From Caballeronia concitans (GTDB lineage Bacteria; Pseudomonadota; Gammaproteobacteria; Burkholderiales; Burkholderiaceae): a stretch of DNA of 64,000 nucleotides. Of this stretch, positions 1-64,000 are shown piece by piece. Below the pieces are notes generated by a model. The model made no database searches. It had not been told where the DNA came from and saw only the letters and a list, made by a program, of their open reading frames with translations. Numbering within the stretch: the first letter of the stretch is position 1; each line of letters starts with the position of its first letter. A program made the translations under genes and the position numbers. The stretch is taken from assembly GCF_001544615.1 (NCBI RefSeq), contig NZ_FCNV02000006.1, positions 209,843-273,842 on the forward strand, written 5' to 3'.

Positions 1-10
1 GGTGAACTTG

Positions 11-233
11 TTTTCGCGTCGGTCTATTGGCTCGCCCCTCCCCGGGGCGGGGGTCACTTTCTTTGCTGCTGCAAAGAAAGTAACCAAAGAAAGCAGCTTT
101 CTTGGCCCAAAGCACTACCGGCGTGACCACTCCGTAGTGCCACGTTGGCACTCAGTTTGAATCAACCTTGAATCACCCTCCACGCCCACTGTGCGCCACC
201 CCATGCGAGCCCCCAGGCTCGATAAAACCATCG
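11..233. repeat. Left arm of a long imperfect inverted repeat
   Basis: This arm is the imperfect reverse complement of 434-657, including the GC-rich block CCCCTCCCCGGGGCGGGGG, an internal 10-bp hairpin (57-66 paired with 71-80) and the block that reads ATTCAAGGTTGATTCAA on the right arm. About 200 bp separate the arms. The spacer contains three loosely tandem copies of GCCGGGC (about 324-357). No gene is seen in 1-727. The element lies just downstream of galU, where a transcription stop or a nonautonomous mobile element could sit. Confidence 0.85.
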
Positions 234-433
234 CGCACATCGCACCACGCACAGCACAAACTCACAGAAACCTACTGATCATCGCCATCAATGCATGCGC
301 CCTTGCTTGGTGTGCGTGGGTTGCCGGGCTTAGGCTGCCGGGCTTGGTCTGCCGGGCGTGACTTGGCGAGCTTGGTTAGCGATTGGAGATTTGCTGCGTG
401 GATTCGTTTTTATCTTGCGTGAGCGGTGGTCTT

Positions 434-657
434 CGATGGGTGTTGTCGAGCCGGGGGGCTCGCGTGGGGTGGCGCTCAGCGGGCGTGGAAGGTGATTCAA
501 GGTTGATTCAAGCTGAGTGCCAATCTGGTTCTACGGAGTGATCACGCAGTCAGTGCTTCGGGCCAGAAAAGCTGCTTTCTTTGGTTACTTTCTTTGCAGC
601 AGCAAAGAAAGTGACCCCCGCCCCGGGGAGGGGCGTGCTAATAGACCGACGCGAAAA
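434..657. repeat. Right arm of a long imperfect inverted repeat
   Basis: Partner of the arm at 11-233. It carries its own hairpin, CTTTCTTTGC at 588-597 pairing with 602-611. The two arms differ at scattered positions, so the copies are old or independently maintained rather than a fresh duplication. Similar CTTTCTTTGC-type palindromes are, from memory, common between genes in this bacterial group. Confidence 0.85.
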
Positions 658-727
658 TAAGTAGAGCAAATCCCACTGGCCCGAGAGGCCACCCCCCCCC
701 GGGGCAGGAAGCACAAAAGCAAAAAGC

Positions 728-1672
728 TCAAGCCTCAGCAACAGGCAAAGGCACGACATCAGAAACGCTCTCGGCATCGAGAACATCCTCAACAACCGCC
801 GGAGGCAAGAACTGACCTTTCAGATATTCTTCGAACTCGGTTCGAACCTCAGGATGTCGGAGTGCAAACTCCACAGTAGCCTTGAGATAACCCAGCTTGC
901 TGCCGCAATCGAACCGCTTCCCGCGATACCGATACGCCAGCACCTGCTCCTGCGAAAGGAGCGTCTGAATCCCGTCGGTCAACTGAATCTCGCCGCCCGC
1001 GCCGGGCTTCTGGTTCCGCAGGAATTCGAAGATCCGCGGCATCAGCACATATCGCCCGACCACGCCGAAATTCGAAGGCGCCACCGCCGGCTCAGGCTTC
1101 TCCACCACACGCGACAGCTTGAAGAGTCCATCGTCCCAAGGCTTGCCTTCGATCACGCCATACGAACGCGAATCCTTCCGATCGATCTCCTCGACCCCAA
1201 TCACCGACGAATGATAGTGATCGAATACATCGACCATCTGCGCCAGCACAGGCGGCTGGCCATCCAGCAAATCGTCCGCGAGCACGACAGCAAACGGCTC
1301 ATCGCCGACGAGCTTCTCCGCGCACAACACCGCATGCCCGAGGCCGAGCGCCTCGGCCTGCCGCACGTACATGCACGTCACATGGCTCGGCAAAATACCG
1401 CGCACGAGTTCGAGCAGCTTCGCCTTGCCGCGTGCTTCGAGCTCGGCCTCGATCTCATACGACTTGTCGAAGTGATCCTCGATCGCGCGCTTGCTGCGGC
1501 CCGTCACGAAGATCATCTCCGTGATGCCCGCGGCCATCGCCTCTTCGACCGCATACTGAATCAGCGGCTTGTCCACCACCGGCAACATTTCCTTCGGGCT
1601 CGCCTTCGTTGCGGGAAGAAATCGCGTACCGAGTCCCGCCACCGGAAATACCGCTTTGCGCACTTTTAGCAT
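728..1672 (-). CDS. galU: UTP--glucose-1-phosphate uridylyltransferase
   Basis: Makes UDP-glucose from UTP and glucose-1-phosphate in the cytoplasm, feeding LPS core, exopolysaccharide and UDP-sugar pathways. The 314-residue protein has the nucleotidyltransferase signature [19 protein letters not shown] near its N terminus, followed by [13 protein letters not shown] and the later block VVEKPEP. All are typical of bacterial GalU, and the length matches the family. The start is supported by an AGGTGAG ribosome-binding site just upstream on the minus strand (about 1678-1684). It is transcribed away from the regulator at 2028 and toward the inverted repeat at 11-657. Location near O-antigen genes fits a role in surface polysaccharide supply. 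Confidence 0.95.
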
Positions 1673-2027
1673 CGGCTCACCTTGTTCGTTGAATGTGCAA
1701 AGCGACCGCGACGCTTGATCGAGCGTTCGCAGCCGCCTCTTGTTGGGTTGTCGCCGTCGCCGAATTCGTCAGACGACACGAGTAGCGTCAGCTTATTCGC
1801 CCGATATCGAAATCATCTGCCAACACTTCGTCATTTTCAGACTGGCGACGCGACGGCTGTTCGGTGCCGCGTATAGTGCGACGCATGTGAGCTTAGTTTT
1901 CCCGCTTCGACGTTCCTGCCCGGAACAAGGGGGATGAAAGCAACCGTCTTGCATGAGACCTACGCGGCACGCCGGTGACACGCTCGTGACATCCGCTGCG
2001 CCCGCCACGGTCGACAGGAGAAAGTCG
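1673..2027. other. Intergenic region between divergent genes
   Basis: About 355 bp between the divergent galU and GlxA-type regulator genes. It should hold both promoters. I see no clear coding signal, repeat or strong operator. Confidence 0.5.
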
Positions 2028-3113
2028 ATGGTATATGCCAATGGTATGGGCCGGCTGCAAGTCGTGCGCCCGCCCGAGCCCGGCGCGCGGTCCGCCGACA
2101 TGGCAAAGCGGATCGGCATTCTGGTCTTCGAGGACTTCTCTCTCGTCGAAGTCAGTTCGATCTCCGAGGTCTTCTCGCTTGCCAATGAGTTGTGCCCCGC
2201 GCCGGACGATTCGCGCGGCCAACGTGAGCAACCGCACGCTTCTTCAACATCGTTTGCAGAAACGCCGAACTATTCGCTGCAGTTCGTGTCCAGCGAAGGA
2301 GGCAGCGTCGCGAGCAGTTGTTCCATGCGCGTCTGGACCGAAAGCCTCGACGCGCGATGGATGAACGAGTGCGACGCGCTCTTCATCGCGGGCGGCCCCG
2401 GCGCACGGCGCGCGCGCCACGATGCGCTGCTGAAGAAGCAGCTCGGCCGCATCGCGCCGAAGGTTCCGTTCATCAAGGCAATCGGCGAAGGCGCCCACCT
2501 TCTCGCGGCATCGAATCTGACGCTGCAGAACCGCTCGCTCGATTTCGCCGATGAACCGGCGGCGGAAGCCATGTCGCCGGCATTGTCGAATGCGCTCTTG
2601 ATCGCCGAGCAGACGCTCTCGCTCGACGACCCGAAAGGGCCGATCGCCGCGGCGCTGTCCATGGTCAAGCGCGATTACGGCGCGGCGGTCGCGCGCGAAG
2701 TATCGGAACGATCGATACCCGGCGCGTGGCAAAAGCTCGCCATGGTGCTCGACGACACCGACGGCGGCGGCGTGCGTCAGAAGATCGACGCGGCCGCGCG
2801 CTGGATCCGCGAGAATTACGTGCGGCCGATTTCGATCACCGATGCCGCACGCGTCGCCGCGATGAGCGAACGCAACTTTCTGCGTCGCTTCAAGGCGCAA
2901 ATCGGCCTGACGCCGTCGGAATACTTGCTGCGCGCGCGGCTCGATGCGAGCTGCATGCTGCTCGCCGCCACCGATCTGCCCGTGGACAAGATCGCGCGGC
3001 GTTGCGGCGCGGGCAGCGGCGACGGCCTCGCGAAAATTTTTCGCAAACGGCTCTCGATCTCACCGACCGAATATCGCATGGCGGGACGCCGCAAACAGGC
3101 GGACAGCTCGTAG
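2028..3113 (+). CDS. GlxA-family AraC-type transcriptional regulator
   Basis: A DNA-binding regulator with two parts: an N-terminal DJ-1/PfpI (class I glutamine amidotransferase-like) domain and a C-terminal AraC-type double helix-turn-helix. Visible marks are IGILVFEDFSLVEVSSISEVF at the start of the sensor domain, the FIAGGPGARRARHD loop, and the C-terminal SITDAARVAAMSERNFLRRF and DKIARRCGAGSGDGLAKIF blocks. An open frame extends to 1953, but I chose the ATG at 2028 because ACAGGAGAAA lies just upstream; a start near 2100 is also possible. The ligand and target genes cannot be read from the sequence. GlxA-family members usually act as activators near metabolic or surface-structure genes. 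Confidence 0.85.
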   Translation: MVYANGMGRLQVVRPPEPGARSADMAKRIGILVFEDFSLVEVSSISEVFSLANELCPAPDDSRGQREQPHASSTSFAETPNYSLQFVSSEGGSVASSCSMRVWTESLDARWMNECDALFIAGGPGARRARHDALLKKQLGRIAPKVPFIKAIGEGAHLLAASNLTLQNRSLDFADEPAAEAMSPALSNALLIAEQTLSLDDPKGPIAAALSMVKRDYGAAVAREVSERSIPGAWQKLAMVLDDTDGGGVRQKIDAAARWIRENYVRPISITDAARVAAMSERNFLRRFKAQIGLTPSEYLLRARLDASCMLLAATDLPVDKIARRCGAGSGDGLAKIFRKRLSISPTEYRMAGRRKQADSS

Positions 3114-3148
3114 CCGTTTCAACACTGCGATACCTAAAACGGACACGT

Positions 3149-3739
3149 ATGGAAACAAAGGTACTCTGGATTTGTTCGAACCTCGGGGATGCGGCGCTGA
3201 CATTGCCGCTCGCGCTCGTCTGCGCGTTGTGGCTCCGCACGGTGGATTTTCGGCTCGCGCTGCGCTGGGCCGCGCTGCTCGGCGCAGGCATGGGGCTCGT
3301 CGGCCTGTCGAAGATTCTCTATGCAGGCTGCGGGCTCGAAGTCTCCGCCCTCAACTTCCGGATGATCAGCGGGCACACGATGCTCGCCGCATCCATCTAC
3401 ACGGTCGCGGGCGCGCTGCTGTTCGGCAGCCTCGGCGGCGCGTGGTATCGGCTGGGCGCGGCGGGCGGCCTCGCGCTCGCGGCCATGATCGGCGCGAGCC
3501 GCATCATTCAGGATGCGCATACGCCGAGCGAAGTCGTCGCCGGCTGGATACTCGGCGCCGCCATCGCCGCGATGCTGCTCGTGCGCGTGTTCGAGCAGCC
3601 GCGCAAGATGCCGCGCGCGGCGGTCGCGGGCGTCGGGCTGCTCGCGGTGTCGTCGATTGCGTATGGGCATCACGCGCCGTTTCAGGCGCTCATCGAACAT
3701 TACTCGTGGTGGCTCTGCCGGGGCCTCGGCCTCTCCTGA
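3149..3739 (+). CDS. PAP2-type phosphatase family membrane protein
   Basis: A 196-residue polytopic membrane protein. It keeps a PAP2 (phosphatidic acid phosphatase type 2) pattern: R71 with SGH at 74-76, then SR at 117-118 followed by H124 in QDAHTPSEV. The first motif of the classical triad, KxxxxxxRP, is weak, so activity on lipid pyrophosphates is likely but not proven. Hydrophobic stretches alternate with short polar loops over almost the whole length. It follows the regulator at 2028-3113 after 35 bp, so the two may be co-transcribed. Possible substrates are undecaprenyl pyrophosphate or phosphatidate. Confidence 0.75.
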   Translation: METKVLWICSNLGDAALTLPLALVCALWLRTVDFRLALRWAALLGAGMGLVGLSKILYAGCGLEVSALNFRMISGHTMLAASIYTVAGALLFGSLGGAWYRLGAAGGLALAAMIGASRIIQDAHTPSEVVAGWILGAAIAAMLLVRVFEQPRKMPRAAVAGVGLLAVSSIAYGHHAPFQALIEHYSWWLCRGLGLS

Positions 3740-3849
3740 GCAAAGCGGCGAGGTCGTGAGTATGATGCCCGCTTGATTCGCAGGCTCATACACGCCGCGC
3801 GCCCGATGACGGTTCGTCACGCGCGCGGCCAAGACTTCGGACATCGAGC

Positions 3850-4773
3850 ATGGACCGCTTCCTCGCAATGAAAGTGTTCGCGCGCGTCGTCGAATCGGGC
3901 AGTTTCTCGAAAGCCGCCGACGCGCTTCGCCTTCCGCCCGCGAGCGTGTCGCGCACGCTGCAGGCGCTCGAAGCGCATCTCGGCGCGCGGCTCCTGAACC
4001 GCACGACGCGCAGCATCAGCATCACCGAAGACGGCGAAGCCTATTACGAGCGATGCGTGCGCGTGCTCGGCGAAGTCGACGACATGGAAGCGTCGCTGTC
4101 GCATTCGAAGCTGAGTCCCAAGGGCAACGTGAAGGTCAGCCTGCCGCAAGTGATGGCGAAGAGCACCATCATTCCCGCGCTGCCTGAGTTCTTCGCGGCG
4201 TATCCGGATATCGGCGTCGAATTGCTGTTGACCGACCGCCAGGTGGATCTCGTCGAAGATGCGGTCGATTGCGTCGTGCGCGTCGGCGCGATCGGCGATG
4301 TCGGGCTGGTGGCGAAACGCATCGGCGCCTATACGCAGATCACGTGCGCATCGCCGGGATACATCGAACGATATGGCGAGCCGCACACGCTCGACGATCT
4401 CGACCGGCATCTCGCCGTCGGCTACGTGCTCAACAAGTCGGGGCGCGTGCGGAACTGGGAATTCGTCGTCGATGGCGAAGCGCGCAGCATCGCGCTCAAG
4501 CACAAGATCGCCGTCAACGATGGCGATTCATACATCGCATGCGGCCTCGCGGGACTCGGGCTGATCCAGAGTTCGAGCTACACGCTCGCGCCTTACCTGC
4601 AAAGCGGCGCGCTGCGGCGCGTGCTGACGGACTATCCGGCGCATCCGCGCGTGGTGTCGGTACTGTATGCGGCGAACCGGCATCAGCCGCGCCGCGTGCG
4701 CGTGTTCATCGACTGGGTCGCGGAGTTGTATGCGCGGTTGCCGGCGTTTCAGCAAGACGCGAAGGCGCAGTGA
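3850..4773 (+). CDS. LysR-family transcriptional regulator
   Basis: A 307-residue LysR-type regulator. The N-terminal winged helix reads MDRFLAMKVFARVVESGSFS and continues through SKAADALRLPPASVSRTLQA; the rest is the periplasmic-binding-like effector domain, with LLTDRQVDLVEDAVDCVVRVG typical of the CrgA/AaeR-like subgroup. Length is normal. It is convergent with the O-antigen genes that end at 4778, with only 4 bp between the stops. Nothing nearby on the opposite strand tells which gene it controls. Confidence 0.9.
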   Translation: MDRFLAMKVFARVVESGSFSKAADALRLPPASVSRTLQALEAHLGARLLNRTTRSISITEDGEAYYERCVRVLGEVDDMEASLSHSKLSPKGNVKVSLPQVMAKSTIIPALPEFFAAYPDIGVELLLTDRQVDLVEDAVDCVVRVGAIGDVGLVAKRIGAYTQITCASPGYIERYGEPHTLDDLDRHLAVGYVLNKSGRVRNWEFVVDGEARSIALKHKIAVNDGDSYIACGLAGLGLIQSSSYTLAPYLQSGALRRVLTDYPAHPRVVSVLYAANRHQPRRVRVFIDWVAELYARLPAFQQDAKAQ

Positions 4774-4777
4774 TACT

Positions 4778-6685
4778 TCAGCCCGCCGCCTCGCGTCCGG
4801 TCGCTGCGTTCGCTGCCTTGGCGACCTGCACGCTCTGCAATACAGGCGCGACAGCGGTCTGATATTCGGGCACCCAGCGGCGCAGATCGCGGCGCACTTC
4901 GTCGTCCGACAACACGCGATGCTGCATCAGCCAGGGCAATAGCTCGTCGATGAACGCATCCGGCACGCCCCGCGCCTGCGCGATCCGCAGCTTCGGATGC
5001 GGCGTGCGCGTGGTGGTTTCGTCGTCGGCAAGGAGTTCTTCGTAGAGCTTTTCGCCGGGACGCAAGCCCGTGAACACGATGCGAATCTGCTCTTCGCTAT
5101 AGCCGTAGAGCCGAATCAGGTCGCGCGCCAGATCGACGATCTTCACCGGCTGCCCCATGTCGAGAATGAAAATCTCGCCGCCCCGCCCCATGCTCGATGC
5201 CTGCAGCACGAGTTGCGCGGCCTCGGGAATGGTCATGAAGAAACGCGTAATTTCGGGATGCGTGACCGTGACAGGACCGCCCTTCGCGATCTGCTGCTGG
5301 AACTTCGGGATCACGCTGCCCGCGCTGCCGAGCACGTTGCCGAAGCGCACGGTCTCGAACTGCGTGCGCGGCGCGGTCTGCTGCAGCGCCTGACACGCCA
5401 TTTCCGCGAGACGCTTGCTCGCGCCCATCACGTTGGTCGGGTTGACGGCCTTGTCGGTGGAAATGAGCACGAAATGGCGGACGTCGTGACGAATGGCCGC
5501 ACGCGCGACGCGCAGCGTGCCGAGCACGTTGTTGCGCACGGCCTGCCACGCGTTCTGCTCCTCCATCAGCGGCACGTGCTTGTAGGCGGCGGCGTGGAAG
5601 ACGATATGCGGCGTGAAGCGCGCCATGGTCTGATCGAGCAGCAGCGAATCCTTCGCGTCGCCGACGACCGGCACCACCGACAACTCCGGAAACCTCTCGT
5701 GCAGCTCTTCGATCAGGCGATACATCGCGTATTCGCTGAGATCGTAGGCAATGAGTTGCGCCGGCGAAAAGCGCAGGATCTGGCGGCACAGCTCGGAGCC
5801 GATCGACCCGCCCGCGCCCGTCACCATGACGACGCGACCGTGCAGCAATTGCTCGACGTGCGGCATGTCGATCTTGACAGGCTCGCGGCCCAGCAGGTCT
5901 TCGAGGTCGATCTGCCGCACGCGCGACAGGAAACCGCCCTCGCCCTGCGTCAACTGATTGAGCGCGGGCAGCACCATCACCTTGACGCCCGCGCGCACGC
6001 ACAATGTGGCGACGCGGCGCTGTTCATCGACGGAAGCGGACGGAATTGCGATGATCGCGTAATCGGTCTTGTACTGCTCCGCGATCTTCGCCAAATCGCC
6101 GAACGAGCCGAGCACTTTGTGGCCGAGCACTTCGCGGCCTTGCTTGGAGGAATCGTCATCGAGCAGGCCGACGAGACGCCATTCCGACGAACGCGCCAGT
6201 TCGCGCGCGAGCATCGCGCCGGCCGTGCCCGCGCCGAGCACGATCACGGGCTTGCCCTGCCCGACCAGACCGCCATACAGATAAAACTCCTTCCCCGCGC
6301 GATACAGCGCACGCGCGCCGCCCATCGCGAGAAAGAGGAACAGCGGCTCGACGATCAGCACGGACCGCGGGATGACAGGAATCGGCTGCAGCAGCACCGC
6401 GCCGATCATCACGACGAGCGCGCCGACCACGACCGACTTCGAGATGCGCATCAGGTCCGGCAGGCTCGCGAACACCCACATGCCGCGATACAGCCCGAAC
6501 ACGCGGAACATCACGCCGTAGACGGGCAGCACCCAGATGAGCGCGACGAGCGCGCCGTGCTCGAACTCCGGCGGCACCGAACCGTTGAAGCGGATCAGGT
6601 AGGCGACGAGCCACGTCGCCGCCACCGAGAGAAGGTCGAAGGTGAAGGCGCCTGCGGAAAGCCACGAAGCCTTGAATCGAATCAT
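4778..6685 (-). CDS. WbpM/FlaA1-type nucleoside-diphosphate-sugar 4,6-dehydratase
   Basis: A membrane-anchored 635-residue enzyme that removes water from UDP-HexNAc, giving the 4-keto-6-deoxy intermediate for O-antigen amino sugars. Residues 1-130 hold about four membrane helices. A first Rossmann site GAGTAG (151-156) belongs to the CoA-binding-like domain, and the second, TGAGGSIG (289-296), binds NAD. The catalytic block is STDKAVNPTNVMGASKR, where the usual YxxxK tyrosine is Met420 with Lys424, as in WbpM. The frame runs open to 7345, but ATG 6685 follows GAGGTGT and overlaps the upstream stop as ATGA (6682-6685), so this is translational coupling, not a fusion. Confidence 0.93.
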   Translation of the reverse strand: MIRFKASWLSAGAFTFDLLSVAATWLVAYLIRFNGSVPPEFEHGALVALIWVLPVYGVMFRVFGLYRGMWVFASLPDLMRISKSVVVGALVVMIGAVLLQPIPVIPRSVLIVEPLFLFLAMGGARALYRAGKEFYLYGGLVGQGKPVIVLGAGTAGAMLARELARSSEWRLVGLLDDDSSKQGREVLGHKVLGSFGDLAKIAEQYKTDYAIIAIPSASVDEQRRVATLCVRAGVKVMVLPALNQLTQGEGGFLSRVRQIDLEDLLGREPVKIDMPHVEQLLHGRVVMVTGAGGSIGSELCRQILRFSPAQLIAYDLSEYAMYRLIEELHERFPELSVVPVVGDAKDSLLLDQTMARFTPHIVFHAAAYKHVPLMEEQNAWQAVRNNVLGTLRVARAAIRHDVRHFVLISTDKAVNPTNVMGASKRLAEMACQALQQTAPRTQFETVRFGNVLGSAGSVIPKFQQQIAKGGPVTVTHPEITRFFMTIPEAAQLVLQASSMGRGGEIFILDMGQPVKIVDLARDLIRLYGYSEEQIRIVFTGLRPGEKLYEELLADDETTTRTPHPKLRIAQARGVPDAFIDELLPWLMQHRVLSDDEVRRDLRRWVPEYQTAVAPVLQSVQVAKAANAATGREAAG

Positions 6686-7731
6686 CCGCGTACACCTCGA
6701 GATTGTTCGGATAGATGCGCCCGATGGCGCCGCCAGCTTGCATCGACGACGAGACCCGCCGCCACGAGCACGATGACCCACGTCGCGACCGCCGCCCACT
6801 GCCCCGCCGGCGACCACGCGAGCGCTCCGTTGGCGAGCGCGACGCCCGCGAGCATCAGCGCGTACCACGCGAGCGCGGTCCGCGCGTGGCCGGCGCCCAT
6901 CTGCACCATGCGTTGATAATAGTGCTCGCGATGCGCCTGCCAGAACTTCTCGCCGCGCGCGAGCCGCCGCAGCAGCGTGACGGACGCATCCGCGATGAAC
7001 GGCGCAAACACGAGCGCCGGGAACCACACCGGCCACGTACCTTTCAGCCAGCCCCAGTAACCGAATGCTCCTGCAAGGAATCCTAGGGGAATCGACCCCG
7101 AATCGCCTAGGAAAATCCGTGCCGGATGGAAATTGAAGAGCAGAAAGCCTGCCGCCGCCCCGGCGATCGCCGCGCTGGCGATGCCCAGATCGATTTGCGG
7201 CACCGGTCCCGAGAGCGCGGCGACGGCGTAACCGCCGAATCCGAACAGCGCCATGCCGCCCGCGAGGCCGTCGGAACCGTCCATGAAGTTGTAGAGATTG
7301 ACGAGCCAGACCATCAGGAAGCCGACGGCCACGAGCGCCCACCACGGCGCCGGCGCGGGATTCAGCGCAATCAACAGCGCGACCGCGACGACGTGCGCGC
7401 CGAAGCGCACGCGCGCGGGCAAGCCGCGACGGTCATCGATCTGCGATACGGCGGCGAGCGCGGCGGCGAGGAGCGCGGCGAGCCACATCGAGCGCGTGAG
7501 CATCAACATGGCGATGACGCCGACCGGCACGATGCCCCATCCGCCGACGCGCGGCGTGGGACGCGTGTGCAGAGAACGATCGTTCGGAATGTCCGTGGCG
7601 AGCCGCCAGGCAAGCCCGGTGCGCAGCAGCAGGAACAGGATCAGCGCGCACGCCGCCAGCGATGCCGCCGCGACGCACAGTGCGGCGATCCAAGGCGAAT
7701 CGACGACGAAGGGGGACAGCGGGGCACTCAT
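6682..7731 (-). CDS. WecA/WbpL-type polyprenyl-phosphate glycosyl-1-phosphate transferase
   Basis: Starts O-antigen synthesis by moving a HexNAc-1-phosphate (GlcNAc, QuiNAc or FucNAc type) to undecaprenyl phosphate at the inner membrane. The 349-residue protein is almost entirely membrane-spanning. It carries the family marks: DRSLHTRPTPRVGG (51-64), DD at 99-100, NLYNFMDGSDGLAG (145-158) and FLGDSGS (around 213). The gene overlaps the dehydratase by 4 bases, so the nucleotide-sugar enzyme and the priming transferase are made together. Sugar specificity cannot be read from the sequence; the dehydratase and epimerase neighbours favour a 6-deoxy-HexNAc. Confidence 0.93.
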   Translation of the reverse strand: MSAPLSPFVVDSPWIAALCVAAASLAACALILFLLLRTGLAWRLATDIPNDRSLHTRPTPRVGGWGIVPVGVIAMLMLTRSMWLAALLAAALAAVSQIDDRRGLPARVRFGAHVVAVALLIALNPAPAPWWALVAVGFLMVWLVNLYNFMDGSDGLAGGMALFGFGGYAVAALSGPVPQIDLGIASAAIAGAAAGFLLFNFHPARIFLGDSGSIPLGFLAGAFGYWGWLKGTWPVWFPALVFAPFIADASVTLLRRLARGEKFWQAHREHYYQRMVQMGAGHARTALAWYALMLAGVALANGALAWSPAGQWAAVATWVIVLVAAGLVVDASWRRHRAHLSEQSRGVRG

Positions 7732-7831
7732 TTCCCGGAATTGCCTACGTTTATGTTCTTTTGACTAGGCGAATCATGCCGGTTTCCGGCCGATCCGCGT
7801 GTTACTGCCGCCTTTCGGGTGTTACGGGACG

Positions 7832-8785
7832 TTAGCCTTTTTCCGAACGCTCCCGGTTCCTCAGAAACCACGCGGCGGTGGCAGCCAATCCCGCGTCGAG
7901 CGAGAACGGAGGGCGCCAGCCTAGCACATCCCGGATATGGGACGAATCCACGCACAAGCTGCCCGTAAGACGCTCGATCTGCGCCGTTTTGCCCGTCAGC
8001 CGCCCCGCCGCTTTCAGGATGCCGACTGGCACCGGAACCAGGCGCGCCGGCCGGTTCAGATGATGCCCGAGCCGGCGCGCGAGTTCGGCGACGCCGGGAT
8101 CTTCGCCATCGGTGACGTGGAAGAGCTGGTTCGCGGCGCGCGGATGTGTCGCGCATTCGACGATCGCGCTCGCGAGGTTGTCGACGTAGACGAGGCTTCG
8201 TTGCGCCGTGACCGCGCCGATTGGCAGCGGGATGCCTTTCGCGATGGCGCGCATCAGCGCCAGAAAGTTCGCGCGCACTTCGGGGCCGTAGACGAGCGGC
8301 GGGCGCACGATCACGATCTCCAGCCCCGTGCGCGCGCCGAATTCCTGCAGCATGACTTCGGCTTCGGCTTTGGATACACCGTAGGGATCGGGCGGACGGC
8401 GTTCGTCGGTTTCGGTCAGCGGTCGGCCGTCGTCGAGTTCCGCGAGCGCCTTGATGCTGCTCACGAAGACGAAGCGCGTGGCGCCGGCGCTGTGCGCGGC
8501 GTCGGCGGTTTTGAGCGCGCCGTCGACGTTGACGGCGCGGAAAGCGGCGAGCGGATCGGCGGCGGCGTCGTTCATCACGTGGACGCGCGCGGCCAGATGG
8601 ATCACGGATGCGCAGCCTTCGAAGACGGCGGGCGTGATGGCGTCGAGCGAGTTTATTCGGACGGAATGCGGGCCCGCGCTCTGACGAACGATGCCGAGCG
8701 GTTCCCTGCCCCCATCGAGCAAAGCGCGCGTGACCGCACGTCCGACGAAACCGTTCGCCCCCGTGATGCCGATGCGTTCGCTCAT
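7832..8785 (-). CDS. NAD-dependent sugar epimerase/4-reductase (WbpV/Gne type)
   Basis: A 317-residue extended short-chain dehydrogenase. It has the N-terminal dinucleotide site GITGANGFVGRAV, a VSSIKALAE strand holding the catalytic Ser, and the DPYGVSKAEAE block with YxxxK. With the WbpM-like dehydratase it probably finishes UDP-QuiNAc or UDP-FucNAc. The start at 8785 (MSERIGI) is chosen over 8797 because it overlaps the stop of the upstream glycosyltransferase as ATGA. Whether it acts as 4-epimerase or 4-reductase is not decidable here. Confidence 0.9.
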   Translation of the reverse strand: MSERIGITGANGFVGRAVTRALLDGGREPLGIVRQSAGPHSVRINSLDAITPAVFEGCASVIHLAARVHVMNDAAADPLAAFRAVNVDGALKTADAAHSAGATRFVFVSSIKALAELDDGRPLTETDERRPPDPYGVSKAEAEVMLQEFGARTGLEIVIVRPPLVYGPEVRANFLALMRAIAKGIPLPIGAVTAQRSLVYVDNLASAIVECATHPRAANQLFHVTDGEDPGVAELARRLGHHLNRPARLVPVPVGILKAAGRLTGKTAQIERLTGSLCVDSSHIRDVLGWRPPFSLDAGLAATAAWFLRNRERSEKG

Positions 8786-9630
8786 AGCCACTTCCATCCG
8801 AACCGGTTGAAGAACTTGTACGCCGACGCGATGAAGAGCTTGATGTGCGTCCAGCCCTTGCCCGCCGCGTCGCCGCCATGATGCAGCACGCGCACGGAAG
8901 GCACGTAGGCCACGCGCGCGACATCGTGTGCGCGCAGGCTCAGGTCGTAGTCTTCGAAGTAGAGGAAATAACGCGGGTCGAAACCGTTGAGCTGTTTCAG
9001 CACTTCGGTGCGGAACAGCATGAAACAGCCGCTGACGATGGGCGGTTCCCAGACGATGTTTCTATCGCCGATGACGTCGCGCATTTCGTATCTTGCCAGT
9101 CGCGCTTTGAATGGCTTTCTCAGGCTTCGCGGGAGGAAGCCGCGGATGAAGAGGTCGAAGACGGTCGGGTAGCGGCGGCAGAGGAACTGCTGGCTGCCGT
9201 CGTCTTCCAGGATGAACGGGGAAAGCAGGCCGACTTCCGGGTGCGCATCCATGAAGGCGATTGCCTGCACGAGCGCGTCGCTTTCCAGTTCGATGTCGGG
9301 GTTCAGGATCAGGTGGTAGCGGCTCGATGTGCGTTCGATGGCGAGGTTGTGGCCTCGGCCATAGCCGACGTTGCCCTGGCCTTCGATGACGTGCGTCTTA
9401 AGCGCCGTGTCGCCGGCAACCTCGGACAGGCTGAACCCTTCGTCCGTTCCGTTGTTGATCAGATACAGCGGCGCAGAGACGCTGAGATCCGCGGGAAACA
9501 CACAATGCAACGCGTTATCGAGCGTTATCAGCGTGCGTTCAAGAAGCTGCCGATGCGGCCGGTACACAACGAGGGATACGCTTATCAATTGAGCTGAGCT
9601 TGCGCTGGCGTATTGGGAGTTCAACTGCAT
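8782..9630 (-). CDS. Family 2 glycosyltransferase (rhamnosyltransferase-like)
   Basis: A 282-residue soluble GT-A enzyme of the WbbL/rhamnosyltransferase subgroup. It starts with the nucleotide-binding strand LISVSLVVYRPHRQLLERTL. The metal and donor motif is ILNPDIELE, and a conserved acceptor-side block reads SGCFMLFRTEVLKQLNGFD followed by YFEDYDLSLRA. It is the first gene of the four-gene minus-strand operon running down to 4778, with ATGA coupling to the epimerase. The donor is likely dTDP-rhamnose or a HexNAc. The gene now faces 1.1 kb of apparently empty DNA, so its promoter may have been changed by the island insertion. Confidence 0.88.
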   Translation of the reverse strand: MQLNSQYASASSAQLISVSLVVYRPHRQLLERTLITLDNALHCVFPADLSVSAPLYLINNGTDEGFSLSEVAGDTALKTHVIEGQGNVGYGRGHNLAIERTSSRYHLILNPDIELESDALVQAIAFMDAHPEVGLLSPFILEDDGSQQFLCRRYPTVFDLFIRGFLPRSLRKPFKARLARYEMRDVIGDRNIVWEPPIVSGCFMLFRTEVLKQLNGFDPRYFLYFEDYDLSLRAHDVARVAYVPSVRVLHHGGDAAGKGWTHIKLFIASAYKFFNRFGWKWL

Positions 9631-10764
9631 CCTTAGCGACTGAGTTCTGAACGCGCCACCCTACTGTCGGACGACGCAGCCGACATTTTCCCTGAAATGA
9701 GCCGCGCGTAGGAAATAATCAAACGCGGCTAATGCCGGCGGGATGGATGCGCCGCCCCTGTCGAAGCCTGCGAACCTCGGTATTTCCCACAAGGTGCTCG
9801 TCTCGACGCTCTTCCAAACGTTAGTCAATTTTTCCGCGGGGCAGATGCTTGGGGAGCAAGCAGCGTATGAAGGTTGTGGCTATGGCAAACGCACGGCCTG
9901 CTCTCTCTGATTGGCATAACGCGACTTTCACCGCGTCACCATCACGTTGAAAGAACGACGTCTGCCTCGGAGCTCCGATGTAGAGGGACGATTCTGAACA
10001 GGTGGACCCAACTGTTCAGATGGCGCCGAAATAGGTTGACGTACCAAGTCCCTCGACGTACTCGCTGCTTCAACGTCATCTCTTTTTCGGATCCTTTATT
10101 GTCGATCACAGCGACCAATACACCTGGCATATTCCGGTCATTCTTTTCGCAATTGGCATCTTCCCGGACCAGCAAGATGCCGCAGGTTCTAGCATAAGGT
10201 AGCTCCGGTGCGGTGACCGGTACGCATCGCTTCCCCTTTCACGATGAAATTGCACGCACAATGACTCCATCACTGGTGCACCACAAAACCTCCTGCAATC
10301 AACGACGCGGACATGCGTCGTTGTTATCAGCGTTTAACGCCGCAGCCCGCGCTCTCTCTTTGCTCTTCTCTAATAGCGTGCAGCGCAAATCCGTTAAATT
10401 AATGCGCCTGCGACTTTTGGATGCTGCTTCCGCGAGGGCCTGCGGAGCCTGAGTGCTGCTGGACACACGCGTGCTATGACTCGCAGTTCCCAACGAAAAG
10501 GAGGAGCGACTGAGGATACGTCCGCGCGGACGCCACCGATTAGCTTTGTATTTGTCACGACCGATCGCGATCTGTTCAAGCAATTTAGCCGGGGAGGGCT
10601 GCTTGCCAGTAAGCCCGCTCATCCGATAGCATGATCCCGACTGCAGTGAGCGACATACTGGACAAGTCGATGGCGAGGCATGCGCGGCGCTAAACCCGAA
10701 ACGATCGTTATTCAATAACACACGTCACGTAAGCAGCAATGCCTAACGGCGACCCAATCGCACA
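9631..10764. other. Gene-poor spacer at the left edge of the island
   Basis: About 1.1 kb with only short open frames that lack ribosome-binding sites or recognisable domains. I see no RNA gene, insertion sequence or repeat. It marks the change from the O-antigen operon to accessory DNA. Confidence 0.5.
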
Positions 10765-11721
10765 CTACGCAGCCACTCGGGATATCTGAGACTTCACGTG
10801 TAGCCAGATTGATAACTGCCGTTCGAGATATTTGCGAAATTTGCTGTCGCCATTGCGTGCAAAGGTAGTAACTGTATTGGTTGTCGCATGCCGCCAATGG
10901 CCGAAAATAAGCACAGTGTCGTTTCGCTTGAGCGAATGCAACCATTCAGCTTGATTGGTCCATGCCGTGGCGTGCGCGAGTTCTCCTACCATCGGGTCAC
11001 GAGAATATGAGTGCACTGCAGACGACTTCATATGCAAAACATACAACGACCGACCATGTCTCTCGATAGTCTCAATATTGGCTACCGTGCCCACAAGCGT
11101 GACCGGAAAAGAAGTTGCAGTCTTACCGAGCCAACGATAGGCTGCGAGAAATCGCGCTTCCTCGTAATAGAAATCCTCCCAATTGACTGACATCCCATCG
11201 AAGACGAATTCGAGACGGTCTCTAAGACCGGAATTGCTCGCACACAAACTTCGAAGTTCTATCACTCGCTTCGCCGCGTTAATGTACGCCGACAGAAAAC
11301 GGCGGGAGTCGCTTGAAAAGAACGCACTGCCGTCTCCTGCCATATCGGCCTTGCGAGATATTTTCGGACGCTTTGAAAGCTTGTCCACGTCGCGTATATC
11401 AGCGATTGCGAGCAGACGAAAACGATATTGTCCGCGTTCGATGGCCTGCAAAAGACCGAACGAACGACGCGCAATGATTTTCAGTTGCTCCTCGACATTG
11501 AACATGCACCGCGTGTTATGCGCCACCTTCGGAAACAAGCGGAAATACGCCTTGACCGTGCAGGCTTTGCCCCGACTCTCGCGTGCGTGCTGCGGAACGT
11601 AACTGACGGGCGCGCTGCAATTCACACATCTCAACGGCGGAGGCTCTTGGAGAGAACCGATCGTCTCGGCGGAGACTTCTTGCCCATCCATTGTTCTAGC
11701 CACCCACATTCTTGCAGCCAT
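10765..11721 (-). CDS. Hypothetical protein with CoiA-like N-terminal zinc finger
   Basis: Not assigned to a known family with certainty. The 318-residue protein starts after a strong AAGGAGG site (start 11721 rather than 11790). Residues 32-35 are CVNC and 68-72 are HNTRC, which makes a likely Cys2-His-Cys zinc site laid out like the N-terminal finger of competence CoiA-like proteins found on mobile elements. The middle region (KLSKRPKISRK) is basic, and the C-terminal part has an OB-like pattern of alternating hydrophobic residues (VTLVGTVANIETIERHGRSL). It is the first of several minus-strand island genes with similar strong ribosome sites. DNA or RNA binding is inferred, not shown. Confidence 0.65.
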   Translation of the reverse strand: MAARMWVARTMDGQEVSAETIGSLQEPPPLRCVNCSAPVSYVPQHARESRGKACTVKAYFRLFPKVAHNTRCMFNVEEQLKIIARRSFGLLQAIERGQYRFRLLAIADIRDVDKLSKRPKISRKADMAGDGSAFFSSDSRRFLSAYINAAKRVIELRSLCASNSGLRDRLEFVFDGMSVNWEDFYYEEARFLAAYRWLGKTATSFPVTLVGTVANIETIERHGRSLYVLHMKSSAVHSYSRDPMVGELAHATAWTNQAEWLHSLKRNDTVLIFGHWRHATTNTVTTFARNGDSKFRKYLERQLSIWLHVKSQISRVAA

Positions 11722-12488
11722 CTTTTTCCCTCCTTGTTCGTTCGCGAAACACGGTGAAGACCATGCAATGACGCGATGATTTGATGCCACTTCCTTTTCC
11801 TTCAGCGCCGGCGAGTCAACCCTGGCGTCTCTGCGTGCACTGACCCCAAGACGGAATCACGGGGCGGATACGAAAGTGCGGGCGACGGGTCGCTTGGTGA
11901 AGCCTCGGCTGGCACCTTCCGAAAGCGACCGCGCTAGCCCGGCGTCCATCTTTTTCCGCGCGATGCTGTTTTTGCGGTAGGGTCGCGTCGGTGCTCTTCG
12001 GTTGTGGCAGCGGTGACGGTGATGAGCGTCCCGTTGCCGACGGACACCGCTCGTCAACAACGACAACTGAATTCGTGGGCACCGGAGGCACCCTCGCCCT
12101 TGCACCTCAATGTGCGTCGGTCTTCTAATCCCTGCCCTCGTAGGCCGGGCAAAGCAGAGCATCCCGGTTTAAGTACGCCGACGACCGAGGCGGGACAACG
12201 CCTTAGAGATTGACGTTGAGAAGATTCTTTCGCGGGAGCAACGAAGCGCGCACTGCGGCGTAGGGCCCGACGGCTATGACGACCGGAATTCTCAGCAAGA
12301 CGTGAGTGCCCCGATTCATTGGACCCGTAAGTGGCGCGAGCGGAATCGCCAGTCGTTAATGAGGCAGACCACGCCAAGCGGCGTGGTCTGCACAAACAAC
12401 GTCGATCGACTTTGAAATCAACGTCGCGTCGACGAACGGCCGAACCACTGCTACGAAGAAGCCAATAAGGCAAGCTTCAGCATCATCG
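11722..12488. other. Intergenic island DNA with one perfect hairpin
   Basis: About 770 bp without a convincing gene. The only clear structure is the hairpin at 12364-12391. Short frames here have no recognisable products. Confidence 0.5.
12364..12391. repeat. Perfect 12-bp stem hairpin
   Basis: GCAGACCACGCC (12364-12375) pairs exactly with GGCGTGGTCTGC (12380-12391) across the 4-base loop AAGC. No T-run follows on either strand. It lies about 100 bp beyond the end of the small membrane protein gene (12489-12962), so it could stabilise that transcript's 3' end, stop transcription in a factor-dependent way, or be a protein-binding site. Confidence 0.75.
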
Positions 12489-12962
12489 TCACGTCGATTC
12501 GTGATCACCCGGAAAGCACATATGTCCGATGATGAACAGAGCCGCGGACGTGACGCAAAGCAACGCGGTTTCAACGATGACACCTGCGTCCCAGTCCTTG
12601 CTTGACTGAACGAGGTAGCACGCGCCGATCAACGAAAAGGCACTCAGCATATGGGCGAAGCGCCGGTTGAGTCGCCGTTGAGCGCGATTGGGAGTTGCGA
12701 CACTTTTCAGCGTCGTGACTAGACGCTCACCGAAAGGCAGCTTGGCCCCCACCGCAAATTCGCCGTCGGGGGCGCCTGTCACGCGATAGATGACGCCGTC
12801 TACCGAAACTCGAATCGACGTGCGGTGCTCTGTCTTTTCGAGCTCGGTAAGCATCGCGCTCAAGCGCGGCGGCAGCAAAATCCCGGATGACGCCTGAACG
12901 ACAACGCGGTCGGTCAGGATCAAGCCACCTGCATAGCGGACTTCTAGTACGGCGAGTTTCAT
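12489..12962 (-). CDS. Small hypothetical membrane protein of the island
   Basis: Unrecognised. The 157-residue reading starts at ATG 12962, directly behind AAGGAGGC; the frame is open further upstream to 13319, but that part lacks a start signal and looks low-complexity. Residues 1-95 are soluble and beta-rich (MKLAVLEVRYAGGLILTDRV). The C-terminal 60 residues contain two hydrophobic segments (FAHMLSAFSLIGACYLV and VIVETALLCVTSAALFIIG) separated by a short loop, so it is probably anchored in the inner membrane by a hairpin. It shares strand and ribosome-site style with the neighbouring island genes. Confidence 0.6.
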   Translation of the reverse strand: MKLAVLEVRYAGGLILTDRVVVQASSGILLPPRLSAMLTELEKTEHRTSIRVSVDGVIYRVTGAPDGEFAVGAKLPFGERLVTTLKSVATPNRAQRRLNRRFAHMLSAFSLIGACYLVQSSKDWDAGVIVETALLCVTSAALFIIGHMCFPGDHEST

Positions 12963-13650
12963 AAAGCCTCCTTGGCTAAGAAAGTAGCGGCCTTCGGCGG
13001 TTTGCCAGGCCAGACTACGGTGGTGAAATAGGACAGCGGTGGATCGTGCGCGACGCATAACTGATCGCGCAGCGAACCAGCGTGGCGCGCGAGATGCTGA
13101 AAACGGATGACGAGCAACGTCCTGCGACCACGGGTGCGCAGGGGTGGCCGTCGAACAGATAACTGTGTTGGTGCGAGACAACGGCTTCGTTCCGGCCGCA
13201 AGCGCGCTTGTCTTGCACGGAAACACGAAGGACGACGCGACGGGGGACCAGCGCTCGTTACAACGATGGGAAACGGTGGCGGGTCGCTCAATGAACTCGC
13301 GTGCGAGCCGGGACTGCAATTGCCCCGAGCCGCCAGGTATAAAAGGAGTGGCAAGCGCGCGTCAGCCGTGCGCTTGGCTAAGGTCGATGCGTGAATACGC
13401 GGTGGGTGCAACGAATATAGCGCGCCCATTGGAAGGTTTCCGCTCGAAAGCTTCGTAAAAACGGCGTCTTTCCAGTCTGATGGCGGATATCGATTTCACG
13501 GAGCGGGCAGCTCAGGCGGCGGTTGCCGTTCGAGCGCGATAGAGATCGGTGTGCCCGACGCTGCGCCACGGACAACGTTCGAGGGTTGGCTCCGGTTTAA
13601 CGTGGCGGGCGCGCTGCGATATAACGAAACAGCGATTCCGGGTACCGGTA
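12963..13650. other. Intergenic island DNA
   Basis: About 690 bp. No recognisable gene. A stretch at about 13380-13450 resembles 20963-21045 (shared GGTCGATGCGT, then ACGCGG, then GCGCCCA), a weak dispersed repeat. Confidence 0.45.
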
Positions 13651-14316
13651 TCACGGGCGCGAGCGCCCGCGAGAGCAAAGCCAGTCGATATGGCAAGCGA
13701 GGTTGTCCACATCTAAATAGCGCCGGTGCGTTGCGCGGAAGCGGTTCAACCTCGTGCGCACGAAGTAGTGCACGTCTGGCAAGGTCAAGACGCCATCCGG
13801 CACGGTCGGATGCAGGCTGCCGCCCGCTTCGCCTAGAACGGCGATACTCTCGACCGGACAGTCGTGCTGAGACAGCACCGACCGCAAATGCCGCACGGCC
13901 GGCTTCGCTCGGCGCAGCGGCGACGTATGAATCGTCACGTCGCCACGGTCATCGACGACGGCCAGTTCATCTTCGTTGGTTCCCGGTTTGACCAGGCCTG
14001 TCCAGTGGAGGTGGTTCACGACGAACACGCCAAACGGTGTGATCGCGAGGCAATCAACCTGCGTTGTTGGATTCTTGGTGCCCGGCGCGTGTTCGAGCTC
14101 GATTGCATGGCGCACATGCGCTCGGCCATCGCACGCATGCTGAAAGATCGGCGCAATGCGCATCAGCAACGCGCGGCTCACGCGTGGACGGTTTTTCGCT
14201 GCGTTGGTCGCGTCTTTCCTTGTCCTGCGGGAATGGCTGAAGGTTTCGTCAGCGGCGCTGGCCGTCTCGTTCGGTAGGTCGTGCGTCGGCATTCGGTCTT
14301 GGTCGTGCTTTCTCAT
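13651..14316 (-). CDS. NERD-like domain protein, paralogue 1 (catalytic residues missing)
   Basis: Unnamed island protein, 221 residues from ATG 14316; the frame is open to 14391 and the start is uncertain. The central part looks like a nuclease-related (NERD) domain: D88 in QVDCLAITPFGVFVV matches the family's first acidic residue. The next motif, normally E-x-K in FVIExK, is N101-H-L103, so nuclease activity is not expected. The C-terminal half (TSPLRRAKPAVRHLRSVL, then SIAVLGEAG and VHYFVRTRLNRF) matches the same blocks in the proteins at 15502 and 16256. The first 45 residues are basic and look disordered. A short dyad lies upstream (14345-14363). Function unknown. Confidence 0.65.
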   Translation of the reverse strand: MRKHDQDRMPTHDLPNETASAADETFSHSRRTRKDATNAAKNRPRVSRALLMRIAPIFQHACDGRAHVRHAIELEHAPGTKNPTTQVDCLAITPFGVFVVNHLHWTGLVKPGTNEDELAVVDDRGDVTIHTSPLRRAKPAVRHLRSVLSQHDCPVESIAVLGEAGGSLHPTVPDGVLTLPDVHYFVRTRLNRFRATHRRYLDVDNLACHIDWLCSRGRSRP

Positions 14317-14344
14317 TTGGTCTCTCGGCTTTCGTTGATGGGGG

Positions 14345-14363
14345 TGACTTCTAAGGGAAGTCA
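14345..14363. promoter_or_regulatory. Short dyad upstream of NERD-like paralogue 1
   Basis: TGACTTC (14345-14351) pairs with GAAGTCA (14357-14363) around TAAGG. It sits about 30 bp before the chosen start of the gene at 13651-14316, where an operator or a 5' leader hairpin would be placed. Chance occurrence cannot be excluded. Confidence 0.35.
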
Positions 14364-14518
14364 TCGCATGCCACTGCGATCTCATTTGCAAGTCAGGCCG
14401 CCAACCGCGCGGCCACCTCTGGCGGCATAGCTCGACCGAGCATCATTGAGTGAGGCGAGCGGTAATGGGCGAATAAGAAGGTGGGTAGGTTGCGCTACGA
14501 GAACACCGCCAGGCGAAC

Positions 14519-14962
14519 CTACGCGCATTGACACTCGTGCGGCTCGCTCTCCAGCAGCAAGCTTCGCAATGCCGCGATGCGTTGCTGCTGAGTTGGGATG
14601 AGGCAAGTCTTTTGCTTGATGCGCTCGAGCCGTGCGAGCCAATACGACTGAGGCAGGTAGGCATGTAAAGACGCGCCGTGCGCGCCAGCGACGTGACGAA
14701 TCACCGCTTCAAGATGTCGGATTTCGGCGTCCGCGCATCGTGCGGGCAGACGCACCGTTGGGGACGGGATGCTGAGGGCAGACGGACCTGTTGATCGAGG
14801 TAGGCCTTGCCGGAGGGGATGCTTGCGCGCTGCGTGCACTGGGGTGCGAGTGCGTTCGCGTTCGGACGTGTGTTCGATCGAACCGCGAGCATGGGTCGGC
14901 GCCGCTCGCTGGGCGGAATGCGCGCGGCAGGAACGTTTTTGTATTGGCATGTCTGCACTCAT
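14519..14962 (-). CDS. Small hypothetical protein, C-terminal half looks genuine
   Basis: Unrecognised 147-residue frame. The N-terminal 70 residues are Arg/Ser/Pro-rich and unconvincing. From about residue 75 the composition changes to that of a folded helical protein: IRHLEAVIRHVAGAHGASLH, then LPQSYWLARLERIKQ and QQQRIAALRSLLLESE. The true start may therefore be internal. No good ribosome-binding site is seen at 14962. It lies on the same strand as the NERD-like paralogues on both sides, which supports its being a small island gene. Confidence 0.4.
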   Translation of the reverse strand: MSADMPIQKRSCRAHSAQRAAPTHARGSIEHTSERERTRTPVHAARKHPLRQGLPRSTGPSALSIPSPTVRLPARCADAEIRHLEAVIRHVAGAHGASLHAYLPQSYWLARLERIKQKTCLIPTQQQRIAALRSLLLESEPHECQCA

Positions 14963-15501
14963 CTCGTTGGGACAAATCCAGCATGCCTGCTAGTTCACGA
15001 TGTCAAGGCATAGGGACGGCATGGGACCGGATTTCGGTCCCGGGGTTCGCCTCCAATACCTTCAGCCTGCGACGGCTCCGCCGCGCTCGGCGGTCGCCCA
15101 CGTGTATAAGACGTCGCTTTACCACCCGCGCCGGCGCAAGGTTGGTTTGCGCTTGCATGGAACTTTAGTTATCAGTCGACGCACCAGCCGTCATTACCAT
15201 TCGTAATCTAACTAACAAGTCCGCCAAAGCGATGTGTGGCGGCCCGTTCTAGCCATCTCCGTGATGCGAGTTTCGCCGACTAGCGCTCACGCTCAACACA
15301 AGAACAAAGCGTCGGTTGAGTCAAGTCGCCGCTGCGCGACGTTGGGGGTTACAACGCTACGGCACACTGGAGCGTCGCACGGAATCGCTCGCGAAACTTC
15401 AGGCGGAACCCTGCATTCGCCGCCAAACAGAATGACTTCACCGCTCGTGACGATGGAATGCGTCGGCGGAATCGAGTATTCGTTGGCGGGCCGCCACAGC
15501 C
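14963..15501. other. Intergenic island DNA
   Basis: About 540 bp between small island genes. No convincing gene, repeat or RNA is seen. Confidence 0.45.
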
Positions 15502-16155
15502 CTACTTGCAAGCGCTGAGCAGCAGGTCGGTCATTTCGGTGCGCTCAAAGTTCCAGCCCTTGCAATATGCTGCGTTCCGACGGATGCGGAAGAAGTGTCC
15601 GAGTTCCTTCGTCGTAACAAGCGACGTCGGCAGCCCGCGAACCAATGTGCAGCGCTCGTCGTCAAAGACGGCGAGCGCCTCAATCGAACCTGGGAAGTCG
15701 GCGAAAAGCGCTCGAAGGAAGCCCACCACCGCCATCGTGCATCTTAACGGCGATCGGTAACGGCGGATGCCGCCGGTTGCGTCTTGCACTATCAGACTAT
15801 GCTGATCTTCGCCGCGGCTGACGAAACCATCGCACTCCATCCGGCTGATGACAAACACACCAATGCCGGTCACCACCACGAAGTCTGCTTGAGCCACGGG
15901 ACCAGTCATCCCTTGCGACGTCATGACCGTAAGCTGTTGAACAATGTGGGCATGGTCAGCACCAAGCGATGACATGACATCGCCCAATTTTCTAGTGAAC
16001 GTTTCAATCTTTCGTTGTCGTTCCTGTAGCGTTGTATCGCTTGCGTTTCCCTTCGGTTGGCCGAGCAGGGCCCGCGTGGGGATGAAGGGCGCATCGTGCC
16101 AGTAACCACAGGTCGGGCATTGCTCTTGAATACTCGTCTTTCTAGATAGTGACAT
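15502..16155 (-). CDS. NERD-like domain protein, paralogue 2 (catalytic residues missing)
   Basis: A 217-residue paralogue of the proteins at 13651 and 16256. A CPTCG pair (C13, C16) at the N terminus suggests half of a zinc ribbon. The NERD-like core is QADFVVVTGIGVFVISR: D91 is kept, while the E-x-K site reads S104-R-M106. Shared downstream blocks are RSPLRCTMAVVGFLRALF, IEALAVFDDE and LGHFFRIRRNAAYCKG. The ATG at 16155 is preferred to an upstream TTG at 16206, though its ribosome site is weak. It lies about 100 bp after paralogue 3 on the same strand, so these two may be co-transcribed. Role unknown. Confidence 0.7.
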   Translation of the reverse strand: MSLSRKTSIQEQCPTCGYWHDAPFIPTRALLGQPKGNASDTTLQERQRKIETFTRKLGDVMSSLGADHAHIVQQLTVMTSQGMTGPVAQADFVVVTGIGVFVISRMECDGFVSRGEDQHSLIVQDATGGIRRYRSPLRCTMAVVGFLRALFADFPGSIEALAVFDDERCTLVRGLPTSLVTTKELGHFFRIRRNAAYCKGWNFERTEMTDLLLSACK

Positions 16156-16255
16156 GGGAGGTACTCGCTGGGTTGCAGAGTCTGTCGGATTCCGCCGTTG
16201 AAGCAATGAGGCCTTCTATTACGTGGCGGGCCGAGCTGATATGTGACAGCACGGG

Positions 16256-16900
16256 TCAATGCTTACCCTGCATTGGTCTGTTGCAACACGCTCGCAATCG
16301 CCGGTATATGCCTTCCGTATCGACTCGCCGATAGAAACCGCGCATCTGCTCTTCCTTAACTCTCAAGAAGTGCTGTAGCTCGCACAGCTTCAACATGTTG
16401 AGCGGGAGCGTCTTTGCGAGTTGACAGGCGGGGTTGTCAAAGATGGTGACGGCCTCGACGGGAAATGCCAAATCTCTGAGGACGAGCTTAAGCGCGCCCG
16501 CAACGGGGGTGGGATCTTGGTAGCTGAAAACTTCTCGATTGCCCAGTCCGTGGCTTGCGCCGAGTTCCCCACGCTGCTCGTCGCTGGTGATGAGTCCGCT
16601 GGCGCTGATGCGAGCAATGACGAACAGTCCGAAGGAGGTCACGAGGACGCTATCGGCGCGCATCACTGGAGTAGCAGACGGCCGACCTACAAACACGCTC
16701 AATTCCTCTTCCAGAACAAAGTCGTCTCTTAGGAGACGAAAGAGGATGCCGTTCAGGTGATGTGCGAAGTCAATGTAGCTGTGCCGTTTCGCAGTCAATT
16801 CGTCGAGGTTACCTAGATATCCCCGGTAACCAAGGCGTAAATGTATGGCCTTGGAGAGTTCGTCGCTTCTTTGGTGATCACAGTGCTCGCACACATGCAT
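16256..16900 (-). CDS. NERD-like domain protein, paralogue 3 (catalytic residues missing)
   Basis: A 214-residue protein with a strong AAGGAGG site before ATG 16900. The N terminus MHVCEHCDHQ carries a C-x2-C pair (C4, C7). The NERD-like core is RADSVLVTSFGLFVIAR: D83 is kept but the E-x-K site is A96-R-I98. The shared tail reads VEAVTIFDNPACQLAKTLP and LQHFLRVKEEQMRGFYRR. The conserved Asp with three different replacements of the E and K residues in the three paralogues indicates that the fold, not cleavage, is kept. It is the first gene of the minus-strand run 16900 to 13651. Confidence 0.72.
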   Translation of the reverse strand: MHVCEHCDHQRSDELSKAIHLRLGYRGYLGNLDELTAKRHSYIDFAHHLNGILFRLLRDDFVLEEELSVFVGRPSATPVMRADSVLVTSFGLFVIARISASGLITSDEQRGELGASHGLGNREVFSYQDPTPVAGALKLVLRDLAFPVEAVTIFDNPACQLAKTLPLNMLKLCELQHFLRVKEEQMRGFYRRVDTEGIYRRLRACCNRPMQGKH

Positions 16901-17142
16901 TGGTACTACCTCCTTTTTAGTCGTCCGCTACACCCCGTGATGAAACCGGGTGCAGCTCAGCACTGAAGATAGTAGAGGGCGTCAGTCGAGCGATTACGGA
17001 CAATGGTGACGAATTTAATATCTCTTTCCCTCACGCGACCATAATATCGATCGCAAAAAGGTGGTTTCCCACGAATGCGGCCTTTCGTCGATTTCGGTCG
17101 GTGTGGCCGAGCGACTATCGCCGGGACGCGGAAACCGTCGCC

Positions 17143-17734
17143 AGAGAGCGTTAAGCAGCACGGCCGGCATGTTGCGCGTTGTGTCTGTCGCCGGCCTTGC
17201 GGCGGTGGTGACATTCGACGTTGAACTCGAAGATCGTCGAGTGATGCACAAGCCGGTCGTGTTCCCCGACCCCGGCATGACGGTGGCCGCCATCGTCAGA
17301 AGACCTTTTCGCTCGTTCCTCTCAGCAATCAGCTCGAACAGAACGCTGGTCTTCAGCTGATCCTTGCGGGCGTACGAAAGATCGTCGAGGATGATCAAAT
17401 CAAAGCGATCGAGCTTGGCCAGCGCGGAAGGCAACTGCAGGCTCTGGCGCGCGGCCTGCAGTTTCTGGACGAGCTCGCTGGTACGCAGGAACAGCGCGCG
17501 GTAGCCGACGTCGATTGCGATTCAGTACGTGTCGTTCGATGCGTCGCTTCGCGCTTGGCGCTTGGCGCGTTCGGCCAGCTCGTGCTCATCCAGTGCGCCG
17601 AGCAGGCGTGTGGCCGGCAAGCCTTCCTTATCCGTGCGCTCGGCGAACTCACGCCATAACCTGCTGATCGTTGGCAAGCGTAGCTCGTTGAGCATCAGGG
17701 CCAGCCGGCCACCATCATGCGGGGGCGCGTTCAT
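17143..17734 (-). pseudogene. istB: Decayed IS21-family istB (transposition helper ATPase)
   Basis: Pieces of IstB are readable on the minus strand: the N terminus (LNELRLPTISRLWREFAERT, from ATG 17734), then a stop and loss of the Walker A region, then LVQKLQAARQSLQLPSALAK and DRFDLIILDDLSYARKDQ (Walker B), and a C-terminal piece HHSTIFEFNVE near 17225-17250. Between the last two, the expected piece VFPDPGMTVAAI is found on the plus strand at about 17250-17302, as if a 50-bp segment had been flipped. The start overlaps the end of the istA remnant as ATGA, the normal IS21 arrangement. It cannot make a working protein. Confidence 0.8.
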
Positions 17735-18125
17735 GGGGCCATCGCCCGGAGCAGTTTCTCATAGACGGCAACGGGCGGCATCTGAACCTCCACCTCAGGG
17801 CACCGGGCCTCACGGGGTGCGTACTGCTCACGAAGCGCTTTGAGATCGGGAAGCTCGCCGGCTCCGAGCAACGCATCATCCTGCCCGGCTGGTACCGCCT
17901 CCACGCCGTGCTGGCCTGTGAGCTCAAGCAGGCCGACCATCGTCTTGCATGCGTCGCGTTGTGACAGGCGGGCATCGAGTTATTCCCAGCTTCTGCGGTA
18001 CGCCTCGCGCGGGAACAGCGCGTCGCGAAACGCGAGCTCCTTCAATCCCTGGAGTTTGCGCTTTAGGGAGTCAATGAAGTGGCGGTAATCAAGCGCGTGG
18101 CGGTTGTCGTGCGCACGTGAGCCGC
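17731..18125 (-). pseudogene. istA: C-terminal remnant of IS21-family istA transposase
   Basis: Only the last roughly 130 residues of an IstA-type transposase remain: DYRHFIDSLKRKLQGLKELA and FRDALFPREAYRRSWE, an in-frame TAA, then LDARLSQRDACKTMVGLLEL and a tail ending LLRAMAP. The catalytic DDE region is absent; upstream (18130-18220) the frame is lost. The remnant overlaps istB by 4 bases and lies next to the foldback element at 18219-18683. Confidence 0.75.
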
Positions 18126-18218
18126 GAGCGGTGCTGTGGACAGAACGCCGGACACGTACAGTCGAGGCGATCGCCGTTGCACGCCTCAGCCGGTGGCCCC
18201 TCAGGCGCGCCCGCACAC

Positions 18219-18683
18219 CGCAAGTATTGCGGGCCCGACTTTTAGGGCGAGCAACGCTCTCCGGAGAGCGTCCCACTGCGTTGCCCGGGCAATTCAACCC
18301 GTTGATCCGTATAGGAAATCCGCTTGTTACAAAATGCGCCGGATATTCACACCCCCCTTATTCGGCTCACTTTTCGCCATGCGGAATGGCGGTTGCGCGG
18401 CATGGATCCGGCTGTTCATGGCGATTACAACGGCATGACACGCTGGAACAGGCGGCGGGCCTCGGTACTTTCGCCGCCAAAGGAAGTCGCCGACCGTTCC
18501 TCGCTTAACCGAGATCTCACAATGTAAAAAGTGTGCCGGATAAGGGGGATGTAAATATTCGGCACGTTTTCTAACGGGCCGATTTCCCATAGGAACCAAC
18601 GGGTTGCCATTTCCTGCACCGATGGTGGGACGCTCTCCGGAGAGCGTTACTCGACGCTAAAGTGCGGGCCCGCAGTGTTGCGC
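18219..18683. mobile_element. Foldback element made of two facing inverted copies
   Basis: Arms 18219-18370 and 18531-18683 are imperfect inverted copies of about 150 bp. Each holds the exact 18-bp palindrome ACGCTCTCCGGAGAGCGT (18254-18271 and 18630-18647), a CAACCCGTTG block, and a copy of the run read as CGGATAAGGGGGATGTAAAT on the right arm. The central 160 bp has no gene. It may be a pair of insertion-sequence ends facing each other or a nonautonomous foldback element. The adjoining IS21 remnant could be the source of the ends. Confidence 0.75.
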
Positions 18684-19116
18684 CGCTATGACAAGATCCA
18701 GTTGGCTAGACACGAAACACGTCGTCCGAAGCCGGCGCCGTCGAAGGTCCGGTCTGTCTTGGCTATGCTAGTCCACCCAAGTTTCTGGGCAGCGGACGTG
18801 GATGAGTGTAGTGACGAGGTAGTCGCACAGTTGCATCACCACAGTCGTCGCGGGTCGAAGAGGTTCGGACCCGCGCGATCGCATGGTCACCCTCGTCCCG
18901 GAAAAAGCGTGCACTTTGGCCGGGCAACTCGTGCGACTACCGCGAAAGACGACGAGCGACGCGGTGTAGGCTAGCGCACGGCGTCTGCCTCGCTTGCGCA
19001 GGGAATTGTTTCGATGACCGTTCATCGAAACAAGCGTCGACCCTCGACTTTCGCCCGATATGCGAAATCCGTCGCCACTGATGACGACTGCCATGTCGCC
19101 CATGGCGACGGTAACC
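18684..19116. other. Spacer between the foldback element and the recombinase
   Basis: About 430 bp without a convincing gene. A short stretch near 19050-19075 (CCGTCGCCA context) is similar to DNA near 17120-17140, so part of it may also be insertion-sequence debris. Confidence 0.4.
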
Positions 19117-20397
19117 CTATTCAGCAAGCAGTGAAAGCTGGTCCGGCGTGGCGTTGCTGATCGTCTGAGCCAACCGTGGCCCTTGGAGGAACTCGTTAGG
19201 CGCGGATGTTACCGGTGCTTCGATCTCGCCGGCGTTTGCAGGCGTAACAGTCGGCAAAGGACCGCCTTTTGCAAGTAACCGATAAAGCGCCTGCCTTGAA
19301 ATTCTCAGGCGCTTTGCGGCCTCTGATTTGACGCCGTTCGCCGCATCAAGAGCGGCGATCGCCTGCTCGAAGCTCACCACAGGTCGCGACAGGCGCTCCG
19401 CCGTCGCGAAGGTTGAGATGTAGGCTGTCGCCTTCGATGCCAGGCTATGCCCCGCGGCTTCGACCAGCTGTTGCATGGCCCTTTGGTGAAGTTCCGGATC
19501 GGGCCGATGATCAGGCAGTTTGATCGGTGCCGGCACCCCGGTTATAGCCTCGTACATCTTCTGGAGGTAAGCGTGGCGCAGTCCGTGAACCGTGACGCCC
19601 AAGCCACTACGCGTGATGCCCTCCTTCTGGAGAACGTGGTAGAAATGGCGGTACCACCGCTTGAGCGACCATGGCTCCGGAATCATTGAACCGGTGCGCG
19701 GATTCGCGAGCCTCGCTGCACGGATGAGGACTTCGTATTGCCATTCAGCATCGATCGGCACGAGCCGGGGCCTGCCGCCCTTCGTACCATCGATGACGTG
19801 CAAGTGGCCCGAAACGCGCAGGCATTGCAGTGGACGCAGAAGCATGCTTTCTTGCGCGCGCAAGCCGAACGTCGCTTGCAGTTCGACTTGAATGGCGACC
19901 CACCGATCATGCTCGCAGAGCCGGGAGATCACTTCGTTGACGTCAACGTTAGCCGCCTCCCAGGATTTATCTTCCTGCGCGACGTAATAGCGGCGATAAC
20001 CGTCGGGCCGCTTGATGTAGTCATCGACCGTGCCCACGAGCTGGTGCTTTTTCATCCAGGCGGCGAGCGTGCGCCAGTAGGTCAGTTTGTTTTCGACCGT
20101 GCCGGGCGCCTGGTCTTTTTCCGCGACCCAAAGCTTCACGAGAAACGCGATGTGCTTTTCGGAAAGGTTCCAAGGCGACTGTAGAGCGAAGCCGCCCTTT
20201 CGCAGTTCGCGAAAGCCGGCGATCAGATGCCGTACGCGATAGGTCTGCGTCTTGATGGAGATTGCGTTAGACGTGACGCGCGTCGTGCTGTGGGGTTTCG
20301 ATAGGTGCCGATTGAAGAGTTCGGCGAGCTCTTTGGTGAGCCGCTGAGGCAGCCCTGCATTGTCCAACAGGGGTAAAAAGTTGAATTGGATCTTCAT
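19117..20397 (-). CDS. Tyrosine recombinase with C-terminal Fis-type helix-turn-helix
   Basis: A 426-residue site-specific recombinase of the 'integrase domain-containing' group. An N-terminal core-binding region covers residues 50-130. The catalytic domain follows: R180 in ATFGLRAQES, H271 and R274 in HGLRHAYLQ, H317 in EAAGHSLASK, and the nucleophile Y326 in TAYIS. All key residues are present, so it should be active. Residues 345-380 (IAALDAANGVKSEAAKRLRI then SRQALYRLL) form a Fis-like helix-turn-helix, an unusual tail that may add DNA contacts. It sits at the right end of the 9.6-21.5 kb island and is the likely agent of its movement. Confidence 0.85.
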   Translation of the reverse strand: MKIQFNFLPLLDNAGLPQRLTKELAELFNRHLSKPHSTTRVTSNAISIKTQTYRVRHLIAGFRELRKGGFALQSPWNLSEKHIAFLVKLWVAEKDQAPGTVENKLTYWRTLAAWMKKHQLVGTVDDYIKRPDGYRRYYVAQEDKSWEAANVDVNEVISRLCEHDRWVAIQVELQATFGLRAQESMLLRPLQCLRVSGHLHVIDGTKGGRPRLVPIDAEWQYEVLIRAARLANPRTGSMIPEPWSLKRWYRHFYHVLQKEGITRSGLGVTVHGLRHAYLQKMYEAITGVPAPIKLPDHRPDPELHQRAMQQLVEAAGHSLASKATAYISTFATAERLSRPVVSFEQAIAALDAANGVKSEAAKRLRISRQALYRLLAKGGPLPTVTPANAGEIEAPVTSAPNEFLQGPRLAQTISNATPDQLSLLAE

Positions 20398-21463
20398 GAC
20401 CGTCGCATCAAAAGCGACGTTCTCACCTATCAGAAGAACGTCCCGGGTTGTTGGAATACTGCACGCTTTGCTTTCCGGGATCTTAGAGATCAGATTTTCG
20501 ATTCACCCGGCGCAGGGAAGCACTGCCGCCTGATGATCCATGCGCCGGACGAACCGATGCACGGCTACTTGACCGCAGGCGTAAGCCCGTCGAGCCAAGC
20601 AATTCCTTTTGCGCTTTTTGGTATCGGCAGCGCGAGCCGACAAAATGGGATATAGAAATCCGCACTCAGGGTGCAAGTGATTTCCCGTCTTGCGAGCTTG
20701 TTCATCACGATCGCCTCGATTTGGAACCGCGCGATTCAAGCTTGGCGAGAGTCGCCCTCGACGAAAGGCATAGGTGACGTTCGCACTGTCCGTGCGAAGT
20801 TGTTCTCAGACGATGCGAAACTGCGTTTCGCTTGGAAAGCCAATGCTAGCGCCGTTCTCGGAGCACTCAGTTTTCGGCACGGCGCACATGGCCAAGATCG
20901 CAGGGTCACTGCGCGGGCGAAGAAAGTAGCGTCCGTCGGACGCTGCGAGGACAGAGACGTAGTGCATTGCACTAGGGTCGATGCGTTGGAACGCGGATAG
21001 GTGAATAAGATGATGCGCCCAATCGCGCTCGAACGTTGGCGGAAAGCTTGCGATTTTGCTATCTCTTTCAGGCTTTTCCGTCAGACACCGGTCGGTCGAA
21101 CGTGACCGGTCCGGGCCGATCGGCCGATCGTCATGGATACGTCGCGAAGCGTCCCGAACCGGTTCTCAAATGCGACTGCAGACATGACCGTCCACCGGCG
21201 ATTTGGTAGCAACTAAGTACGTGCGTCTGGGGTTTTGTCTCTACATCAGGGAAGCGGGCGCAGTGGCGCAGTCGCACTCCGCGTTACTGCGCTGCGTGGA
21301 GCCAAATCCGTTTGAGCCAACGGCTCGGTTTGGATCCGTCCCTTCCGGAACCTTTACGTAATCTCCTCTACGCAACAGTAGTGTGATGCGTGAAATTAAG
21401 GCAGACTGTCGCGTCTTTTGCTCGCCTGACTTGATAATACTATCCCGCTGATCACTGCCCGAA
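20398..21463. other. Gene-poor spacer at the right edge of the island
   Basis: About 1.07 kb. Short frames do not look like proteins. A palindrome CGATCGGCCGATCG occurs near 21117-21130. If the recombinase uses a nearby attachment site, it should lie here. No tRNA gene is seen. Confidence 0.45.
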
Positions 21464-22633
21464 ATGACTATTGGATCCACGTCCGCCATCACGACCAAAA
21501 CGGTCAAACTCGACTTCATTCAGGCTTTGCGTGGAATAGCCGCCCTGGGCGTCGTACTGTGCCACGCGCGTTTCCGTGTGATGGACACGCCCTGGTGGGA
21601 CTTCGCGCAACGCTATGTCGTCTGGGGCGCGGGTGGTGTCGACCTGTTTTTCATCATCAGTGGCTTCATCATGGTGTACACCACTCGCAACTCGGGTGGT
21701 TCCGCGCGCGATGTGGTCCGCTTCGCGCTGCGACGATTTGCGAAGGTCTGGCCGCCCTACGCCCTCGTATCGATCGTTTCGATTTTCTTGGTATCGAGCG
21801 GATGGACCTACGTTAGGCACGAAAGCGGGCACTTATTCCGCAGTCTTCTGTTCCTTCCGATCAAAGCTGAAGAACCCATGTATCTCGGCGCCGGAATGAT
21901 GCCCCTGCCAGTGGGTTGGACACTGAATTTCGAGGCGTATTTCTACGTTGTGTTTGGTATATCGATGCTATTCCGGCGCATGCGATGGGTGGCGTTTTTC
22001 GGTTGGATGCTCCTGACCCTCGTTGCCCTACCCGCGATTCAGGGCCAACTGACATTGATCCCGCTCGTACAGATGGGGTTCCGCTCCGCCTATCTATCGA
22101 TGATCACCAATCCCATCATTTGGGACTTCGTTGCAGGCGTGCTGATTGGTTTGGTGTTCTTGTCTGGACTTGTCATCACGGCACGTGCCGCTTGGCTACT
22201 TTTGGTGACAGGCTTGACGATTGCGCTGTGGGGCTTCGCCGGGAATATCGGCATTGTTGCCGGAATAGCGCCAGGTCTGCGCGGATGGGGCGGATTTTCG
22301 ATCCTCATCGTGCTCGCGTACGCGATGCTGGTGAAAGTTCACACGCTGCACGTCCCGCGATCATTGGTTGCCCTCGGCGACGTGTCGTTCACCTTGTATT
22401 TGATTCACGGCCCGGTCTTCGCGCTGATCGACCGCTTCTTTGCTCACGTTCACCATCCTGAACTATTGCAAACGTGGGCCAACGCCTTTTTGTCCACCGG
22501 ATTGTCGGTCGTGGCTGCTGCCGCCGTGGGAGGTCTGCTTGAACGGCGACTTCACGATGCTACGTTGAGCCGACTGCTTAAGCTGTTCTCATTGCAGAAG
22601 ACGGTGCGCGCAACGGACGGGATTGCTCGTTGA
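21464..22633 (+). CDS. OafA-type acyltransferase 3 family membrane protein
   Basis: A 389-residue integral membrane enzyme that moves acyl groups, usually acetyl, onto surface sugars. The family opening is LDFIQALRGIAALGVVLCHA, with the characteristic R-G and H of acyltransferase 3 proteins, followed by GGVDLFFIISGFIMVYTT. About ten hydrophobic segments follow, ending near FTLYLIHGPVF. No C-terminal SGNH domain is present. It is the only plus-strand gene at this end of the O-antigen block and is convergent with the DUF2142 gene at 22710. O-antigen O-acetylation is the most likely role. Confidence 0.88.
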   Translation: MTIGSTSAITTKTVKLDFIQALRGIAALGVVLCHARFRVMDTPWWDFAQRYVVWGAGGVDLFFIISGFIMVYTTRNSGGSARDVVRFALRRFAKVWPPYALVSIVSIFLVSSGWTYVRHESGHLFRSLLFLPIKAEEPMYLGAGMMPLPVGWTLNFEAYFYVVFGISMLFRRMRWVAFFGWMLLTLVALPAIQGQLTLIPLVQMGFRSAYLSMITNPIIWDFVAGVLIGLVFLSGLVITARAAWLLLVTGLTIALWGFAGNIGIVAGIAPGLRGWGGFSILIVLAYAMLVKVHTLHVPRSLVALGDVSFTLYLIHGPVFALIDRFFAHVHHPELLQTWANAFLSTGLSVVAAAAVGGLLERRLHDATLSRLLKLFSLQKTVRATDGIAR

Positions 22634-22709
22634 GACGGCATAGTTATCTGGGCAACGGGCCGAACATGCCGTTGCCCAGATTCGACGTCATTCTTATCTT
22701 GCTCAGGCT

Positions 22710-24134
22710 TTAGAGATAGAAACGCTGCAGTACCGCTTTCAACACCTCTACGTACGAGTAGATCGGAAAAGCCATTAGCAAGGCTATTGCGATCGCCCTG
22801 AGTTGGATTCCGTCGCTGGCGTACACGGGCTCCTCCGCCCTCCGCGCTACCGCCATCGATGTAGCAAGCGCGAGCAACGGCGCTAGCCCGAGAAAATATC
22901 GTCCTTGTACGCCTTCGACGACATCTTTACCCACCGGCGTCCAAAACAGATAGAGCGATCCAAAGATCATGCCAAGACAAGCTAGACACGCAAGCACGAC
23001 GACGCCTGCGTTCAAGAGCGAATGGACTGTGATCCGCCTCAGTTCGAACACCGGAAGAATAAGCGCCAGAAGAAAACTGCCAAACGCAACGCGGTAGTAC
23101 GCTGTGTTCATATGCGTATCCAGCCAGCCAAGAACGCCGACAAAGCTCTCCCAATAAAAGGCGCCCCACACTTTGAACGTCGCCAGCGCAATGTGCGGAA
23201 CACTCTGCAGGTGCGAGAGAAGGAAATGTATTTGCCCTGGAATCGAACGCGGAGGTGTTACGGCGATCCATGCCGTATAGCTGAACAGCTTGGTGACGGC
23301 AACGGATAGCAGCCCGGTTCCGACGGCCGCAATCACGCGCCGCAGCGGATGATATGGGGTTTCTTCGACGCCAAACCGAAGCCCCGGCAAGAACGCCAAC
23401 AGCAATAACCCGACATAAGGCGGCCGCGCCGTGATACACAGCGTCGCCAGCAATGCCCCGGCGACGAGGTTGCGTGCAAGCAGCACGCGATTATCATGTT
23501 GGAACCGATCCGCATACGCGATCAGCAGGAAGCACGCGGGGATCAATAGTACTTCGTCGCTGACGGAAGAGAAGAGCATCAACGCACAAGGCAGCAAACC
23601 CACGACGAAGATCGCTAAGGCAACGCGCCGCGCCACGAATATTGCCCACGCCGTAAGCGCAACGCTAACCAGAAGATCGAAGATGCATGCGAGCGTGTAG
23701 GTTCGTACCACAGGCTGATTCAGCGCACGGCCAACTCGGAAGGCAAATGCTTGCGGGAGATAAGCATAAGCGGGATAGATCGCCGAACCGGGAAACTCGG
23801 CGTCCACCTTATGGCCGGTCCATTGCAGGCCGATCGTGCGGGCGCGCCATGCCGCGTCGTACTTCTTATCGGTCCGCGTAGCCATGGGAAACATTATCTT
23901 CGCCAGGTCAACCAGGGCCGAATCCACTTCGCCCCCCGATGAATTGCCTATTCGCTTCGCGATTATCCCGCCGTCCGAGACCTGGAAAGCGCGGTACACA
24001 TGGAAGATCGCGTCCGGCGTCTGCAGCGGTGGCGTGACCACCGCAAGGTACAGTCCGGTCGGAACAGCAAAACAGACGTAAAAGACGGCAAGCTGTTGCC
24101 GGGCCAGGTTGGCAAATCGTTTAAGGTAGCTCAT
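22710..24134 (-). CDS. DUF2142 membrane protein, probable GT-C-type glycosyltransferase
   Basis: A 474-residue polytopic membrane protein of the DUF2142 family. After the first helix it has VVTPPLQTPDAIFHVYRAFQ, the family's periplasmic motif with an acidic residue near the membrane, as in GT-C enzymes that use polyprenyl-phosphate sugars. It is a paralogue of the protein at 28303 (shared TPPxQTPDA, QxSEG/SDGG, NTAIYPAxxYxPQA). It is the last gene of a three-gene minus-strand set: lipid-sugar synthase (24582), small flippase (24235) and this enzyme. It probably adds a side group to the O-antigen on the periplasmic face. Confidence 0.8.
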   Translation of the reverse strand: MSYLKRFANLARQQLAVFYVCFAVPTGLYLAVVTPPLQTPDAIFHVYRAFQVSDGGIIAKRIGNSSGGEVDSALVDLAKIMFPMATRTDKKYDAAWRARTIGLQWTGHKVDAEFPGSAIYPAYAYLPQAFAFRVGRALNQPVVRTYTLACIFDLLVSVALTAWAIFVARRVALAIFVVGLLPCALMLFSSVSDEVLLIPACFLLIAYADRFQHDNRVLLARNLVAGALLATLCITARPPYVGLLLLAFLPGLRFGVEETPYHPLRRVIAAVGTGLLSVAVTKLFSYTAWIAVTPPRSIPGQIHFLLSHLQSVPHIALATFKVWGAFYWESFVGVLGWLDTHMNTAYYRVAFGSFLLALILPVFELRRITVHSLLNAGVVVLACLACLGMIFGSLYLFWTPVGKDVVEGVQGRYFLGLAPLLALATSMAVARRAEEPVYASDGIQLRAIAIALLMAFPIYSYVEVLKAVLQRFYL

Positions 24135-24234
24135 GAATCAGCAGATGCAGTGGCGAGCCAGGCGCGACCGCCGTCGCGCAAGGGCACGTGTCGGCCAAAC
24201 GGCGAGGAAGAGATGTGCGTCGACTGAACCAGCA

Positions 24235-24585
24235 TTAGCCAAAGCGGCTGGTTACGATCAGTCCGCACATGATCATGATCGTTCCAATCAGGTAACCGCG
24301 CGTCAGCGACTCGCCAAACGCAAAATGGCTCGCAATGGGCACGATGACGAAGCAAAGTGCCATGAAGCTATACGCTCGATTGAGCGAGACGAAACGCAGG
24401 AGATTGATCCACAGCAGTGTCGCCACGGCATAAATGACGAGGGCGCAAAAAACCGTGACCAGCGCGCGGGGGGACATCCAGGTGCCTGCCGCCTGAATTT
24501 CCAGGCCGGCTTTCTTGAACAGTAGCTGGCCACTCGCAATAATTGCGACGCACGCTAACGTCCAGATGATCTGCAAAAAGGTCAT
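24235..24585 (-). CDS. Small EamA/ArnE-like four-helix transporter, probable lipid-sugar flippase
   Basis: A 116-residue protein with four hydrophobic helices, the size and pattern of half-size drug/metabolite transporters such as ArnE. Marks are ASGQLLFKKAGLEI after helix one and LNRAYSFMALCFVIVPIASH in helix three. Its ATG overlaps the stop of the glycosyltransferase at 24582 as ATGA, so both are translated together. With that enzyme and the DUF2142 protein it forms a Gtr-like set in which it would flip undecaprenyl-phosphate sugar, the job GtrA does in the other set at 30824. Confidence 0.8.
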   Translation of the reverse strand: MTFLQIIWTLACVAIIASGQLLFKKAGLEIQAAGTWMSPRALVTVFCALVIYAVATLLWINLLRFVSLNRAYSFMALCFVIVPIASHFAFGESLTRGYLIGTIMIMCGLIVTSRFG

Positions 24586-25631
24586 GACGCTTTAGGGTTA
24601 GTTGTTGACGTCGGCGTGTCGTTCGCTTCAACTGCGTCCATCACTGCATGTTGTCCGTCTAGCGTTCGAGGCAGCAAGCGACCGATCGGCCTTGAAGGCG
24701 TGTTGGCGACGTCGTAATTCAGGAAGCTAAGGATCAATTGCAGTCCGATGAGGATAGGAAGCGCGGCAACCATGATCGTGCCGAGCGGCGTAGGGATATG
24801 GCTTGAAATGGCGGAGATCCAATGCGAGACGCCAAATGCTAAACCAAAAAGCAGCAAGAGCCCACCGATAACCAGTTCGAATGTGGCCGCTGTCATGTCG
24901 CGGAGAAAATAGTTATAAAAAATCCGCTTGAAAAGATTGCTGGCGTGTTTTCCAGAAAACTCGAACAGCACTTTCGATATTTTCAAATTCGATTCTTCGT
25001 CCGCGTAATGCGCATCCATGGGAACATCTGCGACGACCGCGCGCAATGTATTCAAGCGAAACAGCATGTCCGTTTCGAAGAAATAGCGCTGACTGATTTT
25101 ATCGAGTGGTAAATGACTGGCAACCTGAGCGCTGATTGCAGTATAGCCATTGGTTGGATCGAACACATTCCAGTAGCCAGTGGAAATCTTCGTCATGAAC
25201 GACAAACCCGCATTGCCGATCAGCCGTGCCTTGGGCATCCGGCCAATATGTGTGAGATCGTAGAAGCGATTACCCTTGGTGTAGTCCGCCCAGCCTTCAA
25301 TGATCGGAAGCGCGAAATACGGCAGAAGGGCAGGATCCATTTGCCCGTCGCCATCGATTTTGACGATCACGTCTGCGCCATTTTCGATTGCCGCACGGTA
25401 ACCAGTCATAACCGCACCGCCCACGCCCAGATTTTGCTGGTGATACTCGATCCGCACGCGCTCATCGTTGCAATTGTCGCGGACGAAGTCTCCGCTCTTT
25501 ACCGGACAGCAGTCATCGACCACGTAAATCTGCGATACCTCAGGGCCGATTTTCTCGATCACGCCCAGAATGTGCTCTTTGACCTTGTAACTGGGAATTA
25601 CGACAGCGATGATGGTGCGCTTTTTTCGCAC
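24582..25631 (-). CDS. DPM1-like family 2 glycosyltransferase with C-terminal membrane helices
   Basis: A 349-residue GT2 enzyme of the polyprenyl-phosphate sugar synthase type (GtrB/DpmA). N-terminal motif IIAVVIPSYKVKEHILGVIE, then IYVVDDCCP, GGAVMTGYRAAI and the donor-metal site VIVKIDGDGQMDPALLPYF. The product block is GLSFMTKISTGYWNVFDPTNG. Two hydrophobic segments near the C terminus (LLLLFGLAFGVSHWI and AALPILIGLQLILSFL) anchor it in the inner membrane. Translation begins at a GTG (25631). It leads the operon with the flippase and the DUF2142 protein. The sugar is not readable. Confidence 0.88.
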   Translation of the reverse strand: MRKKRTIIAVVIPSYKVKEHILGVIEKIGPEVSQIYVVDDCCPVKSGDFVRDNCNDERVRIEYHQQNLGVGGAVMTGYRAAIENGADVIVKIDGDGQMDPALLPYFALPIIEGWADYTKGNRFYDLTHIGRMPKARLIGNAGLSFMTKISTGYWNVFDPTNGYTAISAQVASHLPLDKISQRYFFETDMLFRLNTLRAVVADVPMDAHYADEESNLKISKVLFEFSGKHASNLFKRIFYNYFLRDMTAATFELVIGGLLLLFGLAFGVSHWISAISSHIPTPLGTIMVAALPILIGLQLILSFLNYDVANTPSRPIGRLLPRTLDGQHAVMDAVEANDTPTSTTNPKAS

Positions 25632-26224
25632 GATGAATCCCGTAACGTAAGCGGACCTATCCCGCGTTTATTGAGCGAAGCTTGAGCCGTAACAAGCCCG
25701 GAAATGTTCGATTTCGAGGACGTCGCGCCTTGCGCATTCCAGCGAGGTCACGTGCAACCCAAATCGGGATAACACTTTACCCGTTAGAGTGCGTTCACAC
25801 AATCGCGCGCCCAAGCGGTCGTTGACTATTTGCGCAACACGTGCTAGCTGATAGCGCCCGCGATACTTGGCCCGTTCTGTCGGACTTTTTTTGGGTCTTG
25901 CCTGAACGGACGGCAACTCACTGTGCCGCGCGAAGGACCTGGCCTTGATGTCTGCGCGTAAGGTCCTGAGCAACAGACGAACTATCATCCTGCTGCAAGA
26001 CCGCGAGCAACGCGTCGATTACGCCGATATTGTGACGCTTGATACAGAAGTCCATCAGGATCAGTAGGTCCGACACCTGAGACAACGACTTGGTTGTCCA
26101 GAAAGATTAGGTATCCACGATGGACGGCAGCCATCCGGACAGGTTATGCCGGTGAATACGTTGCAAGGCAAGCGGCATATCGATATATTCGCGAGACTGC
26201 AACGCATGCGCGAACTCGACCGTC
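25632..26224. other. Degenerate coding remnants
   Basis: About 590 bp. On the minus strand a short frame reads FETVEFAHALQSREYIDMPL and then meets a stop; other frames are broken. It probably holds the eroded downstream part of the truncated gene at 26225-26464. No intact gene is seen. Confidence 0.4.
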
Positions 26225-26464
26225 TCAAAGTCGCTTTGCTTCGCACTTCGCAAAAGCGAGCTCCGAAAGTCGAGGGCAGCCTGAAGTAAGGAGCGCGCCG
26301 ATCAGCCAAGGCGCGAACGGAACAATGCCGAACTGGGCGCTCGGACCATAGATACAGATACGGTGCGCGCGCCAGAAGAGCGGTGCTAACTCCGGGTCCA
26401 GTAGTGAATCAATCAGCCGGCAATCGGACAAGTCCGCAGCGAAATGTGGTGTCGCAAGCTTCAT
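26225..26464 (-). pseudogene. Truncated N terminus of an O-antigen methyltransferase-type protein
   Basis: A 79-residue frame beginning MKLATPHFAADLSD. Its pattern LFWRAHRICIYGPS and VPFAPWLIGAL matches the N-terminal segment of the large protein at 33117 (SFWWPARIVRSAWLEH then PFAFWLMSVL), which leads into a methyltransferase domain (VELGTHNG). Here the reading breaks just before that point and ends. A GGAG-type ribosome site precedes the ATG. It lies directly after wzt, a usual place for a large glycosyltransferase/methyltransferase gene, so a gene has probably been lost here. Confidence 0.55.
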
Positions 26465-26598
26465 CTGCGTGCGCTCCGACCTGTATTTTAGTGTTGAATT
26501 TTGAATGCTTCGAGCATAGATCCGAACTGACCGAACGTCCGATAATCCCAGCGCAGTCGCACGCCGCGCCGCGAACAGAGCCCCGTCGTCGATTCTGG

Positions 26599-27348
26599 CT
26601 ATTTCACACTGGCTTCGTAGGCGGCAAGCACTTCCTCGGTCGCCCCGAACATCCGCACGTTGCCCTGTTCCAGCCACAGCGCCTTTTCGCACGTTTTGCG
26701 GATGGTCGCATTGTCGTGCAACGCAAGCACCACAATCTCGGAACGCTCGTGGAGCTCCGCCAATCGCTGGTTAGCCTTTTCCTTGAAAGCGGCATCGCCA
26801 ACGCCCATGACTTCATCAAGCAAAAGGATATCAGCGTCCACCGCAGTGGATATGGCAAAGCCCAGCCTGACACGCATCCCACTCGAATAGGTTCGGATGG
26901 GGAGATCGAGAAAGCTGTCCAGTTCCGAGAACGCGGCGATTCCCTCTTCCTTCTCGGCAATCTCCTCGTCCCTCATGCCAAGAAGAAGACCGCGCAGGCG
27001 AATGTTCTGCCGCCCAGTCGAGTTTTCATCCATACCGAGGCTGATATCGAGCAGCGGCACCGTCTTGCCTTGCGTCTCGACGACGCCTGATGATGGCGCG
27101 TAAATGCCCGCAAGCACACGCAGCAGCGTCGATTTTCCTGCGCCGTTATGCCCGACTAGTCCGAGTCTGTCTCCGCTTTCGATGCGAAACGAGAGATCGT
27201 TCAGTGCTCGCAATACCACCGTGTCGGAACGTTCATTCACGTCCGAATTACGATTGCGCAACGAAGCGAGCCGCTTTTTGAGCGAGCGACTCTGCACGTC
27301 ATAAATAGGCAAGTCCAGTGACGCGTTTTTAAGGGCGATGTAAGCCAT
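26599..27348 (-). CDS. wzt: O-antigen ABC exporter ATP-binding protein Wzt
   Basis: Powers export of the finished O-polysaccharide across the inner membrane together with Wzm. The 249-residue ATPase has Walker A GHNGAGKSTLLRVLAG, the signature SSGMRVRLGFAIST, Walker B DILLLDEVMGVGD and the switch His in VLALHD. It lacks the extra C-terminal carbohydrate-binding domain of longer Wzt proteins that recognise methylated chain ends, so export is probably not gated by recognition of a capped end in this protein. It starts 1 base after the wzm stop. Confidence 0.95.
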   Translation of the reverse strand: MAYIALKNASLDLPIYDVQSRSLKKRLASLRNRNSDVNERSDTVVLRALNDLSFRIESGDRLGLVGHNGAGKSTLLRVLAGIYAPSSGVVETQGKTVPLLDISLGMDENSTGRQNIRLRGLLLGMRDEEIAEKEEGIAAFSELDSFLDLPIRTYSSGMRVRLGFAISTAVDADILLLDEVMGVGDAAFKEKANQRLAELHERSEIVVLALHDNATIRKTCEKALWLEQGNVRMFGATEEVLAAYEASVK

Positions 27349-27349
27349 T

Positions 27350-28129
27350 TCAAATCCAATACGGAATGCGCTTCTCGAAACGCCCCGTAAGCACGAGCGC
27401 GATTACCCACCCAATCACGGCAACGCCGGCGCACACAGCCCAACTGAGCATGCTCGGAAAGACACCAACAAGCGGACTGCGCACCAGTTCGATGAAATAG
27501 GCGAGCGGATTGAATTCGACGATCCACGAGAATCGGTTGAGCGACGTCGGCTTGTAGATAATGGGCGTGACGTAAAACGCGACTTGCAGCAGCGCAGCGA
27601 TGATCTGCGGCAAGTCCCTGAAGCGCGCGGAAACGAGCGCAGCGAGCATCGCAATCCAAGTCGCGTTCAGCAGGAAAAGCGCGAAACCGGGAATGATGAG
27701 AGGCAGGGCGCGGAAGTCGCGTACTCCAAAAATGAGTAGCAGCGCGACAACTATGATGAGGTTGTGGCCCAGAATGACCGTATTGCGCCACAAAACCTGC
27801 AGAATGAAAACCAGGCGTGGTGTGCGTATCTGGCGTATATACGTGGCGCTATTAATGTATGCGAGTGCGCCTTCGCTGACGATGGAGGAGAACATCGTCC
27901 AAAACACCAGGCTCACTGCGAGGAACGGCAGGTAGTCGTGCATGTCCTGACCGAATAGCGTGCCGTATACGAGCCCTATGGATGTCACCATAACGCTGGT
28001 GCTGATCGTGAGCCAGAAAGGCCCTATGCGCGAGCGAGCGTAGCGCTGCCGAATCTCGAGCCAGCCGAGAAGCATCCAGAGACGCCAACGGACAAGGCTT
28101 TCGCGCAGATCGCAGATTGCGACGTACAT
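27350..28129 (-). CDS. wzm: O-antigen ABC exporter permease Wzm
   Basis: The 259-residue permease partner of Wzt, of the ABC-2 polysaccharide export type. A short cytoplasmic N terminus with the conserved WLEIRQRYARSRIGPFWLTI stretch is followed by six hydrophobic segments, and FYVTPIIYKPTSL lies before helix five, as in the family. It forms the channel through which undecaprenyl-diphosphate-linked O-antigen leaves the cytoplasm. Read with wzt in one transcript. About 170 bp separate it from the DUF2142 gene upstream. Confidence 0.93.
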   Translation of the reverse strand: MYVAICDLRESLVRWRLWMLLGWLEIRQRYARSRIGPFWLTISTSVMVTSIGLVYGTLFGQDMHDYLPFLAVSLVFWTMFSSIVSEGALAYINSATYIRQIRTPRLVFILQVLWRNTVILGHNLIIVVALLLIFGVRDFRALPLIIPGFALFLLNATWIAMLAALVSARFRDLPQIIAALLQVAFYVTPIIYKPTSLNRFSWIVEFNPLAYFIELVRSPLVGVFPSMLSWAVCAGVAVIGWVIALVLTGRFEKRIPYWI

Positions 28130-28302
28130 GCTAGTTATTCTCTAAGGGAAGATATGCGATGCCGCGACAACCACCCGCGACAAACCCGCATTGTAACTGA
28201 TGCGTCTCCCGGGGAACGTTGAGCTCGGCAGTCATCAGACCTTCAACGGTGTCCGGTTCGCACGGAGTGTGCCGACCCGTTGGGTGGAGCGCGTTTTAGC
28301 GG

Positions 28303-29721
28303 TCATTGCACATAGAACCGGTCGATGATCGTCGTAACCGCCTGCTGAAAAGCATAAAACGGCAGGGCAAGCACGATGAGCGTCAGCACCCGCCTTAGAA
28401 GTGCAACACCCTTGCTATCGTTGCGCCAACGCAGGTTCAGCTTGGGCATGGCGAGCGCCAGCAGCGGGAGGAGCGCCGTGAGATAGCGCCCTTGCACACC
28501 CTCCACGACCCACTGCCCCACCGGCGTCCACGTGAGATAAAGCGCAGCGAAGGTCAATCCGAAGCAGATGAGCATCGGCAAAACGAGCATCAGCCGCCGC
28601 CTGTTGCTTGCCTCATCGAACGAGTTGCGATCAAGCGACGTAGCGATCAACGCGGCGACGCATGCCGCGCCGGCCGCCAGGTAGAAGCTTCTGGTGAGCG
28701 GCGCATCCAGCCAGCCGAGCACACCGGTGAAACTGGTGAAATAGAACCAGGCGTTGGTGCGCAGAGTCTCAAGCGCAATCGTGAACACCGCTGCCGGATG
28801 ATGCTGCAAGAAATTGAGTTGCCCGGACACTGAGCGAGGTGGGCCGGGTGGGAGCCACGCTGGCGACTGAAAGACTTTCATCGCTATGAAACTAGCCGCG
28901 CCCGTCGCAACCGCGATGGCGATCCGCGTCCAGCAACGATAACCCTCGCCCTTTGCCACTCGCAGTCCGGGGTAAAACAGCAGAAGCGCGAGCGCGCCGT
29001 ACGGCGGACGCGCCGAAGCGCATAAGGCAACCGCGGTGCCGAACACCCATCGCCAACGACCTTGCAACACCCATTGCAGCGCGACGAAACGCTCGAAATA
29101 CGCGATCGTCAAGAAGCATAGTGGAATCATGACGACTTCCTGACTCACGGATGCCGAGATCATCATCGTGGTCGGCAACAACGCAAGGAAAAAAATGAAG
29201 CGCGACGACGTTCGCGCAACTCGCAGCGCCCAAGCGGTCAGCAGCATGCTTACCAGTAAGCCCACCAGGCAGGTCAGCCTGTAAGTGCTCCACACGGTCA
29301 TATGCAATGCACGACCGACCGCCACAGCCAGCGCTTGCGGGACGTATGTGAAGGCCGGATAGATTGCCGTATTGGGAAAACCGGTCTCGATGAGTTCGCC
29401 AGTCCACCGAAGCTGCCGCACGGACTCGGCCAAGGCGCGGTTCGCCTTGACGTTGGCGCGCGCTTTAATCGGTTCGTACGTGGTTGCTAATTTGACGGCG
29501 TTCGAATCGATTAGCCCGCCCGATGTCCCATCGAAGCGATAGCCCCGCCACTGACCTTCTGATATCTGAATCGCGCGATAGAAATGGTTGGCGGCATCCG
29601 GCGTCTGAAAAGGCGGTGTTGCATATACCAAGAACAACCCGAAAGGCATCGCGAAGAAAACATAAATCCTCCACAGTGGAAGCCGGTCGATCTCAGCGAG
29701 AAACGCTCCAATTGATCGCAT
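28303..29721 (-). CDS. DUF2142 membrane protein, probable GT-C-type glycosyltransferase (second copy)
   Basis: A 472-residue paralogue of the protein at 22710-24134, with about ten membrane helices. Marks: YATPPFQTPDAANHFYRAIQ after the first helix, ETGFPNTAIYPAFTYVPQAL, and VEGVQGRYLTALLPLLALA near the C terminus. The frame reaches 29760, but ATG 29721 (MRSIGAFLAEI) fits the family start better. It is transcribed away from the lipid-sugar synthase (29874) and GtrA (30824) genes, which would supply its substrate. A role in adding a side sugar to O-antigen in the periplasm is inferred from that grouping. Confidence 0.8.
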   Translation of the reverse strand: MRSIGAFLAEIDRLPLWRIYVFFAMPFGLFLVYATPPFQTPDAANHFYRAIQISEGQWRGYRFDGTSGGLIDSNAVKLATTYEPIKARANVKANRALAESVRQLRWTGELIETGFPNTAIYPAFTYVPQALAVAVGRALHMTVWSTYRLTCLVGLLVSMLLTAWALRVARTSSRFIFFLALLPTTMMISASVSQEVVMIPLCFLTIAYFERFVALQWVLQGRWRWVFGTAVALCASARPPYGALALLLFYPGLRVAKGEGYRCWTRIAIAVATGAASFIAMKVFQSPAWLPPGPPRSVSGQLNFLQHHPAAVFTIALETLRTNAWFYFTSFTGVLGWLDAPLTRSFYLAAGAACVAALIATSLDRNSFDEASNRRRLMLVLPMLICFGLTFAALYLTWTPVGQWVVEGVQGRYLTALLPLLALAMPKLNLRWRNDSKGVALLRRVLTLIVLALPFYAFQQAVTTIIDRFYVQ

Positions 29722-29873
29722 GTGTCGGTGTGGCGCGGGCGGGCCGTTGCAGGACGCCATCGCCGCAGATTGGGAAAGTCCGGATTGTACCGAAGGGCAG
29801 ACTGCCTATTCACCACAAGCTTAGCTATACAATACGTCAGTCATCGCGGCCCATGCCGATTATCCGGATCATC

Positions 29874-30821
29874 ATGCCCAATCGTTACCCTGACCTGCGA
29901 GTGGCCGTCGTCATCCCTTGTTATAACGAAGCGGCCGCCATCGCCTCGGTGATCCGTGATTTCAAGACTCACTTACCAGCAGCTTCGATCACGGCTTTTG
30001 ATAACAATTCGACGGACGGCACTGCGGACATAGCGCGCGGCGCCGGTGCACGAGTCGTCGCGGTACCGTTCCAGGGGAAGGGAAATGTCGTGCGGCGCAT
30101 GTTCGCGGACATCGACGCAGACGTCTATGTCATGGCCGACGGTGACGCGACATACGACGCAGCCGTCGCCCCTGAGCTCGTCGATACATTGATCCGTAAC
30201 AAGCTCGACATGGTGGTCGGCTCCCGCCTGAGTGACGAACAGACCGCTTACCGGCTGGGACACCGGTTCGGCAACGTCATGCTGACGCAATGCGCTGCGA
30301 CCATCTTCGGGAAAACGTTCAAAGACATGCTTTCGGGGTACCGCGTGTTCTCCCGCCGTTATGCCAAGACGTTTCCTGCGCATTCGAAGGGCTTCGAGAT
30401 CGAGACCGAACTCGCGGTACACGCGCTGAGCATGCGCATGCCGGTTGCCGAGGTGGCGACCAACTATAAGTCGCGCCCCGAAGGGTCGCACAGCAAGCTG
30501 AACACATATCGCGACGGTTTCAGGATTTTGATGACCATCATTCGGCTATTTAAATCCGAGAAGCCGTTTGCGTTCTTCACAGCCGGTTTCGCCATCTGCG
30601 CCGCCCTATCCGTGGCTCTCGCGATTCCGGTCTTTCAGACGTTCATTGAGACCGGTCTCGTACCGCGCATTCCGACGGTCATCCTGAGCAGCGGTTTGGC
30701 GATGGTTGGCGCGATACTGCTGATCTGCGGCATCGTGCTCGACACGGTCACCCACGGCCGCAATGAGAATAAGCACCTCGCCTATCTTTCGATTCCCGCA
30801 TGGGACCCGAAGGACGATTGA
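29874..30821 (+). CDS. GtrB-like family 2 glycosyltransferase (polyprenyl-phosphate sugar synthase)
   Basis: A 315-residue GT2 enzyme with the DPM1/GtrB layout: RVAVVIPCYNEAAAIASVI, ITAFDNNSTDGTADIA, the metal site VYVMADGDATYDAA, and VVGSRLSDEQTAYRLGHRFG. The C-terminal 80 residues hold two hydrophobic segments. It would charge undecaprenyl phosphate with one sugar on the cytoplasmic face. The frame is open well upstream; ATG 29874 or 29853 are the sensible starts, neither with a strong ribosome site. The GtrA gene begins 2 bases after its stop, so the two are coupled. Confidence 0.87.
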   Translation: MPNRYPDLRVAVVIPCYNEAAAIASVIRDFKTHLPAASITAFDNNSTDGTADIARGAGARVVAVPFQGKGNVVRRMFADIDADVYVMADGDATYDAAVAPELVDTLIRNKLDMVVGSRLSDEQTAYRLGHRFGNVMLTQCAATIFGKTFKDMLSGYRVFSRRYAKTFPAHSKGFEIETELAVHALSMRMPVAEVATNYKSRPEGSHSKLNTYRDGFRILMTIIRLFKSEKPFAFFTAGFAICAALSVALAIPVFQTFIETGLVPRIPTVILSSGLAMVGAILLICGIVLDTVTHGRNENKHLAYLSIPAWDPKDD

Positions 30822-30823
30822 AC

Positions 30824-31228
30824 ATGAGTTCGCAATTTCTGCGCTTCGCTTTTGCGGGCGGCGTTGGCTTCCTGGTCGACGCGGGCGTGCTTTATGTGAT
30901 GCTCCATCTCGGCGTTGGCCCGTATGCCGGGCGGCTGGTCTCTTTCCTTTGCGCTGTCTTTGTGACGTGGCGGATAAATCGGCGCATCACGTTCGCGGCA
31001 ACGAATAACCGTTCGATCTGGCGCGAGTTCTATGAGTATCTGCTTGCCATGATCGGCGGCGGCGCGTGCAACTACGGTGCATACGCGCTCGCGCTAAGAC
31101 TTTTGGGCGCAGATGTCTGGACGCCGCTAGCGGCTGTGGCTGCGGGCTCCATCGCTGGCATGGCGGTGAATTTCATGCTCGCGAAGCTTTGGGTGTTCCG
31201 CCACAGCCAAGCGGGCGACCAGCGCTAG
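30824..31228 (+). CDS. GtrA-family lipid-sugar flippase
   Basis: A 134-residue four-helix membrane protein of the GtrA family. It opens with FLRFAFAGGVGFLVDAGVLY and has VTWRINRRITFAA at the end of helix two and NFMLAKLWVFRHS at the C terminus, all usual in GtrA. It is proposed to move undecaprenyl-phosphate sugar to the periplasmic side. Its ATG lies 2 bases after the stop of the GtrB-like gene. It is convergent with the glycosyltransferase ending at 31246. Confidence 0.9.
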   Translation: MSSQFLRFAFAGGVGFLVDAGVLYVMLHLGVGPYAGRLVSFLCAVFVTWRINRRITFAATNNRSIWREFYEYLLAMIGGGACNYGAYALALRLLGADVWTPLAAVAAGSIAGMAVNFMLAKLWVFRHSQAGDQR

Positions 31229-31245
31229 CCGCTCGGGGGTCGCCA

Positions 31246-33099
31246 TTACTCGAAGCGGCCGATTCGCGGCGGAAAGGCGAGGCCAAACGTTGCGCCCGAG
31301 GCTGGGCCGCCAAGAGCGAGATTCGGGTTGTAGCCGCGGTCATTTGCAAGTTCCGCAGGCGAACGTTCAAATGCCGGACCGTGCCCGCGCGCGGCAAGGT
31401 GCGCGTGAATCGTCACGCCGGCCCTCGGCACAAAAACATTGCGCAAACCGCGTTGTGCAACGCGCCGGCACAGCGATACATCGCGGGAAAAGTTTTCGTT
31501 GCTCGTCCGATCGAAGCCGCCCGCCGCGATAAAGTCGGACCGACTTATCACCGCGCAGGACAGAGACACAGCCGATACAGTCTGAGTGAGCATGGCGCGG
31601 CCGAAGTACCCCGCGCCGCGTCGCGTGATGCCCGCGTGAATCGGCACGCCGCCATCCTGTGACACCAACACTAGCCCGCCTGCGTAAAGATTTTCATCCG
31701 GCTGCCACAACGATGCACCCACGACGCCGACATTTTCGCGGCACGCGAGCTTCATCAGCTCATGGAGCCATGACGGGTCCGTCACTTCGACACGTTCATC
31801 AACGAAGCAAATGTAGGCATCGTCGACACGATTGACAATATCGTCGATTGACTCGACGATCGACGCGCATTTCAACGACGCGACCAGCTGCGTCAGCGCT
31901 TCCTGTGTGTCCGCATTTAACCCGCAGGCAACACCGGCAACGATCGACAGGCGCCGGTTCGCATACCGGGTACGCGAGACGATGCTTGTCACGCAGCGAC
32001 GCAAGGCGTCCATGTCTCCCCCGTGCGCTATCAAGATGTGAACGGTTGGCGGGACGGCAGGCAAGCCGTAGTCGATCCGGACAAACGGAAATTCGGCTTG
32101 CGGCGCGACAACTGTGGCGTTGGTATCCGTCTCGCGCAGATGATCGGAGATCGCCCGCACGGTTGCCATGACGGCGTACGGCTTCTCTTCCACGCTAACC
32201 GCCGTGCTGCCTTCGATCGTCCTCCAGTGATACAAGACGTGCGGAATATGCACAACGGCGGCATCGCCGGCCAGTCGCACGCAACGCAGCAACAAATCAT
32301 GGTCCTGGCTGCCTTCTAAACCTTGGCGGAAACCGCCGACATCGCGCATGAGTTGCGTCTCATACACGCCTAAATGAGAGAACGCGTTGTGTTGAAGAAT
32401 CAGCTCTGGGTCCCAGTCCGGCTTGAAATGCGGCGTGTGCCGGTGCCCTTCCTCGGAAAGCTTGTCTTCATCACTGTAGAACAGTCGTGCCGCGGGATGC
32501 GCATGGATATATTTGGCGACGACGCCCAACGCGTGGGGCGGCAGGACGTCGTCATGGTCAAGCAACGCCACGAACGGTCCACGTGCGAGTTCCAGCGCGC
32601 TGTTGCTTGCTTCAGAAATATGACCGTTCACCGCGCGATAGATTATGCGGATGCGTGCGTCGCGTAGCGCGTATTCGCAGAGTACGGCGCGCACGTGAGG
32701 GGCCGTGGAGGCATCGTCCGCTATACAGAGCTCCCAATGCGGATACGCCTGGCGCAACACCGACTCGATCATTTCCCGCAAATAGCGCTCTGGCGTGTTG
32801 AACACTGGCACAACGACCGAGATGAGCGTATCGATGCCGCCCTCCTCGAGTTGCCGTCGAAACGTTGAAAGCGCAGCGTCGTCGGGACTATCGTATGCGC
32901 CGATCCACTTCGGGTATCGGCCTGCCTCCTGCGACACTCCCCCGATGCGCCGCGCCGCGCCGCGCAATCCTTCGCGCCGGATCAGACGGACGGTCGCCCG
33001 TGCCGCAGACATCATGCCGCCGGCATCGCGCATCTTAGTTAGCGCACCGTGGAAGCGCTGCCCGGCCTGCGCAAGGCGGCTTTCTGCCTTCTTACTCAT
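31246..33099 (-). CDS. Family 2 glycosyltransferase with two GT2-like regions
   Basis: A 617-residue soluble enzyme of O-antigen assembly. The first GT2 domain begins LISVVVPVFNTPERYLREMI, with ADDAS, the metal site ALLDHDDVLPPHAL and a GSQDHDLLLRC acceptor block. A second, weaker GT2-like region follows from about residue 350 (VHILIAHGGDMDALRRCVTS, CFVDERVEV, GVVGASLWQPDE). The first 60 residues are basic and may be a membrane or partner contact. It is the last gene of the rmlB-led operon, 17 bp after the 1195-residue protein. Sugar and linkage are unknown; rhamnosyl transfer is likely from the operon. Confidence 0.85.
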   Translation of the reverse strand: MSKKAESRLAQAGQRFHGALTKMRDAGGMMSAARATVRLIRREGLRGAARRIGGVSQEAGRYPKWIGAYDSPDDAALSTFRRQLEEGGIDTLISVVVPVFNTPERYLREMIESVLRQAYPHWELCIADDASTAPHVRAVLCEYALRDARIRIIYRAVNGHISEASNSALELARGPFVALLDHDDVLPPHALGVVAKYIHAHPAARLFYSDEDKLSEEGHRHTPHFKPDWDPELILQHNAFSHLGVYETQLMRDVGGFRQGLEGSQDHDLLLRCVRLAGDAAVVHIPHVLYHWRTIEGSTAVSVEEKPYAVMATVRAISDHLRETDTNATVVAPQAEFPFVRIDYGLPAVPPTVHILIAHGGDMDALRRCVTSIVSRTRYANRRLSIVAGVACGLNADTQEALTQLVASLKCASIVESIDDIVNRVDDAYICFVDERVEVTDPSWLHELMKLACRENVGVVGASLWQPDENLYAGGLVLVSQDGGVPIHAGITRRGAGYFGRAMLTQTVSAVSLSCAVISRSDFIAAGGFDRTSNENFSRDVSLCRRVAQRGLRNVFVPRAGVTIHAHLAARGHGPAFERSPAELANDRGYNPNLALGGPASGATFGLAFPPRIGRFE

Positions 33100-33116
33100 G
33101 AGAATCCGGTGACACG

Positions 33117-36100
33117 TCAGAACGACATGGTCGCGGCCGCAGGCTGTGCGGCACTCGCGGCTGCTTCCTTCAGTAATGCGTGCAGTTCGACGGCTTGTTC
33201 GTCGAACAGGCGGATGCGGTCCTTATACGGATTGCGATAGCCATCAAGCCTTCGCGGATCGTCAAGCAAAGCGGAGATAGCCGCCGTAAGCTCTGCGGGG
33301 TCTTCTGTCAGTGCGATCACCTGTCCATTTTCGCCCTCCACGATGTCTTCCACGGCGCCCCCCGCGTCGGTCGAGATGACCCACACGTCACGAACCAGCG
33401 CCTCACGCACCGTCATGCCGAAGCTTTCCTTGCACTGCGTTGGGAAGAGCAGTACGTCGATCCCGGCGAAGAATTGGTCAATATCGTCCTGAGTGTAGGC
33501 CGGCACCACATGCAGCTTGCCCTTAACCTTCCAGGTGTGCGTCTCGATGGTGTGCATGCCCAAATTTCGCGCGTTATCCACGACGAACAGTTCATAATTC
33601 GAGCGCGGCAGTCGCCTGAACGCATCCTTGATGAGTTGAGCGCCCTTAATGGGCGTTTCACCGCCGACGTAGCCGAAGCGCAGTGAGCGGCCGGACAGCG
33701 GCGGACGCTCGATGTGCTTCGCGGGCGCCATAATGCCGTTCTTGTTGAGCAAGATCTTCGCGGGATCGAAGCCGTTATCCGCGTAAAGGCCACGGAAGAA
33801 CTCGCTTGGAGCGAGCAGCATGGCCGCCGACTTGAGGATGTCGTGCAACCGGAACTGCCGATACGTGTTGAGACCGGCATCATCGACGCACTTGGAGCAA
33901 ATGTTCAGGTCGATCTTGCGCTGGAAGCAATAGCGATGCTCGCCGGTGATCATGAATTGCCGGCCGCATATCCACCAGGCATCGTGCAATGTGGCGACGT
34001 AGGGAATTTTTTCTTCCTGACATACTTCGGCAATGCTTGCGCCGATGCCTTGAATGCTGTGCAAGTGGACCACGTCAGGGCGAACTGCACGCACGGCTTC
34101 GCGGAACGCTTTCACCGACTTCGGATTCTCAAAACCGTATGCCGGATCGGCCTCCTGCGGCAGTCCCATACCAAACACGCCTCCTGCGCGCGCCTCATAG
34201 CGCTGAAGAGCGTACGCGTGCACCTCGTTTGCAGGCAGCGACGTGAACATGACGTATTCCATGTCCTGCGTGTCGTTGATACGCTTCGCCATCGCTTCAG
34301 CGATGATCGTGGCGCCCCCGAAACTGCGCGGCTCGAAGTAGACGTTGACGCCGAGAACGCGCAACTTCTTCCGCTCCGTTTTGTATGGCGCGAGAACCGG
34401 CGCCACCTGGCGCTCGGAGATGGATTGCGGTGAATAGTCGGCCAGAACGTGGTCGTAAGCGCGGGCAGCCATGTCATGCCGAAGTTCGGCATCTTCGATT
34501 AGTGCGAGCAATGCGTCGCTCCAACCTGCTGGCGTTTCAGCCAGGAAACCCGTATCGCCGTGGCGAATCGCTGTCTTGAACGCGGCTGCGGGCGAGCAGA
34601 CGGATGGCAGCTTGACGATAGAGGCCTCGAGATATTTGATGTTCGACTTCGCATCGTTGAAGATGCTGTTCTCGAGCGGCGCTATGCTGATGTCGCACTC
34701 GGCCAGCCGGGCCAGATAATTCGGATAACTTGAAGACGGCAGCCGCTCGATTTGCGAGGCGACGTCCGCATAATCGTCCGGCAGCCCGAGTTCGCCGATG
34801 ATGCGCAACTTGACATCGGGCCGCTGCCGCAAGACCATCTTGATGCCCGCTGCCGCGACACGAAAGTCTGCATCGTGCGTCTTGGTCCCCGAGCCATAGA
34901 CGATGCGCACGAACTTGTCCTTCCTACGCCTGCTTGACGCGTTGATCGTACTAGCCGTGCGCACCGTTTCCTCATCGAGCGCATTCTCGATCACGAACGT
35001 CTTCTTGACGCCTGCATCGATCATGGCCTCCGACAAGCCTTGTGTCGATGCGATGCTGTAATCACATGCGAGCATGGCCGCGCGGTATAGTGGAACACCC
35101 GCGAGCACTCCACGCTTGGCCTCTAGTCCAACGTCCCGTAAGTTCGAGTTGAGAATGTACTTCTCAGCATCAAAAATCAGGTCGTCGACTTCCCAGAACG
35201 TCACGAGACCCAATGCTTTGGCGCGCTCGATCATTGCCATAGGGCCCGGAAAGCCGGGCACGCGGTAAAAAATGACCATCGAGTGCGTCTGCAGCAAGCT
35301 CATGCACGACTGCGTGTCGGTCCAGCTCGCCACCGAGCAATCGACGCCGAGGCTCTCGATCATGCGCTGTTTCTGTGTGACGCGATATTTCAGGCACTGA
35401 GGAATGCTCGTCTCAGCAATGATCAGCACGCGCAACGCGAGGCGCTCCATCGCGGGCAGAATGGGCAATACCGATTCGAAAGCGGGCGCCATCAACACGC
35501 CGCCAGCGCCGCCCTCGCGCAGCAACCCGGAAATGCCGCGCCGTCGCGACGTTTCAACGATCTTGCGCAGCGTCGCGTTCCAGCCATGCTGATTTATGGA
35601 GTTTCGAACGATGGCTGAGAAGTGGCGCATCCGCGACAGCGCTGTTCGGGGACGACGCATCGAAATCGAGGCAGCGCGGACTGGCGCCGTCAGCCGCCAT
35701 GACGTGGACGTGCGCAACGCAACCACTTCTTCGTTGGCGCGGGCCAGCGTCTCGTGCGCAAGCTTTCGAGCGTCCTGCTCCATGGCGAGTTCGCTCGCCA
35801 GATCTTCGGAGCGCAATGTCTCGTGCTCCAGTTCGAGCTCCAGGCGCCGATGCTCATCCTTGAGATCGGCGAGTTCGGCCATGTAGCGGTCACGGTCCTC
35901 AGTCGCGCGGTCGAGCAAACTATGCGTCGCCTCCAGTTCACTGATGCGTTCGCCGAGCGTGGTGCGCGTCTCATTTTGCGCCTGTTGCAGAGCAATTGCG
36001 CGGCCGAGTCGCGCATAGATCTCGCGCGTTCCATTGCCTGCATCGTCCGTCGCATCGAACAGCGAGCGCAATGCTTGGGGAATCTCGGTGCCGACAGCCA

Positions 36101-36704
36101 GGACGCCAAGACCATAGCCATGGAGAAATTCGAAACAAGGGTAGCGATGACTCAGTTCCGACCACAAGCGCCAAACACCGAAGTTTCGTTCACGGACGTT
36201 TGTGTCGTGTAGAAGGACGATCCCGCGGACAGACATTTTCCTGAGCCAGCTTTCGAAGTCGTGCCGCGCACTTTCGTAGTCATGCTGGCCGTCGATATGC
36301 AGCAGGTCAATGGAGCCGTCAGGAAAGTGTGCGAGCGCATTATCGAAACTGGAACGGATCAGGCTCGAGAATCTAGAATATGTGTCGTTGTTGTATTGGG
36401 ATAGATCGAGAAACACCGACTCGTCATAACGTCCGGCGTGGTCATCACCGAGCCATGTATCGACGGCATAACAGCGCGTCGAAAGCTCCAGCCGTTCGAC
36501 AGCCTGACACCAGACTCCGTATGAAAACCCGTTATGGGTGCCGAGTTCAACGATCGTTCCTGGACGCAGCACGCTCATCAGCCAGAACGCGAACGGAGCA
36601 TGCTCCAGCCACGCCGAGCGTACGATGCGCGCTGGCCACCAGAACGACTCCGGTTTTACCAAGTCAATGCTCCTCGATTCTGACCGACTTTCCATTTCCG
36701 CCAT
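33117..36704 (-). CDS. Methyltransferase / coiled-coil / two-glycosyltransferase fusion protein
   Basis: An 1195-residue O-antigen protein in four parts. Residues about 45-220 are a class I SAM-dependent methyltransferase (VELGTHNG at 52-59, LLHIDGQHDYE, LLHDTNVRERNFG). Residues about 245-340 form a charged coiled coil (QNETRTTLGERISELEATH onward) ending in TSTSWRLTAPVRA, a phrase common in glycosyltransferase fusions. Two GT-B (GT4-like) domains follow: about 410-780, and about 790-1185 with the E-x7-E motif ESFGMTVREA. It probably extends the chain and may cap it by methylation. It lies between two GT2 genes in the rml operon. The start has only a weak ribosome site. Confidence 0.85.
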   Translation of the reverse strand: MAEMESRSESRSIDLVKPESFWWPARIVRSAWLEHAPFAFWLMSVLRPGTIVELGTHNGFSYGVWCQAVERLELSTRCYAVDTWLGDDHAGRYDESVFLDLSQYNNDTYSRFSSLIRSSFDNALAHFPDGSIDLLHIDGQHDYESARHDFESWLRKMSVRGIVLLHDTNVRERNFGVWRLWSELSHRYPCFEFLHGYGLGVLAVGTEIPQALRSLFDATDDAGNGTREIYARLGRAIALQQAQNETRTTLGERISELEATHSLLDRATEDRDRYMAELADLKDEHRRLELELEHETLRSEDLASELAMEQDARKLAHETLARANEEVVALRTSTSWRLTAPVRAASISMRRPRTALSRMRHFSAIVRNSINQHGWNATLRKIVETSRRRGISGLLREGGAGGVLMAPAFESVLPILPAMERLALRVLIIAETSIPQCLKYRVTQKQRMIESLGVDCSVASWTDTQSCMSLLQTHSMVIFYRVPGFPGPMAMIERAKALGLVTFWEVDDLIFDAEKYILNSNLRDVGLEAKRGVLAGVPLYRAAMLACDYSIASTQGLSEAMIDAGVKKTFVIENALDEETVRTASTINASSRRRKDKFVRIVYGSGTKTHDADFRVAAAGIKMVLRQRPDVKLRIIGELGLPDDYADVASQIERLPSSSYPNYLARLAECDISIAPLENSIFNDAKSNIKYLEASIVKLPSVCSPAAAFKTAIRHGDTGFLAETPAGWSDALLALIEDAELRHDMAARAYDHVLADYSPQSISERQVAPVLAPYKTERKKLRVLGVNVYFEPRSFGGATIIAEAMAKRINDTQDMEYVMFTSLPANEVHAYALQRYEARAGGVFGMGLPQEADPAYGFENPKSVKAFREAVRAVRPDVVHLHSIQGIGASIAEVCQEEKIPYVATLHDAWWICGRQFMITGEHRYCFQRKIDLNICSKCVDDAGLNTYRQFRLHDILKSAAMLLAPSEFFRGLYADNGFDPAKILLNKNGIMAPAKHIERPPLSGRSLRFGYVGGETPIKGAQLIKDAFRRLPRSNYELFVVDNARNLGMHTIETHTWKVKGKLHVVPAYTQDDIDQFFAGIDVLLFPTQCKESFGMTVREALVRDVWVISTDAGGAVEDIVEGENGQVIALTEDPAELTAAISALLDDPRRLDGYRNPYKDRIRLFDEQAVELHALLKEAAASAAQPAAATMSF

Positions 36705-36794
36705 TCCCGATGTCCAAGAGATTTTGTTCCGGCCGAATCGCTTTCGGCTACAAAAAAGTTATAACAAACGGCACGCGCAGGCGCCGCTTGACGG

Positions 36795-37742
36795 CTAGCG
36801 TAGTTTCAGTGGACCGAGCCTGCCGCGCAGACCGTCCGCTATACCGTTGCATGCCATTGTTAAATGGCGCCACCGAGGTTGGAGAAACAGGGCGTAGATC
36901 ACGAGCCGAACAGGCAACTTCACCAGTTCGCTCGATTTCCACGACCAGGGAATGTCGCGCCTGAGGATGAGCGAAACCGCGTTCCTGAAAAGATAGTAAT
37001 GGCGCGTGGGGCTATGCGACGGATATGCGCGGCCGAAGACGCGCACAGGTTCGCCACCGAGCGAATGGCGCATGTGAACCCATGGGATGCCATATAGACT
37101 GAAGCCCTTCCTCTTTGCCCGGATACACCACTCGAGATCAACGAAATCGATGAACAGGTCATCCTGCATCGGTCCTATGCGGCTCCACAAGCGCAGGTTC
37201 ACACACGATCCCGAGCTGATGAGAAAGTCTGTGTGGACGGGCGTCGAACCGAGCGCCGGAATGCGCAGCAGGCGGCCGTGCGCGAAACGCACAAAGGGCG
37301 TTGGAGTTCTACCGCCCAGGCGATCGTCGACATATGCGGGGCCGACAAGCGCCGTCTGAGGATCGGCCCGCAAGAGATTCGACATGGCGCGCGGCAACTC
37401 GATCAGCAGATGCTCGTCCGGTGCACTGTCCTGATCGAATAGCAGCGCCACGTCACAACCGATTTCAAGCAGACGCGCCACGCCCCGATTCAAGGCGGTG
37501 GCAATACCTTCATTGATGCCGCTGGGAAGATAGTCCACCCTCTGATCCAGGTTGCCATTGCAGCCCGGCGCGCTGCCTTCCGTGTTGTCGATCACCACGC
37601 AGCGTACACGCTTCGCCAGTTCGTTCGCGTTGCGATAGCACGCCGCGTCGGGGTGATAAAACACGACGACGGCCCCGACGCGCAAATTGATCCCCGCGTG
37701 TCCGTCCGCGCGAAGACCATCGTCAGGTTGCGCTGTCCTCAT
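36795..37742 (-). CDS. Family 2 rhamnosyltransferase-like glycosyltransferase
   Basis: A 315-residue GT2 enzyme of the dTDP-rhamnose-using group (RfbF/RhlC-like). Marks are GAVVVFYHPDAACYRNANEL, CVVIDNTEG, GINEGIATALNRGV, and the metal site ALLFDQDSAP. The acceptor block DDLFIDFVDLEWCIRAKRKG is typical. It starts 21 bp after rmlD in the same operon, which supports dTDP-L-rhamnose as donor. No membrane anchor is evident. Length is normal for the group. Confidence 0.88.
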   Translation of the reverse strand: MRTAQPDDGLRADGHAGINLRVGAVVVFYHPDAACYRNANELAKRVRCVVIDNTEGSAPGCNGNLDQRVDYLPSGINEGIATALNRGVARLLEIGCDVALLFDQDSAPDEHLLIELPRAMSNLLRADPQTALVGPAYVDDRLGGRTPTPFVRFAHGRLLRIPALGSTPVHTDFLISSGSCVNLRLWSRIGPMQDDLFIDFVDLEWCIRAKRKGFSLYGIPWVHMRHSLGGEPVRVFGRAYPSHSPTRHYYLFRNAVSLILRRDIPWSWKSSELVKLPVRLVIYALFLQPRWRHLTMACNGIADGLRGRLGPLKLR

Positions 37743-37763
37743 CTCCGCATCCCGAATACAGCG

Positions 37764-38642
37764 TTAGCGGGCGAGACATAGTGAAAGCGCGTCGCGCCAG
37801 TCCGGCGCTTCGAGACCAAAGACCTCGCGCAGTCTCGCGCCGGACATTCTCGAATTAGCGGGCCGGATGGCAGGCGTCGGATAAGCCGACGCCGGAATAG
37901 GCTTTACTTCCGGCCTTTTCTCCAACGCCGACAATTCGAAAATCGCCTGCGCAAACCCATGCCACGAAGTCGATCCACCCGCCGTCAGGTGATACACGCC
38001 CGACTTCTCCGCCCACCAGCCGTCACCTGCCGCAACGCTTTGCGCCAGCACATTCGCCGTCAACGCCGCGATGGTCACCGACCACGTCGGCGCGCCGATC
38101 TGATCCGCGACGACGCTGAGTTCATCGCGTTCCGCGCCGAGCCGCAGCATCGTCAGCAGAAAGTTCTTGCCGCGCGTGCCGTACACCCAGCTCGTGCGAA
38201 AAATCAGATGGTCGCAGCCCGAAGCAGCGATGGCCTGTTCCCCGGCGAGCTTGCTCTTGCCATAGACGTTCTGCGGATTGACGGCATCTTCTTCGACGTA
38301 CGCACCTTCTTTCGTGCCGTCGAACACGTAGTCGGTCGAATAATGCACGAGCGCCGCGCCCACGCGCTTCGCCTCTTCTGCGAGCACGCCGGGCGCTTCG
38401 CCATTGGCGCGCATCGCGGCGTCGACATCGGTTTCCGCCTTGTCCACCGCCGTATATGCGGCGGGATTGACGATCAACGACGGCTTCAATTCGCGCACCA
38501 CGCGACGAACCTGATCGAGATCGCCGAGATCGAGCCGGCTACGATCGACCGCGACCACGCGACCCAAGCCCTGCAGCGTCCGCGCCAACTCAAACCCGAC
38601 CTGACCATTGACGCCGGTCAACAGAATCGTGCGTTCGCTCAT
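37764..38642 (-). CDS. rmlD: dTDP-4-dehydrorhamnose reductase
   Basis: Last step of dTDP-L-rhamnose synthesis: NAD(P)H-dependent reduction of dTDP-4-keto-L-rhamnose. The 292-residue protein has the N-terminal site LLTGVNGQVGFEL, a STDYVFDGTKEGAYVEED block that includes the catalytic Thr, and the YGKSKLAGEQA block with YxxxK. Length and motifs fit RmlD. Its ATG overlaps the rmlC stop by 4 bases (ATGA at 38639-38642), so translation is coupled. Confidence 0.96.
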   Translation of the reverse strand: MSERTILLTGVNGQVGFELARTLQGLGRVVAVDRSRLDLGDLDQVRRVVRELKPSLIVNPAAYTAVDKAETDVDAAMRANGEAPGVLAEEAKRVGAALVHYSTDYVFDGTKEGAYVEEDAVNPQNVYGKSKLAGEQAIAASGCDHLIFRTSWVYGTRGKNFLLTMLRLGAERDELSVVADQIGAPTWSVTIAALTANVLAQSVAAGDGWWAEKSGVYHLTAGGSTSWHGFAQAIFELSALEKRPEVKPIPASAYPTPAIRPANSRMSGARLREVFGLEAPDWRDALSLCLAR

Positions 38643-39190
38643 GCGAACACCTCAGCTTCGCCCAGCCGCTTCCCCGCCGCATCCTTCGCCGCGAGCATCG
38701 GTTCGAAGTCGATCGGCCATTCGATGCCGATCTCCGGATCGTTCCAAACGATGCTTCGCTCGTGCGCCTGATACCAGTAATCCGTCGTCTTGTAGAGAAA
38801 CTGCGCCGTCTCCGACAGCACGACGAACCCGTGCGCGAACCCCGGCGGCACCCACAACTGCCGATGATTCTCTTCCGACAGATTCACGCCCACCCACTTG
38901 CCGAAGTTCGGCGAGCTTTTGCGGATATCGACGGCGACATCGAACACTTCGCCCTCGACCACGCGCACGAGCTTTCCCTGCGCATGCTGAATCTGATAGT
39001 GCAGCCCGCGCAGCACGCCTTTCGCCGAACGGGAATGGTTGTCCTGAACGAACTCGACGCCCGCTTCCACCTGCTCGGCGAACTCACGCGCATTGAAGCT
39101 CTCGTAAAAGAAGCCGCGGGCATCGCCGAACACCTTCGGCTCGATGATCTTGACTTCTGGCAACGCCGTTGCCGTTACCTGGATGGCCAT
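38639..39190 (-). CDS. rmlC: dTDP-4-dehydrorhamnose 3,5-epimerase
   Basis: Turns dTDP-4-keto-6-deoxy-glucose into the L-lyxo form. The 183-residue cupin protein has the conserved [15 protein letters not shown], the substrate block [20 protein letters not shown] with the catalytic His, and [13 protein letters not shown]. The frame is open upstream to 39286, but the start [12 protein letters not shown] at 39190 matches the family; it overlaps the rmlA end by 16 bases. It is coupled to rmlD downstream. Confidence 0.96.
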
Positions 39191-40068
39191 GCGACTTGGT
39201 CCTTCGGAAGATTGAGCAAATATTGACCGTAGCCATTCTTCGCGAGCGGCTTGGCGAGCGCGAGCAGTTGTTCGTCGCCGATCCACTGCTTGCGGTAAGC
39301 GATCTCTTCAGGACACGCGACCACGAGCCCTTGGCGCTTCTGCAGCGTCGCGATGAAGGTCGCCGCTTCGATCAGCGAATCGTGCGTGCCCGTGTCGAGC
39401 CACGCATATCCACGGCCCATGATCTCGACATCCAGCTTTTGCTGTTCGAGATAGCGCGAATTGACATCGGTGATTTCGAGCTCGCCGCGCGGCGACGGCT
39501 TGATGTCCGAGGCGATGTCGCAGACGTTGTTGTCGTAGAAATAGAGCCCCGTCACCGCGTAATTCGAGCGCGGCTTCGCAGGCTTTTCCTCGATGGAGAG
39601 CGCGCGGAACTTGTCGTCGAACTCGACCACGCCATAGCGCTCCGGATCGTGCACGTGGTACGCGAACACCGTCGCGCCGTTCGTGCGGGCGTCGGCGCTT
39701 TCGAGCTGCTTCGCGAGATCGTGCCCGTAGAAAATGTTGTCGCCGAGAATGAGCGCCGAAGGATCGTTGCCGACGAACTCCTTGCCGATGATGAACGCCT
39801 GCGCCAGCCCGTCCGGCGACGGCTGCACCGCATACTGGATGTTCATGCCCCACTGGCTGCCGTCGCCGAGCATCGCCTCGAAGCGCGGCGTGTCCTGCGG
39901 CGTCGAGATCACCAGCACGTCACGGATGCCCGCGATCATCAGCGTCGACAGCGGATAGTAGATCATCGGCTTGTCGTACACGGGCAGCAGCTGCTTCGAT
40001 ACTGCATGTGTGATCGGATAAAGCCGCGTGCCGGACCCGCCGGCGAGAATGATGCCTTTGCGCGCCAT
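39175..40068 (-). CDS. rmlA: Glucose-1-phosphate thymidylyltransferase
   Basis: First step of dTDP-rhamnose synthesis. The 297-residue enzyme starts [20 protein letters not shown] and has the [15 protein letters not shown] block, [14 protein letters not shown] and [14 protein letters not shown], diagnostic of RmlA. The frame runs open to 40245, but the ATG at 40068 follows a GGAG-like site and gives the normal length. It is 10 bp from rmlB and overlaps rmlC. The product is likely to be feedback-regulated by dTDP-rhamnose, as is known for the family. Confidence 0.96.
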
Positions 40069-40078
40069 GTCGTGCTCC

Positions 40079-41140
40079 TTATGCGCGCTGCGCGTAGTTC
40101 GTTTCGACCCACTTCCGGTATTCGCCGGAAGCGACTTCGTCCGCCCACGCCTGATTGTCCAGGTACCACTGGACCGTCTTCGCGAGGCCGGTTTCGAACG
40201 TTTCCGCCGGCTTCCAGCCGAGTTCGCGTTCGAGCTTGCGGGCATCGATTGCGTAACGGCGGTCGTGGCCCGGACGATCCTTCACGTAAGTGATCTGATC
40301 GCGATACGAACCGCTCGCCTTGGGCTTTTTCTCGTCGAGCAAATCGCACAACGTATGCACGACTTCGAGATTCTTCTTCTCGTTCCAGCCGCCGACGTTG
40401 TACGTCTCGCCGGACTTGCCGTTGGCCAGCACTTCGCGGATGGCCGAGCAATGGTCGCCGACGTACAGCCAGTCGCGCACGTTCTGGCCGTCGCCATAGA
40501 CAGGCAACGGCTTGCCCGCGAGCGCGTTGGCGATCATCAGCGGGATCAGCTTCTCGGGGAATTGATACGGGCCGTAATTGTTCGAGCAGTTCGTCGTCAG
40601 GACCGGCAGGCCGTACGTATGGTGATACGCGCGCACCAGATGGTCGGAGCCGGCCTTCGTCGCGGAGTACGGGCTATTCGGCGCGTAAGGCGTGGTTTCG
40701 GAGAATTGCGGATCGGTCGCGGACAGCGAGCCGAACACTTCGTCGGTCGAAACGTGCAGGAAACGGAAGGCTTGCTTCTTGGCTTCCGGCAACGCGCTCC
40801 AGTACATGCGCGCGGCTTCGAGCAATGTGAACGTACCGACGACATTAGTCTGTACGAAATCGGCCGGGCCGTGGATGGAGCGGTCGACGTGACTTTCCGC
40901 AGCGAAGTGAAGGATGGCGCGCGGCTTATGCTTCGCGAGCAGATCATCCATTGCTGCGCGGTCGCAGATGTCGGCGCGGACGAACAGATGGCGGGCGTCG
41001 TCCTTCAAAGATTTCAGGGTGCCGAGATTTCCCGCGTACGTCAGCTTGTCGACGTTGAGCACGGGTTCATCGGAGCCTTTGAGCCAATCCAGAACAAAAT
41101 TGGCACCGATAAAGCCGGCGCCGCCCGTCACGAGAATCAT
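40079..41140 (-). CDS. rmlB: dTDP-glucose 4,6-dehydratase
   Basis: Second step of dTDP-rhamnose synthesis. The 353-residue short-chain dehydrogenase has [20 protein letters not shown], the [12 protein letters not shown] active-site strand, the [10 protein letters not shown] block with the T-D-E catalytic triad and [12 protein letters not shown] with YxxxK. It is the first gene of the long minus-strand O-antigen operon (rmlB-A-C-D, GT2, 1195-aa fusion, GT2), whose promoter should lie in 41141-41484. Confidence 0.97.
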
Positions 41141-41484
41141 AAATACCCTTTTGGCAGCCTAGTCCAGATGGACTACGAACACACGCGCATTGCGTGAAAA
41201 ATTGCGTATCGAGCGAAATTGCGCGCAACTCACGGAATTAATTACCGGACGCGATCACAACCCCGCCATGCGGTTAGGCGCCAATTATAAAGCCACGAAG
41301 TGCAAAAACTACATGGCTAACAACTTGATACAGCCTTTCGCCGACCGAAACGCGCGACGGGCTGTCGCTGCGAATACTTGTCGGCAGACGCTCTTCATTG
41401 CCTGTTTCATAATGGCCGGATCATCCACGCGACGTTTCTCCAAGCATTGCACAACGCGCTTCGCATACACGGCATACATCCTCA
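41141..41484. promoter_or_regulatory. Divergent promoter region of rmlB operon and apaH
   Basis: A 344-bp gap between divergently read rmlB and apaH, with noticeably more A and T than its surroundings. No JUMPstart/ops-like GGCGGTAG element was found. It should carry the main promoter of the O-antigen operon. I could not assign exact -35/-10 boxes. Confidence 0.5.
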
Positions 41485-42348
41485 ATGACCGACGCATCCA
41501 ATAGCCGCTCCGCCCCCCTAGTCTTCGGCGACCTCCAGGGCTGCTGCGACCCCTACCATCGTCTGCTCGGAAAAGCCGCACCGTCGCCCGAAACGCCGCT
41601 CTGGTTCGCTGGCGACCTCATCAACCGCGGCCCGAAGTCGCTCGAGACGCTGCGCGAAGTGATCGCGCTCGGCCCGCGCGCGACCGTCGTGCTCGGCAAT
41701 CACGACCTGAACCTGTTGTCCGTCGCGGCCGGGCTGCGGAAGCCAAAGAAAGGCGACACGCTCGACGACATCCTCGCCGCGCCGGACGTCGACGATCTCA
41801 TCGACTGGGTGCGGCACAAGCCGGTCGCCCATTACAAAGACGGCGCGCTGATGGTTCACGCGGGCGTCGTGCCGCAGTGGGACGTGACAATGACGCTCGA
41901 ACTCGCGCACGAGCTGGAAGCCGCGTTGCGCGCGCCGAACTGGAAATCGACGCTCGCCGATTTGTACGGCAACGAGCCGCATCGCTGGGAAGATTCGCTG
42001 ACGGGCATGGATCGCCTGCGGGTGACGTACAACGCACTGACGCGCATCCGCTTCTGCACGGCGGAAGGCGCGATGGAGTTCGCCAACAACGGCGGCCCCG
42101 ATACCGCGCCGCCTGGCTATATTCCGTGGTTTGACGCACCGAACCGCCGCACGCAGGATGCGACGATCGTTTTCGGACATTGGGCCGCGCTAGGCCTGAT
42201 GATCCGCGACGACGTGTTGTGCCTCGATTCCGGCTGCGTTTGGGGCAACAAGCTGTCAGCGGTACTGCTGACAAAAGATCCCGCCGGACGGGTGGTCACG
42301 CAGGTGAGTTGCGCGGTCAATCACCCCGGCACACGCCGGAGCTCCTGA
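41485..42348 (+). CDS. apaH: Symmetrical bis(5'-nucleosyl)-tetraphosphatase
   Basis: Breaks diadenosine tetraphosphate into two ADP, linked to stress and RNA cap-like ends. The 287-residue phosphoesterase shows the metal-site series GDLQGC, GDLINRGP and GNHDLNLL, then VHAGVVPQW and FGHWAALG. The length is normal for ApaH. It is divergent from the rml operon. The IscB element begins right after its stop, and the gene itself looks undamaged. Confidence 0.95.
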   Translation: MTDASNSRSAPLVFGDLQGCCDPYHRLLGKAAPSPETPLWFAGDLINRGPKSLETLREVIALGPRATVVLGNHDLNLLSVAAGLRKPKKGDTLDDILAAPDVDDLIDWVRHKPVAHYKDGALMVHAGVVPQWDVTMTLELAHELEAALRAPNWKSTLADLYGNEPHRWEDSLTGMDRLRVTYNALTRIRFCTAEGAMEFANNGGPDTAPPGYIPWFDAPNRRTQDATIVFGHWAALGLMIRDDVLCLDSGCVWGNKLSAVLLTKDPAGRVVTQVSCAVNHPGTRRSS

Positions 42349-42351
42349 AGT

Positions 42352-42626
42352 ATTCACGAGGTCGAGATTGACCAGACCCAGCGCTTTAGGGCGCTACGTT
42401 GTGTGGAGACAGTACACTCACCGTCGAATGCTTCCTCAGTTCGACGCTCTGGAAGTCGCAGCAGCAGACAAGCCCCGGGTAGGTACGAAACGGGCTGCGA
42501 CGGAAGCGAAAGCTTCGCCTGCCGCACAAGATGGTCGAGGGGAGCCATACCAGAAGGTATGCGTCACTAGGCCCGTAAGGGCACCCGCGCCGGACGGGTT
42601 TCGGCTGCAGTGACAGCGGAGTCGTT
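42352..42626 (+). ncRNA. Probable omega RNA (HEARO-type) for IscB
   Basis: The 275 bp between apaH and iscB have the position, size and hairpin-rich character of the HEARO/omega RNA that guides IscB. The first clear hairpin is AGCGC (42380-42384) with GCGCT (42391-42395); further short stems follow, including GGCCCGTAAGGGC-like pairing near 42570 just before the coding start. No protein frame is likely. In IscB systems the guide is the 5' end of this RNA, so roughly 42345-42370 would be the guide, taken from the insertion flank. The exact 5' end is not determinable here. Confidence 0.75.
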
Positions 42627-43959
42627 GTGGCTGTTTTTGTATTGGACCGAAAATGTCAGCCGTTGATGCCATGCAGCGAAAAACGCGCAAGGTTATTGCT
42701 CGTGCGCGGCCGCGCACATGTACATCGCGTGATGCCATTTGTCATCCGGCTCATGGACCGCGAAAGAGTCACGAGCCAGTTGCAGCCATTGCGTGTCAAA
42801 CTCGACCCGGGCAGCAAAGTCACCGGGCTCGCGCTCACACGCGACAGTGAGACGGTTCACACGGCGACCGGCGAGCTTCATCGCGGCGCGGCCGTGCTTA
42901 ACCTGTTCGCTCTTGTTCACCGCGGTCGGCAAATCAGTGAAGCTCTAACGGCCCGCCGAGCGATGCGTCGGTGGCGCCGCGGCAAGCTGCGTTACCGTTC
43001 GCCGCGCTTTTTAAATCGTTCGCGGTCTCCCGGCTGGCTCCCACCGTCCCTCCAACATCGGGTCGATACCACGATGGCGTGGGTGAAGCGCATCATGCGG
43101 TGGGCACCGGTAGTGGCGCTATCAAGCGAACTGGTCCGCTTCGACATGCAACGCTTGGAGAACCCGGAAGTCAGCGGCGTCGGATATCAGCAGGGCACCT
43201 TGGCAGGCTATGAAATCCGTGAATACTTGCTGGAGAAGTGGGGCCGGCATTGCGCCTACTGCGACGCGAAAAACACTCCGTCAGTTAGAGCACATCGTGG
43301 CTAAGTCTCGCGGTGGCAGCGACCGTGTGTCCAATCTAACGCTGGCCTGCGAGCCTTGCAATAGGGCGAAAGGCGCGCTGCCCATTGAAGAGTTTTTGGC
43401 CAAGCGGCCGACGCGGCTCGCGCGTATTCTGGCTCAATCAAAGCGTCCGCTGAAGGACGCGGCAGCGGTGAACGCGACGCGATGGGCGTTGAGCAACGCA
43501 CTGAAGGCAACCGGTATGCCATTGGAGCTTGCGTCAGGCGGACGCACCAAGTTCAACCGGGTGGCACTGGGTGTACCGAAAACGCATGCCCTCGATGCCG
43601 CTTGTGTCGGCGCACTGTCTGGGCTGACCCACTGGAAGCGGCCCACACTTTCAGTGAGCTGCACCGGCCGCGGCAGTTATCAGCGCACGCGACTTGACAG
43701 GTATGGCTTCCCGCGGGGCTATATGACACGGACAAAGCGCGTGCACGGCTTCCAAACTGGCGACATCGTGCGCGCTGAAGTACCGACCGGCAAACGGGCC
43801 GGCACGCACGTAGGCCGGGTAGCGATTCGCGTCAGTGGGAGCTTCAACATTCAGAAGGCCAGCATTGTGGTGCAAGGCGTGGCGCATCGTCACTGCCAGT
43901 TGATCCAACGAAGCGACGGCTACGGATACGCAACGATCCCTTTTCCCGAAAGAACCTAA
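42627..43959 (+). pseudogene. iscB: IscB RNA-guided nuclease (OMEGA), one frameshift in the HNH domain
   Basis: Reads MAVFVLDRKCQPLMPCSEKR from GTG 42627, behind AGCGGAG: the PLMP domain of IscB. Then RuvC-I (D60 in VKLDPGSKVTGLAL), the arginine-rich bridge helix (RRAMRRWRRGKLRYRSPRF), RuvC-II (E168 in ALSSELVRF) and the HNH start HCAYCDAKNTP. At 43281 one extra T (or two lost bases) shifts the frame; the next frame continues QLEHIVAKSRGGSDRVSNLT, CEPCNRAKG, then RuvC-III KTHALDAACVGA and a basic C-terminal domain ending at 43959. Repaired, it would be about 443 residues, a normal IscB. No transposase is nearby. A sequencing error is possible. Confidence 0.9.
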
Positions 43960-43999
43960 TGCGAGCCCTGCCGCGCATAGCCCGCAATCCCTTCCAAGC

Positions 44000-44815
44000 T
44001 TAAGTGCCGGAGCGTTCCACGCGCTCGGATGACGAGGTGGAGATTGTGTTGCCAGTCAACACGTCGGCCGCAATAGCCGGCGCGCCGCGCATGCGCTCCA
44101 GCGCGGCCTGAACCGCCACCTGCGCCTCGCTGGCGAGCAAGCGCCGCTCGGCACCGGGCGCAAGCGGATCGCACACGTAGAGATGCGCGGTCACCGGGCC
44201 GCCGCGCAAGAGCGCATCGAGCGAATCGTTGAGCGACATGTCGCCGATATAAGCCGGCGCGGTCGTCTGTCTGCCGCGCGCATCCTCGTACATCAAACAG
44301 ACGGGCTGCACCGGACACGACGCCGACACCGCCGCCTGAAACAGGTTCGCGTGAAACGGCAGCAGCGACACACCATCGCTCGTGGTGCCTTCGGGGAACA
44401 CGAACATCGTTTCGCCCGCGAGCAGCCGGTCGGCGAGTTCGTGCATGATGCGCTTCGCGTCGCTGCGCTTCTCGCGCTGCACGAACACCGTGCCAAGCTG
44501 ATCCGCGAGCCACCCGACCACCGGCCACTTGCGAATCTCGGCTTTCGAAACGAACGGCGTCGGACGCCACGCGTTGATCACGTAGATATCGATCCACGAA
44601 ACGTGATTGCCGACGACGAGCACGCCCGCATCGAGCCGCGCGCCGTCGTTATGCACGACGAGCTTCATGCCCGCAAGCCGCAGCATCTCCAGCGACCACG
44701 CGCGATTCATTGCCATGCGCTCGCTCGCCGTCGCGTGTGGAAAGCGCCGCGCTACGATCCACGCGCCGCGCAACAAATGAACCGCCAGGCGCAGCTTGCG
44801 CAACACGAACTTCAT
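44000..44815 (-). CDS. plsC: 1-acyl-sn-glycerol-3-phosphate acyltransferase
   Basis: Second acylation step of phospholipid synthesis at the inner membrane. The 271-residue protein has the acyltransferase block I NHVSWIDIY (H-x4-D) and block III FPEGTTSDG, with a hydrophobic, basic N terminus (KLRLAVHLLRGAWIVARRFP). It follows the dihydroorotase-like gene after 3 bp and closes the minus-strand pyr operon. It is convergent with iscB; 40 bp separate the two ends. Confidence 0.92.
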   Translation of the reverse strand: MKFVLRKLRLAVHLLRGAWIVARRFPHATASERMAMNRAWSLEMLRLAGMKLVVHNDGARLDAGVLVVGNHVSWIDIYVINAWRPTPFVSKAEIRKWPVVGWLADQLGTVFVQREKRSDAKRIMHELADRLLAGETMFVFPEGTTSDGVSLLPFHANLFQAAVSASCPVQPVCLMYEDARGRQTTAPAYIGDMSLNDSLDALLRGGPVTAHLYVCDPLAPGAERRLLASEAQVAVQAALERMRGAPAIAADVLTGNTISTSSSERVERSGT

Positions 44816-44818
44816 GAA

Positions 44819-46096
44819 TCAGCGGGTCTCGAAGGCGAGATGTCCGCCGACGATCGTCGCGCGCACGCGAGCCGGCAGTTCGTAGCCGAGGAACGGCGAA
44901 TTGCGCCCCTGGCTCTTGAGCTTCGCCGGATCCACACGCCACGACGCGTCCGCATCGAACACGCAGACATCCGCCAGCGCGCCCGTCGCGATGCGCCCCG
45001 CCGGCAGCTTGAGCACATCGGCGGGCGCGGACGTAATGCGCGCCAGCGCCTTCGCGAGCGGCACGTTCGCCTCGCGCGCCCACTTGAGCGTCAGCGAAAG
45101 CAGCAGTTCAAGGCCGGTCGCGCCGGGCGTCGCTTCGGCGAACGGCAGCAGCTTTTCGTCGTCGTCGAGCGGCGTATGGTCGGAGCAGATCGCGTCGATC
45201 GTGCCGTCTTCGAGCGCGGCGCGAATCGCTTCGCGGTCGCGTTGTTGACGCAGCGGCGGATCGAGTCGGAATTGCGAATCGAAATAGCCGATGTCGATAT
45301 CGGTCAGATGCACGTGATTGATCGTCACGTCGCACGAAACGGCGAGCCCTTCGGCCTTCGCCGCGCGCACGAGCGCCACGCCCGCCGCTGACGACAGATG
45401 CGACAGATGCACCCGCGCGCCCGTCACGCGCATCAGTTCGAAGATGGTGTGCAGCGCGATGGTTTCCGCCGACACCGGCACGCCCGACAGGCCGAGCCGC
45501 GACGCCACCGCGCCGCTCGCCGCCACGCCGCCGCGCGACATGTACGCGTCTTGCGGACGCAGCCACACGGTGTAGCCATACGTCGTCGCGTATTGAAGCG
45601 CGCGCTGGAGCGTGCGGGTATCGACGATCGGGTTATCCGCCTGCGAGAAGCCGACACAGCCCGCTTCCGTCAGTTCCACCATCTCGGTGATGCTCTCGCC
45701 CTTCAGCCCGACCGTCAGTGCGCCCAGCGGATACACATGCGCCTGATGCAGCTTCTGCGCGCGGAACTTGAGCATTTCGACGAGGCCCGGCTCGTCGAGC
45801 GTCGGATCGGTGTCGGGCGGGCAGACGAGGCTCGTCACGCCGCCGGCCATCGCCGCGGCCATTTCGGATTCGAGCGTCGCCTTGTGTTCGAAGCCCGGCT
45901 CGCGCAGACGCGCCGCCAGATCGACGAAGCCCGGCGCGACGTACAGCCCCGTCGCATCGATGACCTTCGCCGCGTTGAAATCGGCGGGCGCTTCACCGAT
46001 GCCGACAATCCGCCCCGCCGCGATGAATACGTCCTTGCGCGCTTCCGTGCCCGCGGCCGGATCGATGATCGTGCCGCCTTGAATCTGGATCTTCAT
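44819..46096 (-). CDS. pyrX: Inactive dihydroorotase-like subunit of aspartate transcarbamoylase (PyrX/PyrC')
   Basis: A 425-residue dihydroorotase homologue next to pyrB. The family zinc motif D-x-H-x-H-L-R-E-P-G reads D59-L-A61-A-R63-LREPG, so both His ligands are gone and hydrolysis is not expected. The fold is otherwise kept (PGFVDL, HLSHLSS, CSDHTPLDDDEK). In Pseudomonas and relatives such a non-catalytic protein pairs with PyrB to form the dodecameric transcarbamoylase. The working dihydroorotase must be encoded elsewhere. The gene lies 10 bp after pyrB and 3 bp before plsC. Confidence 0.9.
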   Translation of the reverse strand: MKIQIQGGTIIDPAAGTEARKDVFIAAGRIVGIGEAPADFNAAKVIDATGLYVAPGFVDLAARLREPGFEHKATLESEMAAAMAGGVTSLVCPPDTDPTLDEPGLVEMLKFRAQKLHQAHVYPLGALTVGLKGESITEMVELTEAGCVGFSQADNPIVDTRTLQRALQYATTYGYTVWLRPQDAYMSRGGVAASGAVASRLGLSGVPVSAETIALHTIFELMRVTGARVHLSHLSSAAGVALVRAAKAEGLAVSCDVTINHVHLTDIDIGYFDSQFRLDPPLRQQRDREAIRAALEDGTIDAICSDHTPLDDDEKLLPFAEATPGATGLELLLSLTLKWAREANVPLAKALARITSAPADVLKLPAGRIATGALADVCVFDADASWRVDPAKLKSQGRNSPFLGYELPARVRATIVGGHLAFETR

Positions 46097-46106
46097 GTCG
46101 TCTTCG

Positions 46107-47168
46107 TTAATCGCTGTTGCCGGCCACGATGCCCATCACCGCCATGCGCACGGCGATGCCAAACGTCACCTGATTCAGAATCACCGACTGCGGGCCGTCG
46201 GCCACTTGCGAATCGATTTCCACGCCGCGGTTCATCGGGCCCGGATGCATCACGATCGCATCGGGGGCGGCGAGCGCGAGACGCTCGGGCGTCAGACCCC
46301 AGCTCTTGAAATATTCCTGCGCGGACGGCAGCAGCGCGCCGCTCATCCGCTCATTCTGCAGGCGCAGCATGATGATGACGTCGACGCCCTTCAGCCCTTC
46401 GTCGAGGTTGTGATAGACGTGCACGCCCATCTGGTCGAGATTGCTCGGCAAGAGCGTGCGCGGACCGATCGCGCGCACTTCCGGCACGCCCAACGTCGTG
46501 AGCGCATGAATGTCCGAACGCGCGACACGCGAATGCAGAATGTCGCCGACGATCGCCACGCGCAGCTTCGTGAAGTCGCGCTTGTAATGGCGGATCGTGT
46601 ACATGTCGAGCAGGCCTTGCGTCGGATGCGCATGACGGCCATCGCCCGCATTGATCACGTGGACGTGCGGCGCGCAATGCTCGGCGATCAGATACGGCGC
46701 GCCGCTCGACGCATGACGCACGACGAACATGTCGGCGTGCATCGCGGAGAGATTGTTGATGGTGTCGAGCAGCGATTCGCCCTTGCTCGTCGACGACGCG
46801 TTGATGTTCAGATTCAGCACGTCCGCCGACAGGCGCTTCGCCGCGATCTCGAACGTGGTGCGCGTGCGCGTCGAGTTCTCGAAGAAGAGGTTGAACACCG
46901 ATTTGCCGCGCAGAAGCGGCACCTTCTTCACTTCGCGGTCGGTCACGCTCACGAACTGCTCGGCGGTATCGAGAATGTGCGTGACGATCGAGCGCGGCAA
47001 GCCTTCGATGGTCAGAAGGTGCTTCAGCTCGCCGTTCTTCGTGAGCTGCGGATTGCCCTTCAGAAAGCCGTAGCGGAACTTGTCCGCGGCCTTGTCGCTG
47101 AACTTGTCGCTGAGCTTGTCGGATTCCTGCGCGCCCGGTTCGGCGGCGCTCTGGGTGGCGGTGTTCAT
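46107..47168 (-). CDS. pyrB: Aspartate carbamoyltransferase catalytic subunit
   Basis: Joins carbamoyl phosphate and aspartate in pyrimidine synthesis. The 353-residue enzyme has the carbamoyl-phosphate site [25 protein letters not shown] and [10 protein letters not shown]. An N-terminal extension of about 40 residues with repeated SDK ([16 protein letters not shown]) precedes the core, as in the class A enzymes that bind PyrX. It is followed closely by pyrX and preceded by pyrR, whose product may control it. Confidence 0.96.
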
Positions 47169-47246
47169 GGTGATCCCAGGTGATTCTTTGGAAGGAGACT
47201 TCGAGGCGCGGGCCGCGTCTTACACGCTCGCCGCGCCTCGCGTGCG

Positions 47247-47762
47247 TCAGTGCGCGCGCGGTTCGGTCGTGAAGGCGAAGGTGCCGCTGCCCTCGCGCGT
47301 GAGCACGAGGTCGTCGCTCGCCGGCACGTCCACGCTGCCGCCGACGAAGCGCGCTGCAATCGGCATCTCGCGCCCGCCGCGATCCGCGAGCACCGCGAGA
47401 TCGATCGACGCCGGGCGGCCGTAATCGTAAAGCTCGTTGATCGCCGCGCGCACGGTGCGGCCGGTGGACAGCACGTCGTCGATGAGCACGATGCGCCGGC
47501 CGTTCACATCGAACGGAAGCGAGGTCGGGCTAGCCTGGCTGTGCAGCCCCTTCTTCGCGTAATCGTCGCGATGCAGCGCCACATTCACCACGCCGAAATG
47601 CGGCGCGTTCAGGTCTTTCGCGAGCCGCTCGGCAAGCCACGCGCCGCCGCTGTAGACGCCCGCCAGCACGGCGCCGTCCTCGGCCGCGAGCGACGCGCCG
47701 TAAGCCGCGCGAATCTGTTCGACGAGCGTGCGATAAAGCGCCTCGGCGTCAATGGAACTCAT
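47247..47762 (-). CDS. pyrR: PyrR regulator / uracil phosphoribosyltransferase
   Basis: A 171-residue phosphoribosyltransferase-fold protein with the PRPP loop [16 protein letters not shown] and the family hood [20 protein letters not shown]. In other bacteria PyrR binds pyr leader RNA or works as a salvage enzyme; its role here is likely regulation of the pyrBX genes just downstream. The start at 47762 ([13 protein letters not shown]) is chosen because it overlaps ruvX by 14 bases; the frame runs on to 47906. Confidence 0.92.
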
Positions 47763-48195
47763 GATCGTCGGGAAGTCCGTCGAAATATTGTTGAAGGATG
47801 ACGCGCGCAGCTTCGGCGTCGATGTCGTCGAAGCGGCCGCGCGCGTTCGGGCGCACGCCGCGCTCGCGCAGATCGGCTTTGGCATCGACAGACGAATAGC
47901 GCTCATCGATCCATTGCACCGGCACGTTGAAACGGCCGTTCACCTGATTGCCGAAGCGCTTGGCGAGCGCGCTCATTTCGTGCGGCGTGCCGTCCGGATG
48001 CATCGGCATGCCGACGACGATCGCGTCGGGCTTCCACTCGTCGAGCAGCTTGCCCACTTCCTTGAAACGATAGTCGCGGTCGCGGTTTTCCAGCACGACG
48101 AGCGCGCGCGCATTGCGCGTCAACGTATTGCCGACGGCGACACCAATGCGTTTCTCGCCATAATCGAATGCCAGCAGCGTGGCTTCGCGGCTCAT
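47749..48195 (-). CDS. ruvX: Holliday junction resolvase-like nuclease YqgF
   Basis: A 148-residue RNase H-fold protein of the YqgF/RuvX family, involved in 16S rRNA 5'-end maturation or junction processing. Marks: [16 protein letters not shown] with the first catalytic Asp, [15 protein letters not shown], and [14 protein letters not shown] with the later acidic residue. The gene order algH-ruvX-pyrR-pyrB is common in beta- and gamma-proteobacteria. It overlaps algH by 4 bases and pyrR by 14. Confidence 0.94.
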
Positions 48196-48770
48196 GCGTG
48201 CCCTGCTTCGCCGGACAACATGGAACGCGACACGCCGAGCAGCGAGAGCGCCGCTTCGAGCCGGTCTTCGGCGGGCACTTCGAAGATGATGCGCGGATCG
48301 GCCTCCACGGTGAGCCAGCCGTTCTTCGAGATTTCCTCTTCGAGCTGGCCCGCGCCCCAGCCCGCGTGGCCGAGCGTCAGCAGGAAGCGCTCGGGGCCCT
48401 TGCCGCTCGCGACCGCTTCGAGCACGTCCTTCGACGTGGTCATGGCGAGGCCGCCGGGCACGCTCATCGACGAGCTATAGGGTTCGCCCTCGCCCGCTTC
48501 GTGCAGCACGAAGCCGCGCTCGGTCTGCACCGGACCGCCGAAGTAGACGGGCAAATGGACGAGCGGCTCGATTTCGAGCTTGAGGTCGATGCGGTTGAAA
48601 AGCGATTGAAGGTCGATGTCGGTCGGCCTGTTGATGACGAGACCCAGCGCACCGCGATCCGTGTGATCGCAAAGGTAGACCACCGTTCCCGAAAACGTCG
48701 GATCGGCCATGGAGGGCATGGCGATCAGGAACTGGTTCGTCAAATTGATGCGATCGGAAGTCTTGGACAT
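48192..48770 (-). CDS. algH: YqgE/AlgH family protein
   Basis: A 192-residue protein of the UPF0301 family. It begins with [20 protein letters not shown] and has [19 protein letters not shown] and [15 protein letters not shown], which are near-invariant in the family. The biochemical role is not known; in Pseudomonas it was linked to alginate regulation. It is the first gene of the minus-strand operon running down to plsC and is divergent from the photolyase gene; its promoter lies in the 30 bp gap or inside that gene's start. Confidence 0.93.
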
Positions 48771-48800
48771 AATTCAGGATTTTAACAAAGGCGCCGCCGG

Positions 48801-50306
48801 ATGGCCGACTTTGATCTGGGTCTTATGTGGTTCAGGCGGGACCTGCGCACGGCGGACAATGTTGCACTCTATCACGCGCTTACGCGCTGCCGTCGCGTGC
48901 TGTGCGCGTTCGTTTTCGACCGCGAAATCCTCGATCCGCTCGCGCGAAACGACCGCCGCGTCGCGTTCATTCACGCGAGCGTCGTCGAGCTCGATCGCAC
49001 GTTGCGGGAGGCTGGCGGGGCGCTGATCGTGCTGCACGGCGTGCCGGCCGATGCGATTCCCGCGCTCGCCCGCGAATGCGGCGTGAACGCCGTTTTTGCG
49101 AACCGCGACTACGAACCGTCCGCGAAAGCCCGCGACGACGCGATCGCCCAAACGCTCGCGGGCGCGGGCGTGCCGTTCTTCAGCTTCAAGGATCAGGCGA
49201 TCTTCGACCACGACGACGTGCTGACCGGCAGCGGCAAGCCCTACACCGTCTTCACGCCGTACAAGCGCAAGTGGCTCCAGACGCTGACGCCGGACGCGCT
49301 TGCGCCGTATGCGTCGGAGGATCATCTGCACGCGCTGACAAAGCCGCCGGCAAAGGCCGACAGCGGAGTTCCGTCGCTCGCGGAAATCGGCTTTCCCGAT
49401 GCCCACGCGCCCGCGTTTCCGCCCGGCACGAGCGGCGCGTACGAACTGTTCGACGACTTCCGCGATCGCATGACGGACTACGACCGCGCCCGCGATTTTC
49501 CCGCGCAGAAAGGCCCGAGCTATCTCGGCGTGCATCTGCGGCACGGCACGGTGTCGATTCGTGCGCTCGCCCGCGTCGCGCACGACGCCCAGCGCCACGG
49601 CGACCGGGGCGCGGCCACGTGGCTTTCCGAACTCATCTGGCGCGATTTCTACTTCGGCGTGCTGCACCATTTTCCGCGCGTGGGCATGCCGGGCGATCAT
49701 CGCGCGTTCAAGCCGGAATACGATCGCATCGAATGGGAAACGGGCGACGCCGCCGACGCGCATTTCGCCGCGTGGTGCGCGGGGCAGACCGGCTACCCGC
49801 TCGTGGACGCCGCCATGCGCCAGATCAACGCGTCCGGCTACATGCACAACCGTCTGCGCATGGTGACGGCGAGTTTTCTAACGAAGGATCTCGGCATCGA
49901 CTGGCGGCGCGGCGAGGCGTATTTCGAGGCGCAACTCAACGACTTCGAGCTGTCGTCGAACAATGGCGGATGGCAGTGGGCCGCGTCCAGCGGATGCGAC
50001 GCGCAGCCGTATTTCCGCATCTTCAATCCGGTCACGCAGTCGCGCAAATTCGACGCGGCGGGCAACTTCATTCGCCATTACGTGCCGGAACTGGCGGGGC
50101 TTTCGGACCGCGACATCCACGCGCCGTGGCTCGCGAAGCCCGACGCGCTGAAGGCGGCGAACGTGGCGCTCGGCGTGGATTATCCGGCGCCTATCGTCGA
50201 TCACGACGCCGCGCGCAAACGCACGCTCGCGCGCTACGACGTCGTGCGCGGGCCGGGCAAGCGCGCCGTCATCGAAATCGATGACGACGAAAGCAGCGAC
50301 GACTAG
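48801..50306 (+). CDS. phr: Deoxyribodipyrimidine photolyase (class I)
   Basis: Repairs cyclobutane pyrimidine dimers using light. The 501-residue flavoprotein starts MADFDLGLMWFRRDLRTADN and carries the antenna domain (residues 1-150) and the FAD domain with WLSELIWRDFYFGVLHHFPR, GYPLVDAAMRQINASGYMHN and NDFELSSNNGGWQWAASSGC. These identify a class I CPD photolyase. Its stop overlaps the end of the convergent gene at 50303 by 4 bases. Confidence 0.95.
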   Translation: MADFDLGLMWFRRDLRTADNVALYHALTRCRRVLCAFVFDREILDPLARNDRRVAFIHASVVELDRTLREAGGALIVLHGVPADAIPALARECGVNAVFANRDYEPSAKARDDAIAQTLAGAGVPFFSFKDQAIFDHDDVLTGSGKPYTVFTPYKRKWLQTLTPDALAPYASEDHLHALTKPPAKADSGVPSLAEIGFPDAHAPAFPPGTSGAYELFDDFRDRMTDYDRARDFPAQKGPSYLGVHLRHGTVSIRALARVAHDAQRHGDRGAATWLSELIWRDFYFGVLHHFPRVGMPGDHRAFKPEYDRIEWETGDAADAHFAAWCAGQTGYPLVDAAMRQINASGYMHNRLRMVTASFLTKDLGIDWRRGEAYFEAQLNDFELSSNNGGWQWAASSGCDAQPYFRIFNPVTQSRKFDAAGNFIRHYVPELAGLSDRDIHAPWLAKPDALKAANVALGVDYPAPIVDHDAARKRTLARYDVVRGPGKRAVIEIDDDESSDD

Positions 50307-51694
50307 CGGACGATGGCCGCGGGCCGCTCGATCATCGCGGTGAGCGCGACGATCGACGCGCGGCCTTCCGACGGTGCAATGCCGGCGGCCGCCTGATGCA
50401 GCATCGAACGCAAAGTGTGGGCGGCGCGTTCGGGAATGGCGGCGTCGAGCGCGGCGGCATCACCCTGTTCGGCGCCGTCGCCCTGATGTGCGATGCGCCG
50501 CCACGCGAGCCCGAGCATGTCCGCGAGCAACGCGACGTGCCCGAGCCCGAGCGCGCACGCCGCCGCGCCCAGCCGATGCGACGCGTTGGCCGCGTGCAGC
50601 GCGGTAGCGGCATCGACGGCGCCGGCTTCGCTCGCCTGCGAACCGCGCTCGACGAGCCCTTCGATCGCCGCCTCCGCGCTTTGCAGAAAGTCTTCGTACG
50701 CCGCCGCGTTCACGCGCAGCACGCCGAGGTCGCGCGTGAACGCGTCGCGCGTGCCTTCTTCGCTCGCCTGCGCCGCGCTTTGCTCCCACGCTGCTTCCGA
50801 TGCGGGCGTCGCCGCGACATGCCACGTCACGGTCAGACCGTAGTCGCGCAGCACGTCGACGTGCTCGGCGTCCTCGGGCGTCGCGCCGTACAGCGCGAAA
50901 TCGCGCCAGAGCAGCGCGAGCGTCGCGCGCACGAGCGAACGCGGCGCGAACGACGACGCATGCGCCTGATCCGCGAGCACCAGATTGAATCGGGCGTAGA
51001 GACGTTTGGCGTCGGCATGACTCGAAGCCGGCGATGCGTCGCCGCGCGAGCGCAACGCGCGCACCGTCGATGACGCGAGCCGCCAGAAATCGTAAGGATC
51101 GGAACCGGCCAGGTCCGCGAGGCAGGCGTCCAGACGCGCAAAGGTTTCGTCGGCTTCGGCTTGCGTCTGACCGGCGGGCGCGCGCAGCAGACCGAGCAGC
51201 GTCTGCTCGTAATGCGCCCGCACCCGCGCGAGCCTGTCCGGTGCGATGCCCCGCAGCGTCGCGGGCGCGATTGCGCGGCCAGCGAGCGCGAGGTCATCGT
51301 AGGAAACCGGCGCGATGCGCGTGTGCGCGGCGAGCAGCGCGTGCAATCCGCGATAGTGATCGAACAGCTCGGTCGAGCACGACAGCTCGCGCAGATTGTG
51401 ACGCTCGACGGCTGCGCCGAACACGGATAGCGCGCTTTCGACGCGCTGACGCGTGCCCTCCGACTCATCGCCGAGCGGCGCGACCAGCGCGAGCGCTTCA
51501 GCGAAACGCTGCGCGGGGAGCCATCCGGCCGAATTCAGCGCGGCGATCGCGCGCCGAAGCGCCGGCGCTGTCTCGCCCTGCCGCTGGAACGCGTGCAACG
51601 CGTCCGCGAGCGCCATTTCGGCGAGTCGCACGGAACCGCCACGCGGATTCGGCAGTGCTTCGATCGGAACGGGTAGATCGGGACGAGAGGTCAT
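50303..51694 (-). CDS. Hypothetical protein with HPt-like C-terminal segment
   Basis: Unrecognised 463-residue helical protein, rich in Ala, Leu and Arg, without signal peptide or membrane segments. Near the C terminus the stretch ASHRLGAAACALGLGHVALL (His at about 373) resembles a histidine-phosphotransfer helix of CheA/ChpA type (H-x-L-x-G). The N-terminal 150 residues resemble the pattern of FimL/PilL scaffold regions. No kinase or receiver domain is present. This is an inference from helix patterns; a novel scaffold is equally possible. It runs against the photolyase gene with a 4-base overlap. Confidence 0.65.
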   Translation of the reverse strand: MTSRPDLPVPIEALPNPRGGSVRLAEMALADALHAFQRQGETAPALRRAIAALNSAGWLPAQRFAEALALVAPLGDESEGTRQRVESALSVFGAAVERHNLRELSCSTELFDHYRGLHALLAAHTRIAPVSYDDLALAGRAIAPATLRGIAPDRLARVRAHYEQTLLGLLRAPAGQTQAEADETFARLDACLADLAGSDPYDFWRLASSTVRALRSRGDASPASSHADAKRLYARFNLVLADQAHASSFAPRSLVRATLALLWRDFALYGATPEDAEHVDVLRDYGLTVTWHVAATPASEAAWEQSAAQASEEGTRDAFTRDLGVLRVNAAAYEDFLQSAEAAIEGLVERGSQASEAGAVDAATALHAANASHRLGAAACALGLGHVALLADMLGLAWRRIAHQGDGAEQGDAAALDAAIPERAAHTLRSMLHQAAAGIAPSEGRASIVALTAMIERPAAIVR

Positions 51695-51963
51695 AACGGG
51701 CGCTCACAAGCCGGATCGCGTGCGCGGCGATGCGCCGGCGCGCGGGTGAACTGCATCATGGACGGGCGCAAGTGCCCGCTTTTCCGAAAGCGTATGCGTT
51801 TCTGAGCCGATGCGCGAGCCGATGCGCAAGCCAGCGCGCGAACCGATGCCGGAAATGGACTTTCCCGCGCGTCACGCCGCCGAACGACTTCCGCGCTGAA
51901 ACGCAGGCCGCAAAAAACACGCGCCGCATGACGTAAGCCATGCGGCGCGGGAGAGCATGCAGA

Positions 51964-52134
51964 TCAGATCTGGACCATCTCGAAATCTTCCTTGCGGGCT
52001 CCGCATTCGGGACAGGTCCAGTTGATCGGAACGTCTTCCCAGCGGGTGCCCGGCGCGATGCCCTCTTCGGGCAATCCCGCCTCTTCGTCGTAGATCCAGC
52101 CGCAGATCAGGCACATCCAGCTTCTGTATTCCAT
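51964..52134 (-). CDS. rubA: Rubredoxin
   Basis: A 56-residue iron protein. The two Fe-binding knuckles are CLICG (C8, C11) and CPECG (C41, C44), with the usual WIYDEEAGLPEEGI and TRWEDVP blocks between. It transfers single electrons, typically to oxygenases or reductases. In related bacteria it stands divergent from thiD, as here (52398). Length and spacing match standard rubredoxin exactly. It is too short for most ORF calls and easily missed. Confidence 0.95.
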   Translation of the reverse strand: MEYRSWMCLICGWIYDEEAGLPEEGIAPGTRWEDVPINWTCPECGARKEDFEMVQI

Positions 52135-52397
52135 ACTTATGCCGCGTCGATTGATCGGTTTAAATTAGGACATGATGGTACCGTGTTGCCGAGTCGATGC
52201 CTAGCAAGCCGCCCCGCCGCCGTTCTCCCGAATAGCGGGACGACAGCGCCCGCGCATCGAAAAAGCGCGGATGCGACAGCAGGCGGGCGGCAATAGGACG
52301 CATAATCGAACATGGCCGGGCAGCGCGCGCGAGTGCGACGCATTCCCGGACCGCTCCGTTCCACTTGCGCCATCCAATTCGTATCAAAACATCGAAA

Positions 52398-53288
52398 ATG
52401 TCCGCTTTTGCCATGACCGGCGACTCTCCACCGATCGTTCTGACCTTTGGCCTCTCGGACCCGACGGGCGGCTCGGGCTTGCAGGCCGACTTGCTGACGC
52501 TCGCGAGCATGGGCTGCCACGGCGCCACGGTGCTGACCGGCTACGCCGTGCGCGACTCCGCGAGCTGCGACGAAGTGAACGGTCTCGACCCCGACGCCGT
52601 CGCCACGCAGGCGCGCATGTTGCTCGAGGACATGCCGGTCGCCGCGTTCAAGATCGGCGCGGCGACGCGGGCGGAAGTCGTATCGGCGATCGCCGAAGTG
52701 GTATCCGATTACGACGACGTTCCGCTGATCCTCGCGCCCGACTTTACGCTCGATGACGAACACGTGCTCTCGGCCGACGAATTGCGCGAATCGCTCGCCG
52801 ATCTCCTTGTGCCGCAAACGACCATGCTGATCGCCGATCACGCCACGCTCTTGCAACTCGCGCAGCCCGACAGCGACGCCGAAGCGCCCACGCTCGATTC
52901 CGCGATTTCCCATATTCTGTCGCAGGGCTGCGAGTACGTTCTCGCGATGGAAACCGGCACGCACCGGCACGTGAACACGCTGTACAGCGAGGAAGGACAG
53001 GTGCGGCAGGACATGTGGGATCGGGGGCTGCATCGCGTGATGGGCCTGACGGATACGCTGGGCGCGGCCGTCGCGGCGCTGCTGGCCAACGGACAGGAGC
53101 CCGCCGAGGCCGCCCGCGAGGCGCAGGAGTACGTGTTTCAGGCCGCGCGCGCGGCGTTCCGTCCGGGCATGGGCGCGTATCTGCCGGACCGCTTCTTCTG
53201 GGCGCGTTCCAACGATGCCGACGACGAGACCGACGCATCCGCGCTCTCCGACGAATCGGCCGGGCTGCCGGGAGAAGCGCGGCACTAA
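52398..53288 (+). CDS. thiD: Hydroxymethylpyrimidine/phosphomethylpyrimidine kinase
   Basis: Phosphorylates HMP to HMP-PP for thiamine synthesis. The 296-residue ribokinase-fold enzyme starts at ATG 52398 (MSAFAM; the frame also opens at 52365). It has the substrate site GLSDPTGGSGLQADLLTLAS and the glycine-rich catalytic block VMGLTDTLGAAVAALLANGQ. The canonical GTGCxxS anion-hole motif is replaced by TDTLGAA, a divergence worth noting; substrate preference might differ. Divergent from rubA. Confidence 0.85.
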   Translation: MSAFAMTGDSPPIVLTFGLSDPTGGSGLQADLLTLASMGCHGATVLTGYAVRDSASCDEVNGLDPDAVATQARMLLEDMPVAAFKIGAATRAEVVSAIAEVVSDYDDVPLILAPDFTLDDEHVLSADELRESLADLLVPQTTMLIADHATLLQLAQPDSDAEAPTLDSAISHILSQGCEYVLAMETGTHRHVNTLYSEEGQVRQDMWDRGLHRVMGLTDTLGAAVAALLANGQEPAEAAREAQEYVFQAARAAFRPGMGAYLPDRFFWARSNDADDETDASALSDESAGLPGEARH

Positions 53289-53355
53289 GCAAAACAAAAG
53301 CAGAAGCAGTGAACCGAGGTAGCAGGAGACCACACAAGGGAGGCTTCGCGAGCGC

Positions 53356-54132
53356 ATGCCGTATCGATTGCCCCATCTGCACAAGCCCGGCCCGCAAGGC
53401 GCGATTCGCGTCGGCTGCGCGGGCTGGTCACTGACGAGCGCCGTCTCCTCGAGTTTTCCGGACGAAGGCTCGCACCTCGAACGCTACGGGCGCGTGCTCA
53501 CCTGCGTCGAGATCAACTCCAGCTTCTACAAGCCGCACCGCGAGCAGACTTACGAAAAGTGGGCGCAGAGCGTGCCGGAATCGTTTCGATTTTCGGTGAA
53601 GCTGCCCAAGGCGATTACCCACGACGCGCGGCTCCTCGAGACCGAACCGCTCATCGAGGATTTCCTGCACGGCGCCACCCTTCTCGGCGACAAGCTCGGC
53701 TGCTGGCTCGTGCAGCTGCCGCCGAGCCTGCCCTTCGAGCACGATCTGGCCAACGCGTTCTTCAAGGCGCTGCGCGAGCGCACGAAGCTGCCGGTCGCGT
53801 GCGAGGCGCGGCATCCGACGTGGTTCACGGCGGAGGCGGCGGCGCTTTTGAAGGCGCATCAGATCGCGTACGTCGATGCCGATCCGATTCCCGACGATTG
53901 CGAGATCAAGCATCGGGCGGACGCGTCGCTCGTGTATGTGCGGCTGCACGGATCGCCCGAGCTCTACAAGTCTTCCTACGACTACACGTATCTCGACCAT
54001 CTCGCGCATACGCTGCATGCGCGCGCGAAGAAAACCGCCGAGGTCTGGTGCATCTTCGACAACACCGCGCAAGGCAACGCGCAGCCCAATGCGCTGCATC
54101 TGATGGAACGATTGCGGATTCATCACCGCTGA
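53356..54132 (+). CDS. DUF72 (YecE-like) TIM-barrel protein
   Basis: A 258-residue protein of the DUF72 family. Marks are RVGCAGWSL at the first strand, VEINSSFYKPHREQTYEKWA, FRFSVKLPKAITHDARL, LVQLPPSLPF and a closing CIFDNTAQGNAQPNAL. DUF72 proteins are TIM barrels often found with nucleic-acid or lipoate genes, but no reaction is established. It lies 67 bp after thiD on the same strand and is complete. Confidence 0.9.
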   Translation: MPYRLPHLHKPGPQGAIRVGCAGWSLTSAVSSSFPDEGSHLERYGRVLTCVEINSSFYKPHREQTYEKWAQSVPESFRFSVKLPKAITHDARLLETEPLIEDFLHGATLLGDKLGCWLVQLPPSLPFEHDLANAFFKALRERTKLPVACEARHPTWFTAEAAALLKAHQIAYVDADPIPDDCEIKHRADASLVYVRLHGSPELYKSSYDYTYLDHLAHTLHARAKKTAEVWCIFDNTAQGNAQPNALHLMERLRIHHR

Positions 54133-54171
54133 ACGCGGTTCAGGTTTGCCTTTTCCATACGGAGAAGCCCG

Positions 54172-54606
54172 ATGCACAAGCCGGCACGATGGACCGCACG
54201 CCTCGTTCAGGCCGCGATGTTCGCCTCGCTCTTTCATTTCGCGCTGCCTGCGCAGGCTCAGACCAGCGCGCCGCAAGTTCCGCCCGCGACGCCCGCCGGC
54301 GACGGCACGTTCCTGCTGACCATCTTCCTGAAGCATGATCAATCGAAGCCGCTGCCGAAGATAAACGAACAGTTGAAGGAGCAAGGCTTCTTCAAGACGT
54401 TTCCGCCGCCGGGCGTCGAAGTGGTGTCGTGGTACGTGATGATGGGCATCGGCCAGGTGGTGACGCTGCGCGTGCCCGCCGAGCGGCTGCGCGAAGTGAA
54501 TCGCGCGATCGAAACAACTGCGTGGGGCGGCTACAACACGGAGTTCTATCCGACCTACGACTATAAGGCCGCCGCGCAGAACCTGCGCGATCAGATGAAC
54601 AAATAG
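54172..54606 (+). CDS. Small secreted hypothetical protein
   Basis: A 144-residue protein with a clear signal peptide (basic start MHKPARWTARLVQ, hydrophobic core AAMFASLFHFALP, cleavage after AQA near residue 29). The mature part is about 110 residues, mixed alpha/beta, with FLLTIFLKHDQSKPLPKINE and GGYNTEFYPTYDYKAAAQ. Many Burkholderia genomes appear to hold a similar protein, but no function is known to me. It ends 27 bp before a terminator. Confidence 0.8.
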   Translation: MHKPARWTARLVQAAMFASLFHFALPAQAQTSAPQVPPATPAGDGTFLLTIFLKHDQSKPLPKINEQLKEQGFFKTFPPPGVEVVSWYVMMGIGQVVTLRVPAERLREVNRAIETTAWGGYNTEFYPTYDYKAAAQNLRDQMNK

Positions 54607-54632
54607 TGCCGCGTTTTCGATGGACGAAGAAA

Positions 54633-54657
54633 AACCCGCATCGCTGCGGGTTTTTTT
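54633..54657 (+). terminator. Rho-independent terminator
   Basis: AACCCGCA (54633-54640) pairs with TGCGGGTT (54645-54652) around TCGC, followed by a run of seven T. It stops the plus-strand transcript ending at 54606. A-rich bases before the stem mean it could also work for groEL, read from the other side. Confidence 0.9.
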
Positions 54658-54717
54658 CTGGCATGACGCGAGCCTCTTTCGAAGCTCGCGCCGATGTAAT
54701 TCGGCTCGGAAGCCAGA

Positions 54718-56379
<1,662 letters not shown>

Positions 56380-56454
56380 TCAGTGTGCTCCGGCTTCGGC
56401 GCGGCGCGCTGCGTAGCGCTGCCTCAGTGGCGAAGCCGATTGCAGGAAGGATGC

Positions 56455-56745
56455 TTACTTGACCAGAACGGCCATGATGTCTTCTTCGCGCATGACGAGC
56501 AGTTCCTGCCCGTCGACCTTGACGGTCTGGCCAGCGTACTTGCCGAACAGAACGCGGTCGCCGACCTTCACGTCGAGGGCGATTTGCGCGCCCTTGTCAT
56601 CGCGCTTGCCCGGGCCGATGGCCAGGACTTCGCCTTGATCCGGCTTTTCTGCCGCTGCTTCCGGAATCACGATGCCCGATGCGGTCTTGGTTTCCTGGTC
56701 CAGACGTTTGACGATGACGCGATCGTGCAAAGGACGAAGGTTCAT
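56455..56745 (-). CDS. groS: 10 kDa co-chaperonin GroES
   Basis: The 96-residue lid of the chaperonin. It starts [20 protein letters not shown] with [20 protein letters not shown] and [17 protein letters not shown], which are diagnostic. The ATG at 56745 (MNLRPL) is preferred to 56751. Leads the groESL operon. Confidence 0.98.
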
Positions 56746-56824
56746 ACACACTCCTCTCTTGAATGAGACTGAAAACGCGGGAAAACCCGTCTTTTAGGTG
56801 AAAACCCGCCGGACGGAAATCTTG

Positions 56825-56851
56825 TTAGCACTCTCGTGCCGTGAGTGCCAA
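56825..56851 (-). promoter_or_regulatory. CIRCE operator (HrcA-binding site) of groESL
   Basis: The inverted repeat TTAGCACTC (56825-56833), nine bases, GAGTGCCAA (56843-56851) is the CIRCE element with one mismatch from the consensus. It sits directly behind the -10 box of the promoter, where HrcA binding would block transcription at normal temperature. Confidence 0.95.
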
Positions 56852-56879
56852 TTATATGGACGGCATTTGACAATTTCAA
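56851..56879 (-). promoter_or_regulatory. Sigma70-type promoter of groESL
   Basis: On the minus strand TTGAAA (plus-strand 56874-56879) and TATAAT (56851-56856) are separated by exactly 17 bp. The -10 box is a perfect consensus and touches the CIRCE element, so heat control is by HrcA release from a strong housekeeping promoter. Confidence 0.9.
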
Positions 56880-57838
56880 GGAGCTAGCTGCCCGGGGGAG
56901 TTCTTTGGTGTCGAAGTTCACCGTACATTGATGTTGAGATCCTAACTTTGAACTTTGCTCACTCAACTCTGAACTTCTACCGAGCATCCCAGCCGGCTGC
57001 GGGGTGGGCTTTTCTTGACGAAACAATAGCTTAGTGGATAGCTCGTGGTTCTGCGGTGCCCGCACCAACCGGCTAACGCCCGCGGTTTTTAGGTGGCCTC
57101 CCGCACAAACGTCGGAGGTCGCCGACTCAGTAGGGTAAACCTCGTGGATTAGAGCCCGCGTATCGCTTAAGTGTGAACGGCCATGAAAACGACGCGCCGT
57201 GTAGCGGCCGCTCAACACCGAGAAGTGGCCCCTTTTTACATCTGAAAACCGGCTTGAATCGGTTTTACGACTAAGCTGGGGCACCCGTAGATTGCCGCAA
57301 GGTTGTCTGGCGCCAAGGAGAGCGGAAAGTTCGCATTCGCTGCGGGCTTCTGGTCGATCATGGACCGACACTCACAAAGGACGGAGCGCGTGCAAGTGAT
57401 CGGATTAGCTGTCGATTCCGCTGGTCTCTTACAGGAGCGGAATTCGTTGTCCACGAAGGTGCTGATACGAACGACTGCCGCGCTACGGAAGTGAGCGGCA
57501 CGCCGACAAGATCAGGTCAGAGGGTGAAGGCAGCTGGCGCCCATGAACGGCCGTCGAGGTCGTCGTCCAGTTCGGCTATCGGAGGCCCCGTCCCTCCCGG
57601 CTCAATGACCGTTATCCGGCGATCAGTTTGGCGCCGGCACTGCCGCAAGTCGGCCACCTCCGGACGTTGGCCTCCGCCGTCACGCGGACGTTCGAACGTC
57701 GTCTCGGCCCAGGCAACGGACCTTCGTGAGCGGACCATGTCCGTCGGCTTGTCGGTCGGCACAACCGTTCTTATTGGTTTCGCACGCCGGTTTCGATAGC
57801 TTGCCTGCAATAGAAAAACGAGCTGGGCGCATGCGCGA
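56880..57838. other. Gene-poor region between groESL and the acyltransferase
   Basis: Almost 1 kb with only short frames that do not resemble proteins. No repeat, RNA gene or insertion sequence is recognisable. It may hold eroded mobile DNA. Confidence 0.4.
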
Positions 57839-58828
57839 TCAATAAACCGGAGGCATGCCCTCTGGACGATGTTTGAAGCGTCGATGCACCCAGTAGTACT
57901 GGGCAGGAATCTTCAGTATCTGGGTCTCGAGAAACGCATTCATGCAACGCGCATCATTCGTATCGCTTTCCGATGGAAAATCGCTGAGGGGCGCAAAAAC
58001 GCTCAACCGATACCCTTTGAAATCCGGCAGCACTTCCGTGACGAACGGCACAACGCGCGCGCGCCCTATTCTCGCAAGTCGCGAAACAGAGGTTAGCGTG
58101 CACGCCGGGATGCCAAAAAATGGCACAAAGACTGAGTTTTCGATGCCATGGTCCATGTCCGCAGCAAGCATGACCGGTTTGCCCTCTCGAAGAAGTCGCA
58201 CGATCTTTCTCGCGCTGGTCGAACGTTCGATCATTTCTGCGCCGAATCGGCCCCGCTGCCGCCTGGCTAGATCACAAAGACGAGTGTTCGACATGTGCGT
58301 GAACAACGACGCGACTGGCATCTTCTGTGAGTAACGCATGCACCCGACCTCGATGCCCACGAAGTGAAACCCCATAAAGATCGTGGGCGGCGCATCGCGG
58401 TCCTCGAGATCAATCGCGCTTTCGACCTGGACAAGGCTTCGGATCCTTCGCGCGCTACCAAACCATTGCACGCCTCGTTCGAGATAACTGCGGACGACCT
58501 GCCGGAAGTGTTCCCTCGCAAGCTCATCGCAGTCAGGTTCCGACTTTTCCGGAAAGCAGAGGCGCAGGTTCACAAGGACTATGTGTTTGCGGCGACTGGG
58601 AAGCGCATATAGGGCCGCGCCGATCGCGCTGCCAAGCCTGGCGATTAATTGGTAAGGAAGTAACGAGAGCGTGCGAAGTAAAGCTACGACGAGCAGATGA
58701 CCGAGTTGCTGCAAGACCTGCTCCTGTGTCGCGGACAGCCAAGCTACCTGGAAATGCTTCCATTCGCTGACCACAAACGTTGATCCATAAAATTTCCAGG
58801 GCGAAGTCGCTGTCCTGGCGTGTCCCAT
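57839..58828 (-). CDS. LpxL/HtrB-family acyltransferase (lipid A or ornithine lipid type)
   Basis: A 329-residue member of the bacterial lipid A acyltransferase family. A hydrophobic N-terminal region (LLVVALLRTLSLLPYQLIA) is followed by the catalytic block GFHFVGIEVG (H-x4-E) and FVPFFGIPACTL. It moves acyl chains onto a lipid acceptor at the inner membrane. The N-terminal 40 residues are not typical, so the start may lie further in. It is isolated between two gene-poor regions. Whether it makes lipid A or another acylated lipid is not clear. Confidence 0.82.
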   Translation of the reverse strand: MGHARTATSPWKFYGSTFVVSEWKHFQVAWLSATQEQVLQQLGHLLVVALLRTLSLLPYQLIARLGSAIGAALYALPSRRKHIVLVNLRLCFPEKSEPDCDELAREHFRQVVRSYLERGVQWFGSARRIRSLVQVESAIDLEDRDAPPTIFMGFHFVGIEVGCMRYSQKMPVASLFTHMSNTRLCDLARRQRGRFGAEMIERSTSARKIVRLLREGKPVMLAADMDHGIENSVFVPFFGIPACTLTSVSRLARIGRARVVPFVTEVLPDFKGYRLSVFAPLSDFPSESDTNDARCMNAFLETQILKIPAQYYWVHRRFKHRPEGMPPVY

Positions 58829-59190
58829 TTAAGGGGTGCGTCGATAGGGGCTAAGTCAAACTCCGGCCCGACTTCATGGTGCTGTCCACGCGACGGCTGG
58901 TGGAAGCGGCGAAGATTGGCCGGGGTGTGGACATCGTAGTTGGCCTTTTCACGGTACCGCGAGCCAATGGAGTATCGCACGCTGCTGCGGGCGAATGGGC
59001 TTTGAGCACGACCAGGAACCTTCCTGAGTCTTGCGATGAAATTAGAAGCGTTCTGGTTGGATTGCGGCGTGGACGGCTACGCACAACTGACTGCCACCGC
59101 GCGTCCTGACTGCGCTTTCCAGCGCTCTTTACCTTCGAAAACTGAAAATTGGTGTATTTGCGGAAAGGCTAGCAGCCGAAACGAAGGCTA
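58829..59190. other. Gene-poor DNA
   Basis: About 360 bp with short broken frames; probably mobile-element debris. No recognisable gene. Confidence 0.35.
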
Positions 59191-59370
59191 TCACAAAAGC
59201 ACGGGACGGAACTCGCCGTCGGCTTTGGCGGAGGACAGGTAGCGGGCGACAGCCGCGCGGGCTGTCAGGCCTGCGTACCAGGCCCGCAGCGCGGCGAGCG
59301 ACGCAGCGTCCGGAAAGTGCGGCGAGGCAGGTGCAGCGAGCGTAGGCGCCGGAGACTGAAGCGTTCTCAT
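59191..59370 (-). pseudogene. N-terminal fragment of a phage-type integrase
   Basis: A 59-residue frame starting MRTLQSPAPTLAAPAS, continuing SLAALRAWYAGLTARAAVAR and YLSSAKADG, matches what I recall as the N terminus of a tyrosine-recombinase family in Burkholderia. The reading ends after about 60 residues and nothing of the catalytic domain is found downstream. It is a left-over of a recombinase gene, different from the one at 19117. Confidence 0.6.
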
Positions 59371-60206
59371 GCCTTCCAGTTTAGGCACGAAATCAGGCGA
59401 TTACGATAAGAAGACTTATCGCAACGGCACAGCGTGGAAGCACATCTGTAACCGGAGCCATGCTTCGGCAAGTCGTCGCAATCCTCGAACAGCGGCCGTC
59501 CGGCGGAGACTATTGGCTCTGGAGGACCGGCTCCGGACAGACAGCAGCCCGCAAAGCGGTCAGTCATCCGAACCCAGATTTTGCGAACGGGTTGCCACTA
59601 AGCCGCCGTTGGGCACCTAACCCAACCGGCCAACTTCTGCTGTTCTCTTGTACTGTGTAAAAGTCACGCGACCGGCTGGTCTTTCTTCGGAACCTGACCT
59701 TGAGCTCGCCTTGCGAGCATCGGCCATAGCCACCGTTCCCCCCGAAAGGCGGCGACAGCGCAGTGCGTATCAGTCGCTCGCGACTTGGAATGTGCCAGAG
59801 ATCTGCAACCCGTCAGCCGAGGGCCTGACAACTTTCGCGCAGCCGTGCTTTCAGACACCGTGAGCAATCCCTCGTTGACAAAGCTAAGACAGTTGGAGGG
59901 AATGGAATTTGTTCGTTGGAATGCTATACGAGCGTAGCGGCCATAACAGCCGGATTAGATACGACTGAGGCCTTTTTGCTCAAGTCGTTTCCCGGGTATT
60001 CCGCACCATTTCGCAAGGCTAATGAAGTGCATCCGCTGCATCGCAGTTGCCTGCCCGCACAATTTGAGTTATCACCGATGCCATTCCTCTGTAAGCCAAA
60101 TGCACCGCTTCAAGTCTTTCGTTTGGACGGCCGCTGACTGGTCTCACGTGGCGGAGCCTGTCAGAAATCGAACAAAGCCTCGGACACTGTTAAACCTACA
60201 CATAAA
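59371..60206. other. Gene-poor DNA
   Basis: About 830 bp between the integrase fragment and the kinase gene. No convincing gene, repeat or RNA is seen. Confidence 0.4.
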
Positions 60207-62138
60207 TTACTTGGGACGGGCGGCGTCGAGTAGCCTCAGCAATTGACCTATATCGACTGGCTTAACTAAATGATGCTCAAATCCGGCCGTCATGGTTCGT
60301 AGCCGATCCTCCGCCTGTCCATACCCGGTGACTGCGATAAGCATAGGTCTTACATCGCCTTTTTTTCGAATTTGTCCAGCTAATGCGTACCCGTCCATAT
60401 CAGGAAGGCCAATATCGAGCAATGCTACGTCAAATCGGCGAAGATCAGCAGCGCCGATGGCGGACATTGAGTCGTACACTACCGTTACGTCATGGCCCTC
60501 CGCTTCGCAGAGCAGGGCTAGCGAATCAGCTGCATCATGATTATCGTCAACGACAAGAACCCGAGCAGGCCTAGCAGGAGACACCGGTTTACCAGGAGGC
60601 AAAGGGCCATGAGCAATGTCGGTCTGTTCATGGTTCAAAAGCGGGAAGTTGATAGTGACAGTAGTTCCTTGCCCGGGGCCGGGACTTTCCAGATCAATGT
60701 CCCCGTTGTGCAACCGCACTAGCTGCTTTACTAACGAAAGACCGATACCGAGGCCTCCTTCTGACCGATCAAGCGTACGCTCACCTTGTGAGAAAAGCTC
60801 GAAGATATGGGGAAGCAATGTCGGGGAGATTCCACTCCCATTATCACGAATCACGATGACAGCGACCTGACTTGAGGCGTGCACCGCGATTTCAACCTGC
60901 CCCTCTTCCTGCGTGTACTTACTCGCATTGTTCAGCACGTTGACAAGTATCTGCGAGAGCCTGGCGGCGTCCGCGCAAATCCAAATAGGGTCTGGCGGTA
61001 GGGTCACCGTGACATTTTGCTTACGTGCCTTCGTCATCGAGGCCACGGTCTCGACTGCTCCATATATAGATGAGCCCACAATAAGCGGTGTTAGCCGAAG
61101 CTTGATGCGACCATGTGTGATTCGGGATACGTCCAGCAGGTCGTCTACGAGGCGGGTCATATGGTCAACTTGACGACTAATCATGCCGACAAGTTCCGCC
61201 TGCGGCACGGGGCCCCCTCTCTCCATTAGTGTGATGGCGGATTTCATTGGCGCCAAAGGATTGCGGAGTTCGTGAGCAAGCATTGCAAGAAACTCGTCTT
61301 TGCGCCGGTCCGCATCACGCAGCTTTTGTTCTGCTTCTTTGCGCGCCGTAATATCGCTAGCTGCGCCGATCCACTCGTAAATATTCCCAGCGTCGTCGAG
61401 CATAGGAACGGCCCTGGAAATCACCCATCCAAAGTCTCCACTCGCCCGTCTCACGCGATGCTCAAGGTGATAAACGGATTTGGTACGAATCGCTTCATCT
61501 ACTGCCGCTTTCAGCGGTGGCTGATCGTCGGGAGGAATGAAATCGTCCAGCCAAAGGGCATCGGTTACGACGACATTTTTCAGAATCCCACGTCCCTCTA
61601 GTGGATGCAGTTCTGTCCAATTCGGGTTAATGCGGTAGATGACGTCCTCCGTCGCGTTGGAAAGAGCACGAAACCGCTTTTCACTTTCTTCCAACGCGTT
61701 TTGGTACCGAAATTGCTCGGTAATGTCGACCGTCGTATGCAGAATACATGCGATCTTGCCGGCTTCGTCATGTATCGGTGTGTTTGTCGCGGCCCAGAAA
61801 CGTTCCTCGTATGCCACCCGTCCATTCGCGTCTTCAATTCGGATGGGATACCGCTGTGCGGGGAGGCGATCAGACTTTCCAGTCTCACGGACGCGTGCGA
61901 GGGATCTACGGAGGGCTCTTTCACCTGTGTCCTCTGCGTCGTTCGGATTTCCTGGAAAAGCGTCAAACAAACTCAAGCCAACCAAATCTTCCCGTCTACG
62001 CGATGATGCTTGGAGAAACGCGTCGTTGACTGCGAGGATGGTGGCTTCAGGGTCAGGCGAAAGCAAATAGTTGCCGGCCGGCGAGCTGTTGAAAACGATT
62101 TCGAAAATATGCGGTGTAAGCATCGTCCTATGGCCCAT
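60207..62138 (-). CDS. PAS-domain hybrid histidine kinase with C-terminal receiver
   Basis: A 643-residue soluble two-component sensor. Two PAS/PAC regions come first (IFEIVFNSSPAGNYLLSPDP, and SEKRFRALSNATEDVIYRIN). The kinase follows: H-box FLAMLAHELRNPLAPM, N-box LVNVLNNASKYT, G1 DNGSGIS and G2 GGLGIGLSLVKQLV. The receiver domain ends the protein (VLVVDDNHDAADS, acceptor VALLDIGLPDMDG, K in HHLVKPVD). No membrane segment is seen, so it probably senses a cytoplasmic signal, perhaps light, oxygen or redox. The frame is open to 62213; I chose ATG 62138, and 62123 is also possible. Confidence 0.9.
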   Translation of the reverse strand: MGHRTMLTPHIFEIVFNSSPAGNYLLSPDPEATILAVNDAFLQASSRRREDLVGLSLFDAFPGNPNDAEDTGERALRRSLARVRETGKSDRLPAQRYPIRIEDANGRVAYEERFWAATNTPIHDEAGKIACILHTTVDITEQFRYQNALEESEKRFRALSNATEDVIYRINPNWTELHPLEGRGILKNVVVTDALWLDDFIPPDDQPPLKAAVDEAIRTKSVYHLEHRVRRASGDFGWVISRAVPMLDDAGNIYEWIGAASDITARKEAEQKLRDADRRKDEFLAMLAHELRNPLAPMKSAITLMERGGPVPQAELVGMISRQVDHMTRLVDDLLDVSRITHGRIKLRLTPLIVGSSIYGAVETVASMTKARKQNVTVTLPPDPIWICADAARLSQILVNVLNNASKYTQEEGQVEIAVHASSQVAVIVIRDNGSGISPTLLPHIFELFSQGERTLDRSEGGLGIGLSLVKQLVRLHNGDIDLESPGPGQGTTVTINFPLLNHEQTDIAHGPLPPGKPVSPARPARVLVVDDNHDAADSLALLCEAEGHDVTVVYDSMSAIGAADLRRFDVALLDIGLPDMDGYALAGQIRKKGDVRPMLIAVTGYGQAEDRLRTMTAGFEHHLVKPVDIGQLLRLLDAARPK

Positions 62139-62357
62139 GGTGAATCCGTGCGAATTAGCACATTTCAAGAAAACGCAAGTTTGATTCCATGACCGCGTTG
62201 CCGGGGCCGCCATGTCCCGGTTCCCATGGTGCGCTTGCGGGACTGGCAGCAGCCGGCATCATTTCGCGCAACCGGGCGCTCGAGGCTGCCGGAGAGAAGA
62301 ACGGTGACTAATACGGCGATCCTCGGACTAGTTCAGTAAGCGGCCGGGCAACTCACC

Positions 62358-62709
62358 TTGATCGTAGTTGAAGCGCTTGGGAGTATCGTGTCCACCAAAG
62401 CGAATAAGCGGACAACGAAAGGTTTCCTTCGCGAGATCATGCACCTGTTGGCGGAGGTCACTCGCCTGGCGGTCGATCACAACATGAGCGCCCGGGCGCG
62501 CATCGTTGAGATCATCTTCCGTCAGGAGAAGGCGTACGACATCAGGATGGGCACCACGATGGTCGAGGACCGTGTGTGTGCGCCGCAGCTCGAAGCGGCG
62601 ATGGCCACCGTCATGGGTCTCCTGCCGGCCAGCTCAACATATTCGTTGAGGCGGTCACGCAGGAGGAAATCGACCTTCACTTCGGTGTGTACGAGCGGAT
62701 GCTCGCCGA
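62358..62709 (+). pseudogene. Frameshifted hypothetical gene
   Basis: One frame reads KGFLREIMHLLAEVTRLAVD and MGTTMVEDRVCAPQLEAAMA up to about 62635. A different frame then gives NIFVEAVTQEEIDLHFGVYE and RMLAEKLGTVSPIR with a stop near 62709. Both parts look protein-like, so one gene with a single frameshift is likely. I do not recognise the family. A hairpin terminator candidate lies 200 bp downstream. Confidence 0.4.
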
Positions 62710-62915
62710 GAAGCTCGGTACAGTTTCGCCGATACGGTAACTTCGGCACTCGAACTCGGCGCTGGGGGGCAGTGCTTCATTCGTAGGCGGCAACGACGCT
62801 CCCCTCCTTGTTTAGCCGAAGTCGACCAGCAAAGGAAGGGGAGGTCGCGGCGTCGGATCTTGCGCAGCGCAAGAGTGCATCCACATCTAGGCCGAACCAG
62901 AAAAGGCACCATCAG

Positions 62916-62950
62916 GCCGCTTCGCGCAGCTTTACGCAAGGCGGCTTTTT
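62916..62950 (+). terminator. Possible Rho-independent terminator
   Basis: GCCGCTTCGCG (62916-62926) can pair imperfectly with CGCAAGGCGGC (62935-62945), followed by five T. It would serve plus-strand transcription ending in this area. Confidence 0.6.
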
Positions 62951-63007
62951 CTTTGGCGCTGTGATTTCGGTAGCAATGCCATATTGCTCTTTAAGCTCGC
63001 GCCCGCG

Positions 63008-63395
63008 TCACCGCATAAACATCGCGATCAGCTCGATCAACTGGCTGTGGGCTACGCCTTTTTGCAGGTAGCCATCGAATTCGTCATCCTTGATCTGGCG
63101 TCGCACCTCGCTTTCGTCCAGTGCGGTATAGGCGATGATCGCGATTCCACTGGTGCGTGGATCATGCCGTAGTACGCGCGCGGCCTCGATACCGTTGCAT
63201 TCCGGCATGGAAACATCCATCGGAATGACGTGCGGCATCCACATTTCCGCGGCAAGGATGGCTCCCCGGCCATTGAAGGCAGTGCGGGGCTCAATCTGTT
63301 CCAACGACAGATATGTCGCGAGAGCCAGTGCCCCGCTCGGTTGTCATCGACGATCAGGACGCGAGGGGGAACGCCGTTGATGGCAACGCGGCGGG
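63008..63395 (-). pseudogene. Single-domain response regulator with one frameshift
   Basis: A receiver domain is split over two frames. The N terminus RVLIVDDNRAG is followed by a one-base shift near 63333; the next frame continues LALATYLSLEQIEPRTAFNG and contains the acceptor Asp in PMDVSMPECNG and the conserved K in YLQKGVAHS. Repaired, it is a normal stand-alone receiver of about 120 residues. It lies near a hybrid kinase (60207) that could have been its partner. Confidence 0.7.
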
Positions 63396-63597
63396 TGGTC
63401 CAGGGCAAGGCGAAACGGAGGAAGGCGCGGAAAGGTGGAATCAACATCTCGAACTATTTCTATGGACGCCGCAGTCGGTGTGCCCGCCCCTCGATTTGCA
63501 CGGCAAGAGGCCGTGTTTGGTCCGTCGGAATTATGGCGTGCCGTTCGGTGATCTGGTTTATTATCGCTGCGTTGTTGTTAATACAATGTCAACGCAA

Positions 63598-63921
63598 TCA
63601 AGAGCGCGAAGCGGCCGCGCGTCGAAGCGGGGAAACGACGTTTGCGCGCTCCAGATCACGCTCGCCAGCCGCAGCGGAATGCGCGATCAAGACTAGATCC
63701 GAGGTTTTCCTGTTCTCCCGCAGGCGGCCGGCCACGTCCAGCCCTGACATGTCGGGCATCCAGATGTCCAGCAAGACGATTTCCGGCCGCCACCGCGCAG
63801 TGGCGTCAATCGCCGCCCCTCCGCCATAGACTGCAGCGGCGTCGAATCCGCTTAGGCCCAGCACCATGCTGATGGCGTCCGCCGTATCGACATAGTCGTC
63901 CAGTAATGTTGCGCGCAACAT
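63598..63921 (-). CDS. Truncated response regulator receiver domain
   Basis: A 107-residue receiver-domain protein starting MLRATLLDDYVDTADAISMV, with the acceptor Asp in PEIVLLDIWMPDMSG and the Thr/Ser position in LIAHSAAAG. The last helix and the conserved Lys region are missing; the end (ANVVSPLRRAAASRS) looks like a shifted frame. It is probably non-functional or strongly modified. The window ends 80 bp upstream, without another gene. Confidence 0.6.
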   Translation of the reverse strand: MLRATLLDDYVDTADAISMVLGLSGFDAAAVYGGGAAIDATARWRPEIVLLDIWMPDMSGLDVAGRLRENRKTSDLVLIAHSAAAGERDLERANVVSPLRRAAASRS

Positions 63922-64000
63922 TACTGGATTTATGTGTAGCGCGCGGTTATGTGGAGGGGTCGTGCAGCAAGGCAAACCCGCCTGGTTTGAGCATTCCTTG

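Follow-up and report, generated by a model that had tools for sequence, protein, structure and literature searches.

Three NERD-like proteins lacking the E-x-K residues lie in a recurring chromosomal module of Caballeronia that has plasmid relatives

The DNA analysed here (the window) is a 64,000-nucleotide stretch of the Caballeronia concitans genome (contig NZ_FCNV02000006.1, positions 209,843 to 273,842). It contains three genes for NERD-like proteins, accompanied by an integrase gene, further conserved genes and two copies of a composite DNA element, as follows (positions are those of the window):

10765..11721, minus strand: c4, resembling a zinc ribbon by eye in its conserved CxxC, H and C
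12489..12962, minus strand: c3, start codon taken at 12962, with a plasmid paralogue
13383..13473, plus strand: site Y, the second composite element, between c3 and NERD_A and in the same orientation as site X
13651..14316, minus strand: P0001, NERD_A, pseudo-nuclease with N-H-L at E-x-K
14519..14962, minus strand: c2, a small conserved protein, between P0001 and P0002
15502..16155, minus strand: P0002, NERD_B copy 1, pseudo-nuclease with S-R-M at E-x-K and an N-terminal CxxC
16256..16900, minus strand: P0003, NERD_B copy 2 ("NERD_C"), pseudo-nuclease with A-R-I at E-x-K and an N-terminal CxxC
19117..20397, minus strand: INT, a tyrosine recombinase with Integrase_1, a Fis-type HTH and the presumed catalytic residues
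20624..20640, minus strand: inverted repeat TCGGCTCGCGCTGCCGA, ~230 nt upstream of INT
20977..21069, plus strand: site X, composite element at the outer end of the conserved INT upstream block

The three reading frames that an initial annotation had described as diverged NERD-like paralogues are present at these positions, all on the minus strand, and their relationship to one another is confirmed by Smith-Waterman comparison (z 19-30, with 0/1000 shuffles reaching the score for each of the three pairs). They had also been called tandem, and they are indeed neighbouring genes, but P0001 and P0002 are not strictly so because the unrelated c2 intervenes. The integrase and c2 were missing from that annotation, as were two features described below, the paralogues on plasmids and the DNA element that plasmids and module share. 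The Pfam NERD profile (PF08378, cut-off 22.1 bits) matches P0001 at 39.3 bits and P0002 at the cut-off (21.4 bits as a protein, 22.9 bits in a six-frame search). A direct Pfam search with P0003 gave no match; the profile-profile comparison that had been proposed as a check does support NERD relatedness, since P0003 and its one ortholog, as a profile, matched ten catalytic NERDs in hhalign with a probability of 96.8 and E 3e-10 (an unrelated control profile gave 0.2). A PDB sequence search up to E 1 returned no relative. We rejected a phage origin of the trio, as the phage collection had no match for P0002 and PHROG had none for any of the three proteins.

The D plus E-x-K set of an active PD-(D/E)xK nuclease is incomplete in P0001, P0002 and P0003: D is present (residues 88, 91 and 83, respectively), E and K are absent, and alignment bears out the reported change of E-x-K to N-H-L, S-R-M and A-R-I. 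An HFxR block, said to be present in all three, occurs in two, P0001 reading YFVR instead. The N-terminal CxxC of P0002 and P0003 was correctly identified; among the compared rows it is found otherwise only in their orthologs in the window's closest relative (L055), and it was rejected as a family feature.

A census of 66 distinct copies with scores of 180 bits or more (15 lower-scoring pieces were left out) found E-x-K in 31, each also with D and Q, and neither E nor K in 35, which consist of all 27 module copies, all four NERD_D copies and four further NERD_A-like copies. Retention of D, noted from the trio, holds in the window but not more widely, as D occupies its column in only 8 of 18 distinct NERD_A copies, the remainder having H, G, Q or E. 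The remnants of the site are complementary, with NERD_A retaining W and varying at D and NERD_B retaining D and varying at W. Migration of the residues in proteins that still cut, a situation mentioned for some pseudoenzymes in the accessible part of PMC10211241, could be read from the D that replaces E in five NERD_A copies. However, K occurs in none of the 35 copies, and the more variable columns include D in clade A and E and Q in clade B plus C, making continued cutting very improbable. In the NERD tree, which is unrooted and has two flagged long-branch joins, a single strongly supported branch (100/99) separates the catalytic copies from all others, so that one loss followed by drift suffices; the earlier proposal that the site was lost in three separate ways was rejected on this ground.

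A neighbourhood search for the trio together with the genes at 10765 and 12489, also suggested at the outset, revealed repeated co-occurrence: a module with pseudo-NERDs is present in 14 of 58 Caballeronia genomes. In complete form its order is tyrosine integrase, NERD_B, ParB-HTH protein, c2, NERD_A, c3 and c4; the window has two copies of NERD_B and no ParB gene. NERD_A and NERD_B occur together in 11/13 judged module genomes, NERD_B is the first conserved gene after INT in 10 of the 12 module genomes with INT seen, and NERD_D is the next conserved gene after INT in 4/4 NERD_D loci. The 11 aligned module INTs contain the tyrosine recombinase motifs FGLRAQES, GTKGG, HGLRH, GHS and AYIS, and we take R, K, H-x-x-R-H, H and Y to be the catalytic set. 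The ParB protein of relatives matches the ParB HTH profile PF17762 (27.5 and 31.3 bits in the two tested, cut-off 22.6) and scores 28.4 bits, below the cut-off of 58.45, with the full ParB/RepB/Spo0J profile TIGR00180, corresponding to the HTH part only. Of the smaller proteins, c4 matches phrog_7195 (function not assigned), c3 ends in two C-terminal hydrophobic stretches when read by eye, and the L055 ortholog of c2 has no significant match in Pfam, PHROG or NCBIfam. No relaxase or transfer gene was recognised among the module proteins.

The claim that selection retains these proteins is upheld by open reading frames under purifying selection, which is weak for P0001 and P0003. NERD_A is a single open frame in 14/14 module genomes, and omega, among the pairs listed with dS >0.15, is 0.08-0.12 for NERD_B and 0.20-0.38 for NERD_A; for INT it is 0.03-0.10. 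Against L055, omega is 0.49 for P0001, 0.36 for P0002 and 0.50 for P0003, with 95% upper limits of 0.98, 0.60 and 0.94, and the values near 0.5 for P0001 and P0003, with limits just below 1, represent weak constraint. These two values would also be expected if the module were a decaying plasmid remnant without present function, in which the NERD copies drift. The patchy distribution of the module in the genus, the transposase gene that adjoins it in one locus (L056), the interruption of c4 in 3 of 13 genomes where it could be judged and the ParB gene, absent in 3/14 module genomes and shortened in one more, point the same way. Because the ParB gene is absent from both the window and L055, the module may be losing function there. 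The open NERD_A frames, the NERD_B omega near 0.1, the low INT omega and the retention of sites X and Y nevertheless argue against decay, which we consider unlikely.

Large Burkholderiaceae plasmids carry paralogues of INT, NERD, c3 and one more protein, c7, and for several of its genes the module shares ancestry with the backbone of these plasmids. A plasmid NERD and a paralogous Fis-HTH integrase lie on the same plasmid in at least 24 of 29 records, PRTRC genes are on all three plasmids viewed, and the plasmid NERDs that were read (e.g. that of Caballeronia sp. Lep1P3 p3) retain D, E-x-K and Q. On P. xenovorans chromosome 1, an interrupted E-x-K copy lies close to a dead one, so the contrast between plasmid copies with E-x-K and dead chromosomal copies is not absolute. 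Module and plasmids also have in common a 92-bp composite DNA element (box1 plus box2), which is found at X in 11/11 and at Y in 14/14 module genomes whose stretch covers the site and which, on p3, lies upstream of the NERD and PRTRC genes. Box2 as the sole element end was rejected; it also occurs upstream of plasmid operons, and operator and recombination site therefore both stay candidate roles. The sequence TCGGCWCGCGCWGCCGA has an exact match in the genome only at 20624..20640, and at two mismatches the pattern is not commoner than a control. The plasmid paralogy and the common element would suit pseudo-NERDs that act as decoys, interfering with an incoming plasmid at its active NERD or at the shared operators, in a form of incompatibility or plasmid control. 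Such a role is quite unlikely, however, as the genomes show no avoidance: an E-x-K copy is present in 5/14 module genomes and in 13/44 others (Fisher p 0.74, genome sets assembled by hand), and plasmid exclusion by the module was rejected accordingly.

The island-like setting that had been proposed is supported, and the module is situated in a polysaccharide (surface-sugar) gene region. In 8/8 genomes where module and pyrB share a contig they lie 23-40 kb apart (measured from module ends entered by hand), and random mobility was rejected on this basis. Homology stops at or near box2 in several loci and continues past it in some pairs, and one break adjoins a transposase. Genome G034, which has the module, and its close relative G022 are 93.6% identical on the left side until ~5 kb before the module, after which G022 has ~2.2 kb and G034 has ~20 kb including the module; beyond this gap come a 3.5-kb stretch at 75.5% and then only short matches <73%. 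A larger piece may thus have been gained or lost, but with ends that differ from X. G057 and G009 showed partial similarity only, and in two flank searches for an empty site the flanks did not pair up, so that no clean insertion was found in these comparisons. No excised state was seen, module-type c3 (>250 bits) being confined to the 14 genomes with NERD_A.

The surface-polysaccharide genes at the locus and the hydrophobic C-terminal stretches of c3 would be in keeping with an envelope role like that of SmdA of Staphylococcus aureus, a NERD protein required for cell morphology that, in the accessible text of PMC9040797, acts at the membrane and is missing several of the conserved NERD residues. 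We regard this as the least likely alternative, as the linkage to INT and plasmid genes suggests DNA and the N-terminal hydrophobic stretch of several E-x-K copies is, by eye, absent from the window NERDs. The idea that dead NERDs act as sensors of invading DNA, within a system of defence or conflict at the polysaccharide locus, has precedents in the excerpts of two papers, one proposing inactive restriction-enzyme-fold domains as nucleotide sensors in BREX-related systems (PMC12839542) and the other placing NERD in defence systems (PMC10853773). This too is improbable, as the module has no recognisable effector and PADLOC, up to E 0.1, gave no match for NERD, c2, c3, c4 or ParB and only two weak partial matches for the integrase.

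We are confident in the descriptive result, a dead NERD trio in a recurring chromosomal module that shares ancestry with plasmids for several genes. Our preferred reading, to which we assign a probability of roughly 45%, is that the trio do not cleave and instead bind DNA or partners, as subunits of a module that derives from plasmids and functions in recombination or maintenance. In the mechanism that we tentatively propose from the sequences, the three proteins would retain the NERD fold without cutting and would serve as subunits that bind DNA ends or partners, NERD_A probably pairing with NERD_B. In this role they would be coupled to INT and to sites X and Y, and would contribute to recombining, maintaining or regulating the module. 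A more specific proposal, that INT and X/Y, acquired from plasmids, are a functioning site-specific recombination system by which surface-polysaccharide blocks are joined or reshuffled, with the dead NERD_A/NERD_B pair as architectural DNA-binding subunits, is a long shot; if true, nucleases would have been converted into integrase accessory factors. According to part of PMC9040797, very little is known of what NERD proteins do in any organism. The coexistence of the module and E-x-K copies in 5/58 Caballeronia genomes offers a natural contrast for NERD roles besides cutting, one in which the DNA element is common to both and an integrase is linked, and the module connects genes of plasmid type with a surface-polysaccharide region that varies. 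In a literature search on the NERD domain (titles and abstract starts, with most subscription literature outside its scope), the module was not described and no paper joined NERD with plasmid and Burkholderia.

SGI1 is a defined mobilisable element, whereas the Caballeronia module showed neither an identifiable relaxase nor an excised state. The two are nonetheless alike in that SGI1, with its IncC helper plasmid (PMC10954446, in part), is a chromosomal element using the control and stability machinery of a plasmid family. For BREX-related helicases, the available portion of PMC12839542 likewise proposes that dead PD-(D/E)xK domains bind and do not cut. Those domains, however, are parts of helicases in defence systems, whereas the window NERDs adjoin an integrase. 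We know of no integrase or plasmid link for SmdA. That protein is, like the window copies, NERD-like without conserved NERD residues and has a tested cell-morphology phenotype, but it is a single conserved membrane protein, unlike the trio (PMC9040797, in part). A further parallel is the plasmid NERDs (annotated "nuclease-related domain-containing protein", e.g. on Lep1P3 p3), whose NERD domain is homologous to the window copies and which, like the module, have a paralogous Fis-HTH integrase on the same molecule (in at least 24 of 29 records) and, on p3, the composite element upstream. The plasmid proteins that were read have D, E-x-K and Q, whereas the window copies are without E-x-K, chromosomal, duplicated and the next conserved genes after INT.

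The initial annotation described three diverged NERD-like paralogues, and all three open reading frames are present in the window, within the following set of genes and sites:

10765..11721 (-), neighbor protein c4
12489..12962 (-), neighbor protein c3
13383..13473 (+), site Y, between c3 and NERD_A
13651..14316 (-), NERD_A
14519..14962 (-), neighbor protein c2
15502..16155 (-), NERD_B, copy 1
16256..16900 (-), NERD_B, copy 2 (NERD_C)
19117..20397 (-), tyrosine integrase INT
20977..21069 (+), site X, upstream of INT

The paralogy of the three NERD-like genes was confirmed: every pair aligns at 23-29% local identity with a score attained by none of 1000 shuffles. NERD_A matches Pfam NERD at 39.3 bits (cut-off 22.1), NERD_B copy 1 is borderline (21.4 bits as a protein, 22.9 in a six-frame search), and NERD_C gave no match in a direct Pfam search. 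Profile-profile comparison bore out the NERD relation of NERD_C, as a profile of it and one ortholog matched ten catalytic NERDs (probability 96.8, E 3e-10) and the NERD_B set (99.0, E 3e-18), versus 0.2 for NERD_C against an unrelated control profile. In the window's own genome, NERD_A and NERD_B copy 1 were the only matches to the NERD model, and the trio the only matches to NERD_B copy 1.

We read the catalytic columns in the locus matches and counted distinct aligned sequences scoring at least 180 bits, leaving out 15 lower-scoring pieces. Of these 66 copies, 31 have the E-x-K of PD-(D/E)xK nucleases, all with D and Q also kept, and 35 have neither E nor K ("dead" copies: 18 NERD_A-like, 13 NERD_B or C, and four of a further group, NERD_D). 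D replaces E in five NERD_A-like copies. All 27 copies at this score from the 14 genomes that carry a complete NERD_A (module genomes) are dead. Among the low-scoring pieces are an interrupted E-x-K copy beside a dead NERD_A on P. xenovorans chromosome 1 (L052), one from L115 that reads D-x-K, and one from G001 (L119) that is dead. D, noted as retained in all three window proteins, occurs in 8/18 NERD_A-like copies and in 17/17 of the other dead copies. In clade A, its column ranks at the 90th percentile for variability and W is invariant; clade B plus C has the opposite pattern. The active site had been proposed to be lost in three separate ways. In a tree of 36 rows (unrooted, with two long-branch joins flagged), a branch with 100/99 support separates the ten E-x-K rows from the rest, and therefore a single loss suffices.

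Omega values (Nei-Gojobori, at most ten closest pairs per gene) were 0.08-0.12 for NERD_B and 0.20-0.38 for NERD_A, both from pairs with dS > 0.15, and 0.03-0.10 for INT. In comparison of the window with L055 (genome G038), the closest relative, omega was 0.49 for NERD_A, 0.36 for NERD_B copy 1 and 0.50 for NERD_C, reaching 1 or more in 19, 1 and 16 of 1000 bootstraps, respectively; thus the window copies are maintained, NERD_A and NERD_C loosely.

A profile built from the trio matched 32 of 58 Caballeronia genomes, 14 of them with a complete NERD_A; named relatives with matches were Caballeronia, Paraburkholderia and strains labelled Burkholderia. Across a family-wide sample, the pseudo-NERD profile matched 53 of 398 genomes and 4 of 25 genera, E-x-K copies included. 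The suggested co-occurrence of the trio with the genes at 10765 and 12489 was recovered, as the order INT, NERD_B, ParB-HTH protein, c2, NERD_A, c3, c4 recurs in the 14 module genomes. NERD_A, c2 and c3 are each present in 14/14, and INT in all 12 whose contig or stretch extends to it (in G039, read at its end only); in G001, INT is on a separate contig with NERD_B and ParB. NERD_B is present in 11 of 13 genomes judged (G004 being outside these) and missing from G039 and G057. ParB is complete in ten of 14, shortened in G004 and absent from the window's genome, G038 and G057; the window and L055 have two NERD_B copies and no ParB gene. c4 is single-frame in ten genomes, interrupted in three (G053, G001, G054), and ends at the contig end in G057. 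Five loci have a further protein, c7, on the far side of c4; in one of them it is broken. We call the module chromosomal because the loci in G034, G038 and G039 are on contigs of ~3 Mb.

In all eight genomes that carry both on one contig, 23-40 kb separate the module from pyrB. Five of ten flanking proteins tested (five loci) match acyltransferase, glycosyltransferase (two), sugar dehydrogenase or O-antigen ligase families, one matches a methyltransferase and one a transposase; three gave no match. Inspected by eye, module carriers are scattered patchily over a pyrB tree (50 of 55 genomes with a pyrB match), NERD_A distances track pyrB weakly (Mantel r 0.28, 35 of 2000 permutations equally high), and G034 has ~20 kb around the module versus 2.2 kb in G022, beyond which a 3.5-kb stretch at 75.5% gives way to scant similarity. 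Thus, the module seems to be gained, lost or exchanged together with pieces of a variable surface-polysaccharide region.

Several other features were observed. L063 and L066 have a PIN-domain gene on the module's INT side, L064 and L067 on its c7 side. A segment of ~336 bp in L057 (~4265-4602), with c4 on one side and the glycosyltransferase c8 on the other, is inverted relative to L056 and L058; no long inverted repeat was found at its ends, and it is possibly an invertible element. Window positions 16957-19100, between NERD_C and INT, contain long inverted repeats, and an ORF piece there (17015-17434) presumably resembles IstB of IS21. Two overlapping ORFs at 42627-43959 look like one gene split over two frames, which we take to belong to an HNH-type endonuclease family. 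A ~96 bp block downstream of c4, without an obvious gene, is common to six loci (L056:4183-4278, L055, L057, L058, L061 and the window, ~10437-10532).

Of 72,556 plasmid records, 29 contain a relative of an E-x-K NERD (Burkholderia 14, Paraburkholderia 9, Caballeronia 4, Robbsia 2; E-x-K itself read in a subset), and 173 contain INT relatives. At least 24 of the 29 also have an INT relative (23 among the best 30 of the 173, one more by annotation). Plasmid p3 of Caballeronia sp. Lep1P3 encodes an integrase, PRTRC genes, ssb, primase, NERD, an FlhC-family regulator and type IV secretion genes, along with paralogues of c3 (E 7e-26) and c7 (E 1e-7); no ParB, c2 or c4 paralogues were detected at E < 0.5 within p3 104000-191412, L152 and L076. 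G039 and G034 carry the module on a ~3.1 Mb contig and an E-x-K copy on a plasmid-sized contig (259,212 and 435,466 bp, respectively), and avoidance of plasmids by the module was not seen (E-x-K copies in 5/14 module genomes versus 13/44 others, p 0.74).

Sites X and Y both contain a composite element, box1 GTCGATGCGT(N3-6)RCGCGG plus box2 GAAAGC(N15-17)CTTTC, together spanning ~92 bp. Allowing at most two mismatches per box, it was found at X in 11/11 and at Y in 14/14 module genomes whose stretch covers the site, with further hits in NERD_D loci and plasmids; because X, plasmid and NERD_D examples supplied the pattern, matches there are partly by construction. None occurred in reversed sequences or in one base-shuffle per stretch (896,068 bases). 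Homology among module loci frequently stops at box2, and in some pairs continues beyond it; in L056 a transposase gene follows box2, L057 and L059 have a second, partial block copy, and L060 has a repeated piece of block.

Established features of the module are loss of the nuclease site in ORFs that are kept, gene linkage, the shared element, and the integrase residues present in INT, to which we assign presumed catalytic roles. The pseudo-NERDs may act by binding, NERD_A could pair with NERD_B, and the NERD proteins might work jointly with INT or act at sites X and Y. At L069, INT3 (6273-7298, +), a shortened integrase paralogue adjoining INT2 and NERD_D, lacks the HxxRH and GH histidines and, judged by its residues, is a pseudo-integrase beside a pseudo-nuclease.

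Box2 resembles a recombinase core. The five composite sites of p3 all have the same orientation. By the plasmid gene table, which is incomplete, each is either intergenic or reaches two bases into the end of a gene; they include positions upstream of NERD, PRTRC D and PRTRC ParB. By analogy, they look like a plasmid operator set, for which KorA/KorB provide the comparison. SmdA, the one NERD protein for which we found a tested role in the literature, acts at the membrane and lacks conserved NERD residues (PMC9040797); because of this precedent, an envelope role is possible for the window NERD proteins.
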